From positions 1-37,691 of IMG/VR virus record IMGVR_UViG_3300027746_000048: a stretch of DNA of 37,691 nt; one strand, given 5' to 3'. The notes beneath the pieces were generated by a model, which had not been told where the DNA came from, did no database searches, and was given only the letters and a program-made list of their open reading frames with translations. The stretch is from a virus. Made by a program: the position numbers and the translations under genes. This document shows positions 1 to 37,691 of the stretch, in pieces (the first letter of the stretch is position 1; the number at the start of each line of letters is the position of its first letter).

Positions 1-41
1 AGGCAAGGGTGGGACGGACGGCAGTAGTGGAAATCCAGTAA
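1..41 (+). CDS. 3' fragment of the 3D-domain protein gene
   Basis: Reading from position 3, thirteen codons (ending in TAA at 39-41) encode the same last 12 residues as the complete gene at 36268-36828. The fragment is cut by the window edge. It matters because it shows that the left end of the window continues the gene order seen at the right end, which supports a closed map. Confidence 0.85.
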   Translation, partial: ARVGRTAVVEIQ

Positions 42-575
42 ATGAACCACCTCGGCCAAGACCCAGCGGATTCAATCTTGGCTAGTTATACGCCCGATAT
101 GGCAGAGCATATCGACACGCTCCAAGATCGGGTAAAGGAACGGCTCGCAAAAATGCAAGCGATGAACCCTAGCATCGACCTAGACCAGCTAGCCAAGCTC
201 ACGGCTGAGGTGGTGGAGCAGACCATAAAGCACGAGGGCGACAGCCAAATGTTGAGGCACCGGCGGGACGATACCTTGGACGAATCCTTGCTAGCCCTAG
301 CCACGAACCGAAGCCCCGACTCGCTGACCTCCATCGCAAAGCGTTACATCAACCCAAGCACCGGAAAGCCCTATACCAGAGCGGCCATCTCGGCACGCCT
401 TACGGAGCTATCACAACGGACTGGGCTGGTGCTACGCATCCAGAGGAGCGAAAGGGTGAGGCAGATTTACAAGGAGCGAGCCTTGAGGGTGCATAAAAAG
501 AGGCGGGAAGAATGCCCCAAATGGAACTCGGAAGCGTGGGCAAAAGGCATAAAACCACGAGGAAAAAAACGGTGA
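42..575 (+). CDS. Conserved phage protein with HTH-like segment
   Basis: 177 residues, basic C-terminus. Residues about 93-130 (TSIAKRYINP, then TRAAISARLTELS) read like a helix-turn-helix of the kind found in small phage DNA-binding proteins, and the last 40 residues are rich in Arg and Lys. The N-terminal 60 residues look helical, possibly coiled coil. An identical protein is encoded at 36829-37362 by a DNA copy with about 42 silent changes, so the protein is under strong purifying selection. It follows the 3D-domain gene directly. A regulatory or DNA-binding role near the small-terminase side of the map is inferred; no exact family is recognised. Confidence 0.75.
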   Translation: MNHLGQDPADSILASYTPDMAEHIDTLQDRVKERLAKMQAMNPSIDLDQLAKLTAEVVEQTIKHEGDSQMLRHRRDDTLDESLLALATNRSPDSLTSIAKRYINPSTGKPYTRAAISARLTELSQRTGLVLRIQRSERVRQIYKERALRVHKKRREECPKWNSEAWAKGIKPRGKKR

Positions 576-862
576 GGGCAGGCTCGAAAGTGATATGTGT
601 GGACGACCGATTCCCCACAGAGATCATCCTTTTCTACAACCACCTACCAATCAAAGACAAGGTCTATGTGGTAAGGGGGATGGGGGTAGGGGTAGGGCTG
701 AACGGCCAAGAGGGCGAGGTTGTGGTCTACCTTGAGGGGCTAAAGAACCCATGCTCGACCACGCCGCCCCACCCAGAGCGAGGCTTTCACGCCGACAGAT
801 TTCGAGAGATCGAACCACCCGCCGAAGTCGAAAATGAGGAACTCGTTGAGGCCACGGCATAA
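572..862 (+). CDS. Small conserved phage protein, GTG start
   Basis: The frame is open from an ATG at 512, but the GTG at 572 overlaps the upstream stop as GTGA and has a GAGG at 559-562, nine bases upstream. I therefore choose 572, giving 96 residues. The core VICVDDRFPTE, then LPIKDKVYVVRG, then RGFHADRFREIEP, resembles a widespread family of short phage proteins of unknown function that look like small beta-barrels. The copy at 37359-37649 differs only near the C-terminus (N to A, V to A, T to H), so the tail of the protein is less constrained than its core. Function unknown. Confidence 0.7.
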   Translation: MRAGSKVICVDDRFPTEIILFYNHLPIKDKVYVVRGMGVGVGLNGQEGEVVVYLEGLKNPCSTTPPHPERGFHADRFREIEPPAEVENEELVEATA

Positions 863-882
863 CCCAAAAAGGACATCCCAAA

Positions 883-1356
883 ATGAGCGAAAAGCAAATA
901 GGAATGGAGCTACAACGCACAGTCAAGGCACTAGAAAAGGCCAAGGAAACAGCCATTGAACAGATGGGGCAGGCCATCGGACTAGCCGCAGACGCAGGCG
1001 ACATCCTCCTGTCGGCACGGACAGAGGGGCTAGACCTCGAAGCCATCCAAGACATAGCCCAAATAAACGGTGAGCAGGCAAGGCGATATGAGCGTGTAGC
1101 CAAGGCAAGGCCATCCCTCCAAGCCCCCACACCCGGTGGCCTCAAGCAGTTAGCACTATGGACTGGGCTACTACCAGACCCTATCGAGACCTCCAACCCC
1201 AAGGCCGAGCAGGCTTGGCACTCCTACATAATCAAGGCTCGCCAATGGCTAGCACGCAAGAGCCCTACCCAATGGACACCCGCCCAGCGCACCCAATTCG
1301 TTGAGGAGGCAAGGCCGATAGTCGAGGCGTTCAAAGAGGCAGGGGGGGAGCTATGA
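883..1356 (+). CDS. DUF3102-like phage protein
   Basis: 157 residues. Residues about 28-75 (AADAGDILLSAR, then GEQARRYERVAKA) follow the pattern of DUF3102-type proteins: a helix with an alpha-helical HTH-like segment ending in an RYxRxA motif. The C-terminal half is Trp- and Ala-rich helix. A DNA-binding or replication-control role is only inferred. It begins 20 bases after the previous gene. Its first 22 bases recur exactly at 37670-37691, where the right-hand repeat ends. The repeat-bearing gap at 1357-1573 follows it. Confidence 0.6.
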   Translation: MSEKQIGMELQRTVKALEKAKETAIEQMGQAIGLAADAGDILLSARTEGLDLEAIQDIAQINGEQARRYERVAKARPSLQAPTPGGLKQLALWTGLLPDPIETSNPKAEQAWHSYIIKARQWLARKSPTQWTPAQRTQFVEEARPIVEAFKEAGGEL

Positions 1357-1573
1357 CAAAAGGGATATGCGACTTACGCAAGATTCTACACAAGGCACAA
1401 GTGCGACTTACGCAAGCAGGGTCGTTGAGTATAGGGTACTTACGCAAGATAGGGTCATTAGTGCGTGGTGTCAACAAGTTAACAGATTCCTATCTGCCCA
1501 ATCCCTCCAAAACAGGTTCCGACCGCAAACTTTTTGTACGAGTTTAGTCTAAAACCTTTATCTCAACACACTT
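1357..1573. promoter_or_regulatory. Intergenic regulatory gap
   Basis: This 217-base gap is the longest stretch without a convincing gene. It holds three spaced copies of a short repeat (1368-1448) and then an AT-rich section leading into the nuclease gene. I found no clear sigma-70 promoter and no terminator. Two short open frames across it (1353-1547 and 1367-1552) have no family-like sequence and read straight through the repeats. Confidence 0.5.
1368..1448. repeat. Three spaced repeats, operator or iteron-like
   Basis: TGCGACTTACGCAAG occurs exactly at 1368-1382 and 1402-1416; ACTTACGCAAG recurs at 1438-1448. Start-to-start spacings are 34 and 32 bp, about three helical turns, which puts the sites on one face of the DNA. 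Copies 1 and 2 contain the inverted repeat TGCG-N5-CGCA. Similarity continues after copies 2 and 3 (AGGGTC, then TTAG or TTGAG). A related GACTTACG stands at 30909-30916. A binding site for a phage regulator is inferred. Confidence 0.65.
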
Positions 1574-2629
1574 ATGCAAACAGAATCTCTAAAAATTAAT
1601 AAGAATAAATTTGGTCGCACAATTTATGATGAGGCCAAAGTTTTAGAGCTTCGGGCAACTGGGCTAGGTATGAGAAAAATTCACAATCAAACGCTTATTC
1701 CCAAAACGACACTTCATAGAATCTTTAAGCGCAACAACATTGAAACTTTTCCATATCAGACAAAAAGATGGGGCAACGCATTCCGGATTAAGGAAAGAAA
1801 AAGGATGGTTGGGCAAATATTCAAAAGGGGATCAGAGGCAAGAACTATAACGGCCAAAGTTATTAGGGCAATTAGGGTTGGTTCTTCTTTGTTTGAATCA
1901 ATAGAAAGATGCGGGGCTTGTCCAGAAATAGCCTTACGATGGCTCAAAAAAACAAAAAGCTATGATGCCCTTAAATGGAGAGAGCAAAAAAGAAAGATAT
2001 CACTTGGCCTATCGGCAGAACAGATGGAGCTACAAAAAGAACATCGCATTAAGAAAACGATGGAAATGCGAAAGGCAAAGTATATAGAAGCACGAAAAAA
2101 TACCGCCATTCTGATCAAATCATTAAGGGCTGGGATACCGATTGAGATCACGGCAAATCAACTCGGCCTAAACAAATCAACCGCATGGAATTGGGTATAT
2201 AAAACAAAAGCGTATAAAATTTTGCGGAATAAAATGAATTGCAATTTGAAATACCCCCGCAAAAAGAATATTGGGGTCTTGTCTAAAAAATACACATCGG
2301 AAAAGAAAATGATGCCCGATGCTCGCCAATATGTTGTTGCGGCAAACATCGGCAAGGGCGTTGTCGAGGAAAAGGAAACATGGAAAACAAACCAAATTGG
2401 GCAGGGGAGATCGGGACTAAGGGCGGATTTTTTTGTAAAAGAAGATAACCATATATACGAATGCAAGCAAAGGTGTGATCCCGGAACATCTCAAAGAATG
2501 ATAGGGCAAATTTTCATTTATATAATGGCGGGGTATAGGGTTTCGGCAATAATGCCAAACGACATTATTATCCCAAGCTACCTATCTGAAGCCCTTGAAA
2601 GAATGAAAGTCGAAATGATTCTTATATGA
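1574..2629 (+). CDS. HTH plus PD-(D/E)XK nuclease, AT-rich
   Basis: 351 residues, very basic. The first 220 residues hold repeated HTH-like segments (around KTTLHRIFKRNNI, EIALRWLKKTKSY and KSTAWNWVYKTKAY). The C-terminal domain has a PD-(D/E)XK core: RADFFV with D285, then HIYECKQ with E296 and K298, then GQIFIYIMAGY, a helix with the conserved Q of this superfamily. The gene is visibly richer in A and T than its neighbours and relies on AAA, ATT and TTT codons, so it is probably a recent import. A selfish or homing-type endonuclease, or a sequence-specific resolvase, is inferred. Its stop overlaps the next start (ATGA). Confidence 0.65.
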   Translation: MQTESLKINKNKFGRTIYDEAKVLELRATGLGMRKIHNQTLIPKTTLHRIFKRNNIETFPYQTKRWGNAFRIKERKRMVGQIFKRGSEARTITAKVIRAIRVGSSLFESIERCGACPEIALRWLKKTKSYDALKWREQKRKISLGLSAEQMELQKEHRIKKTMEMRKAKYIEARKNTAILIKSLRAGIPIEITANQLGLNKSTAWNWVYKTKAYKILRNKMNCNLKYPRKKNIGVLSKKYTSEKKMMPDARQYVVAANIGKGVVEEKETWKTNQIGQGRSGLRADFFVKEDNHIYECKQRCDPGTSQRMIGQIFIYIMAGYRVSAIMPNDIIIPSYLSEALERMKVEMILI

Positions 2630-3090
2630 AATACCCACAACTTCTAACAAAAAGAATCAGCGAACTTTCTCCCGCAAAATACAATCCCAGAAAAATTACT
2701 TCTGATGCTTTGGGTAGGCTCACAAAATCTTTGAGCGAACTTGGGAATCTTCAGCCGATAACTTGGAACGCCAAGACCGGGAACATAGTCGGAGGCCATC
2801 AGCGGCTGAAATGCTATCAAGCCCTCGGCAAAGATGAAATCGAGGTATGGGCGGTCTGGTTGGATGAGGCAAAAGAGAAGGCGGCGAACCTAGCTCTTAA
2901 TAAATTGAGTGGCGAATTTGATATGCCCCAACTCAAAGACATCCTAGAGGAACTGGACGCAGGGGAGATCGACATAGATATTACCGGGTTCAGCTTGGAT
3001 GAGATTGGAAAGATGATGGAGGCCACTAGCCCAGAAGATGAGAAGGGTGGAGAGGGCGAGAAATGCTTGGCGTGTGGGAAGCCCTTGTGA
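2626..3090 (+). CDS. ParB/Srx-type N-terminal domain protein
   Basis: 154 residues. The N-terminal 100 residues match the ParB-like fold: YNPRKI at about 19-24, then LSELGNLQPI, then GGHQRLKCY (residues 56-64), with the GxxR-like loop that binds nucleotide in ParB and sulfiredoxin relatives. The HTH domain of chromosomal ParB is absent. The tail is acidic and ends in CLACGKP, a lone CxxC. Such phage proteins often lie beside terminase or DNA methylase genes and may act as nucleases or CTP-dependent clamps. It overlaps the upstream nuclease gene by four bases and precedes the terminase genes, so a packaging or DNA-marking role is inferred. Confidence 0.8.
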   Translation: MKYPQLLTKRISELSPAKYNPRKITSDALGRLTKSLSELGNLQPITWNAKTGNIVGGHQRLKCYQALGKDEIEVWAVWLDEAKEKAANLALNKLSGEFDMPQLKDILEELDAGEIDIDITGFSLDEIGKMMEATSPEDEKGGEGEKCLACGKPL

Positions 3091-3093
3091 GAA

Positions 3094-3693
3094 ATGATAA
3101 GACAAAAAGAGCTATGCGAGAAGTGGGGGCTAACAAGGGGGGCAATCTCCCAGTTAGTAAAAGCGGGTATGCCCCTTACGAGCGTAGTCGATGCAGAGCG
3201 TTGGAAAATAGCCAATCAAAAGAAGCCAAGCAGGGCGAGGCCGATCTTGTCAGCATCAGCGAACTTATCAGAGACATCAGAGAACTCGGATGCCGAGTCG
3301 ATCAAATTGGGAAATCCGCTTGGACGATTACATCGGGCGAGGAGAGCCGAGTTAGTTGCCTACTCGTTAGTTCAGAGGGCGGCCAACGAAAAAAACCCAG
3401 TCGCTATGAGGGCGGCGGTGCAAGGATGGGGCGAAGCAAAAAAGCGAGTCGCAGAAGCCGAAATGGAACACGCTCGATGGGAAGAAGTGAGCCGAGTCAC
3501 AGTTCGGATGGGGGAAGTGCAGGAATGGATAACGAAGTGGCACGGAGCAATCAGATCGCTTCTGGATGCCCTTCCTTCGAGCCTAGCGGCCAGAGCAAAC
3601 CCATCAGACCCAGAGTGCGCCAAGCAAGCCATCCAAGACGGAATCAATCAAATCTTCGTTACCATCCAGAAAGCAGAGGGGGCGTTTAAATGA
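3094..3693 (+). CDS. Terminase small subunit, Nu1-like
   Basis: 199 residues. The N-terminus (QKELCEKWGLTRGAISQLVK, residues 4-23, then VVDAERW) is a winged-helix DNA-binding domain like that of lambda Nu1, which recognises cos. The middle is low complexity and the C-terminal half is amphipathic helix for oligomer or large-subunit contacts. Position just before the large terminase supports the call. An overlapping frame (3063-3689) is open but Arg/Ser/Gly-rich without pattern and is treated as a shadow. The start three bases after the previous stop has no strong Shine-Dalgarno and may be read by coupling. Confidence 0.75.
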   Translation: MIRQKELCEKWGLTRGAISQLVKAGMPLTSVVDAERWKIANQKKPSRARPILSASANLSETSENSDAESIKLGNPLGRLHRARRAELVAYSLVQRAANEKNPVAMRAAVQGWGEAKKRVAEAEMEHARWEEVSRVTVRMGEVQEWITKWHGAIRSLLDALPSSLAARANPSDPECAKQAIQDGINQIFVTIQKAEGAFK

Positions 3694-3827
3694 TACTAGG
3701 GCTAAAAATAGGTGTCGGAATAGTGCTTGGAATCGTGCTACTCAATGTGGCATTCTGGACTTGCATTATTCTGGCCTATCTACTCGCCACTTTATTTGAG
3801 TGCATCGGGAAGTGGATAAACAAGTGA
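3690..3827 (+). CDS. 45-residue membrane protein
   Basis: ATG at 3690 overlaps the small-terminase stop (ATGA). The 45-residue product is mostly hydrophobic: GVGIVLGIVLLNVAFW then IILAYLLATLF, giving one long or two short membrane segments, and it ends in KWINK. No family is recognised. The tight coupling to both neighbours and the clean hydrophobic profile argue that it is real. Possible roles include a holin or antiholin relative, or superinfection exclusion; none can be chosen from sequence. Confidence 0.6.
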   Translation: MILGLKIGVGIVLGIVLLNVAFWTCIILAYLLATLFECIGKWINK

Positions 3828-3898
3828 ATGAATGTTTCCTCGTCATCATCGCCACCCTCGGCTTGCTAGGATTGATTCTGCCGTTCTTTGACGAATGA
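3824..3898 (+). CDS. 24-residue membrane micro-protein
   Basis: GTG at 3824 overlaps the preceding stop (GTGA), and the TGA at 3896-3898 overlaps the next ATG (ATGA). The product has a single hydrophobic run (FLVIIATLGLLGLILPFF) and an acidic end. The double overlap is what coupled phage micro-genes look like. It may instead be only a spacer whose translation carries ribosomes to the HNH gene. Confidence 0.45.
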   Translation: MNECFLVIIATLGLLGLILPFFDE

Positions 3899-4200
3899 AA
3901 CGCTCGCCCCTCAAACGCAAAACCCCACTCAAGCGAGGGGGGAAACTACTCCGAGTGTCTGCCAAGAGACGAAAGCAAAACGAGGTCTATTCTGATGTGC
4001 GAGAGAAGTTTCTAGGCAACACACCAGTCTGCCAAGTTTGCCAAAACAAGATGGCGAGCCAAGTTCACCATAGGCGAGGGAGGTTCGGGGATAGGCTTAA
4101 TGAGGTTGAGTTTTTCTTGGCGGTTTGCTTTGAGTGCCATCACAAAATCCATATGAACCCAGCGTGGGCGTATGCAAAAGATTATCTGGTTAAGAGATGA
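3895..4200 (+). CDS. HNH endonuclease-like protein
   Basis: 101 residues with a Lys/Arg-rich N-terminus (RSPLKRKTPLKRGGK) and a zinc-supported HNH core: C46 and C49 (CQVC), VHHRRGR with H58-H59, then CFECHHKIH with C78, C81, H82, H83 and H86. Small HNH proteins next to the terminase are a recurrent feature of long-tailed phages and can be needed for DNA cleavage by the packaging machine. The stop overlaps the terminase start (ATGA), which agrees with such a role. Confidence 0.8.
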   Translation: MKRSPLKRKTPLKRGGKLLRVSAKRRKQNEVYSDVREKFLGNTPVCQVCQNKMASQVHHRRGRFGDRLNEVEFFLAVCFECHHKIHMNPAWAYAKDYLVKR

Positions 4201-5972
4201 ACATCGGGGCGTTCAGCCGTAGTTTCTTTGAGCCAAGAGAGCAACTATCAATTCCAGAATGGGCAGAGAAAAACCTTACGCTCTCGGCAAGGGTAACGAA
4301 CATACCCGGAGCATATTCGACAACACTCACGCCCTATGTTCGTGAACCCCTAGGGGCTTTTGGTGATGATTCAATTCGGAGGGTGGTGTTGGTATGGGGG
4401 GCGCAGACCTCAAAGACTACAACGATTCTCGCTGGCCTAGCCTACCGAGTAGCAGAGCGGCCTTGCCCGGTCTTGTGGGTGATGCCCTCGGAACATCTAG
4501 CCCGATCATTTACAGAAACCCGCTGGCTTCCGATGGTGGACGATTGCCCAGCCCTAGCCAAAGAACGGCCAGAAAATACAGACCGAATCAAAATCCTAGA
4601 GCAACATTTTAAGCGATGCTCAGTCTGGTGGGCGGGAACAAGTGCCTCGGCTCTTTCTAGTCGCTCGATTGCTTTGCTCTGTATGGATGAGGTGGACAAG
4701 TTTCCAGAGCAAGCAGGGTCGGGGAGGGAGGCCAATCCGGTGCAGTTAGCGGAAGCACGAGTCAGCACCTACCCCAATCATTTAATCATAGCAACTAGCA
4801 CCCCGACAACTGCCGACTCAATAATTTGGGCTGAATGGCAGAAGGGCGATATGCGTTTCTATTTTGTGCCTTGCCCCCATTGTGGATTAAAACAAAAACT
4901 AATCTGGGGACAAGTGAAGTGGGACGAGGCCGCCAAGATAGAAGATGGCGTTTATGATTATGCCCTAGTGAAATCCTCGACCTACTACGAATGCGAGGGA
5001 TGCAAGGGCAAGATTCAGGACGGCCAAAAAACCAAGATGCTCAGAGAAGGGGAGTGGAGGGCAACCAATCCCAAGGGCGAACCAGCCAGACGCTCGTATC
5101 ACCTCAACGGCCTATACGCTCCGTGGGTTAGCTTCGGGAGCTTGGCGGTCAAGTTCCTACAAGATAAGCACAGCGGGATTATCGGCCTGCAAGATTTCGT
5201 GAACCGAGTTCTTGCCGAGCCTTGGATGGAACACGAATCAGAAAAGATGCAGATCGTTCCCGGTGCTTACAAGATGGGCGAGGTTCGGATGGGCGATAAG
5301 CTGATTATGAGTTGCGACATTCAAGAGGCTGGGGGCTTCCACGCTTGGTGCGTTGTGAGGGCTTGGGATTTAGAGGGCAAACCAAGGCTTGTGTGGGCGG
5401 GTAGGCTAGAAACTTGGGGCGACATAAAGGCAAAACAAGACGAGTTTGGTGTTGAGGATAAATGTGTCTTAATTGATTCGGGCGATCAAACCAGAGATGT
5501 ATATTTGAATTGTTGCAAGAACGGCTGGGTGGCGTTGGTTGGCTCGGACAAGACCAGCTTCTCCGAGATCGTCAATGAGCAGAAGGTGCAAAGGCCATAC
5601 GCTCGAATCGCAAATGGCGACCCCTTCTCTGGTAAGGCAGTTCAATCAAGGGCGGGGTGGAAGTGGAAGCTCTGCCCGATTTGGAGATGGTCGAACCCAT
5701 CCATCAAAGACATACTCTCCCAGCTTCTCAAAGAGGAGGGATTCATCGCCCTAGATACGCCGGATGTTTGGAAGGTGCATATCGAAGCAGAGGTGAAGGT
5801 AAGAGTGAAAAATCCTATGACTGGCAGGGAAAGACTTGTATGGAAGCAAGTCGGGAAGCACAATCATTTAATGGATTGTGAGTGCATGAATATCGTGGGG
5901 GCGGCACTCCACGGAAGGCTCAAAGTTTCCCCCGCAAGTTTGACAGAGGAGGTTGAGAATGGCGAAGGGTGA
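4197..5972 (+). CDS. Terminase large subunit, lambda GpA-type
   Basis: 591 residues, close to the usual length of the GpA family. The N-terminus has SIPEWAEKNLTLS and PGAYSTTLTPYVREPLGAF, typical of the family. The ATPase Walker A-like loop is GAQTSKTT (68-75), Walker B is LLCMDEVDKFP with D164-E165, and IATSTPTT (198-205) is the coupling motif. A zinc ribbon follows (C226, C229, C266, C269). The nuclease domain has SCDIQ with D374, LIDSGDQT (426-432) and a late HNHLMDCEC. The enzyme translocates DNA into the procapsid and cuts concatemers. It overlaps the HNH gene before it and the head-joining gene after it. Confidence 0.95.
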   Translation: MNIGAFSRSFFEPREQLSIPEWAEKNLTLSARVTNIPGAYSTTLTPYVREPLGAFGDDSIRRVVLVWGAQTSKTTTILAGLAYRVAERPCPVLWVMPSEHLARSFTETRWLPMVDDCPALAKERPENTDRIKILEQHFKRCSVWWAGTSASALSSRSIALLCMDEVDKFPEQAGSGREANPVQLAEARVSTYPNHLIIATSTPTTADSIIWAEWQKGDMRFYFVPCPHCGLKQKLIWGQVKWDEAAKIEDGVYDYALVKSSTYYECEGCKGKIQDGQKTKMLREGEWRATNPKGEPARRSYHLNGLYAPWVSFGSLAVKFLQDKHSGIIGLQDFVNRVLAEPWMEHESEKMQIVPGAYKMGEVRMGDKLIMSCDIQEAGGFHAWCVVRAWDLEGKPRLVWAGRLETWGDIKAKQDEFGVEDKCVLIDSGDQTRDVYLNCCKNGWVALVGSDKTSFSEIVNEQKVQRPYARIANGDPFSGKAVQSRAGWKWKLCPIWRWSNPSIKDILSQLLKEEGFIALDTPDVWKVHIEAEVKVRVKNPMTGRERLVWKQVGKHNHLMDCECMNIVGAALHGRLKVSPASLTEEVENGEG

Positions 5973-6192
5973 TTTCATTGGGCTACCCCTTGCCACCCTA
6001 ACTTCTCTGCGTGATAAGTATGTGACTTGTCTTGAGGCGATTGCGGTGGCTGGGTCTAGCTATTCGATAGCGGGACGCTCTTTTTCTAGGGCGAATCTTG
6101 GGGAAGTTCGTGATACTATCGCAGAGCTAACCCTTGCCATCCAGTCTGCCAACGGCACTCGTATCCGCACGACCTACGCCAACTTCTCGTGA
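5959..6192 (+). CDS. gpW-like head-tail joining protein
   Basis: The frame is open from a TTG at 5953, but ATG 5959 has a strong GAGGAGG at 5946-5952, six bases upstream, so 77 residues are predicted. The pattern LATLTSLRDKYVTCLEAI, then SYSIAGRSFSRANLGEV, then ELTLAIQ resembles lambda gpW: a helix, a beta hairpin and a second helix. gpW proteins plug the portal after packaging and make the tail-joining surface. Position between terminase and portal fits. The beginning overlaps the terminase 3' end and the stop overlaps the portal start (GTGA). Confidence 0.7.
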   Translation: MAKGDFIGLPLATLTSLRDKYVTCLEAIAVAGSSYSIAGRSFSRANLGEVRDTIAELTLAIQSANGTRIRTTYANFS

Positions 6193-9100
6193 AAAAAGCC
6201 CAGCTAAACTTAATCGATAAAGCTGTTGCCTTTCTGAACCCGCAGGGGGCAGTTAATCGTATGATTGCACGGCAAAAGCTCGTCAACTTCTCTTACGATG
6301 CGGTCAAATATACAAGGGAACGCAAGGGGCCGAGTTCGCTTTCTGGTGCGGAAGATTATCGTTCTAACTATGACCGAGTGGAGCTGATGAAAAGGGCGAG
6401 GGACTTGGCAGAGAATGTCGGCCTTGTTCGCTCCATCCTTATGAAGTTCGCCAGCCACACCGCCGCAAACATTTCCTACCAAGCCCGAACAGAAAACCCC
6501 GAGGTCAATACAGAGGTTGAGGCATATTGGGCAGAGTGGTGGGACAAGTGCGACATCTCCACAAGGCACACCGGCTCAACCCTTATGCAGGTCGCAATGA
6601 TGAGTATGCTCCGGGATGGTGACTTCCTTTTCGTTTTGGTTCGCGATAAGGATGGCAACTTAAAGATTCAGGGCATCGAGGCAGATAGAGTAGGCGACCC
6701 ATTTAAGGTTTATACAAGCCTAGATTTGATCGGTGGAATCCATATTGATCGGGATACTGGTGCGCCGAGTGCCTACGATATTTACAACCGAAGCATCGGG
6801 GACTTCTACACCTACCAAGCAACAATCCCCGCAAGCCAAGCCTTTCACCTATTCGACCCGCTCCGCATCGACCAGTACCGAGGAATCTCCGCTTTCCATA
6901 CGGCCATAAATGATTGCACAGACATTTACGATATCGTGAACTTTGAGAAGATGGCGGCACGAGTTGCCTCTTCTCAATCCGCAGTTGTTCGCAGGAATAA
7001 CAACAATGCCTCTGATCTCTCCACGCTCACAAACGATGAGAATGTTAATGGTGATACTATCAAGCTAGAAGCGATTGAGTCTGGCAAAATCTCCTACCTA
7101 GAGCCGGGTGAGGACATCGTGTTTCCCGATGGGCCGAGCCGTCCCTCTGGTGCGTTCGCAGAGTTCCACAAGATTCTCCTCCGCAATATCTGCCTTGGCC
7201 TTGGCATCCCTTACAGCTTCGCCGTTGACCCTTCCGCTATGAGTGGCCCGACTGCTCGCCTTGAGATGCAACAAGCAGGGCGAACCTTCCGCAGATACCA
7301 GAAGCTCCTAGATGATAAAGTTCTTCGACCCATTAAGAACATCGTGATTGCCGATGGGGTGGCAAGGGGATTGATTGAGAACAATGTTGGAACAAGAACG
7401 ACGAAGGGCATCTTTAACTTTGGGGCGAATGTATCTATTGATTTAGGGAGAGAATCTGCCTCGGCCATCTCCGAGTTCAAGACCGGCCTCAGAACTGCCG
7501 CCGATATTTACGCAGAGAGAGGCCAAGATTTTGAGAGTGCTATGCGACAAAGGGCGATTGAGGCCAAGCTAGTGAAGGATTTGGCTGGAGAGTACGAAGT
7601 GTCGGCAGACACGATTTCCGACATTGCCGCAGAGGGATTGACCAGAGATTCACAAAAAGCACAAGCGACCCCAACAGAAGGCGAACAGACACCCGCTGGA
7701 CAACCTTCGGACGAGGATATGCTCGGTGGTGCTTCACTCAATGGAGCGCAAGTTGCCTCCCTTATCAATGTTATCAATGCCGTGGCGATGGGTGCAGTTT
7801 CCAAGGAGGGTGCAGTATCTATCATCACCGCCGCCTTCCCGACCATCAGCCCAGACCAAGCAAGGGCAATCGTGGCGGGAGTCAACATTGGGACAACTAT
7901 CCCCACGACCAAAGAAGAGAAACAGCAGATCGCAAAAGACCAAGAAGGGGATTCTTCGGGAGGCTCAACACCCCCAGCCCCAGAACCTACTATGCCCCCG
8001 ACCGCCCCCACGGCAACCTCACAAAAAAAAAGTAGTTTAGAGATTTTAGAAAGCCTCGACCCAGCTTCTATTAAGATGCTGATTGAGGGGATGATGGGCG
8101 GGATTGAGTTAGCAAAATACGATGGGATTGATTTTACACCCCCAGAAGGAGCTAGGGATGCCGCTAAAAGAGCCTTAGATGTGCGGGAGACAAAACCACC
8201 CAGCCAAAGGGGAATGACCCCTGTTGGCCTTGCTAGGGCGAGAGATTTAATCAATGGGGTTAAGATGTCTCCCGACACCATCAAAAGAATGAAAGCCTTT
8301 TTCGATAGGCACGAAGTGGACAAGAAAGGCTCGACCTTTGCGGAGCAAGGAAAGGGCTGGCAAGCGTGGAATGGATGGGGTGGGGATGCTGGATATTCTT
8401 GGGCTAGGAAAGTAGTTGGACAGATGGAATCTAGGGACAAGAAAGAACTAGCAGAACCAGAGACTTGCCCCCTGCCCACTCAAGACATCAAAACAAATCT
8501 AGCCAATAGGCAGACAGCCGTGGACGATGCAAACTACGGCCCAGCCAATCCTAACGAACCCAACGAGGACTACTGGAAAGCCAAGGCAGACGAGTTCCAA
8601 GGCGATGTATCCACGGCAAAGAAAATGCTTTGCGGAAATTGTGCGGCTTTCAACCAAACCAGCAAACTTCTAAATTGCATAAAAGGCGGGATAGGGATTG
8701 ATGCTGATGAGGTTGCGGTGGCTGGCGATCTAGGATATTGCGAGATTTTTGACTTTAAGTGTGCGGCCAAAAGGACTTGTGACGCTTGGATTGTTGGTGG
8801 GCCGATTACCGATAAGAAAGAAGAACTAGCCCGACCAGTCTCCCAAACCCCAGCCCCTCCTAAAGAAAGAATCAAAGGCTCGAAAGAAAACCCCGAAGGC
8901 ACGGCATCCACAAGAAGCAAAGCAGGGGACATTGAGATTTCAGAGCAGAACGAAGAAGCCCTCAAGAACAAGATCGCCGAGTTCAAGGACAAGCACCCCG
9001 CAAGAAAAGCCCCCACCATTGGGGCATTGAAGAAAGTTTTTCGCAGGGGGGCGGGTGCGTTCTCTACCAGCTTTAGGCCAACGATTACCGGTGGGAAACC

Positions 9101-10664
9101 CAACTCACGCAACGCTTGGGCGATGGCTAGGGTGAATAAGTTTCTCAAGATGGCTGGTGGCGGTGAAGTCAAAGACTCCTACCGCCAAGCAGACGGCGAT
9201 TTGTTAGAGGAAATATGTAGCGAGAAAACCGAGTTCGTTGCAGGCAGGGATTGTGGACAAGATGATGGCGGTACTTTCGGGCCAGATAATAAGTGTGCTG
9301 TTGGCTATGGGAGACCACCACTCAAGGGAGGCTATACTCCAACCAGACCCGGAGGGAAATTCCCCAAAGATTATAAAAGGCCAACCCAACAAGACGGCAA
9401 AGGCAAGAAACCACTTCCTCCAAAACCACCAGCACCAAAGCCACCCCTGCCACCACCGCCCCCGCCACTCCCTGCTGGAACAAAAAAGCCAACAGAAGAA
9501 AAGCCAACCATAAAATCTAAATTCCCAAATGCGACCAAGGCATATGACAGCAAAGAGAGAGCATCGCTAGACCCAGTTATTAAAGAAAATCAAAAAGAAT
9601 TTGATTCGATTAGAGAAAATATAATTAAAGAGACAGCAAATGCACAGAAAGAATTAGTATCCGCAGAAAGCAAATACCAAGAAATACAACAAAATCTAAA
9701 GGAAACTCAACTTAAAATTTCAAATCTAGTCGAAACACGAGACAAGCCCGGTGTAGATGCCAAAAGTTATGCCGAGGCCAAGTCACAGCTAGAGCAAGAG
9801 TTTAATAAAAGACAAGCCTTAAAAGAGGAATTGCAAAGGCCAGAAAAACTTATGCAAGAGGCAAGGCAAAAAGTTAGGGAAATTGGGCTTAATGCCATTC
9901 GCAAGGATATGCTAGATATAAACAAACAAGACGGATTTACCCCAGAACAATTAAGCAAGGCCACAGAAGAATTAAAACAAAAACAACAAGTGGCAATAGC
10001 AACAGACAAAAGATCAATAAGAGAAAGCAAGGGCGATCTTGCAACAAAAACAAGAGAAAAAGGACAAGATGTTTTAAGATCAATCTTCAATCCCAGCATA
10101 CACTCCGAATCGCTTTCAAAACCAATAAAATATTCAGGAACAAGCAGAGAATATTCAGATGGACAAACAATAGAATTTATTGATGGGACGAGAGCTGGGG
10201 CATTAAATGGAATAGTAATTAATAAAAATACAACCTTAAAGACAATACTTCACGAATACGGACATCAAGTTGAAAACGGAAGCCCAGAGGCACACGACTT
10301 GTGTTCTGACTTCCTTAAAAAAAGAACTAAAGGAGAAAAGATTGAAAGATTCCAAAGGGTTTTTAGGGGGTATGGGTTTGGAAAGAGTGAGCAAGGATCG
10401 CCAGACGATTTTGAAAAATCTTTTAAGGCTGTATTTCCAGAAAGAGAATCAAAAAAAGCCGCTTATTATGCCGGAAAGGTATATCGAGAGACAACTGTTG
10501 GGGCAAGCTCCAAGTCATTGGCAAGCACAGAGGTTTATTCTATGGGGCTAGAATTACTGCATCACAACCCAGTTAAGTTTGCTCAAGCCGACCCAGAGTG
10601 GTTTGATCTTGTGTCTGGGATTGCAACTGGTAGGCTACTCAAGAAGACAAGAGGACTTAAATAA
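6189..10664 (+). CDS. Portal protein fused to C-terminal HExxH metallopeptidase
   Basis: 1491 residues; normal lambda-type portals have about 500. Residues 1-450 are the portal (YRSNYDRVELMKRARDLAEN, LRDGDFLFVLV, FDPLRIDQYRGISAF, LGLGIPYSFAV). A Ser/Pro/Thr linker follows. Around 678-735 is a small phage domain (RARDLINGVKMSP, AFFDRHEVDKKG), then a Cys-rich segment from C815 (CGNCAAF to CAAKRTCDAW), then another small domain at about 933-990 (HPARKAPTIGALKKVFRRG). A proline-rich stretch (about 1064-1100) and a long coiled coil (about 1117-1290) lead to a zincin domain with HEYGH at 1355-1359 and a likely third ligand E1448. The last 1.1 kb is AT-richer, suggesting a grafted module. GTG start, coupled to gpW. 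Confidence 0.88.
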   Translation: MKKAQLNLIDKAVAFLNPQGAVNRMIARQKLVNFSYDAVKYTRERKGPSSLSGAEDYRSNYDRVELMKRARDLAENVGLVRSILMKFASHTAANISYQARTENPEVNTEVEAYWAEWWDKCDISTRHTGSTLMQVAMMSMLRDGDFLFVLVRDKDGNLKIQGIEADRVGDPFKVYTSLDLIGGIHIDRDTGAPSAYDIYNRSIGDFYTYQATIPASQAFHLFDPLRIDQYRGISAFHTAINDCTDIYDIVNFEKMAARVASSQSAVVRRNNNNASDLSTLTNDENVNGDTIKLEAIESGKISYLEPGEDIVFPDGPSRPSGAFAEFHKILLRNICLGLGIPYSFAVDPSAMSGPTARLEMQQAGRTFRRYQKLLDDKVLRPIKNIVIADGVARGLIENNVGTRTTKGIFNFGANVSIDLGRESASAISEFKTGLRTAADIYAERGQDFESAMRQRAIEAKLVKDLAGEYEVSADTISDIAAEGLTRDSQKAQATPTEGEQTPAGQPSDEDMLGGASLNGAQVASLINVINAVAMGAVSKEGAVSIITAAFPTISPDQARAIVAGVNIGTTIPTTKEEKQQIAKDQEGDSSGGSTPPAPEPTMPPTAPTATSQKKSSLEILESLDPASIKMLIEGMMGGIELAKYDGIDFTPPEGARDAAKRALDVRETKPPSQRGMTPVGLARARDLINGVKMSPDTIKRMKAFFDRHEVDKKGSTFAEQGKGWQAWNGWGGDAGYSWARKVVGQMESRDKKELAEPETCPLPTQDIKTNLANRQTAVDDANYGPANPNEPNEDYWKAKADEFQGDVSTAKKMLCGNCAAFNQTSKLLNCIKGGIGIDADEVAVAGDLGYCEIFDFKCAAKRTCDAWIVGGPITDKKEELARPVSQTPAPPKERIKGSKENPEGTASTRSKAGDIEISEQNEEALKNKIAEFKDKHPARKAPTIGALKKVFRRGAGAFSTSFRPTITGGKPNSRNAWAMARVNKFLKMAGGGEVKDSYRQADGDLLEEICSEKTEFVAGRDCGQDDGGTFGPDNKCAVGYGRPPLKGGYTPTRPGGKFPKDYKRPTQQDGKGKKPLPPKPPAPKPPLPPPPPPLPAGTKKPTEEKPTIKSKFPNATKAYDSKERASLDPVIKENQKEFDSIRENIIKETANAQKELVSAESKYQEIQQNLKETQLKISNLVETRDKPGVDAKSYAEAKSQLEQEFNKRQALKEELQRPEKLMQEARQKVREIGLNAIRKDMLDINKQDGFTPEQLSKATEELKQKQQVAIATDKRSIRESKGDLATKTREKGQDVLRSIFNPSIHSESLSKPIKYSGTSREYSDGQTIEFIDGTRAGALNGIVINKNTTLKTILHEYGHQVENGSPEAHDLCSDFLKKRTKGEKIERFQRVFRGYGFGKSEQGSPDDFEKSFKAVFPERESKKAAYYAGKVYRETTVGASSKSLASTEVYSMGLELLHHNPVKFAQADPEWFDLVSGIATGRLLKKTRGLK

Positions 10665-10672
10665 GGCATTCT

Positions 10673-10921
10673 ATGACTAAAATTACAATTTCTTTTTTAG
10701 GGGAAAACATCTCAATCATCATAGATGATGGAGAGATTTCAATAAACACGAAAAACAAGGCTGTTTTAGAGCTAATAGAATCCATATATTCTGACCTATT
10801 GGCATCATACAGCCCCGCAGACGGCTCTCTAGGCGGCAATCTAGCACAAGAACTGGTCAAAGTTGGGGCAAAAATTATAGAAGTCGCCGAGCCATCTATG
10901 GAAGAAGACCTAGTTTATTAG
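10673..10921 (+). CDS. Small acidic protein after the portal fusion
   Basis: 82 residues, acidic, without membrane segment or Cys. The N-terminus is beta-rich (KITISFLGENISIIIDDGEI) and the rest helical, with SPADGSLGGNLAQELVK and a C-terminal EEDLVY. It shares the AT-rich composition of the metallopeptidase end of the portal gene, nine bases upstream, so both may have arrived together. Two readings are possible: a conserved structural companion of portal fusions, or an immunity-type inhibitor that protects the host cell from the metallopeptidase before lysis. I cannot decide between them from sequence. Confidence 0.65.
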   Translation: MTKITISFLGENISIIIDDGEISINTKNKAVLELIESIYSDLLASYSPADGSLGGNLAQELVKVGAKIIEVAEPSMEEDLVY

Positions 10922-10927
10922 GTGCTT

Positions 10928-10933
10928 TTGACA
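10928..10933 (+). promoter_or_regulatory. TTGACA element 19 bp before a start
   Basis: TTGACA followed by TATA, 19 bp before the ATG of the prohead protease gene at 10947. It is one of eight similar elements at 19-21 bp before starts in the structural region. The spacing is too short for a sigma-70 -35 box. Confidence 0.4.
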
Positions 10934-10946
10934 TATAGAAAGCCTT

Positions 10947-12041
10947 ATGCCCCTGCCCCTACCTTCCGCAGACGAATCCGAACAAGACTTTGTATCCCGC
11001 TTTATGGGTGACGAAGAGGCAGTATCCAAGTTCCCAGATGAAACTCAGAGGGCGGCGGTTGCCTATTCTACTTACAGGGATGAGGAGATGGAGGAAATGG
11101 AGCTAGGCGGGGTGAGCATTTTGGAGGTGGGAGAGGCTAAAGGACACGACCTTTTTGTGGATAAAACAAGCCTAGAGACTGCCCTCAAACTTATGCAAGA
11201 GGCTAAAAATGGCACTAAGGCAAAGATGAATCATGGCTCTGGATTGGAGGCCGTCGTAGGTTTTTTAAGGAATCCCCGCATCGATGGAGACAAGCTGGTG
11301 GCCGACCTTCGCTTACTACGCAACTCCCCCCACTACGGCCTAATCAAAGAGATGGCATCCGAAGCCCCCGACCAGTTCGGCGTTTCCCTAGCCTTTGTGA
11401 ACGAATCCGAAACCATCGAAGGCAAGGATTACATTCGCCCCCAGAGCATCGCCTCTGCTGATTTAGTTTCCAGCCCAGCCGCCACAAACGGATTGTTTGA
11501 GGAGATGGTGAAGTTTATGGAAAAACTCGGTTATGTGCAGGGAGGCAAGACCATCCCAGCCGTAGCCAAAGAAGCCGTGGAGGAAGCTCCATTTGACAAA
11601 AAGGACAAAACAAATATGGAAAACAATTATATGAAAGATATCGAGGACATCAAGGTTCGCCTAGCGGCCATTGAAGATTCGATGAAACCCAAGAACGAAA
11701 AGATGGCCGAAGCCCCTGTAGACGAGCAAGCTGTTGCCAAAGAAGATAAGGCAGTTGCCGAGGGTGCAAAAGCCGAAGGCGAATCTGTTGATGAGGAAAA
11801 GCAAGAGGAGATGAGCGAAGTCGTGAAGAAAGTTCTGACCGAGTTCGGCATTAAGCCCATCCCCGCCTCTCCTTCAATCGAAGTTCCTTCCCAGAAAAAG
11901 GAAGAACCCAAAACTTTTGAAGCTCTCGTGGCCGCCCATAGCGACTACGGAACAAGCAAGCTCAAGGCAATGAAAGCCGTGATGCTCTCTAACCCAACCG
12001 AATACACCGAGGCTCTGTCTCGTGGTATTACCAAACTCTAA
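10947..12041 (+). CDS. Prohead protease fused to scaffold
   Basis: 364 residues. The N-terminus (LPSADESEQDFVSRFMGD, then FPDETQRAAVAY) is a short module common at the front of phage maturation proteins. Residues about 55-190 fit a prohead serine protease: MNHGSG with H96 and FGVSLAF with S147 as likely catalytic His and Ser, then ASADLVSSPAAT. The C-terminal 170 residues are Glu/Lys/Ala-rich helix and coiled coil, as expected for a scaffold cleaved out of the prohead. The long negative helical tail and the capsid genes directly after it support the fused protease-scaffold reading. Confidence 0.82.
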   Translation: MPLPLPSADESEQDFVSRFMGDEEAVSKFPDETQRAAVAYSTYRDEEMEEMELGGVSILEVGEAKGHDLFVDKTSLETALKLMQEAKNGTKAKMNHGSGLEAVVGFLRNPRIDGDKLVADLRLLRNSPHYGLIKEMASEAPDQFGVSLAFVNESETIEGKDYIRPQSIASADLVSSPAATNGLFEEMVKFMEKLGYVQGGKTIPAVAKEAVEEAPFDKKDKTNMENNYMKDIEDIKVRLAAIEDSMKPKNEKMAEAPVDEQAVAKEDKAVAEGAKAEGESVDEEKQEEMSEVVKKVLTEFGIKPIPASPSIEVPSQKKEEPKTFEALVAAHSDYGTSKLKAMKAVMLSNPTEYTEALSRGITKL

Positions 12042-12059
12042 AAAGAAAGATTAAATAAA

Positions 12060-12419
12060 ATGGCTACAAATATTGACGGTGGTGCAGTTCGCACCTTTAA
12101 CTTTGCTTCAGCGATCTCGGCTTACCGATTCGTTGAGGTTCATACGGATGGCACGGCTCGTGCGGCTGTTTCCGGTTCTGCTCGTTGCGTTGGCTCTACC
12201 ATCAGCGATGTGGCGGCTGGCGACAACGGTGCAGTTAAGCTGTTCTACCCAACCTTTTTCGCAACTTCCGAGTATGGAATCACCGCTGGTAACCTCGTTG
12301 CTACGACTGGTTCTGGCCTCGTAACCACGGCGGCGGCTAATCTCGGCGTTGTTGGCGTTGCTCTCGAAACTGCTCTTGCTGATGCAGTAATCGAAGTTGC
12401 AGTTCCCTTAACCCAGTAA
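12060..12419 (+). CDS. Capsid decoration protein, gpD/DUF2190-like
   Basis: 119 residues, Ala/Gly/Thr/Val-rich, no long helices. The pattern RFVEVHTDGTARAAVSG, then GVVGVALETALADAVIEV at the C-terminus, is that of small beta-rich capsid stabilising proteins placed between scaffold and capsid genes. It would bind at threefold sites on the expanded head. The gene sits 18 bases after the scaffold gene, with A-rich spacer and no strong Shine-Dalgarno. The codon use is smooth and GC-balanced, as expected for a highly expressed gene. Confidence 0.75.
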   Translation: MATNIDGGAVRTFNFASAISAYRFVEVHTDGTARAAVSGSARCVGSTISDVAAGDNGAVKLFYPTFFATSEYGITAGNLVATTGSGLVTTAAANLGVVGVALETALADAVIEVAVPLTQ

Positions 12420-12448
12420 TTTAACCAACCAAGAAAGAATATAAATAT

Positions 12449-13414
12449 ATGGCATATGTAAGCGGTGGAACGACTATTCGGGCAGATCTAAACCAAGCGT
12501 TGATCGAAGCCCCTCAAGCCGATGTCGGTTTGATTGGAGCGAATTTGCTCCCTTTGCAGAATGTTGATGCAAAGGCTGGAACATACCTCAAAGTTCAATT
12601 AGCTGGTGGAGAATTGCTCTCCAACAATGCACTCGCTCGTGAAAGTGGTTCTAGCTACAGCCGAGGGATTCGTTCCTTCGCCTCTGCAAACTACGCAACG
12701 AACGAGGTAGGACTTGAGGAACTCGTACCGGATGATAGTGCAAAAGATTTGAATAGGTTTTTTGCATATGAGGCCGAAACTGCGAAGTTCTTGCTTCGTC
12801 AGTTGAAGCTCTCCCACGAGAAGCGGGTGGCCGATCTTCTCTGGAACGCAACGACTCCCTTCACAATCGCTGACCAGACTCGTGCAGTTGCCTATACGCA
12901 AGCGTTAGTTGCAACAGTCGATGTGGCTCGTGATGTGGCGGCGGCCAAGTTGGCTCTTGCCCAATACGGCTATGAGTCCAACTGCGTTGCGATGTCTGCC
13001 AATGTGTTTGAGTTAATCAGACGCTCCACCCTTCTCCAAAATCAGTTCTTCGGAGTTGTCTCGAATACTGGTGCTCGTTTGCTCTCTGAACAAGAGATTG
13101 CGGCGGCTCTGGGAGTTCAGAATCTCCTTGTTGGTCGTGCGGCTTATAATACCGCTGGCAAGAACAAGACCTACTCTGGTTCGTTCATCGTTCCGGACAC
13201 CAAGATCATCGTTGGTCAAGTGTCTGGTGGTGAGTTCACCGCTGGTGGAATCGGACGCACCTTGGTCTGGTCGGGTGACTCGGCTGGTGGTTTCGTCTCT
13301 GAAAGCTATCGTGACGAATCTCGCCGTAGCCAAGTGTTGCGTGTGCGTATGAACACCGACGAGGTCGTGATTGACCCGAATGCGGCGGTTCGTATCACCA
13401 CAAACTTCGCCTAA
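12449..13414 (+). CDS. Major capsid protein
   Basis: 321 residues, within the range for E-type or HK97-fold capsid proteins. Position after protease-scaffold and decoration genes and before a strong terminator is diagnostic. Visible features include an N-terminal arm (SGGTTIRADLNQALIEAP), a helix with RQLKLSHEKRVADLLWN, a segment ALGVQNLLVGRAAYNTAGK often seen in phage capsid proteins, and a C-terminal RMNTDEVVIDPNAAVRI that closes the fold. Codon use is even and regular. I see no N-terminal scaffold domain, which agrees with a separate scaffold. Confidence 0.88.
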   Translation: MAYVSGGTTIRADLNQALIEAPQADVGLIGANLLPLQNVDAKAGTYLKVQLAGGELLSNNALARESGSSYSRGIRSFASANYATNEVGLEELVPDDSAKDLNRFFAYEAETAKFLLRQLKLSHEKRVADLLWNATTPFTIADQTRAVAYTQALVATVDVARDVAAAKLALAQYGYESNCVAMSANVFELIRRSTLLQNQFFGVVSNTGARLLSEQEIAAALGVQNLLVGRAAYNTAGKNKTYSGSFIVPDTKIIVGQVSGGEFTAGGIGRTLVWSGDSAGGFVSESYRDESRRSQVLRVRMNTDEVVIDPNAAVRITTNFA

Positions 13415-13440
13415 AGAATTGTTGGTTGTTTCATAGGAAT

Positions 13441-13477
13441 GGGGGGAGGGCGAAAGCTCTCCCCCCTTTTCTTTTTT
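13441..13477 (+). terminator. Rho-independent terminator after capsid gene
   Basis: An 11-bp GC-rich stem (13441-13451 with 13456-13466, one G-T wobble) closes a GAAA loop and is followed by TTTTCTTTTTT at 13467-13477. It lies 26 bases after the capsid stop. It would end or reduce head transcription before the glycosyltransferase cassette. Confidence 0.93.
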
Positions 13478-13481
13478 GACA
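13476..13481 (+). promoter_or_regulatory. TTGACA element at the terminator edge
   Basis: TTGACA begins inside the terminator T-tract. A TAAAAT lies 11 bp downstream (13493-13498), too close for a normal -10. A short ATG-AGC-TAA follows at 13488, and the modification cassette starts at 13518. It resembles the other TTGACA elements but does not have their 19-21 bp spacing. Confidence 0.3.
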
Positions 13482-13517
13482 TCCTTATGAGCTAAAATCC
13501 TCAACTCCGAAATCCCC

Positions 13518-15170
13518 TTGAAATATCCTATCTCCACCTATTTAATTGCTGGCAATGAAGAAGAATACATTGGCAGATGTTTGGAAAGTTTCAAACCCAT
13601 TTCAGCGGAGCTTGTTGTCTGCATCGCTAGGGGGAATCTTGTCCCAGACAAAACAGAAGAAATTGCCAAAGGTCTGGGTGCGAAAATCGTTCACTACCAG
13701 AATCAAAGAACTGATTGGCCTCACATAGACGATTTTGCAACCGCAAGGAACACGGCTCTTGGTGCGTGTTCAAATGAATGGTGTTTATGGGTCGATGCTG
13801 ACGATATAATGGCCGAGGATGGGGCGAAGGTTGTCGAAGAAGCTATTGACCTTGCCGTTGAGAAAGACGCTCACCTCGTAGCGTTAAAGTACAATGTGGA
13901 CAACGCCGGACTCATTCCCCTCCGAGAAGAAATCTCAAAGAGGGGAACTTGCCATTGGAAGAACCGAGTCCACGAAATGCTTGTTACTAAAGAGCCAAAC
14001 AAAACTATTGGGCTAGATAAGATTTTCAGAATCCACAAACCTAACGGCTATAAGGCCAAAAGTGCGGAAAGGAACTTCAACATCCTAGCCGACACGCTTT
14101 CCACCGCCCCAAACGCCCTTTACTACCAAGCTCAAGAATACTTCTTATCGAATCAGATGGACAAGTGTATTGAGTCCAGCTTGCGAGCCTTAACCTTTTC
14201 AGAGCTAGAAGATACGCTTCGCTATGATGTGCTTTGCAATCTTGGCCGATGCGTTCCAGACAATGAGAGGCTTTCTTATCTAGGGCAAGCAGTAGCCCTG
14301 CAACCAGACCGCCGAGAGGCTTATTTTTATATAGCGAATCATTGGGCGGGGAAGGGCAACTGGATAAAGACCTACGGCTCGGCAAGGGCTTGTATGACTT
14401 TGCATAGACCAAAAACCCACTACTGGAATCTTGTCGAGGCAATCTACAACTGGCAAGCGATGGACTTATATGAGACGGCCTCGGTGTGTGTGGGAGAGGC
14501 TAGCGAAGCTGAAAAGATTAAGAAGATGCGACCAGCCCCTAAGATCAGCATTATCCACGCCACCAAAGGAAGGCCACAAGTCGCTTGGCAAAGACGCTGG
14601 CAATGGCTTTCCCTAGCCCAAAAGCCCCTAGAGGTTGAATGGTTGTTTATGGTCGATCACGATGAGGCCGTCGACTACACCCCCCACCAAGCCATTAGGT
14701 GCAATCCCGGAGGCATCGTCAACGCTTGGAACGCAGGGGCAAAGTTAGCCAAGGGGGACATTATCATTCAAATGAGCGATGATTGGACACCACCCCGCCA
14801 TTGGGATGCCCTAATTTCGACCGCTATGGGGGATACAGCGGAGGAGAAAGTGTTGGCAGTATCAGATGGCCTCCGAACCGATAAACTGCTTTGTATGGCG
14901 ATTCTGACGCAATCTAGGCTCAAGAAACAGGGGGAGATGTTCTGCCCAGAATATCAAGAATCCGATGGCATATATTCCGACAACGAGGTGACCGACCGAG
15001 CTTATGAGGATAGGGTAATAGTTGAGGCTAGACATATCCAATTCAAACACGAGAATCCGATGTTCACCGGAGGCAACCCCGATGACCTACTTAAAAACCA
15101 CAATAAACCCGAACACTACCAAAGGGGGAAAGCAATCTATGAAAAACGCAAAGCAAATAATTGGATGTAG
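13518..15170 (+). CDS. Two-domain glycosyltransferase with TPR-like middle
   Basis: 550 residues. Residues 1-200 are a family 2 (GT-A) glycosyltransferase: ISTYLIAGNEEEYIGRCLES, then a DADD metal motif at 93-96, then a CHWKNRVHEM. Residues about 200-340 are helical repeats of TPR type (YYQAQEYFLSNQMDKCIESS). From about 341 a second GT-A domain begins (KISIIHATKGRP) with a DD pair at 421-422 and NPGGIVNAWNAGAKLA. The start is TTG at 13518, since no ATG or GTG lies upstream in frame and the fold begins at once. It opens a cassette of overlapping sugar and methyl transfer genes. Substrate unknown: virion protein or host glycan are both possible. Confidence 0.8.
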   Translation: MKYPISTYLIAGNEEEYIGRCLESFKPISAELVVCIARGNLVPDKTEEIAKGLGAKIVHYQNQRTDWPHIDDFATARNTALGACSNEWCLWVDADDIMAEDGAKVVEEAIDLAVEKDAHLVALKYNVDNAGLIPLREEISKRGTCHWKNRVHEMLVTKEPNKTIGLDKIFRIHKPNGYKAKSAERNFNILADTLSTAPNALYYQAQEYFLSNQMDKCIESSLRALTFSELEDTLRYDVLCNLGRCVPDNERLSYLGQAVALQPDRREAYFYIANHWAGKGNWIKTYGSARACMTLHRPKTHYWNLVEAIYNWQAMDLYETASVCVGEASEAEKIKKMRPAPKISIIHATKGRPQVAWQRRWQWLSLAQKPLEVEWLFMVDHDEAVDYTPHQAIRCNPGGIVNAWNAGAKLAKGDIIIQMSDDWTPPRHWDALISTAMGDTAEEKVLAVSDGLRTDKLLCMAILTQSRLKKQGEMFCPEYQESDGIYSDNEVTDRAYEDRVIVEARHIQFKHENPMFTGGNPDDLLKNHNKPEHYQRGKAIYEKRKANNWM

Positions 15171-15393
15171 GAAAGCAAAAAAGGGGGAAGATACCAAGGG
15201 GCTTGGTATGATTAAATTCGGGAAGTCTCGCCCCGACCCCACCAAGTATGTGAAGGTTGATATTACCTATGACGAAAAAGCAGAGAAAGATTTGTATGAG
15301 TGCGGGATGATTGCGTTAAAGCACGACAAGGAAGCAGTCATTCAATATGTGATCGTGAAGGCTCTTACTGGATACGCAAAGTGCAAGAAATAA
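15139..15393 (+). CDS. Small basic protein in the modification cassette
   Basis: 84 residues from ATG 15139, which has AAGGGGGAAAG just upstream and overlaps the preceding gene by 32 bases. The sequence (KAKKGEDTKGLGMIKFGK, then YVKVDITYDEKAEKDLYECG) is Lys-rich, with two strand-like segments and a helix. No family is recognised. Its place inside the overlapping cassette suggests an accessory role. Confidence 0.6.
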   Translation: MKNAKQIIGCRKAKKGEDTKGLGMIKFGKSRPDPTKYVKVDITYDEKAEKDLYECGMIALKHDKEAVIQYVIVKALTGYAKCKK

Positions 15394-15989
15394 GCATCCA
15401 CGACCCCTTCGGCCAAGCCCTTGCAAAATATAGCGAGGGACTAGAAGTAGGGCTAGAGATCGGGGGAGGAACTGGGGACGGCTCGACTCAATGTATTAGG
15501 ACGAAAAGACTATTCAGCATCGAGAACCACCCCGATCGCATCGGAAGGCATTCGATGAATCTATCTGCAAGGGGAGGCGTTGCTATCAATGGAACGGCAA
15601 CCCTATCAAAGCTCTGGATGAACAAGAACGACATCGAGGAATTTTATCGAACCATCAAAACAAACCTAAACCAATACCCGCTCGAAACAGTTCTGGGTTG
15701 GCATAATGTCTGCCTAGAAACCGCCTTTCCATATTCAACCAACGCCATAGAGGATATTCACTTTGAACATAATGTAGATTTTAACTTTGTTCTAATTGAT
15801 GGCTCGCCTTTTTCGGGTGAGGCAGAGTTGCGTTGCGTCCGTCCCTTCCTAGCAGAGAAAGCAATCATCGCATTGGACGATGTGAACGACATTAAGAATT
15901 TGGCGAACTATAACAAGCTCAAGGGATTTGCCAAACTGCTTTGGGAAGATTGGTCGGTTCGTAATGGTGCGGCCATCTTTGAGCTATGA
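15381..15989 (+). CDS. Class I SAM-dependent methyltransferase-like protein
   Basis: From GTG 15381, 202 residues, overlapping the previous gene by 13 bases. The glycine-rich loop LEVGLEIGGGTGDGST (motif I) is followed by RLFSIENHPDR (acidic residue after the second strand) and FNFVLIDGSPFSGEAELR (motif IV), then AIIALDDVND. This resembles methyltransferases of the type 24 group found in glycan clusters. The upstream part of the open frame overlaps the small gene out of frame and lacks family features, so the GTG is preferred. Sugar O-methylation is inferred. Confidence 0.65.
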   Translation: MQEISIHDPFGQALAKYSEGLEVGLEIGGGTGDGSTQCIRTKRLFSIENHPDRIGRHSMNLSARGGVAINGTATLSKLWMNKNDIEEFYRTIKTNLNQYPLETVLGWHNVCLETAFPYSTNAIEDIHFEHNVDFNFVLIDGSPFSGEAELRCVRPFLAEKAIIALDDVNDIKNLANYNKLKGFAKLLWEDWSVRNGAAIFEL

Positions 15990-16498
15990 CCAAGGGAATC
16001 ATCACATCGGAATCACCCGAAATCCATTGGGAACATCTTAATGTAGCTGGCGGCAGGGTGCTTGACTTGGGGTGTGCGTTCTGGACTGAATCAGAAAGGC
16101 AAGAGGCCAACGGAACGACTAAGTATTTTCTATCACAAAAGCCAGAGTTTTATATGGGGGTGGACATAAACCAAGGAGACATTCAAACCCTTTCTCAACA
16201 ATACCCACAAGGAAAGTTCTTGTGCGAAAAGGCAGATTCCGCATTCCAAATGGATACTTGGATAACAGAGAACTCTATCACCCACATTAAGTGCGACATC
16301 GAGGGAGACGAGACTCAACTTCTGCAAATTGGGAATGTCCACAATCTAAAAGAAATTGCCATCGAGCTACACTATTCAGACGCTTGGTTAGAGGAGTTTA
16401 TGGCTTGGTTTGATTCGATTGGGTTTGAGTGCTACCGGCACGACTCAATTTCTTTCTGTCCAGAGATTAGCGTTATTTATGGTCGCTTGAAATGCTAA
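15986..16498 (+). CDS. FkbM-like methyltransferase
   Basis: 170 residues; its ATG overlaps the previous stop. Motif I is GGRVLDLGCAFW, then FYMGVDINQGD, and the characteristic FkbM-type segment is ITHIKCDIEGDETQLLQI, followed by LKEIAIELHY. It is short for the family (usually 200 or more residues), lacking much of the N-terminus. FkbM-family enzymes methylate sugars or polyketides. Placed beside glycosyltransferases, it probably modifies the same glycan. Confidence 0.7.
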   Translation: MTKGIITSESPEIHWEHLNVAGGRVLDLGCAFWTESERQEANGTTKYFLSQKPEFYMGVDINQGDIQTLSQQYPQGKFLCEKADSAFQMDTWITENSITHIKCDIEGDETQLLQIGNVHNLKEIAIELHYSDAWLEEFMAWFDSIGFECYRHDSISFCPEISVIYGRLKC

Positions 16499-17259
16499 CC
16501 ATCTTTACCATCGTCCTCAATGGGATGCCCTACATCCAAAGGCATCTATCAGAATTTCAGAAACTCAAGATTCCGTGGGAGTGGAGGATTGTCGAGGGAG
16601 TGGCCGAGCCTCTTGGATGCACCCGCTGGTGCAAGCAAGTTCCAGAGAAGTACCATAAGAACTTTGTGAGCGTAGATGGAACGCACGAATATCTTGAGAG
16701 CATTAAGGACAAGAATGTTTCAGTTTGTTGGCAAGCCAAGCCCTTCCCCGGCAAGCTGGCGATGATTGGCGAAGCGTTGCGAGGAGTGGAGGGGGGAGTT
16801 GTGATGGAGATCGACTCTGATGAGATATGGAGAGCCGACCAGCTAGAGGCAATCTTCGGGCATCTCAAGGGATGCGAGGAGGGGCGAGCGATGCAGTTCC
16901 ATTGTAACTATTATGTGGGGCAGAATAAAAAAGTAGTGACTAGGGAGGGCTTTGGCTCGAACTGGTACGAATGGTTTAGGGCTTGGAAGTGGGGGAAGGA
17001 TATTCACTTTACCAGCCACGAACCGCCCAAACTAAATGTCCAGTCAATGATGATTCCAAGGGGAGTGACTGAAACTTGGGGGCTAACCTTTGACCACTTC
17101 GCCTACGCCACAAAGGAGCAAGCACAATTCAAGGAAGATTTCTATGGGTATAAAGGGCTAGTCGAGGGATGGGAGAGGCTACAACAAACAACCAGCCCAG
17201 TTCGGTTGAGAGATTATTTGCCATTCATAACAGACAAGAGCGTTGCCGATGAGTGTTAA
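16492..17259 (+). CDS. Glycosyltransferase, GT-A fold
   Basis: 255 residues, overlapping the previous gene by seven bases. The N-terminus LTIFTIVLNGMPYIQRHLSE is a family 2 strand-loop-helix start, and GGVVMEIDSDEIWRADQLEA carries the DxD metal-binding motif. The C-terminal part has aromatic acceptor-site-like stretches (SNWYEWFRAWKWG). The middle segment FHCNYYVGQNKKVVTREG is also seen in short phage and bacterial glycosyltransferases. It probably adds a sugar in the same pathway as its neighbours. Confidence 0.72.
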   Translation: MLTIFTIVLNGMPYIQRHLSEFQKLKIPWEWRIVEGVAEPLGCTRWCKQVPEKYHKNFVSVDGTHEYLESIKDKNVSVCWQAKPFPGKLAMIGEALRGVEGGVVMEIDSDEIWRADQLEAIFGHLKGCEEGRAMQFHCNYYVGQNKKVVTREGFGSNWYEWFRAWKWGKDIHFTSHEPPKLNVQSMMIPRGVTETWGLTFDHFAYATKEQAQFKEDFYGYKGLVEGWERLQQTTSPVRLRDYLPFITDKSVADEC

Positions 17260-17923
17260 AACTATTAAGTATTCGCAAAGGTTGGGGGATGTGCTTCGTT
17301 GCCTGCCAGCCGCCAAGCATCTAGCCGACCAAGGCCACGAAGTTTTCTTTGATTGCCTCGCTCAATACCACGGAGTTTTTGAACTGACTAGCTATGTGAA
17401 GGCTGGGCATAGGATGGGTGATGTTATTGATCTTGAGGTATGGCCGAACCAGTACGAGGCTTATCGGAAAAGCAAAAGAAGCTGGACTGACTTTATTTAT
17501 AGCCATCCAGAGATTAAGGAAGCAGACAAGACTAACATTGTCCTAGATAAGCTAGACGACAAACCAGCCGAGGGACTTCCAGAGTCTTACAACCTAGTTG
17601 CCCCATTTGGGCTATCTCAAGGATACTATCGAAACCCACTAGAACTAATCGTAAGGGCTAGGCAAACTATGGGCAAAGACAATTTCTTTGTCCTATGCCC
17701 AGCCGACATAAAGATTCAAGGGTTAAGCACCTACACCGCCCCATCGGTTGAGCAGATGGCAAAGGCAATCCGAGGGGCTACGGACTTTTGGGCAATCAAT
17801 AGCACCCCGATAATCCTTGCTTCGGCAACTAGGAAAGACAAGCAAACCGGCTTCTTCCCCCAGAAGAACGAGTGGGAAACTGACAACATTTTCGACTTTG
17901 AGGGGCTAACAAGGATGGATTGA
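17249..17923 (+). CDS. Family 9-like (GT-B) glycosyltransferase fragment or short form
   Basis: ATG 17249 is chosen over TTG 17243; 224 residues, overlapping the previous gene by 11 bases. The start KTIKYSQRLGDVLRCLPAAK, then GHEVFFDC, resembles heptosyltransferase-type (GT9) proteins, which begin with a loop that follows GDxL. The C-terminal part has SVEQMAKAIRGATDFWAINS, like the nucleotide-sugar site of the same fold. Full GT9 enzymes are about 320-350 residues, so this is a reduced version. It ends the cassette. Confidence 0.55.
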   Translation: MSVKTIKYSQRLGDVLRCLPAAKHLADQGHEVFFDCLAQYHGVFELTSYVKAGHRMGDVIDLEVWPNQYEAYRKSKRSWTDFIYSHPEIKEADKTNIVLDKLDDKPAEGLPESYNLVAPFGLSQGYYRNPLELIVRARQTMGKDNFFVLCPADIKIQGLSTYTAPSVEQMAKAIRGATDFWAINSTPIILASATRKDKQTGFFPQKNEWETDNIFDFEGLTRMD

Positions 17924-17925
17924 CA
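17920..17925 (+). promoter_or_regulatory. TTGACA element 20 bp before a start
   Basis: GGATTGACATA here includes the TGA stop of the preceding gene and lies 20 bp before the ATG at 17940. The same GGATTGACATA occurs at 26096-26106. A strong AGGAGGTGA (17927-17935) follows it. Confidence 0.4.
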
Positions 17926-17939
17926 TAGGAGGTGATTTT

Positions 17940-18257
17940 ATGGCGGGGACAATCGACACCTCTTACTTCTCAACTGATCTGCAATTTATGATTGCCGATA
18001 TGTTCCAAACAGTCACCGGGCTTGCCTCTTCCGCAGTTTCCGCATCAGTCACAGACCTCACCACCGCTAGTGAACTTGAGATAGGCGGGGAGGTATTTAG
18101 AGTCACCCAGTCTGTCGTTGTCTTGGCTTCAGCAATCTCTGCTCCCACGATTGGCTCACTCTGCACCGTGAGCGGGGTGGAGCGTATGATCGGAGGATTT
18201 TCGCAAAGCACCGATGGTTTGTCCTTCACTATCGAGCTTGCGGAAATTACTACCTAA
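17940..18257 (+). CDS. Head-tail connector (stopper)-like protein
   Basis: 105 residues with a perfect AGGAGG ribosome binding site. The pattern SELEIGGEVFRVTQSVVVL, then PTIGSLCTVSGVERMIGGFS, then FTIELAEI is a small beta barrel like that of lambda gpFII-type head-completion proteins. Its place first in the tail block, before two tail-terminator-like genes, fits. Family identity is inferred from pattern and position. Confidence 0.55.
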   Translation: MAGTIDTSYFSTDLQFMIADMFQTVTGLASSAVSASVTDLTTASELEIGGEVFRVTQSVVVLASAISAPTIGSLCTVSGVERMIGGFSQSTDGLSFTIELAEITT

Positions 18258-18673
18258 TGGCCTCAATAGAAAGGGAGGTGGAGAACGCCCTCCTTAATGT
18301 TGTTTCTGGCGTTACTGGGGTGAACTTTTTCACCAGCGAGAGGGGGACGGCTCGCACGATGCCAAGCGTAACGGTTCAAGCCAGCATCAGCGGGGAGGAG
18401 CTTGTGCCTTTCTCTGGTGTATTCAAAACCCCCGCCTCAATAACCTATGTAGCAAGGGCAGACACCACGGCAAGAGCCGACTTCGACGCCAAATTCTATG
18501 ACATCCTAGAACAACTCTATCGTGACCCAGACCTAGCGAGCTACCTCACCGACCACTCAAACATCACCTTCTATGTGGCAAAGGTGACTGGGGACAACCC
18601 TGCCGTGATTGGGCAGAACAGAACTTGGTCAAGGGCTATGACCCTAGACATCACCGCAACGGCAAAGAAATGA
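18257..18673 (+). CDS. Tail terminator-like protein, copy 1
   Basis: 138 residues, starting in a TAATG overlap. The layout (SIEREVENALLNVV helix, MPSVTVQASIS strand, GVFKTPASITYVARADT, FDAKFYDILEQLY helix, TFYVAKVTGDNPAVIG, RTWSRAMTLDITATA) is an alpha-beta fold as in gpU-type tail terminators, which cap the tail tube and join it to the head. The next gene is a clear paralogue. Confidence 0.6.
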   Translation: MASIEREVENALLNVVSGVTGVNFFTSERGTARTMPSVTVQASISGEELVPFSGVFKTPASITYVARADTTARADFDAKFYDILEQLYRDPDLASYLTDHSNITFYVAKVTGDNPAVIGQNRTWSRAMTLDITATAKK

Positions 18674-19161
18674 ACAACAGCGTTCAAATCAATGTGGAGG
18701 ATGCTTTAGACAATCTCCTAGCCAACATCCCCAGTCTCAATGTCTATAAGACTAATAGGGTAGGTGCAAAGCTATTTCCATCAGCCACAATCTCTGCATC
18801 GGTTGGGGGTCAGCTTCTTGGCAATTATACAGGGGTTTATGAAGTTTCTGTTTCAATCGACTACTCCGACACGGCGGCCAAGATTAGCCAAGAGGCTTTT
18901 GACTCCGAATACTGCTCTATATTCGAGGCTTTCTATTCTGAAACTCCACCCCTCTTTACCAAGATTCAAAACAATATAGTCGATACAAAGGTTTATACGG
19001 CACGGATTACTGGTCAAACCCCGACGATTAGGACGGCTAAAAGGGCTTGGCAGAGGGGCTTGAAGATGAGCTTAATTTGCACCCCATCAGAACTAGACGA
19101 TGGCTTGCGGTTCTTGGACTTTCACGAAAAGAGAAACTCAATGTATGTGGGTGTGATTTAA
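18670..19161 (+). CDS. Tail terminator-like protein, copy 2
   Basis: 163 residues from ATG 18670, overlapping the previous stop (ATGA). It repeats the plan of the preceding protein: VEDALDNLLANIPSLNVY, FPSATISASVGGQLL, GVYEVSVSIDYSD, FDSEYCSIFEAFY, VYTARITGQTPTI, RAWQRGLKMSLICT. A C-terminal extension (DDGLRFLDFHEKRNSMYVG) is unique to this copy. The pair arose by tandem duplication and has diverged far. One may be the terminator, the other a neck component. Confidence 0.6.
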   Translation: MNNSVQINVEDALDNLLANIPSLNVYKTNRVGAKLFPSATISASVGGQLLGNYTGVYEVSVSIDYSDTAAKISQEAFDSEYCSIFEAFYSETPPLFTKIQNNIVDTKVYTARITGQTPTIRTAKRAWQRGLKMSLICTPSELDDGLRFLDFHEKRNSMYVGVI

Positions 19162-19163
19162 CA
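19158..19163 (+). promoter_or_regulatory. TTAACA variant element 20 bp before a start
   Basis: TTAACA, overlapping the upstream TAA stop, stands 20 bp before ATG 19178. It is a one-base variant of the TTGACA elements. AAGGAG (19163-19168) gives the ribosome binding site. Confidence 0.3.
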
Positions 19164-19177
19164 AGGAGCTTGAGAAT

Positions 19178-20194
19178 ATGGCACTTTCCATTTTAGACGG
19201 CAATCAATCGGCAACCACGCTCTCAACCATCCTTTCTAGTGGGCAACACATCACCGCCCACACGGTTATTAGCCTTGGCACTCAAGCGATTACAGATATG
19301 CGGAGCGCAGTCAGCGGGAGCGTTGTTTCAATCTCTAACTTTCCTGCCTCACAATCAACTACCTTCGGTGCAGTTACCGGAAGCGTGTCCGTTTTGAACT
19401 TCCCCGCATCGCAAGCGGTAACCTTTTCTGACGCATCTCTAACTAACACCCAACTCCGAGCAAGCGCAGTTACCGTGGGCGGGACAGTCACGGTAGGGAA
19501 TAGCGTCACCATCTCGTCCATCCCCGCCATCTCTGGCACGGTGACGGCTAATGTTTTTGGAACAAACGGACTTGGTGGGGTTGGTGGAGCGATAATACCG
19601 TTTCAAATGGCTTATAATGACGAAGCTTTTTCAGACGGGCGAAGGCTTGCTGTAGCAATAGTCAATTCTCAAGGGGAAGAATACATCTCTGGCACAGTCA
19701 CCATCGGCTCTGCTCTCCCTGCTGGCACAAACAGAATCGGAGTGGTGACGATTGGCGGCGGGACAGTCACCATCGGAGCGGGCACGGCACAGATCGGCAC
19801 AGTCACCGCATCTATCAGCGGAACGGTTCCAATCTCCATCTCCTCCGTCACGGTTGGCAATTCGGTAACCATCGCTTCGCTCCCCGCGATTAGCGGGACG
19901 GTTACCGCCAACACCTTCGCCCTGCAAGGCACGGCAGTAACCACCTCTAACTTCACCAGCACAACGGCATCTACCGTTCTGGCTAATTACAATGCGACAA
20001 GGGAAGTGCTGACTATTTTTAACGAGGGAGCGGGTAACCTTCATGTGAGCGTTGGGGCAACTTGCACCACCATCGCCTATCAGGTGCGCCTATCGGCGGG
20101 AGATTATTACGAGGTGCCCAATCATCAAACGACGATCACCCACTCGGCTGTATTCGCCACCGCAGGCACGGCCAGGGTGACGGAAGTTAGTTAG
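19178..20194 (+). CDS. Repeat-rich virion or tail-fibre protein
   Basis: 338 residues made largely of short beta repeats. NFPASQ occurs twice (about 54-80) after VSGSV or VTGSV, and TVGNSVTI(S or A)S, (I or L)PAISGTVTAN occurs twice, around residues 105-125 and 225-245. Other repeats are GTVTIG and GTAQIG. A non-repeat middle (IIPFQMAYNDEAFSDGRRLAVA) and a globular end (VLTIFNEGAGNLHVSVGA) flank them. Such NFPA and SGTV repeats are common in phage minor structural proteins. The DNA repeats have drifted synonymously. Function in adsorption or fibre structure is inferred. Confidence 0.6.
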   Translation: MALSILDGNQSATTLSTILSSGQHITAHTVISLGTQAITDMRSAVSGSVVSISNFPASQSTTFGAVTGSVSVLNFPASQAVTFSDASLTNTQLRASAVTVGGTVTVGNSVTISSIPAISGTVTANVFGTNGLGGVGGAIIPFQMAYNDEAFSDGRRLAVAIVNSQGEEYISGTVTIGSALPAGTNRIGVVTIGGGTVTIGAGTAQIGTVTASISGTVPISISSVTVGNSVTIASLPAISGTVTANTFALQGTAVTTSNFTSTTASTVLANYNATREVLTIFNEGAGNLHVSVGATCTTIAYQVRLSAGDYYEVPNHQTTITHSAVFATAGTARVTEVS

Positions 20195-20203
20195 GAGTAG
20201 GCG

Positions 20204-21028
20204 ATGCCCTTGTATTCGGCAGTCTGTCCGTTGCCAGTAAATCGGATTAAGAACAGATTATTCGACGCAGACGCAAGGGACTATATTCTGCGAGTTGAAG
20301 CGGCAGACGGCCAAAGGCTCGAATCTCAAGTGCGGGGGGCTATTAATAGTTTTGTGATTGGTTGTAAGGCTGACGGAATCTGGACTTCACTTGTCACTTC
20401 TTGCATTATGGCTGGAGCAAGAACTGTGGCTGGGGCGATTATTCCGTTACGAGGAAACGCGCCGACAAACAATAACTTTGTAGCTGGTGATTATAGCAGA
20501 ACGCTTGGATTGCTTGGCAATGATTCAAATAAATATCTGGCTACTGGCTACAATAATAACGATACAACAAATTTTCCTCAAAATGACTCGCATATTTCTT
20601 GTTATGTTTCAGCAACTCAGACAGATACCGCTGGAATATTTGTTGGCACTCAATCTACTATTGGAAATATCTTAACCCTAGGTTACTCATCAACAACGCA
20701 AATTTTTTTCAGAAATAGGGCGGGAACTCAAAGACTTTTCAGTACGGCTCCACTTGGATTTCAAGCAAGCACAAGAAATAATAGTACAAATTTTTCAAGC
20801 AGGGCAACTCAATCTGGTGGGACTATTTCAGATGTTAACTCAACTCTTGCATCTGGCACACCTGCCAGTCAATTATTTGGAGTTTTCTGCGGATTTTCTG
20901 GAACAACTGCTAACCAATTTTCAGCGTCTCGCATGTCTTTCTACTCAATCGGGAAAAGCCTTACGATTGCAAACTTAGACACCAGAGTGACAACCCTAAT
21001 GTCCACTCTTGCGAGGGTTATAGTATAA
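20204..21028 (+). CDS. Phage virion protein, likely tail fibre or receptor-binding
   Basis: 274 residues. The N-terminus (FDADARDYILRVEAADGQ, then AINSFVIGCKADGIW, CIMAGARTVAGAIIPL) is a conserved attachment module of phage minor structural proteins. The C-terminal 180 residues are Asn/Ser/Thr/Gly-rich beta, resembling concanavalin-like or jelly-roll domains (FVAGDYSRTLGLLGND). The second half of the gene is AT-rich, while the attachment module is not, so the tip has probably been swapped. GAGTAGGCG precedes the start. Confidence 0.65.
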   Translation: MPLYSAVCPLPVNRIKNRLFDADARDYILRVEAADGQRLESQVRGAINSFVIGCKADGIWTSLVTSCIMAGARTVAGAIIPLRGNAPTNNNFVAGDYSRTLGLLGNDSNKYLATGYNNNDTTNFPQNDSHISCYVSATQTDTAGIFVGTQSTIGNILTLGYSSTTQIFFRNRAGTQRLFSTAPLGFQASTRNNSTNFSSRATQSGGTISDVNSTLASGTPASQLFGVFCGFSGTTANQFSASRMSFYSIGKSLTIANLDTRVTTLMSTLARVIV

Positions 21029-21150
21029 TGCCCCTCCTCCTCCTCACCCTCTTACTCTGCTCCTGCTCACCAAAGTCAGCAAGTAACACACTGCCAAACT
21101 ACAGCGATATGCAAGCCGCCGAGGACGCCGGGCAAACGCCAAGCAAGTAG
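21028..21150 (+). CDS. 40-residue lipoprotein
   Basis: Starts in TAATG overlap with the previous gene. The product has a Leu-rich signal (PLLLLTLLLCSC) with a probable lipid-modified Cys at 13, then a short polar chain (SPKSASNTLPNYSDMQAAED). It is too short for an enzyme. It could be an outer-membrane spanin-like or exclusion lipoprotein; a coiled-coil membrane protein follows two genes later. Confidence 0.5.
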   Translation: MPLLLLTLLLCSCSPKSASNTLPNYSDMQAAEDAGQTPSK

Positions 21151-21157
21151 AGTCGGT

Positions 21158-21298
21158 ATGATGCACCAATATACTTATGAGGATTTTATGTCCTCGCTCA
21201 AATGGCTTGAGGCTGAGGGCTACATAGAGAAGTTCTACGATAACAACGGCGATCTATGCGTTCGCGTGTGCGAAGGGGCAGAAGATTGTGAAGTATGA
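21158..21298 (+). CDS. 46-residue acidic protein
   Basis: ATG 21158; the stop overlaps the next ATG (ATGA). Product MMHQYTYEDFMSSLKWLE followed by an acidic, Cys-bearing end (LCVRVCEGAEDCEV). No family is recognised. Coupling to the next gene supports translation. Confidence 0.5.
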   Translation: MMHQYTYEDFMSSLKWLEAEGYIEKFYDNNGDLCVRVCEGAEDCEV

Positions 21299-21549
21299 GT
21301 GCAGACCAAGTTGCAGATTTGAGGGAGAGGCTCGCAAGAATCGAGGAGAGGCAAGTAGGGTTAATTTCAATTTTAGAGCGTCATACCAGCGAAATAGCCC
21401 AATGGACAGCCAAGATTAACGGCAAGGTGGACACCCTAGAGAGGGAGTCGCACACCATCAAAACTAAGCTCTGGTTGGTTGCCTTGGTGTCGGGAGCGGT
21501 CTTTTCTACGATTTGGGAACTTATAAAGGTGCGGGTGTTCCCACGATAA
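21295..21549 (+). CDS. Coiled-coil protein with C-terminal membrane segment
   Basis: 84 residues: a long amphipathic helix with heptads (VADLRERLARIEERQVGLIS, then IAQWTAKINGKVDTLER) followed by one hydrophobic segment (LWLVALVSGAVFSTIWELI) and a basic end. This is the plan of XhlA-type holin-associated proteins and of small tail-anchored phage proteins. It may assist lysis or act in the virion. The lysis genes proper lie 7 kb downstream, so a second membrane module is implied. Confidence 0.6.
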   Translation: MSADQVADLRERLARIEERQVGLISILERHTSEIAQWTAKINGKVDTLERESHTIKTKLWLVALVSGAVFSTIWELIKVRVFPR

Positions 21550-21550
21550 T

Positions 21551-21556
21551 TTGACA
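21551..21556 (+). promoter_or_regulatory. TTGACA element 21 bp before a start
   Basis: TTGACA followed by CAAGC, 21 bp before ATG 21572 of a micro-ORF. AAAGGAG (21562-21568) follows it and serves as ribosome binding site. Confidence 0.4.
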
Positions 21557-21571
21557 CAAGCAAAGGAGATT

Positions 21572-21607
21572 ATGAAAAACACACTTTCTAACGAGGTTTC
21601 AATCTAA
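21572..21607 (+). CDS. 11-codon micro-ORF ahead of the major tail gene
   Basis: ATG 21572 has the best ribosome site in the area (AAAGGAG, 4 bases upstream of the start codon region) and encodes 11 residues ending in TAA that overlaps the next ATG (TAATG). The peptide MKNTLSNEVSI has no obvious function. Termination and restart would deliver ribosomes to the tail-tube gene, which otherwise lacks a Shine-Dalgarno. Confidence 0.5.
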   Translation: MKNTLSNEVSI

Positions 21608-21954
21608 TGGCCGCCGTCACGATTGGCACGCAGGGCTTGTCCTTCGGCTTAGTTGGGGAAGCTGGCATCGGACTGGTTCAGAGCTTTTCAGAGGCTCGTA
21701 ATGTGGAAAAGAATGAAGTCCGCAATAATGCAGGCGACATCGTTGCCATCGGATACTATAACGCCACGACCTCCTACTCACTCTCGGTTGCTATTACTGG
21801 TGCTTACAATGTGACCGCAGGGGCGGCCTTGTCTGCTCTCGCAAACGCAACCACCCTCGGCACAACTCGCATCGATTCCATCACGCTGAACAAGTCTAAC
21901 GATGCGTTTGTGACCCTTGATATCTCGGCGACCGGCTATCCGAATGTAAGTTAA
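21607..21954 (+). CDS. Major tail (tube) protein
   Basis: 115 residues, beta-rich, no Cys. The sequence GTQGLSFGLVGEAGIGLV, then SEARNVEKNEVRNNAGDIVA, then SYSLSVAITGAYN, then RIDSITLNKSNDAFVTLDIS has the two-sheet pattern of a small tube protein. Position just before the tail assembly chaperones and tape measure is the standard place. A hairpin follows the stop at 21954-21972. The start is in TAATG overlap with the micro-ORF. Confidence 0.68.
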   Translation: MAAVTIGTQGLSFGLVGEAGIGLVQSFSEARNVEKNEVRNNAGDIVAIGYYNATTSYSLSVAITGAYNVTAGAALSALANATTLGTTRIDSITLNKSNDAFVTLDISATGYPNVS

Positions 21955-21972
21955 AGAGGTTCTACACCTCTT
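21954..21972 (+). terminator. Hairpin after the tail-tube gene
   Basis: AAGAGGT (21954-21960) pairs perfectly with ACCTCTT (21966-21972) around TCTAC. There is no T-tract, so it is more likely an mRNA-end or attenuation hairpin than a full terminator. Confidence 0.4.
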
Positions 21973-21989
21973 AACGAAATCCTAAACTT

Positions 21990-22367
21990 ATGACCGAAGC
22001 CTACTGGGGAACTACTAATATAAAAGTGGCGAGTGCCGTTGCTTCCTTTGGGGCAAAGCCAAGACAACTCGACCCGGTAACGAGGACAATCAAAGAGGAC
22101 GGAAGCACCCAAGCTACCTTCTGGTTTGAGGCTGGGGCTGGGGCAGAGGCAAAAGCAGAAATGGAACGCCCTTGGTCAGAAATGAAAAGCGACCCAGAAA
22201 GCCCTATTAGGTATGTTAGGGCGGCACTAGAAAACAGAGAGACTTTTCTCGGATTACTCAAGAGATCGGTCGCTTTGAGGGTGGTGCAGACAAAGGGCGG
22301 GCAAACTCTACTCATCTCAGAAAACGCAACCTCGGAACAAAGAAGGGCAATCCTAAAGCATCTATGA
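21990..22367 (+). CDS. Tail-region protein of unknown function
   Basis: 125 residues. N-terminal beta (TTNIKVASAVASFGAKPRQL), then ATFWFEAGAGAEAKAEMER and a helical end (EQRRAILKHL). The ending overlaps the chaperone gene (ATGA), and it lies 35 bases after the tube gene stop. A virion or chaperone role in the tail is inferred from position; no family is recognised. Confidence 0.5.
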   Translation: MTEAYWGTTNIKVASAVASFGAKPRQLDPVTRTIKEDGSTQATFWFEAGAGAEAKAEMERPWSEMKSDPESPIRYVRAALENRETFLGLLKRSVALRVVQTKGGQTLLISENATSEQRRAILKHL

Positions 22368-22744
22368 GCATATCCCTCGATGAAGAACTAAACTCAGCCT
22401 TTATATCCCCAGACAAAGAATATATGGGTGAAAAACTTGCGCCCTACACGGAAGGCTCAAGGTTGCTCCTTTTGCAAGTAAGGGACGATAGCGACTCCTC
22501 GATCTACTTTATCTGGTCGTTCATCTATATGCACATCCAAATTGCCAAGGGCAGGAAAGAGGCGATCAAACTAGCTTGGAATCGAGACTTGTTTCGTGAG
22601 AAGATTATGGACTTTATTGAGGGCAAGACAGAAGCAGATCGGGATGCGGCCACTCAAATCGTCTCTAACATCTTGGACGAAGCCCAGAAAGGCAAGGTAG
22701 AGGCCATACCAGCACCTCACCAAGCCGAACCGGGAAACGCCTAA
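22364..22744 (+). CDS. Tail assembly chaperone, short form (gpG-like)
   Basis: 126 residues, mainly helical and acidic (LDEELNSAFISPDKEY, SDSSIYFIWSFIYMHIQIAK, RDAATQIVSNILDE). It lies between the tube and tape-measure genes and ends EPGNA just after a slippery heptamer. In lambda the matching gpG coats the tape measure and recruits tube subunits. The short form is expected to be the main product. Confidence 0.8.
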   Translation: MSISLDEELNSAFISPDKEYMGEKLAPYTEGSRLLLLQVRDDSDSSIYFIWSFIYMHIQIAKGRKEAIKLAWNRDLFREKIMDFIEGKTEADRDAATQIVSNILDEAQKGKVEAIPAPHQAEPGNA

Positions 22745-22950
22745 CGCCAGCGGGAACAGCTAGCTTTGTGTTCTCGTTGGCAGAAAAAACAGGATGGAGC
22801 GTGGATTATATCTTATGGGAATTGCCTCTCGCCCTTATGACACAAGCGAGCCACGCCTATCTGTGGATGAATGGAGTGAAGTGTCGCAGGGTTGGGGGCG
22901 TAGCGGGAGAAGAATTAGTGAACCTAGAAAAACTGCTTGGGTTAACATAG
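22364..22950 (+). CDS. Tail assembly chaperone, -1 frameshift fusion (gpGT-like)
   Basis: A -1 slip on GGGAAAC at 22732-22738 joins the first 125 residues to 70 residues read from 22738 to the TAG at 22948-22950, giving 195 residues. The -1 frame is open only from 22669, so the two frames overlap by 76 bases. The added T-like part (FSLAEKTGWSVDYILWELP, then ALMTQASHAYLWMNGV) is helical with conserved-looking Trp residues. It has no good independent start apart from a GTG at 22768. The fusion usually binds the tail tube while G binds the tape measure. Confidence 0.88.
22732..22781 (+). promoter_or_regulatory. Programmed -1 ribosomal frameshift signal
   Basis: The heptamer GGGAAAC (22732-22738) is in the exact X XXY YYZ phase of the upstream frame (G GGA AAC). 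A 7-base spacer (22739-22745) leads to a 13-bp stem (22746-22758 with 22769-22781, two G-U pairs, no mismatch) with a 10-base loop. Heptamer, spacer and stem all match known stimulators. Confidence 0.93.
22942..22947 (+). promoter_or_regulatory. TTAACA variant element 19 bp before a start
   Basis: TTAACA followed by TAG stands 19 bp before ATG 22961, matching the spacing of the TTGACA elements. It lies at the end of the frameshift extension. Confidence 0.3.
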
Positions 22951-22960
22951 AACAAAAAAT

Positions 22961-23752
22961 ATGATTACCGTGGAGTTGTTGAACCAAGCGAGGTTTGTCC
23001 ACAAGCTCCAAGAGTATCAAAAAGCCTCTAAAAAGAATATGGCTGATGTTATAAACCAAAAGCTCGGCGATGTTGCCGTTACCGCCATAGGAACTACCTA
23101 CCGAACAAATGCCGCACAGATTGCCTCCGAGCTTCAACGAGTTGAGGGGCAAGTTGTGACCAAGAAAGTGTTTAAGCCCTTTGGCCTTACAAAATCTGGC
23201 AAGGTTAAGAAGCGAAAGATCGGGGAGTATGCCGTTAGATATAAAGCCAAATCAGTCAGCTATGTAGGGACATATAAGCTGGTGAATTGGCTACTTAAAA
23301 ACAGGGGGCTTGCCACACTTGGAAAGACTAAAGAGGGTGTTGGTGGACTTGGAATGGGGGGAGGAAAGCCCGGAACGATTGGAGCATTGGCTCGAAGGCT
23401 AGTGGCCGGAAGAAAGCGTTCAGTTAATTATATTAGGAACGGATGGGCGGCGGCGGCGGCAGTCTTTGGCAAAAGGGCAGGCCTAACACGAGGAGATTAT
23501 AGCCCAGAAGCAATTAAAAGACTTGGCGGAGGCTCAAAAGCAGACAGCAAAAAAGCACAAATGGAGGGGATTATCTTTAATCGAGCCGGCGATCTTGACA
23601 CAAGGTATTACCCAGTAAGGAAAAGGGCTATCTCTGGTGCGGTTAAGGTTGGTATGCCGGGTCTTAAAATGGCTATTGATAAGGTGATGAAAGATATGAA
23701 TGTTTATCTTGCTCGCAAGAATAAAGAGGCGAGTGACAAACTGAAGTTATAG
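22961..23752 (+). CDS. Basic tail-region protein of unknown family
   Basis: 263 residues, strongly basic. An N-terminal helix (VHKLQEYQKASKKNMADV) is followed by a Lys/Gly-rich middle (KSGKVKKRKIGEYAVRYK), a glycine-rich loop (GGLGMGGGKPGTIG) and SVNYIRNGWAAAAAVFG. It lies between the chaperones and the tape measure, which usually adjoin. This may be a tail-completion or DNA- or tape-binding protein. No family is recognised with confidence. Confidence 0.5.
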   Translation: MITVELLNQARFVHKLQEYQKASKKNMADVINQKLGDVAVTAIGTTYRTNAAQIASELQRVEGQVVTKKVFKPFGLTKSGKVKKRKIGEYAVRYKAKSVSYVGTYKLVNWLLKNRGLATLGKTKEGVGGLGMGGGKPGTIGALARRLVAGRKRSVNYIRNGWAAAAAVFGKRAGLTRGDYSPEAIKRLGGGSKADSKKAQMEGIIFNRAGDLDTRYYPVRKRAISGAVKVGMPGLKMAIDKVMKDMNVYLARKNKEASDKLKL

Positions 23753-23753
23753 T

Positions 23754-25181
23754 ATGGCAGACGCAACCCAAGAATTAATGCTCCGAGTCCGAGGGGACAA
23801 TAGCGGAGTAGACAAGGCAGTTGCGGGGACAGAGCGAGCCGTAAAACGCCTTTCTGTTAGCGGGCAAAAGGCCGGTGCGGCCTTTAAGAACTTTAGCCGT
23901 AGTTTGGCAGAAGCTAGAAACGCAAGTGATGTGGCCTCATCTGCGGCAGAAAGCCTCGGACAGATTGTTGGCAAGTCTTTGATGGGGGCAGTAGCGATTG
24001 GCGCGGTTAAGATATTTACAGATCAAGTCAATCGAATGGGGGAGATGCTCAAGGAAACAGCAACCAGCGCACAGAAGTCCTTTGATGATATAGAAAAAGC
24101 TGGGCAAGCGATGAGCCTATCAGAAGCCATCGCCCAAACATCTGCCATTGATGCGAACATAACCTCTATCAATAACAAGCTATCAGAGCTTAATAGAAGC
24201 CCATTTCAAAACTTTATAGCGGGAGCAACTGGGGCAAGGTCTGAGCTTGAGGCATTGGTTAAAACCAATCAAAGATTAAGGGATGTAAAACTTGCCGAGG
24301 GACTGGCGAGTGAGAATGCCAATGATGAGTTGATGTCTGGCCTAGACGCAGAGGAAAAGAAACTGCGTGATATTGATAATGAGTATAGAAAAAGACAGAA
24401 GCTCGCACAAACCATAACAGACCCACAAGCCTCTGCCTCATTTAAGAAAGATGCTGGCGAGATAATGGCAAGACAACGCAACGCCGTTCTGGATAAGCAG
24501 GCTAAGGACAGAGCGGAATCTCAAATCAAATTCGACAAGATGGTGTTTGAGGGCGAACAAAAGTTGGCAGATCAATCAGAGGCAAGGGAGAAAAAGACCG
24601 AGCAGGAAAGAGTACAAAGAAAGATAGACAACAACAACCGCATTTATAGGGAAGAACGATATAACATAGACGAAAAGATTAAAATGGAAAGCGATGCTGA
24701 TGACAGGAAATTTCAGCGTCTAATCCGTGACGCAAATAGGGCAAGGGAGCAACAGAAAAGAACCTCTGAAACAGCCTCTGGCACGGCGGGTGGTGTGCTT
24801 GGCGCAAGCAGGGCTGGTAGTCAAGCTCTCGATGTAGCTAGAAAACAAAGGGAACGACAGCTCAAGACAGAGAATTTTAAGGTTGCCGAGAAGATTGCCC
24901 CAACCCAAAGGGACAGAGAAAAGCTAGCCGCACAGCAAGCCGCAGGGGAAATGCCCTCTTTAGGCGAGCAGATTCGTGGAGGTTTAAGTGGGGTTGACCC
25001 ATCACAACTTGCTAGGGAAGCGGCGGCAAGCAAGTTTGAGAAAGATAGGGCTTTTGGCCCAGCAAAGATGACTGGAACACAGGGCAAACTAGGCGAAGAA
25101 AAAAGCAGTTTAAGCAACGAGACTTTGACTGCACTTAAATCATTGGTCGAACTTATGAAATCCGCAACCCTTGTAAATTAA
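23754..25181 (+). CDS. Tail tape measure protein, short
   Basis: 475 residues, almost wholly helical and coiled coil, with an N-terminal RVRGDNSGVDKAVAGTER segment typical of tape measures, one hydrophobic stretch (about 72-92, IVGKSLMGAVAIGAVKIF), and long Arg/Glu/Lys/Gln-rich heptads in the middle. At about 0.15 nm per residue it implies a tail near 70 nm, a short siphovirus tail. No peptidase or lytic domain is visible. Position after chaperone genes and before the tail-tip genes is diagnostic. Confidence 0.85.
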   Translation: MADATQELMLRVRGDNSGVDKAVAGTERAVKRLSVSGQKAGAAFKNFSRSLAEARNASDVASSAAESLGQIVGKSLMGAVAIGAVKIFTDQVNRMGEMLKETATSAQKSFDDIEKAGQAMSLSEAIAQTSAIDANITSINNKLSELNRSPFQNFIAGATGARSELEALVKTNQRLRDVKLAEGLASENANDELMSGLDAEEKKLRDIDNEYRKRQKLAQTITDPQASASFKKDAGEIMARQRNAVLDKQAKDRAESQIKFDKMVFEGEQKLADQSEAREKKTEQERVQRKIDNNNRIYREERYNIDEKIKMESDADDRKFQRLIRDANRAREQQKRTSETASGTAGGVLGASRAGSQALDVARKQRERQLKTENFKVAEKIAPTQRDREKLAAQQAAGEMPSLGEQIRGGLSGVDPSQLAREAAASKFEKDRAFGPAKMTGTQGKLGEEKSSLSNETLTALKSLVELMKSATLVN

Positions 25182-25182
25182 T

Positions 25183-25863
25183 ATGGCATTCGCTATCATT
25201 GGCTCGCAAATCAACACGAAGATTTTACAGAGGCAAAACTTCTCTAAAGAACCCAACGGCCTAGAAACCATCATAGAGTCTTATGCCATCAAGACGGAAA
25301 ACAGAGACACCCTTGTTCCAAATAAAAATACAACTCATACCGCTTTTTCCTTATCTAGCACTAAGTACCCCAGAATGGTTGTAGAATCTGTAACCACAGA
25401 AGAACAAGATGGCGGTGTCACTCAAATGCTTGTTACATTTGTTGGAACTACAACCTCTTCTGGGTTGCCCCCTGCCATTGTTAGACTTATTCCAACGCCC
25501 GATGCTGGAATATATGGCCCAGCTATGATCATTGAGGCAGAGTATTTAACAGATTTGAGCGAAACTCAATTTATACTGAATGGTTGTGGGGGGCAAGTTA
25601 TAGAAGTTGGACTTATCCCGCCATTCGGAACTGGAATTAAAATGCCCTCTAATATCAATGGAACTGTTATGCCGTCAGACCCGAGAACGCCATTTTCCCA
25701 ACAAACCTCGCAGTTTGCAATCAAATATCACGGCTATTTACAACAGAGCATAGCTTGTGAAAAGCGTGGTTTGTTTCTTGTTGCCAGAGTAATCTTTATT
25801 GAATCGCAATCTGGGCTATTTGTAAGTGGCGCAACTCCATTTTCATCGGGTAAAAAAGCGTGA
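25183..25863 (+). CDS. Tail-tip or virion protein of unknown family
   Basis: 226 residues, AT-richer, beta-dominated, few charges. Phrases include LETIIESYAIKTENRDTLVP, MVVESVTTEEQDGGVTQML and EVGLIPPFGTGIKM. It follows the tape measure by one base, which is the usual place for distal tail (Dit-like) proteins, though no Dit motif can be read. Its end overlaps the next GTG (GTGA). Confidence 0.5.
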   Translation: MAFAIIGSQINTKILQRQNFSKEPNGLETIIESYAIKTENRDTLVPNKNTTHTAFSLSSTKYPRMVVESVTTEEQDGGVTQMLVTFVGTTTSSGLPPAIVRLIPTPDAGIYGPAMIIEAEYLTDLSETQFILNGCGGQVIEVGLIPPFGTGIKMPSNINGTVMPSDPRTPFSQQTSQFAIKYHGYLQQSIACEKRGLFLVARVIFIESQSGLFVSGATPFSSGKKA

Positions 25864-26096
25864 GAGAGCCAGAATTAAAAGAGCTTCAAGGGACTTCCAG
25901 ATTAGCCAGAGGGTTCTTTAATAGGCTCATACGCCGAATTGAATGCACCAAGCCGACAGCTGGCGGTGGCATAACTATTGTTGAGCAAGACAATGGATTT
26001 CAAATTTCTAGCTCTGGTGGCGAATATAATGTGGTTACGCTCAATGTATGTAGCAACGGAACCCCCGATACCCTAGTTGTGCTTTCGCCGAAATAG
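25860..26096 (+). CDS. Small tail-region protein
   Basis: 78 residues from GTG 25860, which overlaps the previous stop. The N-terminal half is basic and helical (LQGTSRLARGFFNRLIRR), the C-terminal half is beta (TIVEQDNGFQISSSGG). Both neighbours are virion proteins. Family unknown. Confidence 0.5.
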   Translation: MREPELKELQGTSRLARGFFNRLIRRIECTKPTAGGGITIVEQDNGFQISSSGGEYNVVTLNVCSNGTPDTLVVLSPK

Positions 26097-26098
26097 GA

Positions 26099-26104
26099 TT
26101 GACA
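26099..26104 (+). promoter_or_regulatory. TTGACA element 21 bp before a start
   Basis: GGATTGACATA, identical over 11 bases to the element at 17917-17927, stands 21 bp before ATG 26120. TAGGAG follows as ribosome site. Confidence 0.4.
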
Positions 26105-26119
26105 TAATAGGAGCATCAA

Positions 26120-27820
26120 ATGGCTCAATCGCTAGACATATATATTGACACAACCAACGGCTCTTTAATTACTGCGGGTGCGGCAAGGCAGGGCGCGTTG
26201 CCAACCTTAACCAGAAGTGACTCATACAATCTTCGGTTACGACTACAAGAAAGGGATTCCAACGGATATGCTAGGGATTTGGACACAACCGGCTCATCGG
26301 TTAAATTTGGAATTGGAGGGATTGATGATGGGCCATCAGATGGACAATTTAAGCTGGTTCTAAATAGCGTCACATCAAATGCCATTTCTTTTAACGCAAC
26401 AACCACTCAATTCTATAATGCTATTTCTGCTATCGCAGGTTCTGGGGTTGGCGTAACAACTTACGGCCAAGAACAATTCGCCTATCTCATCACTTCTGCA
26501 ACAGCAAACACCGCCATGTCGTTCGGGGGTTCTGCCTTTACGCTTTTTCCGACTAGCTCTGTTCTTGTAAGCACACGCAGATTCCCCGCTTCCTCAGTTG
26601 CCGCACAGCAAGTTGTTCGATTGGTTCGCAACCCCGCCGTCTTTTCTGACACATTCGTTGCCTCTCCTACGGCTGGCGTTGTCTCTCTGACTAAAATTCA
26701 AGACGGCTCTGCCACACAGAACGAGACTTACAACTTGGCCGTTGGCTCGGATGCAGAGGGTGGCTCGGTTGTTCTTAACTTCGGCACTAACTCAACAACG
26801 GCTATTCCGATTGGAGCAAGTGCGACTAGCTTTGCCGAAGCCCTCACATCAATCACGGCGATAAGCAACGGAAATGTAAGCGTTGATCTGGGCAACAATG
26901 CAGGAAACTACTCGATCTCGTTCGTGCGTAATCTTGGCCTTACAAACATCACTACTGCCCTCACCCTTGATGCTAGCGGGGTGATATTTGGGAGCTTTCT
27001 GCAAACCACAGTCACAATGGCAACGGCTGAACTTGACGAGTTATTTGCTGAAACTGGCGAAGATACCATAACATCAAAAGTTGAGGTAAGTCTGACGCAA
27101 AATGGAACGCCAAAAACAATTCTTCAGACCGATGTTACGGTTCGCCGTGATTTATTGACCAGCGGTTCCGCTGTCCCGGCGGCCCAAGCGAGCTACCTTA
27201 CTTCCGCAGAGAGCTACGCCGCCTTTGTCGCTAACTCCACGACTGGGGTTAATGCAACAGCTCGTGGCCTTGCCGATTCCTCTGCCGTTACCTCGGTCGC
27301 CTTTGGTGCTAGGACGCTTAATAATAGCTCTGGCACGGCAGTCGTTAGTTATGGGGCAGGGCTTTCCTTTGCCAACACTCCCCTTGGATTCTATGGGGCA
27401 ACAGTTACGGCTCAACCCTCTGGAGTAAATATTGTCTCTGGCCTCACAAACCTTGGCCTGCTTTCCTACACCCAGCCTACCGCAGTTAATGTTGTTTCTG
27501 GTCTAATCAATACTGGTCTAATCGCAAGTGGAGTTAGCTACGGAGTGCTTCCGCAATCCTCCTATACCGTCACAACCCTAACCTCCGTAACCTTTGGAAC
27601 GGTTGCTGGAAACGATCAGCATTATCGAGATGTTGTTGTGACTGGTGCGCTAGTAAATGATATTGTTTTAGTGGGCTTACCAACGGCAATTTCAGCGGGG
27701 GCAATTATTCAAGGCGTAGTTTATAAGACTAACACAGTCTGCTTGTCTTGTGTAAATGCGGACAGCGTTCCTAGGGATGTAAATACCGCAACCTACCGAA
27801 TAACCGTCATCGGTTATTAA
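26120..27820 (+). CDS. Large beta-rich virion protein, likely tail fibre or baseplate
   Basis: 566 residues, Thr/Ser/Ala/Val-rich, no long helices. The N-terminus has LDIYIDTTNGSLITAG and SYNLRLRLQERDSNGYARDLD, a pattern of phage fibre attachment domains. The middle repeats lectin-like beta strands (VSLTKIQDGSATQNETY). The end has two copies of N(I or V)VSGL(T or I)N, GL around residues 434-470, and a closing globular part with TVTTLTSVTFGTVAG. Probably a fibre or receptor-binding spike shaft. The gene lies beside other virion genes and before lysis. Confidence 0.6.
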   Translation: MAQSLDIYIDTTNGSLITAGAARQGALPTLTRSDSYNLRLRLQERDSNGYARDLDTTGSSVKFGIGGIDDGPSDGQFKLVLNSVTSNAISFNATTTQFYNAISAIAGSGVGVTTYGQEQFAYLITSATANTAMSFGGSAFTLFPTSSVLVSTRRFPASSVAAQQVVRLVRNPAVFSDTFVASPTAGVVSLTKIQDGSATQNETYNLAVGSDAEGGSVVLNFGTNSTTAIPIGASATSFAEALTSITAISNGNVSVDLGNNAGNYSISFVRNLGLTNITTALTLDASGVIFGSFLQTTVTMATAELDELFAETGEDTITSKVEVSLTQNGTPKTILQTDVTVRRDLLTSGSAVPAAQASYLTSAESYAAFVANSTTGVNATARGLADSSAVTSVAFGARTLNNSSGTAVVSYGAGLSFANTPLGFYGATVTAQPSGVNIVSGLTNLGLLSYTQPTAVNVVSGLINTGLIASGVSYGVLPQSSYTVTTLTSVTFGTVAGNDQHYRDVVVTGALVNDIVLVGLPTAISAGAIIQGVVYKTNTVCLSCVNADSVPRDVNTATYRITVIGY

Positions 27821-27823
27821 AGC

Positions 27824-27837
27824 AGGGCAGTTGCCCT
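27824..27837 (+). terminator. Short hairpin after the fibre gene
   Basis: AGGGC (27824-27828) pairs with GCCCT (27833-27837) around AGTT, four bases after the stop. No T-tract follows, so it may be an mRNA 3' stabiliser. Confidence 0.35.
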
Positions 27838-27849
27838 AAAGAAATCCTT

Positions 27850-28446
27850 ATGGGAAAGATTCTTCACGCTAGTGATAGTGGATATTTTATTGATTGCATA
27901 CAAGAAAGCACAAACAGCAGAGATGGTGTATGGTCTTTAGAAAAGGCTATGCAAACTTACTGGCGTGTTAGGACTTGGACATTTTCTGCAAGTGGCATAG
28001 CCACAAACAACGATGACCCATCGGACTTCTTTCCAATCTCCTCAACAATTACAGACATAACTAGCCACGATGAACAAACAGGCCTTCCACAGACCCTAGA
28101 GGAGGGCTTGGTTTGCGGTAATTACTTTGAATTTTTTGGTGCGTCAAGGTACGAAGCATTTATAGGATTTTATGGCACAAAGACAAATGGGGGTCTTTAT
28201 AATTCTGGTTTGGTGGGCGAAGTATTAGATTATAGAACAGACCCTTTAGAGTTCGTTTTTTCAGCCGAAGGCTCATCTGCTTTTAGTATTTCAATTTTGG
28301 GCGCAAACATCCCAATCAGTATGCTTTTTCAAAATGACGAAGAAGAATTTTCATATACAATAACTAGCGGCTCAGCAACTCTTACCCCGACGCTTTGGTG
28401 GTCTTATGGAGGAACATACAGCACCTCTACTGGGGCTAGGCTTTGA
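27850..28446 (+). CDS. Virion-associated protein of unknown family
   Basis: 198 residues. Aromatic-rich and acidic: GVWSLEKAMQTYWRVRTW is a segment I have seen in phage tail proteins. Further phrases are GNYFEFFGASRYEAFIGFYG and ISMLFQNDEEEFSYTITSG. No membrane segment. Placed between fibre and lysis genes, it may be a tail accessory. Its stop (TGA) lies in a TTTGACA that precedes the holin-like gene. Confidence 0.5.
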   Translation: MGKILHASDSGYFIDCIQESTNSRDGVWSLEKAMQTYWRVRTWTFSASGIATNNDDPSDFFPISSTITDITSHDEQTGLPQTLEEGLVCGNYFEFFGASRYEAFIGFYGTKTNGGLYNSGLVGEVLDYRTDPLEFVFSAEGSSAFSISILGANIPISMLFQNDEEEFSYTITSGSATLTPTLWWSYGGTYSTSTGARL

Positions 28447-28448
28447 CA
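28443..28448 (+). promoter_or_regulatory. TTGACA element 20 bp before a start
   Basis: TTGACA followed by a run of C, overlapping the upstream TGA and standing 20 bp before ATG 28463. It heads the lysis cassette. Confidence 0.35.
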
Positions 28449-28462
28449 CCCCCCCCTTTCTT

Positions 28463-28633
28463 ATGAACCAAATCTTAACCTTCATTCAGTCGCAAGATGT
28501 GTTTGCTTGGGTAGGTGCGTTGGTTGCCCTTCTCTCTGCCGTGATCGCAGTTGCCTCTTTGATTCCCGGTGACGAGCCAGAGAACACGCTCCAAAAGATT
28601 GTCGATTTCCTCTCGAAGTTCTCACGGAAATAA
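28463..28633 (+). CDS. Holin-like small membrane protein
   Basis: 56 residues from ATG 28463. One strong membrane segment (VFAWVGALVALLSAVIAVAS) and a polar C-terminus (GDEPENTLQKIVDFLSKFSR). Position ahead of two further membrane genes and the endolysin is that of a holin. The open frame extends upstream to 28406 but the extra residues overlap the previous gene and have no support. Confidence 0.6.
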   Translation: MNQILTFIQSQDVFAWVGALVALLSAVIAVASLIPGDEPENTLQKIVDFLSKFSRK

Positions 28634-28635
28634 CA

Positions 28636-28797
28636 ATGTGGGAGGCCATTCTCGCCTCGCTTGCTGGTGTAATAGGAATCATCGCTTGGTGGACAAAGAA
28701 CCGAGCCAAGACAAGAAAAGAACGAGACGATGAAGAGATTGCTTACAACCGCCGTTTGCGGGATGCAGAAGTGGATTCTTGGATTCATCGTCGCTAG
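28636..28797 (+). CDS. Rz-like small membrane protein (spanin candidate)
   Basis: 53 residues: a hydrophobic N-terminus (AILASLAGVIGIIAWW) followed by a highly charged helix (KNRAKTRKERDDEEIAYNRR). It starts two bases after the holin-like gene. Its 3' part overlaps the lipoprotein gene at 28730 out of frame, the arrangement known for Rz/Rz1 spanin pairs. It is short for an Rz. Confidence 0.5.
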   Translation: MWEAILASLAGVIGIIAWWTKNRAKTRKERDDEEIAYNRRLRDAEVDSWIHRR

Positions 28798-29008
28798 TTT
28801 GCTTTGTGGGTGCGTAACAACCCGCCCTTACGACATTGGCGAAGTCCCGAACCAAGATTCAATTACCGACTACATTATGCGGTGGGACAAGCTCGACCGA
28901 AACAAATCAACCCCAGAAGAATACAGACAGCTTTTTGGGCAATCGCTCAAAACGATTTCTCGACTCGTGGAGGAGAATGAACGACTCAGAAAGAGGCTCG
29001 ATCAATGA
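28730..29008 (+). CDS. Lipoprotein in lysis cassette (Rz1 or o-spanin candidate)
   Basis: 92 residues from ATG 28730; ATG 28763 would give 81. A signal peptide (KWILGFIVASLLCGC) ends at a Cys that can be lipidated. The mature part is polar and helical with C-terminal heptads (RLVEENERLRKRLDQ). It overlaps the Rz-like gene by 68 bases and its stop overlaps the endolysin ATG, so it is part of one lysis operon. A longer than usual Rz1 is inferred. Confidence 0.55.
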   Translation: MKRLLTTAVCGMQKWILGFIVASLLCGCVTTRPYDIGEVPNQDSITDYIMRWDKLDRNKSTPEEYRQLFGQSLKTISRLVEENERLRKRLDQ

Positions 29009-29511
29009 CGATTCGAGAGGCGGTGGAGCGGTCAAGAAGCCATATAGAAAAGTGTGAGCCTAGTTTTGGCAAGAGGGTAGGGGCTTGGTATAGCGAGTTG
29101 ATGAGCAAAAAGATTCCGGTGCTGATCTATTGTTCGGTGCGTACCCCTCAAGAGCAAGAGGAACTTTACGCCCAAGGCCGAACCAAGGCTGGGAGGAAAG
29201 TCACAAACGCTCGTGGAATACCCCCACAATCGCTCCACATTGACCAAGGTAAAGGGAGTCACGCAATCGACTATGTTCCCCTTGCTCGCACTCCTAGTGG
29301 CGATCTAGTGGCCTCTTGGGACGATGACCAAGGCTATTCGATCACACGCAAGATTGCCGAGAAGCACGGCTTGCGTGGGTTAGACTGGGAACAGCCCCAC
29401 CTAGAGGATGCGAATATCTCTGGATGGCGGGAACTTGTCTCGCCACAAAAGCAACAAGTGAACAAGCAAAAGATTTCTCTAGTAAGTAAGCGTTCGTGGT
29501 CTAGCAGATAA
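29005..29511 (+). CDS. Endolysin, M15 peptidase family
   Basis: 168 residues. The M15 (VanY/D-Ala-D-Ala carboxypeptidase-like) layout is visible: CSVRTPQEQEELYAQGR, then SLHIDQGKGSHAIDYVP with H78 and D89 as zinc ligands, then GLDWEQPHLE with H132 as the third ligand and E129 as likely catalytic acid. These are the marks of L-Ala-D-Glu or D-Ala peptidase endolysins. No signal peptide is seen, so it needs the holin. The C-terminal 20 residues are basic. ATG overlaps the upstream stop. Confidence 0.8.
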   Translation: MTIREAVERSRSHIEKCEPSFGKRVGAWYSELMSKKIPVLIYCSVRTPQEQEELYAQGRTKAGRKVTNARGIPPQSLHIDQGKGSHAIDYVPLARTPSGDLVASWDDDQGYSITRKIAEKHGLRGLDWEQPHLEDANISGWRELVSPQKQQVNKQKISLVSKRSWSSR

Positions 29512-29514
29512 AGG

Positions 29515-29874
29515 ATGACATCAGAGCAGGGCGTGGAGAAAACCAGCGAGGAAGTTTTTACAAAGAAGCACGATTTACATCTCACTACTTTGCAAATGGC
29601 GGCGGTCGAATCGATGGAGAGGAAATATAAAAAGGGGGTAGTAGAACACGGCGGGACAAAATTGTGGGAGATGCCCACGGCACGACTCGTAGAGAACGCA
29701 ATCGAGGAGGCGACCGACCAACTAACCTATCTGCTTACCCTTCGACAACAAATGCACATTGTGATGGAGCTTGCTAGGGATGGATGCACGGACGAAACAT
29801 TGACAAATCCTAGAGCTAGAGAGTGTTGTAATTTAATTTACACAACTCTTACAGGTCAATCTAAACCCTTATGA
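29515..29874 (+). CDS. MazG-like / DUF5664-type protein
   Basis: 119 residues. YKKGVVEHGGTKLWEMPT, then LVENAIEEATDQLTYLLTLR, reads like a small MazG-type helix pair: the EExxDxxxY arrangement binds metal in nucleotide pyrophosphohydrolases. In phages such proteins clear modified or alarmone nucleotides. It starts three bases after the endolysin gene and its stop overlaps the phosphoesterase ATG, so it marks the start of the metabolism block. Confidence 0.6.
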   Translation: MTSEQGVEKTSEEVFTKKHDLHLTTLQMAAVESMERKYKKGVVEHGGTKLWEMPTARLVENAIEEATDQLTYLLTLRQQMHIVMELARDGCTDETLTNPRARECCNLIYTTLTGQSKPL

Positions 29875-30620
29875 AGCCAATAAAGTTTGTCGCTTGTGGT
29901 GATATCCACGGCGATGAACAAGACGCTCCCTCGGTGAAAGCCCTGCTCGCTTTTACCAAGGAATACATTGGCAAGGATGGGGGACTTGTGGTTTGCATCG
30001 GCGACCTCTGGGACTTCCGAGCGATTCGCAAGGGGGCAGGCGATGAGGAACAAGCATCGAGTCTGCAAAAGGATTGGGACGCAGGGGAGGAGTTTATTCG
30101 AGAGTTCTTTAAGTTTGGGGATGAGAGAATCTTTTTAAGGGGTAATCACGACGAGCGCATTTTTGATATGGCTAGGAACTGCCGAAGCGGAGTAGCTCGT
30201 GACTACGCTAACGATGGAATAGAGAATATAGAATTGATAATGAAGGAAACCAAAGCGAGAATGTTCCCCTATGATTCAGTCGGTGGAATCTACAAGTGCG
30301 GGACGCTCTCATTCGCACACGGTTACGGCCACGCAATGCACTCTGCCAAACAACACAGCGATGCGTATGGGGATGTTATCTTCGGCCACACCCACGCCAT
30401 TGACTATTTCCGTAGCGTGTCGATCGACCCCCGGACTGGCTACAATATCGGATGCCTCTGCAACAAAACTCCAGAATATAATCGAGGCCAACTCCGTAGA
30501 CTCCGCTGGCAACACGGCTGGGCATTCGGAGCGATCTATCCCGACAAGACGCACGAGGTATTCCAAGCAAGGCAGAGGGGCAACAAGTTTTATTTACCGA
30601 CTGACATAAAGGCATTTTAA
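29871..30620 (+). CDS. Calcineurin-like metallophosphoesterase
   Basis: 249 residues with the complete motif set: GDIHG (10-14), GDLWD (44-48), GNHDE (91-95), H150 and GHTH (172-175). The fold uses two metals to hydrolyse phosphoesters. Phage relatives act on DNA ends, cyclic nucleotides or protein phosphates; the substrate here is unknown. It is coupled to the MazG-like gene (ATGA). No signal peptide, so it acts in the cytoplasm. A role in DNA or nucleotide turnover is inferred. Confidence 0.88.
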   Translation: MKPIKFVACGDIHGDEQDAPSVKALLAFTKEYIGKDGGLVVCIGDLWDFRAIRKGAGDEEQASSLQKDWDAGEEFIREFFKFGDERIFLRGNHDERIFDMARNCRSGVARDYANDGIENIELIMKETKARMFPYDSVGGIYKCGTLSFAHGYGHAMHSAKQHSDAYGDVIFGHTHAIDYFRSVSIDPRTGYNIGCLCNKTPEYNRGQLRRLRWQHGWAFGAIYPDKTHEVFQARQRGNKFYLPTDIKAF

Positions 30621-30622
30621 TT

Positions 30623-30895
30623 ATGAAAGCACAAAATCCTTGGCAGAAACTTTTGTCGGAACACATTAAAGATAAATTCGCACCACCCCCGCCAGCGGGA
30701 TATCACACGAGGGAGGAAGTGAGCAAGTTGTGGGGGAAATCAATGAACACGACCTCAAGAATGTTGAGCCAAATGCTCCTCGAAAAGAAAGTGGATATGA
30801 AAAGACATCCCTTTATTATCCCCAGAAAAGACCATCGTGTAGTTCGTAACCTAAAAATCTACAAGATTCTCCCCGCAAAGCACCCCCACAAGTAG
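30623..30895 (+). CDS. Small HTH-like basic protein
   Basis: 90 residues, basic. YHTREEVSKLWGKSMNTTSR, then MLSQMLLEKKVDMKRH reads as a winged helix: helices 1-3 followed by a wing. It ends with KHPHK. It follows the phosphoesterase and precedes a regulatory gap with an inverted repeat, so it might bind there. Confidence 0.55.
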   Translation: MKAQNPWQKLLSEHIKDKFAPPPPAGYHTREEVSKLWGKSMNTTSRMLSQMLLEKKVDMKRHPFIIPRKDHRVVRNLKIYKILPAKHPHK

Positions 30896-30908
30896 CGTGG
30901 TTATAGGG

Positions 30909-30954
30909 ACTTACGAACAATCGTTAAGATAAGATAAATAAACCCTTTACAACT
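30909..30954. promoter_or_regulatory. Inverted repeat and TTTACA element, copy 1
   Basis: CTTACGA and TCGTTAAG (30910-30928) form an imperfect inverted repeat beginning with GACTTACG, as in the repeats at 1368-1448. Then TAAATAAACC, one extra C and TTTACAACT (30935-30954) match an element at 31364-31382. TTTACA stands 34 bp before ATG 30980. Confidence 0.5.
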
Positions 30955-30979
30955 TGGGGGAGTGTGATAGGGTGTGGGT

Positions 30980-31258
30980 ATGCAAACAACCACAGCGAAC
31001 ACAAGATACTCGAAACAAGCCCACTCATTTACCAATGAAGATGGGGAAACAATAAATGCAATCGTTTATGGGGGACTAGATCACCCAAACGATATCAACG
31101 GAAACATACACATTGTTGATCTTGGGGAAGGCCACGAAGGCGGTCGTTATATGCTGACCCTAGAAAATGATGGATGGCTTTCCGATGATTTGAAAGACCT
31201 TGAGCCTCGCCTCTTTGAATGGATGAATGACTCTGGTTACGAATACGATTCTAAATAA
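30980..31258 (+). CDS. Small acidic protein of unknown function
   Basis: 92 residues from ATG 30980; the frame is open from GTG 30974. The sequence is Gly/Asp/Glu-rich (IVDLGEGHEGGRYML, then LEPRLFEWMNDSGYEYD), without membrane segment or Cys. No Shine-Dalgarno is visible, and the start may be leaderless if the TTTACA element is a -35 box. Confidence 0.5.
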   Translation: MQTTTANTRYSKQAHSFTNEDGETINAIVYGGLDHPNDINGNIHIVDLGEGHEGGRYMLTLENDGWLSDDLKDLEPRLFEWMNDSGYEYDSK

Positions 31259-31283
31259 CAATCAAGAAAGGAAACTAAATCAA

Positions 31284-31370
31284 ATGAATAAACTCCTTAT
31301 ATCCTACATCGCTGGCCTCGTGATCGGGGCTGGCTCGGTGCTTATAATAGTTGAACATCTACTTAAATAA
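31284..31370 (+). CDS. 28-residue membrane micro-protein
   Basis: ATG 31284 has AAGAAAGGAAA 10-20 bases upstream. The product is nearly all one membrane helix (LLISYIAGLVIGAGSVLIIV) with a short polar end. Its stop is inside the second TTTACA element. Probably real but of unknown function. Confidence 0.45.
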   Translation: MNKLLISYIAGLVIGAGSVLIIVEHLLK

Positions 31371-31382
31371 ACCTTTACAACT
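31364..31382 (+). promoter_or_regulatory. TTTACA element, copy 2, promoter candidate
   Basis: TAAATAAACC then TTTACAACT, matching 30935-30954 except for one C. A TAGAAC lies at 31397-31402, exactly 17 bp after TTTACA, so a sigma-70-like promoter is plausible. The predicted start of transcription falls near ATG 31410, implying a leaderless message. Confidence 0.5.
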
Positions 31383-31409
31383 CCAAATCGAAATACTAGA
31401 ACAAATCAA

Positions 31410-31979
31410 ATGACATCCTTCCCCCTACCCGCACGGCCAGTAGGTTCAGCCGTTCCCGCCCTACACGATGAGTTTTCCGAGGGCTTCTCCATTGAGGGTA
31501 AGCTCAACGGATGGCGGGGATGGTTCGATCAAGAGACAAAGCAGGGCTACAACCGCCACGGCAAGTTCGCGTCGAACCACAACTTAATGGCCGATAGGAT
31601 TCTTGGTGCTGGAATTAAATCACGCTTTGTCGATTGTGAAATTATGGGACAACGCACCAAGACTGGCAAAGGAACAATCGTGGTGATGGATGCGTTCGAC
31701 CCCGCCAACCCCAAGCCTTATGCAGAGAGGATGAAGGAGATCGAACACCTCGAAGCCGTCACCTTTGATATCCCAAACAACAAGCTCCTCCGCTTTGTCC
31801 GTCTCGCCCACCACAAGATCAATGCAATCTGGGAGGAGATGAACTTTCAAAACAATAAGGCGGGTGAGGTTATCTGGGAGGGCTTCGTAATGAAAGCCCT
31901 TGATGATGGCAAGTACCCTTATATCACCAACCCAAACTACTGCTCCCCCGCTTGGCAGAAACAACGGATACGCTGGTGA
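31410..31979 (+). CDS. Small ligase-like nucleotidyltransferase
   Basis: 189 residues. GFSIEGKLNGWRGWF holds motif I (K31-L-N-G34), the lysine that would be adenylated in ATP-dependent DNA and RNA ligases. FVDCEIMG (about 73-80) looks like motif IIIa, and EVIWEGFVMK (E157 to K162) matches motif IV. A late KQR stands where motif V would be. Only the adenylation domain is present; no OB fold is seen. Full phage ligases are 300 residues or more. It may seal nicks with partner proteins, or modify other ends. Promoter candidate directly upstream. Confidence 0.65.
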   Translation: MTSFPLPARPVGSAVPALHDEFSEGFSIEGKLNGWRGWFDQETKQGYNRHGKFASNHNLMADRILGAGIKSRFVDCEIMGQRTKTGKGTIVVMDAFDPANPKPYAERMKEIEHLEAVTFDIPNNKLLRFVRLAHHKINAIWEEMNFQNNKAGEVIWEGFVMKALDDGKYPYITNPNYCSPAWQKQRIRW

Positions 31980-32200
31980 TTATTTTCCTTGTGGCTTTCT
32001 TTGGGCTTCTGATTCTGCAAGGGGTGAGGCTCTTTGCCAAACACATCGACCAGCAGAACTATGAGCGTAGGCAGTTCTATTTGTATGTGGCCGCCGAACT
32101 AGAAAAGATGGACAAGATCGTGGCCGAGGGCAACCAGCCTAAAGAACCTAAAGAACCAAAACTACTACTCCCCTCAAAGAACTGGGTGGGGCGTAACTAA
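31976..32200 (+). CDS. Membrane-anchored small protein
   Basis: GTG 31976 overlaps the ligase stop (GTGA) and is preferred to TTG 31952. The product (74 residues) has an N-terminal membrane helix (IIFLVAFFGLLILQGVRLF), then a charged helix and a Pro/Lys/Glu-rich tail (GNQPKEPKEPKLLLP). Perhaps a membrane tether or inhibitor; no family recognised. Confidence 0.55.
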   Translation: MIIFLVAFFGLLILQGVRLFAKHIDQQNYERRQFYLYVAAELEKMDKIVAEGNQPKEPKEPKLLLPSKNWVGRN

Positions 32201-32521
32201 ATGAAGCTAACCCCATCGGCCAAGTTCGAACTTCTATGGAGAAGCCTTGGTGGTGGGGAGTTAAAGAAGGAATACAAGTTTGCAGAGGGGAGAAGGTTTA
32301 GGTTTGATTACTACCACCCCGAAGGCGTAGCTGTCGAACTTGAAGGGGGAATTTGGCGAATGGGAAGACACACGAGGCCATCCGGATTCCTTAATGATAT
32401 GGAAAAATATAACCTTGCCGCATCGATGGGCATCCTAGTTTTCCGCATACCCTCTCACGATATTTCTGCCAAGTGGCTTTCCCCGATAATAAAAACCATA
32501 AACGAAAGGATGGCAAAATGA
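32201..32521 (+). CDS. PD-(D/E)XK-type small nuclease
   Basis: 106 residues. RFRFDYYHPEGVAVELEGG gives a D followed by ExE in the spacing of PD-(D/E)XK and Vsr-like phage nucleases; MGRHTRPSGFLNDMEKYNLA and ILVFRI finish the family pattern. Such proteins are often in replication-recombination blocks and may cut branched or mismatched DNA. It begins right after the upstream stop and overlaps the next gene (ATGA). Confidence 0.7.
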   Translation: MKLTPSAKFELLWRSLGGGELKKEYKFAEGRRFRFDYYHPEGVAVELEGGIWRMGRHTRPSGFLNDMEKYNLAASMGILVFRIPSHDISAKWLSPIIKTINERMAK

Positions 32522-32733
32522 GTGAAGAACTGCCTACATTCTGGCATCAAGAACCAGCCAAGAAAAAATTACCAAATGAAACTACGGATGAATGGGTAGT
32601 AAGAGTGTTTGGAGCATTCCCCGATACAGAGTTCGACAGCCGGAACGACTTTAGATTTTTGAACTTACCCAAGACACAGAAAGAAAACGCCGAAGGCTTT
32701 GGCGTATTCGATGACGGACAGAAGAAAAAATAA
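32518..32733 (+). CDS. Small acidic protein of unknown function
   Basis: 71 residues from ATG 32518 (ATGA overlap). Polar and Lys/Glu-rich (WHQEPAKKKLPNETTDEW, then FDDGQKKK), a possible helix hairpin, no recognised family. It lies between the nuclease and the recombination-type gene. Confidence 0.5.
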   Translation: MSEELPTFWHQEPAKKKLPNETTDEWVVRVFGAFPDTEFDSRNDFRFLNLPKTQKENAEGFGVFDDGQKKK

Positions 32734-32752
32734 ACCAAGAAAGAACCAACAA

Positions 32753-33559
32753 ATGAATGACCAACTAGCAGTACACAATGGCAACGGAGTCTCAAGTCAC
32801 ATTCGCCAAGCGACTGATGTGGCGGGGGCTTGTCGTGCCATCGTTAAGGAAACTTGCCAACGCATCGGCCAGAAAGATTATGTTCGGGTTGAGGGCTGGC
32901 AAGCCATCGCAGTAGCCCACGGATGCGTTGCATCGGCCAGAGATGTTGAGCGTCTCGAAGATGGCTATCGTTGCATCGGTGAGGTCAAGAGGATGGACAA
33001 TGGACAAGTCATATCTCAAGCCGAGGGGTTCTTGGGTGATGACGAGCCAATGTGGGTTAACCGCCCTACCTATGCCAAGAGGGCTATGGTTCAAACGAGA
33101 AGTATCAGCAGGGCTTGTCGTTCGGCATTCGCACACATCGTCGTGCTAATAGATTCTAAATTGAGTACGACACCGGCAGAGGAGATTCCTGCTGGTGGTT
33201 TCGAGGATATCAATACAGACAAATACGAACCAGCACCGAAGGCTGTACCCGCGAAGATAAGCAAAGCAGACTTGGTAGATATCACAGCCAAGCTCAACTC
33301 CCCCAATAAGACCAACGGCACAGAGCCGATGGATATGGAGTTGAAGTTTGGTAAGTATAAAGGGTCAACGCTTCGGCAGATCGCCGCCTTTGGTGAGAAG
33401 GGCTTAGACTACTTGGACTGGTTGAGCAAACAAGAACTCAAACCCGGCAAGGACGGCCAACCATATAAGAACGACATCATACGCAACGAAATCATCCAAG
33501 AGATTCTTTTGGAGAGCGAGGCGTTAGCGAAAGGAACACCCGATGAAATCCCATTCTGA
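32753..33559 (+). CDS. Conserved phage recombination/replication protein with C-terminal exonuclease-associated domain
   Basis: ATG 32753, 268 residues. The conserved core (QATDVAGACRAIVKETCQR, VRVEGWQAIAVAHGC, SQAEGFLGDDEPMWVNR, MVQTRSISRACRSAFAHIV) matches a large phage family of unknown activity found in recombination blocks. Near residue 205, MELKFGKYKGSTLRQIA and DYLDWLSKQ match the C-terminal domain seen in exonuclease X-like proteins. Single-strand DNA binding or annealing is inferred from context. The next small gene overlaps its end. Confidence 0.62.
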   Translation: MNDQLAVHNGNGVSSHIRQATDVAGACRAIVKETCQRIGQKDYVRVEGWQAIAVAHGCVASARDVERLEDGYRCIGEVKRMDNGQVISQAEGFLGDDEPMWVNRPTYAKRAMVQTRSISRACRSAFAHIVVLIDSKLSTTPAEEIPAGGFEDINTDKYEPAPKAVPAKISKADLVDITAKLNSPNKTNGTEPMDMELKFGKYKGSTLRQIAAFGEKGLDYLDWLSKQELKPGKDGQPYKNDIIRNEIIQEILLESEALAKGTPDEIPF

Positions 33560-33731
33560 ACTTATCCAAGACATCCTTAACGATGTGAGGAGTAAGGCCG
33601 CCGACCTCGAAAGAGAACGATGTGCCAATCTGGTTCAACAACTGGCAGACGGAACAGAAGATGCAGTCATCACCGGAATCTTAAACGAGGTGGTGGTGGC
33701 AATTAGGAGGCTCGCAGATGTCAGCCGTTGA
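33543..33731 (+). CDS. Small helical protein
   Basis: 62 residues, mostly helix (LIQDILNDVRSKAADLER, then GILNEVVVAIRRLADV). Overlaps the gene before by 17 bases and the gene after by 14. No family recognised. Confidence 0.5.
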   Translation: MKSHSELIQDILNDVRSKAADLERERCANLVQQLADGTEDAVITGILNEVVVAIRRLADVSR

Positions 33732-33936
33732 TGTTCGTATACCGGAAACCAAGTGGTCAATGTTGGAGTGGAATACAACCAAGGAGATACCAAATGAAAA
33801 TAGCAGGGTTCTTATCTATAATGGAAAAGAAGTTATCGGCGGGAGATACTTACAAGGGGATTATGTCGCCCACAACTGGGGTCAACAAACCGAAGTCGTA
33901 CTTTGGGCAAAGTGGCCGACCGCACCCAAATGGTGA
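33718..33936 (+). CDS. DUF551-like small protein
   Basis: 72 residues. WNTTKEIPNENSRVLIYNG, then GGRYLQGDYVAHNWGQQ, then VVLWAKWPTAP is the pattern of DUF551-type small phage proteins (Trp at start, P-x-x-VL strand, closing WxxxP). Their function is unknown. Overlaps the next start by 7 bases. Confidence 0.6.
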   Translation: MSAVDVRIPETKWSMLEWNTTKEIPNENSRVLIYNGKEVIGGRYLQGDYVAHNWGQQTEVVLWAKWPTAPKW

Positions 33937-34079
33937 GTTTCCTTTCATACATCGTGAATCATTTAGCGGTGTGGTTCGTAGTTGCGGTCTGCTCATACAG
34001 CGTATTCATTCTGGGGCTATATCTGCTAGGCCGATTGTTGGGCTGGTTAAAAGATTGGTGGGAAAGGTATGAGCGTTAA
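33930..34079 (+). CDS. 49-residue membrane protein
   Basis: ATG 33930 to TAA 34077-34079. Hydrophobic stretches (LAVWFVVAVCSYSVFILGLY) and an aromatic, charged end (GWLKDWWERYER). It overlaps both neighbours. Family unknown. Confidence 0.5.
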   Translation: MVSFLSYIVNHLAVWFVVAVCSYSVFILGLYLLGRLLGWLKDWWERYER

Positions 34080-34275
34080 GAGATTAAAGCTCGTAGAGCA
34101 GTTCCACTCCGTTGTGTCCAAGAGATTAAGGGACTTGTTCAAAGACTTCGACCATGCAAAGCGGGAATCCTACAAGGACATCATAAGCCACCTCGACTAT
34201 TCGCATCGCATAACCAAGGAGCTATTGGAGAGGGCGAAGAAATACCAGAAGCGGGATGTGGAGAAGAAAAAGTGA
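34069..34275 (+). CDS. Small basic helical protein
   Basis: 68 residues, highly charged helix (KRLKLVEQFHSVVSKRLR, then ELLERAKKYQKRDVEKKK). AAAGG precedes the ATG. Its stop overlaps the initiator GTG. No family recognised; its place directly before the initiator is the only context. Confidence 0.5.
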   Translation: MSVKRLKLVEQFHSVVSKRLRDLFKDFDHAKRESYKDIISHLDYSHRITKELLERAKKYQKRDVEKKK

Positions 34276-35030
34276 AGCGAGATTCCTTCTGGTTTCCCTT
34301 CGAGCCTAACCGCTGGTTGGCTAATGAGAAGCTGGCCTTGGTAAGCCTTGAGGCCAAGGGGCTATGGATTCACTTGCTCTGCCTTATGTATAAGGCCAAC
34401 GCCGGCGGGAAACTAACGATCAACGGCAACTCCCCAAGCCCAGAGCAGATCAGTCGGATGGTTGGGCAAGATGCCAAGCCACTCCTTCAAGAGCTTGAGG
34501 TTGCAGGGGTTTATGAAATTAAAGATGGGGCGATCTATCACGGAGGAGTGGCATCCGGACTGGCAAAGATGGAGGAAAGATCGGCTGGATATGCTCGAAG
34601 GATAACCCATAGATGCACCATAGATGCGCCATCTATGAACCATCTATCGTCCATAGATGAACCATCTATCGTATATAATAAGAGTAATAGTAAGAGTTAT
34701 AGTAATAAGGATAACAAGAAAGAGAGAGAGGGCTTGCGCCCTACGCACGCTGAATGGATTGCCTTTGCAAATGAGATCGGATGGAGGCTTACGGATGCGG
34801 AGTCGGCTTTTGATTACTACCAGAGCAACGGATGGAAGGTCGGGGGCAGGGCATCAGTAAAGGATTGGAGGGCGTGTGCGAGAAATTGTCAGCGTAGGAG
34901 CAACCAACAACCAACCAAAGGAAACCAACCAATGAAAAAACCAATCAAGTCGGGGTGTGAATCCCCGCCAACATACAAAATTATGGGCTTTCAGACGCTT
35001 GAAGCGTGGGAAAAGGCGGGGTGTCCGTGA
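34272..35030 (+). CDS. Replication initiator (O or replisome-organiser-like)
   Basis: 252 residues from GTG 34272 (GTGA overlap). The N-terminal domain (FWFPFEPNRWLANEKLALVS, then ARG-like KGLWIHLLCLMYKANAGGK, then PEQISRMVGQ) is the winged-helix start of phage replisome organisers. A linker of Ser/Asn/Asp/Lys (about residues 113-155) is coded by the iteron and AT-rich DNA. The C-terminal part (HAEWIAFANEIGWRLTDAES, DYYQSNGWKVGG) would contact the host helicase loader or helicase. As in lambda O, the origin is inside the gene. Confidence 0.75.
   Translation: MKRDSFWFPFEPNRWLANEKLALVSLEAKGLWIHLLCLMYKANAGGKLTINGNSPSPEQISRMVGQDAKPLLQELEVAGVYEIKDGAIYHGGVASGLAKMEERSAGYARRITHRCTIDAPSMNHLSSIDEPSIVYNKSNSKSYSNKDNKKEREGLRPTHAEWIAFANEIGWRLTDAESAFDYYQSNGWKVGGRASVKDWRACARNCQRRSNQQPTKGNQPMKKPIKSGCESPPTYKIMGFQTLEAWEKAGCP
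34607..34672. other. Origin iterons: six 9-bp units at 11-bp spacing
   Basis: Units start at 34607, 34618, 34629, 34640, 34651 and 34662. They read CCATAGATG, CCATAGATG, CCATCTATG, CCATCTATC, CCATAGATG, CCATCTATC. CATAGATG and CATCTATG are reverse complements, so units appear in both orientations, each one helical turn apart. They lie in the linker-coding part of the initiator gene. Replication initiator binding is inferred. Confidence 0.85.
34671..34725. other. AT-rich stretch beside the iterons (unwinding element)
   Basis: After the last iteron, about 50 bases are dominated by TA, AAT and AGT steps (GTATATAATAAGAGTAATAG and similar) with short direct repeats. It encodes an Asn/Ser/Lys tract. 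An AT-rich unwinding region next to iterons is the standard plan of iteron origins. Confidence 0.7.
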
Positions 35031-35422
35031 ACGACCTCGTTTTAGCGGCCACAATACACCGAGTTAAGTGTTGCGAGGACAAAATTGCCCAATTTGAACA
35101 ACTCATAAGCACACTCACCGCCCAGATGGCTCATAATCGCTCAGAATTGGCCTCTAAAGGGCTTGCAAGCCTAGTTATGGGTACAACCACCCCCCTAGAC
35201 ATCCCAAGGGAGTTACGGCCAACCTTCGGCAAGTATCGGGCAAGGGGAAATCGCTCCCACAACACAGTTCAGAAGCGTTGGGGGATTTGGAAGGCTCAAT
35301 ATGAGTCGGGACTGACCGTAAAGGAGATTGCAAACGCTTGGGGATGCCATCACTCCTCAATCGTGAACGCAAAAAGCAAAAACTTCACGGCTCGGAAGTC
35401 AACTGGGAGGGGAATCAAATGA
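35027..35422 (+). CDS. HTH protein downstream of initiator
   Basis: GTG 35027 overlaps the initiator stop (GTGA); 131 residues. A helical N-terminus (KCCEDKIAQFEQLISTLTAQ) precedes a C-terminal HTH (SGLTVKEIANAWGCHHSSIV) and a basic end. A regulator or helicase-loader-type accessory is inferred. The frame is open from 35006 but without support. Confidence 0.6.
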   Translation: MNDLVLAATIHRVKCCEDKIAQFEQLISTLTAQMAHNRSELASKGLASLVMGTTTPLDIPRELRPTFGKYRARGNRSHNTVQKRWGIWKAQYESGLTVKEIANAWGCHHSSIVNAKSKNFTARKSTGRGIK

Positions 35423-35685
35423 TCGCAATTTTAGAGGCCGAGCAGTTTGAGTTGCCCTTTATGCGAACCACGCACCCAGTCAAGACGGAAGGCCACGACC
35501 AGAACGCTCGAATCCTAGCCCACCTACAAAATGGGCGAACACTCACGGCTCTGGAAGCTCTCGAATGGTTCAAGTGCTTCCGGTTGGCGAGTCGAATCTG
35601 CGACTTGAAAAAGGCGGGGCATCAGATCGAGAAGCGAATGGTTCAAACCAACAGCGGCAAGCGAGTGGCCGAGTATTATTTATGA
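35419..35685 (+). CDS. Winged-helix phage protein
   Basis: 88 residues from ATG 35419 (ATGA overlap). ARILAHLQNGRTLTALEALE, then RLASRICDLKKAGHQIEKR is the familiar phage helix-turn-helix family with the wing KRMVQTNSGKRVAEY. Likely a DNA-binding regulator. Confidence 0.7.
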   Translation: MIAILEAEQFELPFMRTTHPVKTEGHDQNARILAHLQNGRTLTALEALEWFKCFRLASRICDLKKAGHQIEKRMVQTNSGKRVAEYYL

Positions 35686-35930
35686 ACTCACTTACAGATG
35701 GCGAAATTGATTTAATGCAATCCTGCTTTTCAAATGTTATTCGGCAACTCAAAATAACAAGAGATAGGCTATTTACAAGAAAATTAGTCCATCTAATTGG
35801 TGAATTATATCCCAAAATTACCAATGAAAATTGGAAGGAGTTTGCAGACCTATGTTACTTGTCTAGACCTATGAGTGGTGAACCGAAAAGAAACATATTC
35901 CCCGGAAACAACAACCCAATCAACAACTAA
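35682..35930 (+). CDS. Small AT-rich ORF of unknown function
   Basis: 82 residues from ATG 35682 (ATGA overlap). Helical (GEIDLMQSCFSNVIRQLKIT, then FTRKLVHLIGELYP), richer in A and T than the neighbours. No family recognised. Confidence 0.5.
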   Translation: MNSLTDGEIDLMQSCFSNVIRQLKITRDRLFTRKLVHLIGELYPKITNENWKEFADLCYLSRPMSGEPKRNIFPGNNNPINN

Positions 35931-35977
35931 AAACCAAGCCTTGCATCAAATTAGACTCAAAGTAGCTTGCACATTCG

Positions 35978-36271
35978 ATGAACGAACCCTTCACATCCTC
36001 AGAGGCAAAGGCCAAGGGCATTTTATCTGACCGCTACCCCGGCAAGGAGATGGCGAAACTCTACGCAGAGAACCGCAACCAAGCGACCATCGATATGCTC
36101 CGAGATGCCGTGTTCACTTTGATTACTAACGAGATTCCAACTTGTACCATCGCCCAAGTTTTACGCAAAACCCACGGGGCGATTCAGTACCACCTACGAT
36201 GTCTTGAGGGTGACGGCAAACTAAAGAGACGGAACAAGCGATGTCATTGGCGGGAGGCAGTTGAAGCGTGA
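35978..36271 (+). CDS. HTH protein
   Basis: 97 residues. PGKEMAKLYAENRNQATIDM then NEIPTCTIAQVLRKTHGAIQ, YHLRCLEGDGKLKRRNKR reads as a winged helix with a basic wing. A transcriptional regulator is inferred. The stop overlaps the next GTG. Confidence 0.6.
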   Translation: MNEPFTSSEAKAKGILSDRYPGKEMAKLYAENRNQATIDMLRDAVFTLITNEIPTCTIAQVLRKTHGAIQYHLRCLEGDGKLKRRNKRCHWREAVEA

Positions 36272-36828
36272 ACAAGAAAATCAATAAGATGGAAGCCAAG
36301 GCAATCGAGGCACAGATCGAAAAGCTCAAGGCCACGATTGACAACGCAGAAGGCAAAAGAACCAAGGGAGACGAGTCCCCATCGAGACGCTACCGCCACT
36401 TATGCGAGCAACTCCACTTTCTAACGATGAAAAAAGCCATCCTCATCCTAGCCATCGCCCTTCTCGGCTCGGTGCAGGGGGCAAACATAATGATCGAAAC
36501 CCCAAGGCCACCACCCAAGAAAACAATCAAGGCTCGTATCACGGCCTATTGGTTGGGAGAGGATGAGTTTGGGTGGAAAAGCTCTACTGGAAAACGGTTG
36601 GTCTCTGGCAAATCTTGTGCAGTAGACCCTAAAATCATCCCCTATGGAACGACCTTATTAGTTGAGGGCAAAGCATATCACGCTCACGATACTGGCACGG
36701 CAGTAATTTCTAGGAAGGCATCGGGCAAGACCAAGCTCCCAGTTGTAGACCTATTTTACGCAACGGAACGGCAAGCAAGGCGGGAGTTGGCAAGGGTGGG
36801 ACGGACGGCAGTAGTGGAAATCCAGTAA
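36268..36828 (+). CDS. 3D-domain (RlpA/MltA-like) cell-wall protein
   Basis: GTG 36268 overlaps the previous stop and has GGGAGG about 10 bases upstream; 186 residues. The first 53 residues are a charged helix; then MKKAILILAIALLGSVQG (54-71) is a membrane or signal segment, and residues 85-186 are a 3D domain with D120 (AVDPKIIPYG), D141 (HAHDTG) and D161 (VVDLFY). An internal ATG at 36427 would make a 133-residue secreted form. 3D domains occur in murein lytic enzymes. Either start may be used. Confidence 0.75.
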   Translation: MNKKINKMEAKAIEAQIEKLKATIDNAEGKRTKGDESPSRRYRHLCEQLHFLTMKKAILILAIALLGSVQGANIMIETPRPPPKKTIKARITAYWLGEDEFGWKSSTGKRLVSGKSCAVDPKIIPYGTTLLVEGKAYHAHDTGTAVISRKASGKTKLPVVDLFYATERQARRELARVGRTAVVEIQ

Positions 36829-37362
36829 ATGAACCACCTCGGCCAAGACCCAGCGGATTCAATCTTGGCTAGTTACACGCCCGATATGGCAGAGCATATC
36901 GACACGCTCCAAGACCGGGTCAAGGAACGGCTCGCAAAAATGCAAGCGATGAACCCCAGCATCGACCTAGACCAGCTAGCCAAGCTAACGGCAGAGGTCG
37001 TGGAGCAGACCATAAAGCACGAAGGGGACAGCCAAATGTTGAGGCATCGGCGGGACGACACCTTGGACGAATCCTTGCTGGCCCTAGCCACGAATCGAAG
37101 CCCCGACTCGCTGACCTCAATCGCAAAGCGTTACATCAACCCAAGCACCGGAAAGCCGTACACTAGAGCGGCCATCTCGGCACGACTTACGGAGTTGAGC
37201 CAGCGCACCGGCCTAGTTTTACGCATCCAACGGAGCGAACGAGTACGCCAAATCTACAAGGAGCGAGCCTTGAGGGTACACAAAAAGAGGCGGGAAGAAT
37301 GCCCCAAATGGAACTCGGAGGCGTGGGCAAAAGGCATAAAACCACGAGGAAAAAAACGGTGA
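36829..37362 (+). CDS. Second copy of conserved HTH-like protein
   Basis: 177 residues identical to the product of 42-575, although about 42 of 534 bases differ, every one silent. This includes Arg codon swaps of AGG to CGG, CGA and CGC, and Ser TCA to AGC. That is the pattern of long purifying selection. It directly follows the 3D-domain gene, whose stop touches its start. Confidence 0.8.
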   Translation: MNHLGQDPADSILASYTPDMAEHIDTLQDRVKERLAKMQAMNPSIDLDQLAKLTAEVVEQTIKHEGDSQMLRHRRDDTLDESLLALATNRSPDSLTSIAKRYINPSTGKPYTRAAISARLTELSQRTGLVLRIQRSERVRQIYKERALRVHKKRREECPKWNSEAWAKGIKPRGKKR

Positions 37363-37649
37363 GGGCAGGCTCAAAGGTGATATGTGTGGACGACCGCTTC
37401 CCTACCGAGATCATCCTTTTCTACAACCACCTCCCAATCAAAGACAAGGTGTATGTGGTAAGGGGGATGGGTGTAGGGGTAGGGCTGAACGGCCAAGAGG
37501 GTGAGGTTGTGGTCTACCTTGAGGGGCTAAAGAACCCCTGCTCGACCACCCCACCGCATCCAGAACGAGGCTTTCACGCCGACAGATTTCGAGAGATCGA
37601 ACCACCCGCAGAAGTCGAGGCCGAGGAGTTGGCCGAGGCTCACGCATAA
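37359..37649 (+). CDS. Second copy of small conserved phage protein
   Basis: GTG 37359 overlaps the upstream stop, as in the left copy; 96 residues. It differs from the left copy at three C-terminal residues (PAEVEAEELAEAHA against PAEVENEELVEATA), while the 80-residue core is unchanged. So core and tail evolve at different rates. Confidence 0.72.
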   Translation: MRAGSKVICVDDRFPTEIILFYNHLPIKDKVYVVRGMGVGVGLNGQEGEVVVYLEGLKNPCSTTPPHPERGFHADRFREIEPPAEVEAEELAEAHA

Positions 37650-37669
37650 CCCAAAAAGGACATCCCAAA

Positions 37670-37691
37670 ATGAGCGAAAAGCAAATAGGAA
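37670..37691 (+). CDS. 5' fragment of DUF3102-like gene
   Basis: The first 22 bases, identical to 883-904, are cut by the window edge. Confidence 0.7.

Follow-up and report, generated by a model that had tools for sequence, protein, structure and literature searches.

The viral contig analysed here carries at its two ends two diverged copies of a 904-base segment, which can be regarded with high confidence as two alleles of one single-copy locus originating from co-existing strains, the contig having wrapped past one lap of the phage map. As such, the 904-base pair in the window, i.e., the whole stretch of 37,691 nucleotides analysed (IMG/VR virus record IMGVR_UViG_3300027746_000048), most likely corresponds to an assembly artefact and to no biological terminal repeat. 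The left copy (haplotype A) and the right copy (haplotype B) align without any gap (Table 1), 832 of the 904 bases being the same and 72 sites differing, which bears out the indel-free alignment with some 70 differing sites described in a previous reading of this DNA made without database searches (the sequence-only reading). This pair is the sole repeat of at least 40 bases given by the repeat finder for the window. The A/B differences are strongly clustered, with up to 21 of them per 60 bases, a density reached in none of 2000 uniform shuffles, and the segment is bordered by two blocks exhibiting no A/B difference. At base 1 of the contig, the left copy has an A, and this base is probably an assembly tip error since the right copy and every relative aligned there have a T. 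The densest cluster of differences (window 408-467) includes a serine codon switch (TCA/AGC); its A and B versions are each common to different relatives, a pattern suggestive of segment exchange.

Table 1. Features of the window relevant to the duplicated ends and to the physical termini of the phage (positions in the window).
Feature	Position	Strand	Basis or remark
Haplotype A of the single-copy locus, left contig end	1..904	+	Alignment, relatives' flanks, signature 42-mer
Haplotype B of the same locus, right contig end	36788..37691	+	Alignment, relatives' flanks, signature 42-mer
87-base block without A/B difference, putative strain-bubble entry	2..88	+	Copy alignment
48-base block without A/B difference, putative strain-bubble exit	857..904	+	Copy alignment
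Gene of the 177-aa conserved protein, function unassigned	copy A 42..575, copy B 36829-37362	+	
Gene of the 116-aa protein, overlapping the 177-aa gene	copy A 512..862, copy B 37299-37649	+	
Gene of the 3D-domain protein, natural upstream neighbour	36268..36828	+	Only its last 41 bases inside the overlap
157-aa ORF, natural downstream neighbour	883..1356	+	First 22 bases inside the overlap
GGTTCCGAC, cos (cohesive-end) site, physical terminus of the virion genome	1515..1523	+	Relatives' contig ends
Large terminase, gpA family (PF05876 + PF20454)	4197..5972	+	Domain matches; fits cos packaging

Between A and B, the gene of the 177-aa protein differs at 42 nucleotides, distributed over the third (35), the first (6) and the second (1) codon positions, and the encoded protein exhibits no aa difference, just as the sequence-only reading had it in reporting an identical protein despite about 42 silent changes. 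Since 42 random substitutions in this gene changed about 30 residues, with a minimum of 20 over 2000 simulations, a set of differences without any aa change lies well outside chance expectation. The 116-aa ORF, for its part, exhibits 30 nucleotide differences and four aa changes (S8G, N108A, V112A, and T115H). The conclusion of the sequence-only reading that the two small genes are genuine and subject to purifying selection is supported. The pattern is not special to the A/B pair, though: among pairs of the 177-aa gene with 40-49 nucleotide differences, 19 out of 130 likewise lack any aa difference. The A/B pair is thus typical of the group, and A and B would differ almost only at silent sites because they are natural alleles that diverged for long under purifying selection, with no need to call upon any special process. 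Regarding the nature of the encoded proteins, PHROGs returned no family for either of them, the match of the 177-aa protein to SBDS domain II (Pfam) fell below the curated cut-off and was not taken as a finding, and the AlphaFold2 model of this protein (mean pLDDT 66) gave no significant match with Foldseek. No relative turned up in cellular genomes scanned with the profile of the 177-aa protein, and hence neither a host nor a prophage is put forward. Named phages gave no match to window 1-20000 by megablast.

If the contig wrapped around, relatives would be expected to carry a single copy of the locus with both flanks adjacent to it, and both versions would be expected to occur as independent natural alleles. 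The set of relatives comprised 80 IMG/VR records, found by search with the 177-aa protein, and whole-record searches gave exactly one copy of the locus in each of them (80/80), a comparison of other genomes of the group for a single copy having been proposed in the sequence-only reading. In nearly all of these relatives, the single copy sits after the window's right flank and before the window's left flank. Because relatives carry one copy between these two flanks, the window can be read as a permuted map of a single-copy locus, comprising a 36,787-base unit and a second pass over this one locus, where each copy has its natural flank on one side and an artefactual edge on the other. As for the alleles, the signature 42-mer of B is present as a single exact match in each of four other contigs, and that of A likewise in each of four different ones; as such, A and B are ordinary natural alleles of one locus. 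Single metagenomes also contain several relatives that are about as diverged, e.g., L007 and L017 of 3300023174 with 93.7% identity over the locus region. Neither a contig linking allele A to the upstream flank of the window nor one linking allele B to the window's downstream flank was found, near-identical records possibly being missing from those searched; exact searches with that upstream flank retrieved a single, more distant relative and otherwise nothing.

Alternatively, the locus could have undergone a true tandem duplication with the order upstream-B-A-downstream, the contig being cut between the two copies. Such an arrangement would agree with the intact genes encoded by each copy, but it is very unlikely considering that (i) none of the 80 relatives has two copies, (ii) the A and B alleles are found separately in other phages, (iii) diverged end overlaps are seen at other loci too, and (iv) joining B directly to A would disrupt the end of the 3D-domain gene and the start of the 157-aa gene at the junction, even though intact versions of both would remain at the outer edges. 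There is little chance that two diverged copies of the locus really reside near the cos end of this phage, with selection retaining one of them as an acquired allele; if true, it would be a rare instance of a duplicated gene pair retained by a phage and recoded almost only silently. Of the two possibilities put forward in the sequence-only reading, the one where the phage really has two diverged copies thus finds no support, all 80 relatives having one, and the one where the assembler joined two co-existing haplotypes is well supported by the copy number in relatives, the occurrence of both versions as natural alleles, the overlaps in other contigs and the location of the termini elsewhere.

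With the contig having wrapped past one lap through two strains, we infer that the path taken in the window's own assembly graph was the following. Circularised or concatemeric intracellular DNA would have provided reads letting the assembler cross the cos site, and the assembly graph of this phage of ~36.8 kb would have been circular, with a bubble where two strains differ (window 89-856). The contig would have started in the shared block ahead of the bubble and taken branch A; after one lap of the map, it would have reached the shared block again, taken branch B and stopped where B rejoins the common path. Elements of such a path have been described separately, namely end repeats of k-mer length left behind when circular templates are assembled (CheckV, PMC8116208), strain bubbles that cause assemblers to retain a single path or to terminate contigs early (Phables, PMC10563150), and contig breaks occurring at positions with multiple paths (COBRA, PMC10914622). 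Like contigs bearing the k-mer-length end repeats considered in CheckV (PMC8116208), the window spans slightly more than one lap and presents one region at both ends; unlike such overlaps, which are usually exact and of k-mer length, the present one extends over 904 bases and escapes exact-repeat detection because the lap closes through the allele of a different strain. Like the strain bubbles of Phables and COBRA (PMC10563150, PMC10914622), it involves diverged tracts of co-existing variants leading to branching and early contig ends, the difference being that both branches are kept here in one contig, one per end.

End overlaps are not restricted to the window. Some near-complete permuted contigs of the group exhibit exact end overlaps of 52, 93, 123 or 127 bases, and three contigs exhibit non-identical ones, namely G037 (222 bases with 7 mismatches, the first at 124, corresponding on the map to ~35.2 kb of the window), G013 (178 bases with one mismatch at 128, ~12.3 kb of the window) and G038 (246 bases with 8 mismatches, the first at 128, ~27.8 kb of the window), i.e., at map positions quite different from one another and from that of the window's overlap. 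In these three contigs, the overlap starts with 123 or 127 bases free of mismatches, lengths that recur as exact overlaps elsewhere in the group and that fit with k-mer-sized entry blocks. In the window, the entry block follows a mismatched first base, and its 87 bases correspond to no obvious standard k-mer. The matter is of practical relevance since a contig of this kind is classed as linear, often as a fragment, and yet is probably a whole genome overlapping itself, and its end repeat could be misread as a duplication of genes or as a signal of DNA packaging; an end-overlap test tolerant to mismatches would raise the number of complete genomes recovered where strains are mixed in a sample.

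The co-existence of the group's strains within samples might also raise the concern that the assembler mixed strains differing genome-wide, the window being chimeric at many places besides the end locus. This is most improbable in view of two contigs aligned to the window. The first one (L086), which bears the A signature, is identical to window 27-13442 over all of its 13,416 bases; it begins inside the shared block and leaves the sequence preceding allele A uncovered. The second one (G051), from another metagenome and belonging to the window's population, is 99.9% identical to the window and differs from it at only 2 bases over its first 20.8 kb (window 1515 to ~22371). Because both contigs match there, at least that half of the window represents one real backbone. 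At window 22372-22663, ~100 bases before its own end, the second contig exhibits 16 clustered differences with one aa change; this tract lies inside a 126-aa ORF (22364-22744), and the contig is otherwise 99.99% identical to the window. Judging from the manner in which this contig differs from the window, variants of the population can differ by local diverged tracts on a near-identical backbone, such tracts probably arising via recombination with relatives.

The same data yield the true cohesive ends of a widespread group of uncultivated phages. In 21 of the 80 relatives, contigs end right after AACA-GGTTCCGAC, AACA-GGTTCCGAGG or close variants, one of them after three further bases resembling sequencing adapter, and in a second set of relatives, found with the terminase, 20 contigs start exactly at GGTTCC. 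One contig (G022) presents the same 10 bases at both ends, and the near-identical contig G051 begins exactly at window 1515. With this conserved end site, a short sequence common to left and right ends, and a terminase of the lambda gpA family, the phage is best read as cos-type, with cohesive ends of 9-10 bases and a genome of ~36,796 bases end to end. Since both contig ends keep the sequence, a 5' overhang would be expected at the cos site. The similarity with lambda lies in the gpA-family terminase and in the short cohesive sequence on both contig ends; the cohesive ends of lambda are of 12 bases, unlike the 9 or 10 bases (GGTTCCGAC, GGTTCCGAGG and variants) of this uncultivated group. Just upstream of the cos site, CTTACGCAAG is repeated three times (window 1373, 1407, and 1439), and similar motifs are present upstream of cos in many, though not all, relatives, with one or more at 35 of 51 sites; it is possible that these repeats are terminase-binding sites. 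Bases resembling Illumina adapter sequence are found on L092 and L093 (contig IMGVR_UViG_3300032314_000157), namely the first 8 (TCCGATCT) and the last 3 (AGA) after cos, as could be seen if reads began at a physical end of the DNA.

With the physical termini mapping to window 1515-1523, the window ends are not virion ends, the 904-base locus lying instead ~610 bases inside the right end of the virion genome, and the designation of the two copies as terminal repeats in the sequence-only reading is a misnomer. A genuine direct terminal repeat of the T7 type, or a headful terminal redundancy, with diverged copies would be in line with the presence of copies at both ends of a contig of roughly unit length. 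In such repeats, a single template regenerates the copies, which are hence identical (Phables, PMC10563150), whereas 72 differences separate the present copies over 904 bases. In addition, contig ends of relatives pile up at the cos site, the gpA-type terminase suits cos packaging, and many relatives read uninterrupted through the 904-base locus, which altogether leaves this explanation with a practically negligible probability. As candidate classes, the T7-type repeat failed both on the identity of the copies and on their position relative to the virion ends, and headful redundancy was rejected considering that the copies are diverged and that the termini map to cos. Elsewhere in the window, a 1491-aa ORF (6189-10664) matches portal proteins over its N-terminal third and exhibits, in a C-terminal stretch, a weak match to a minor head protein family; this ORF would encode an unusually long, possibly fused portal.
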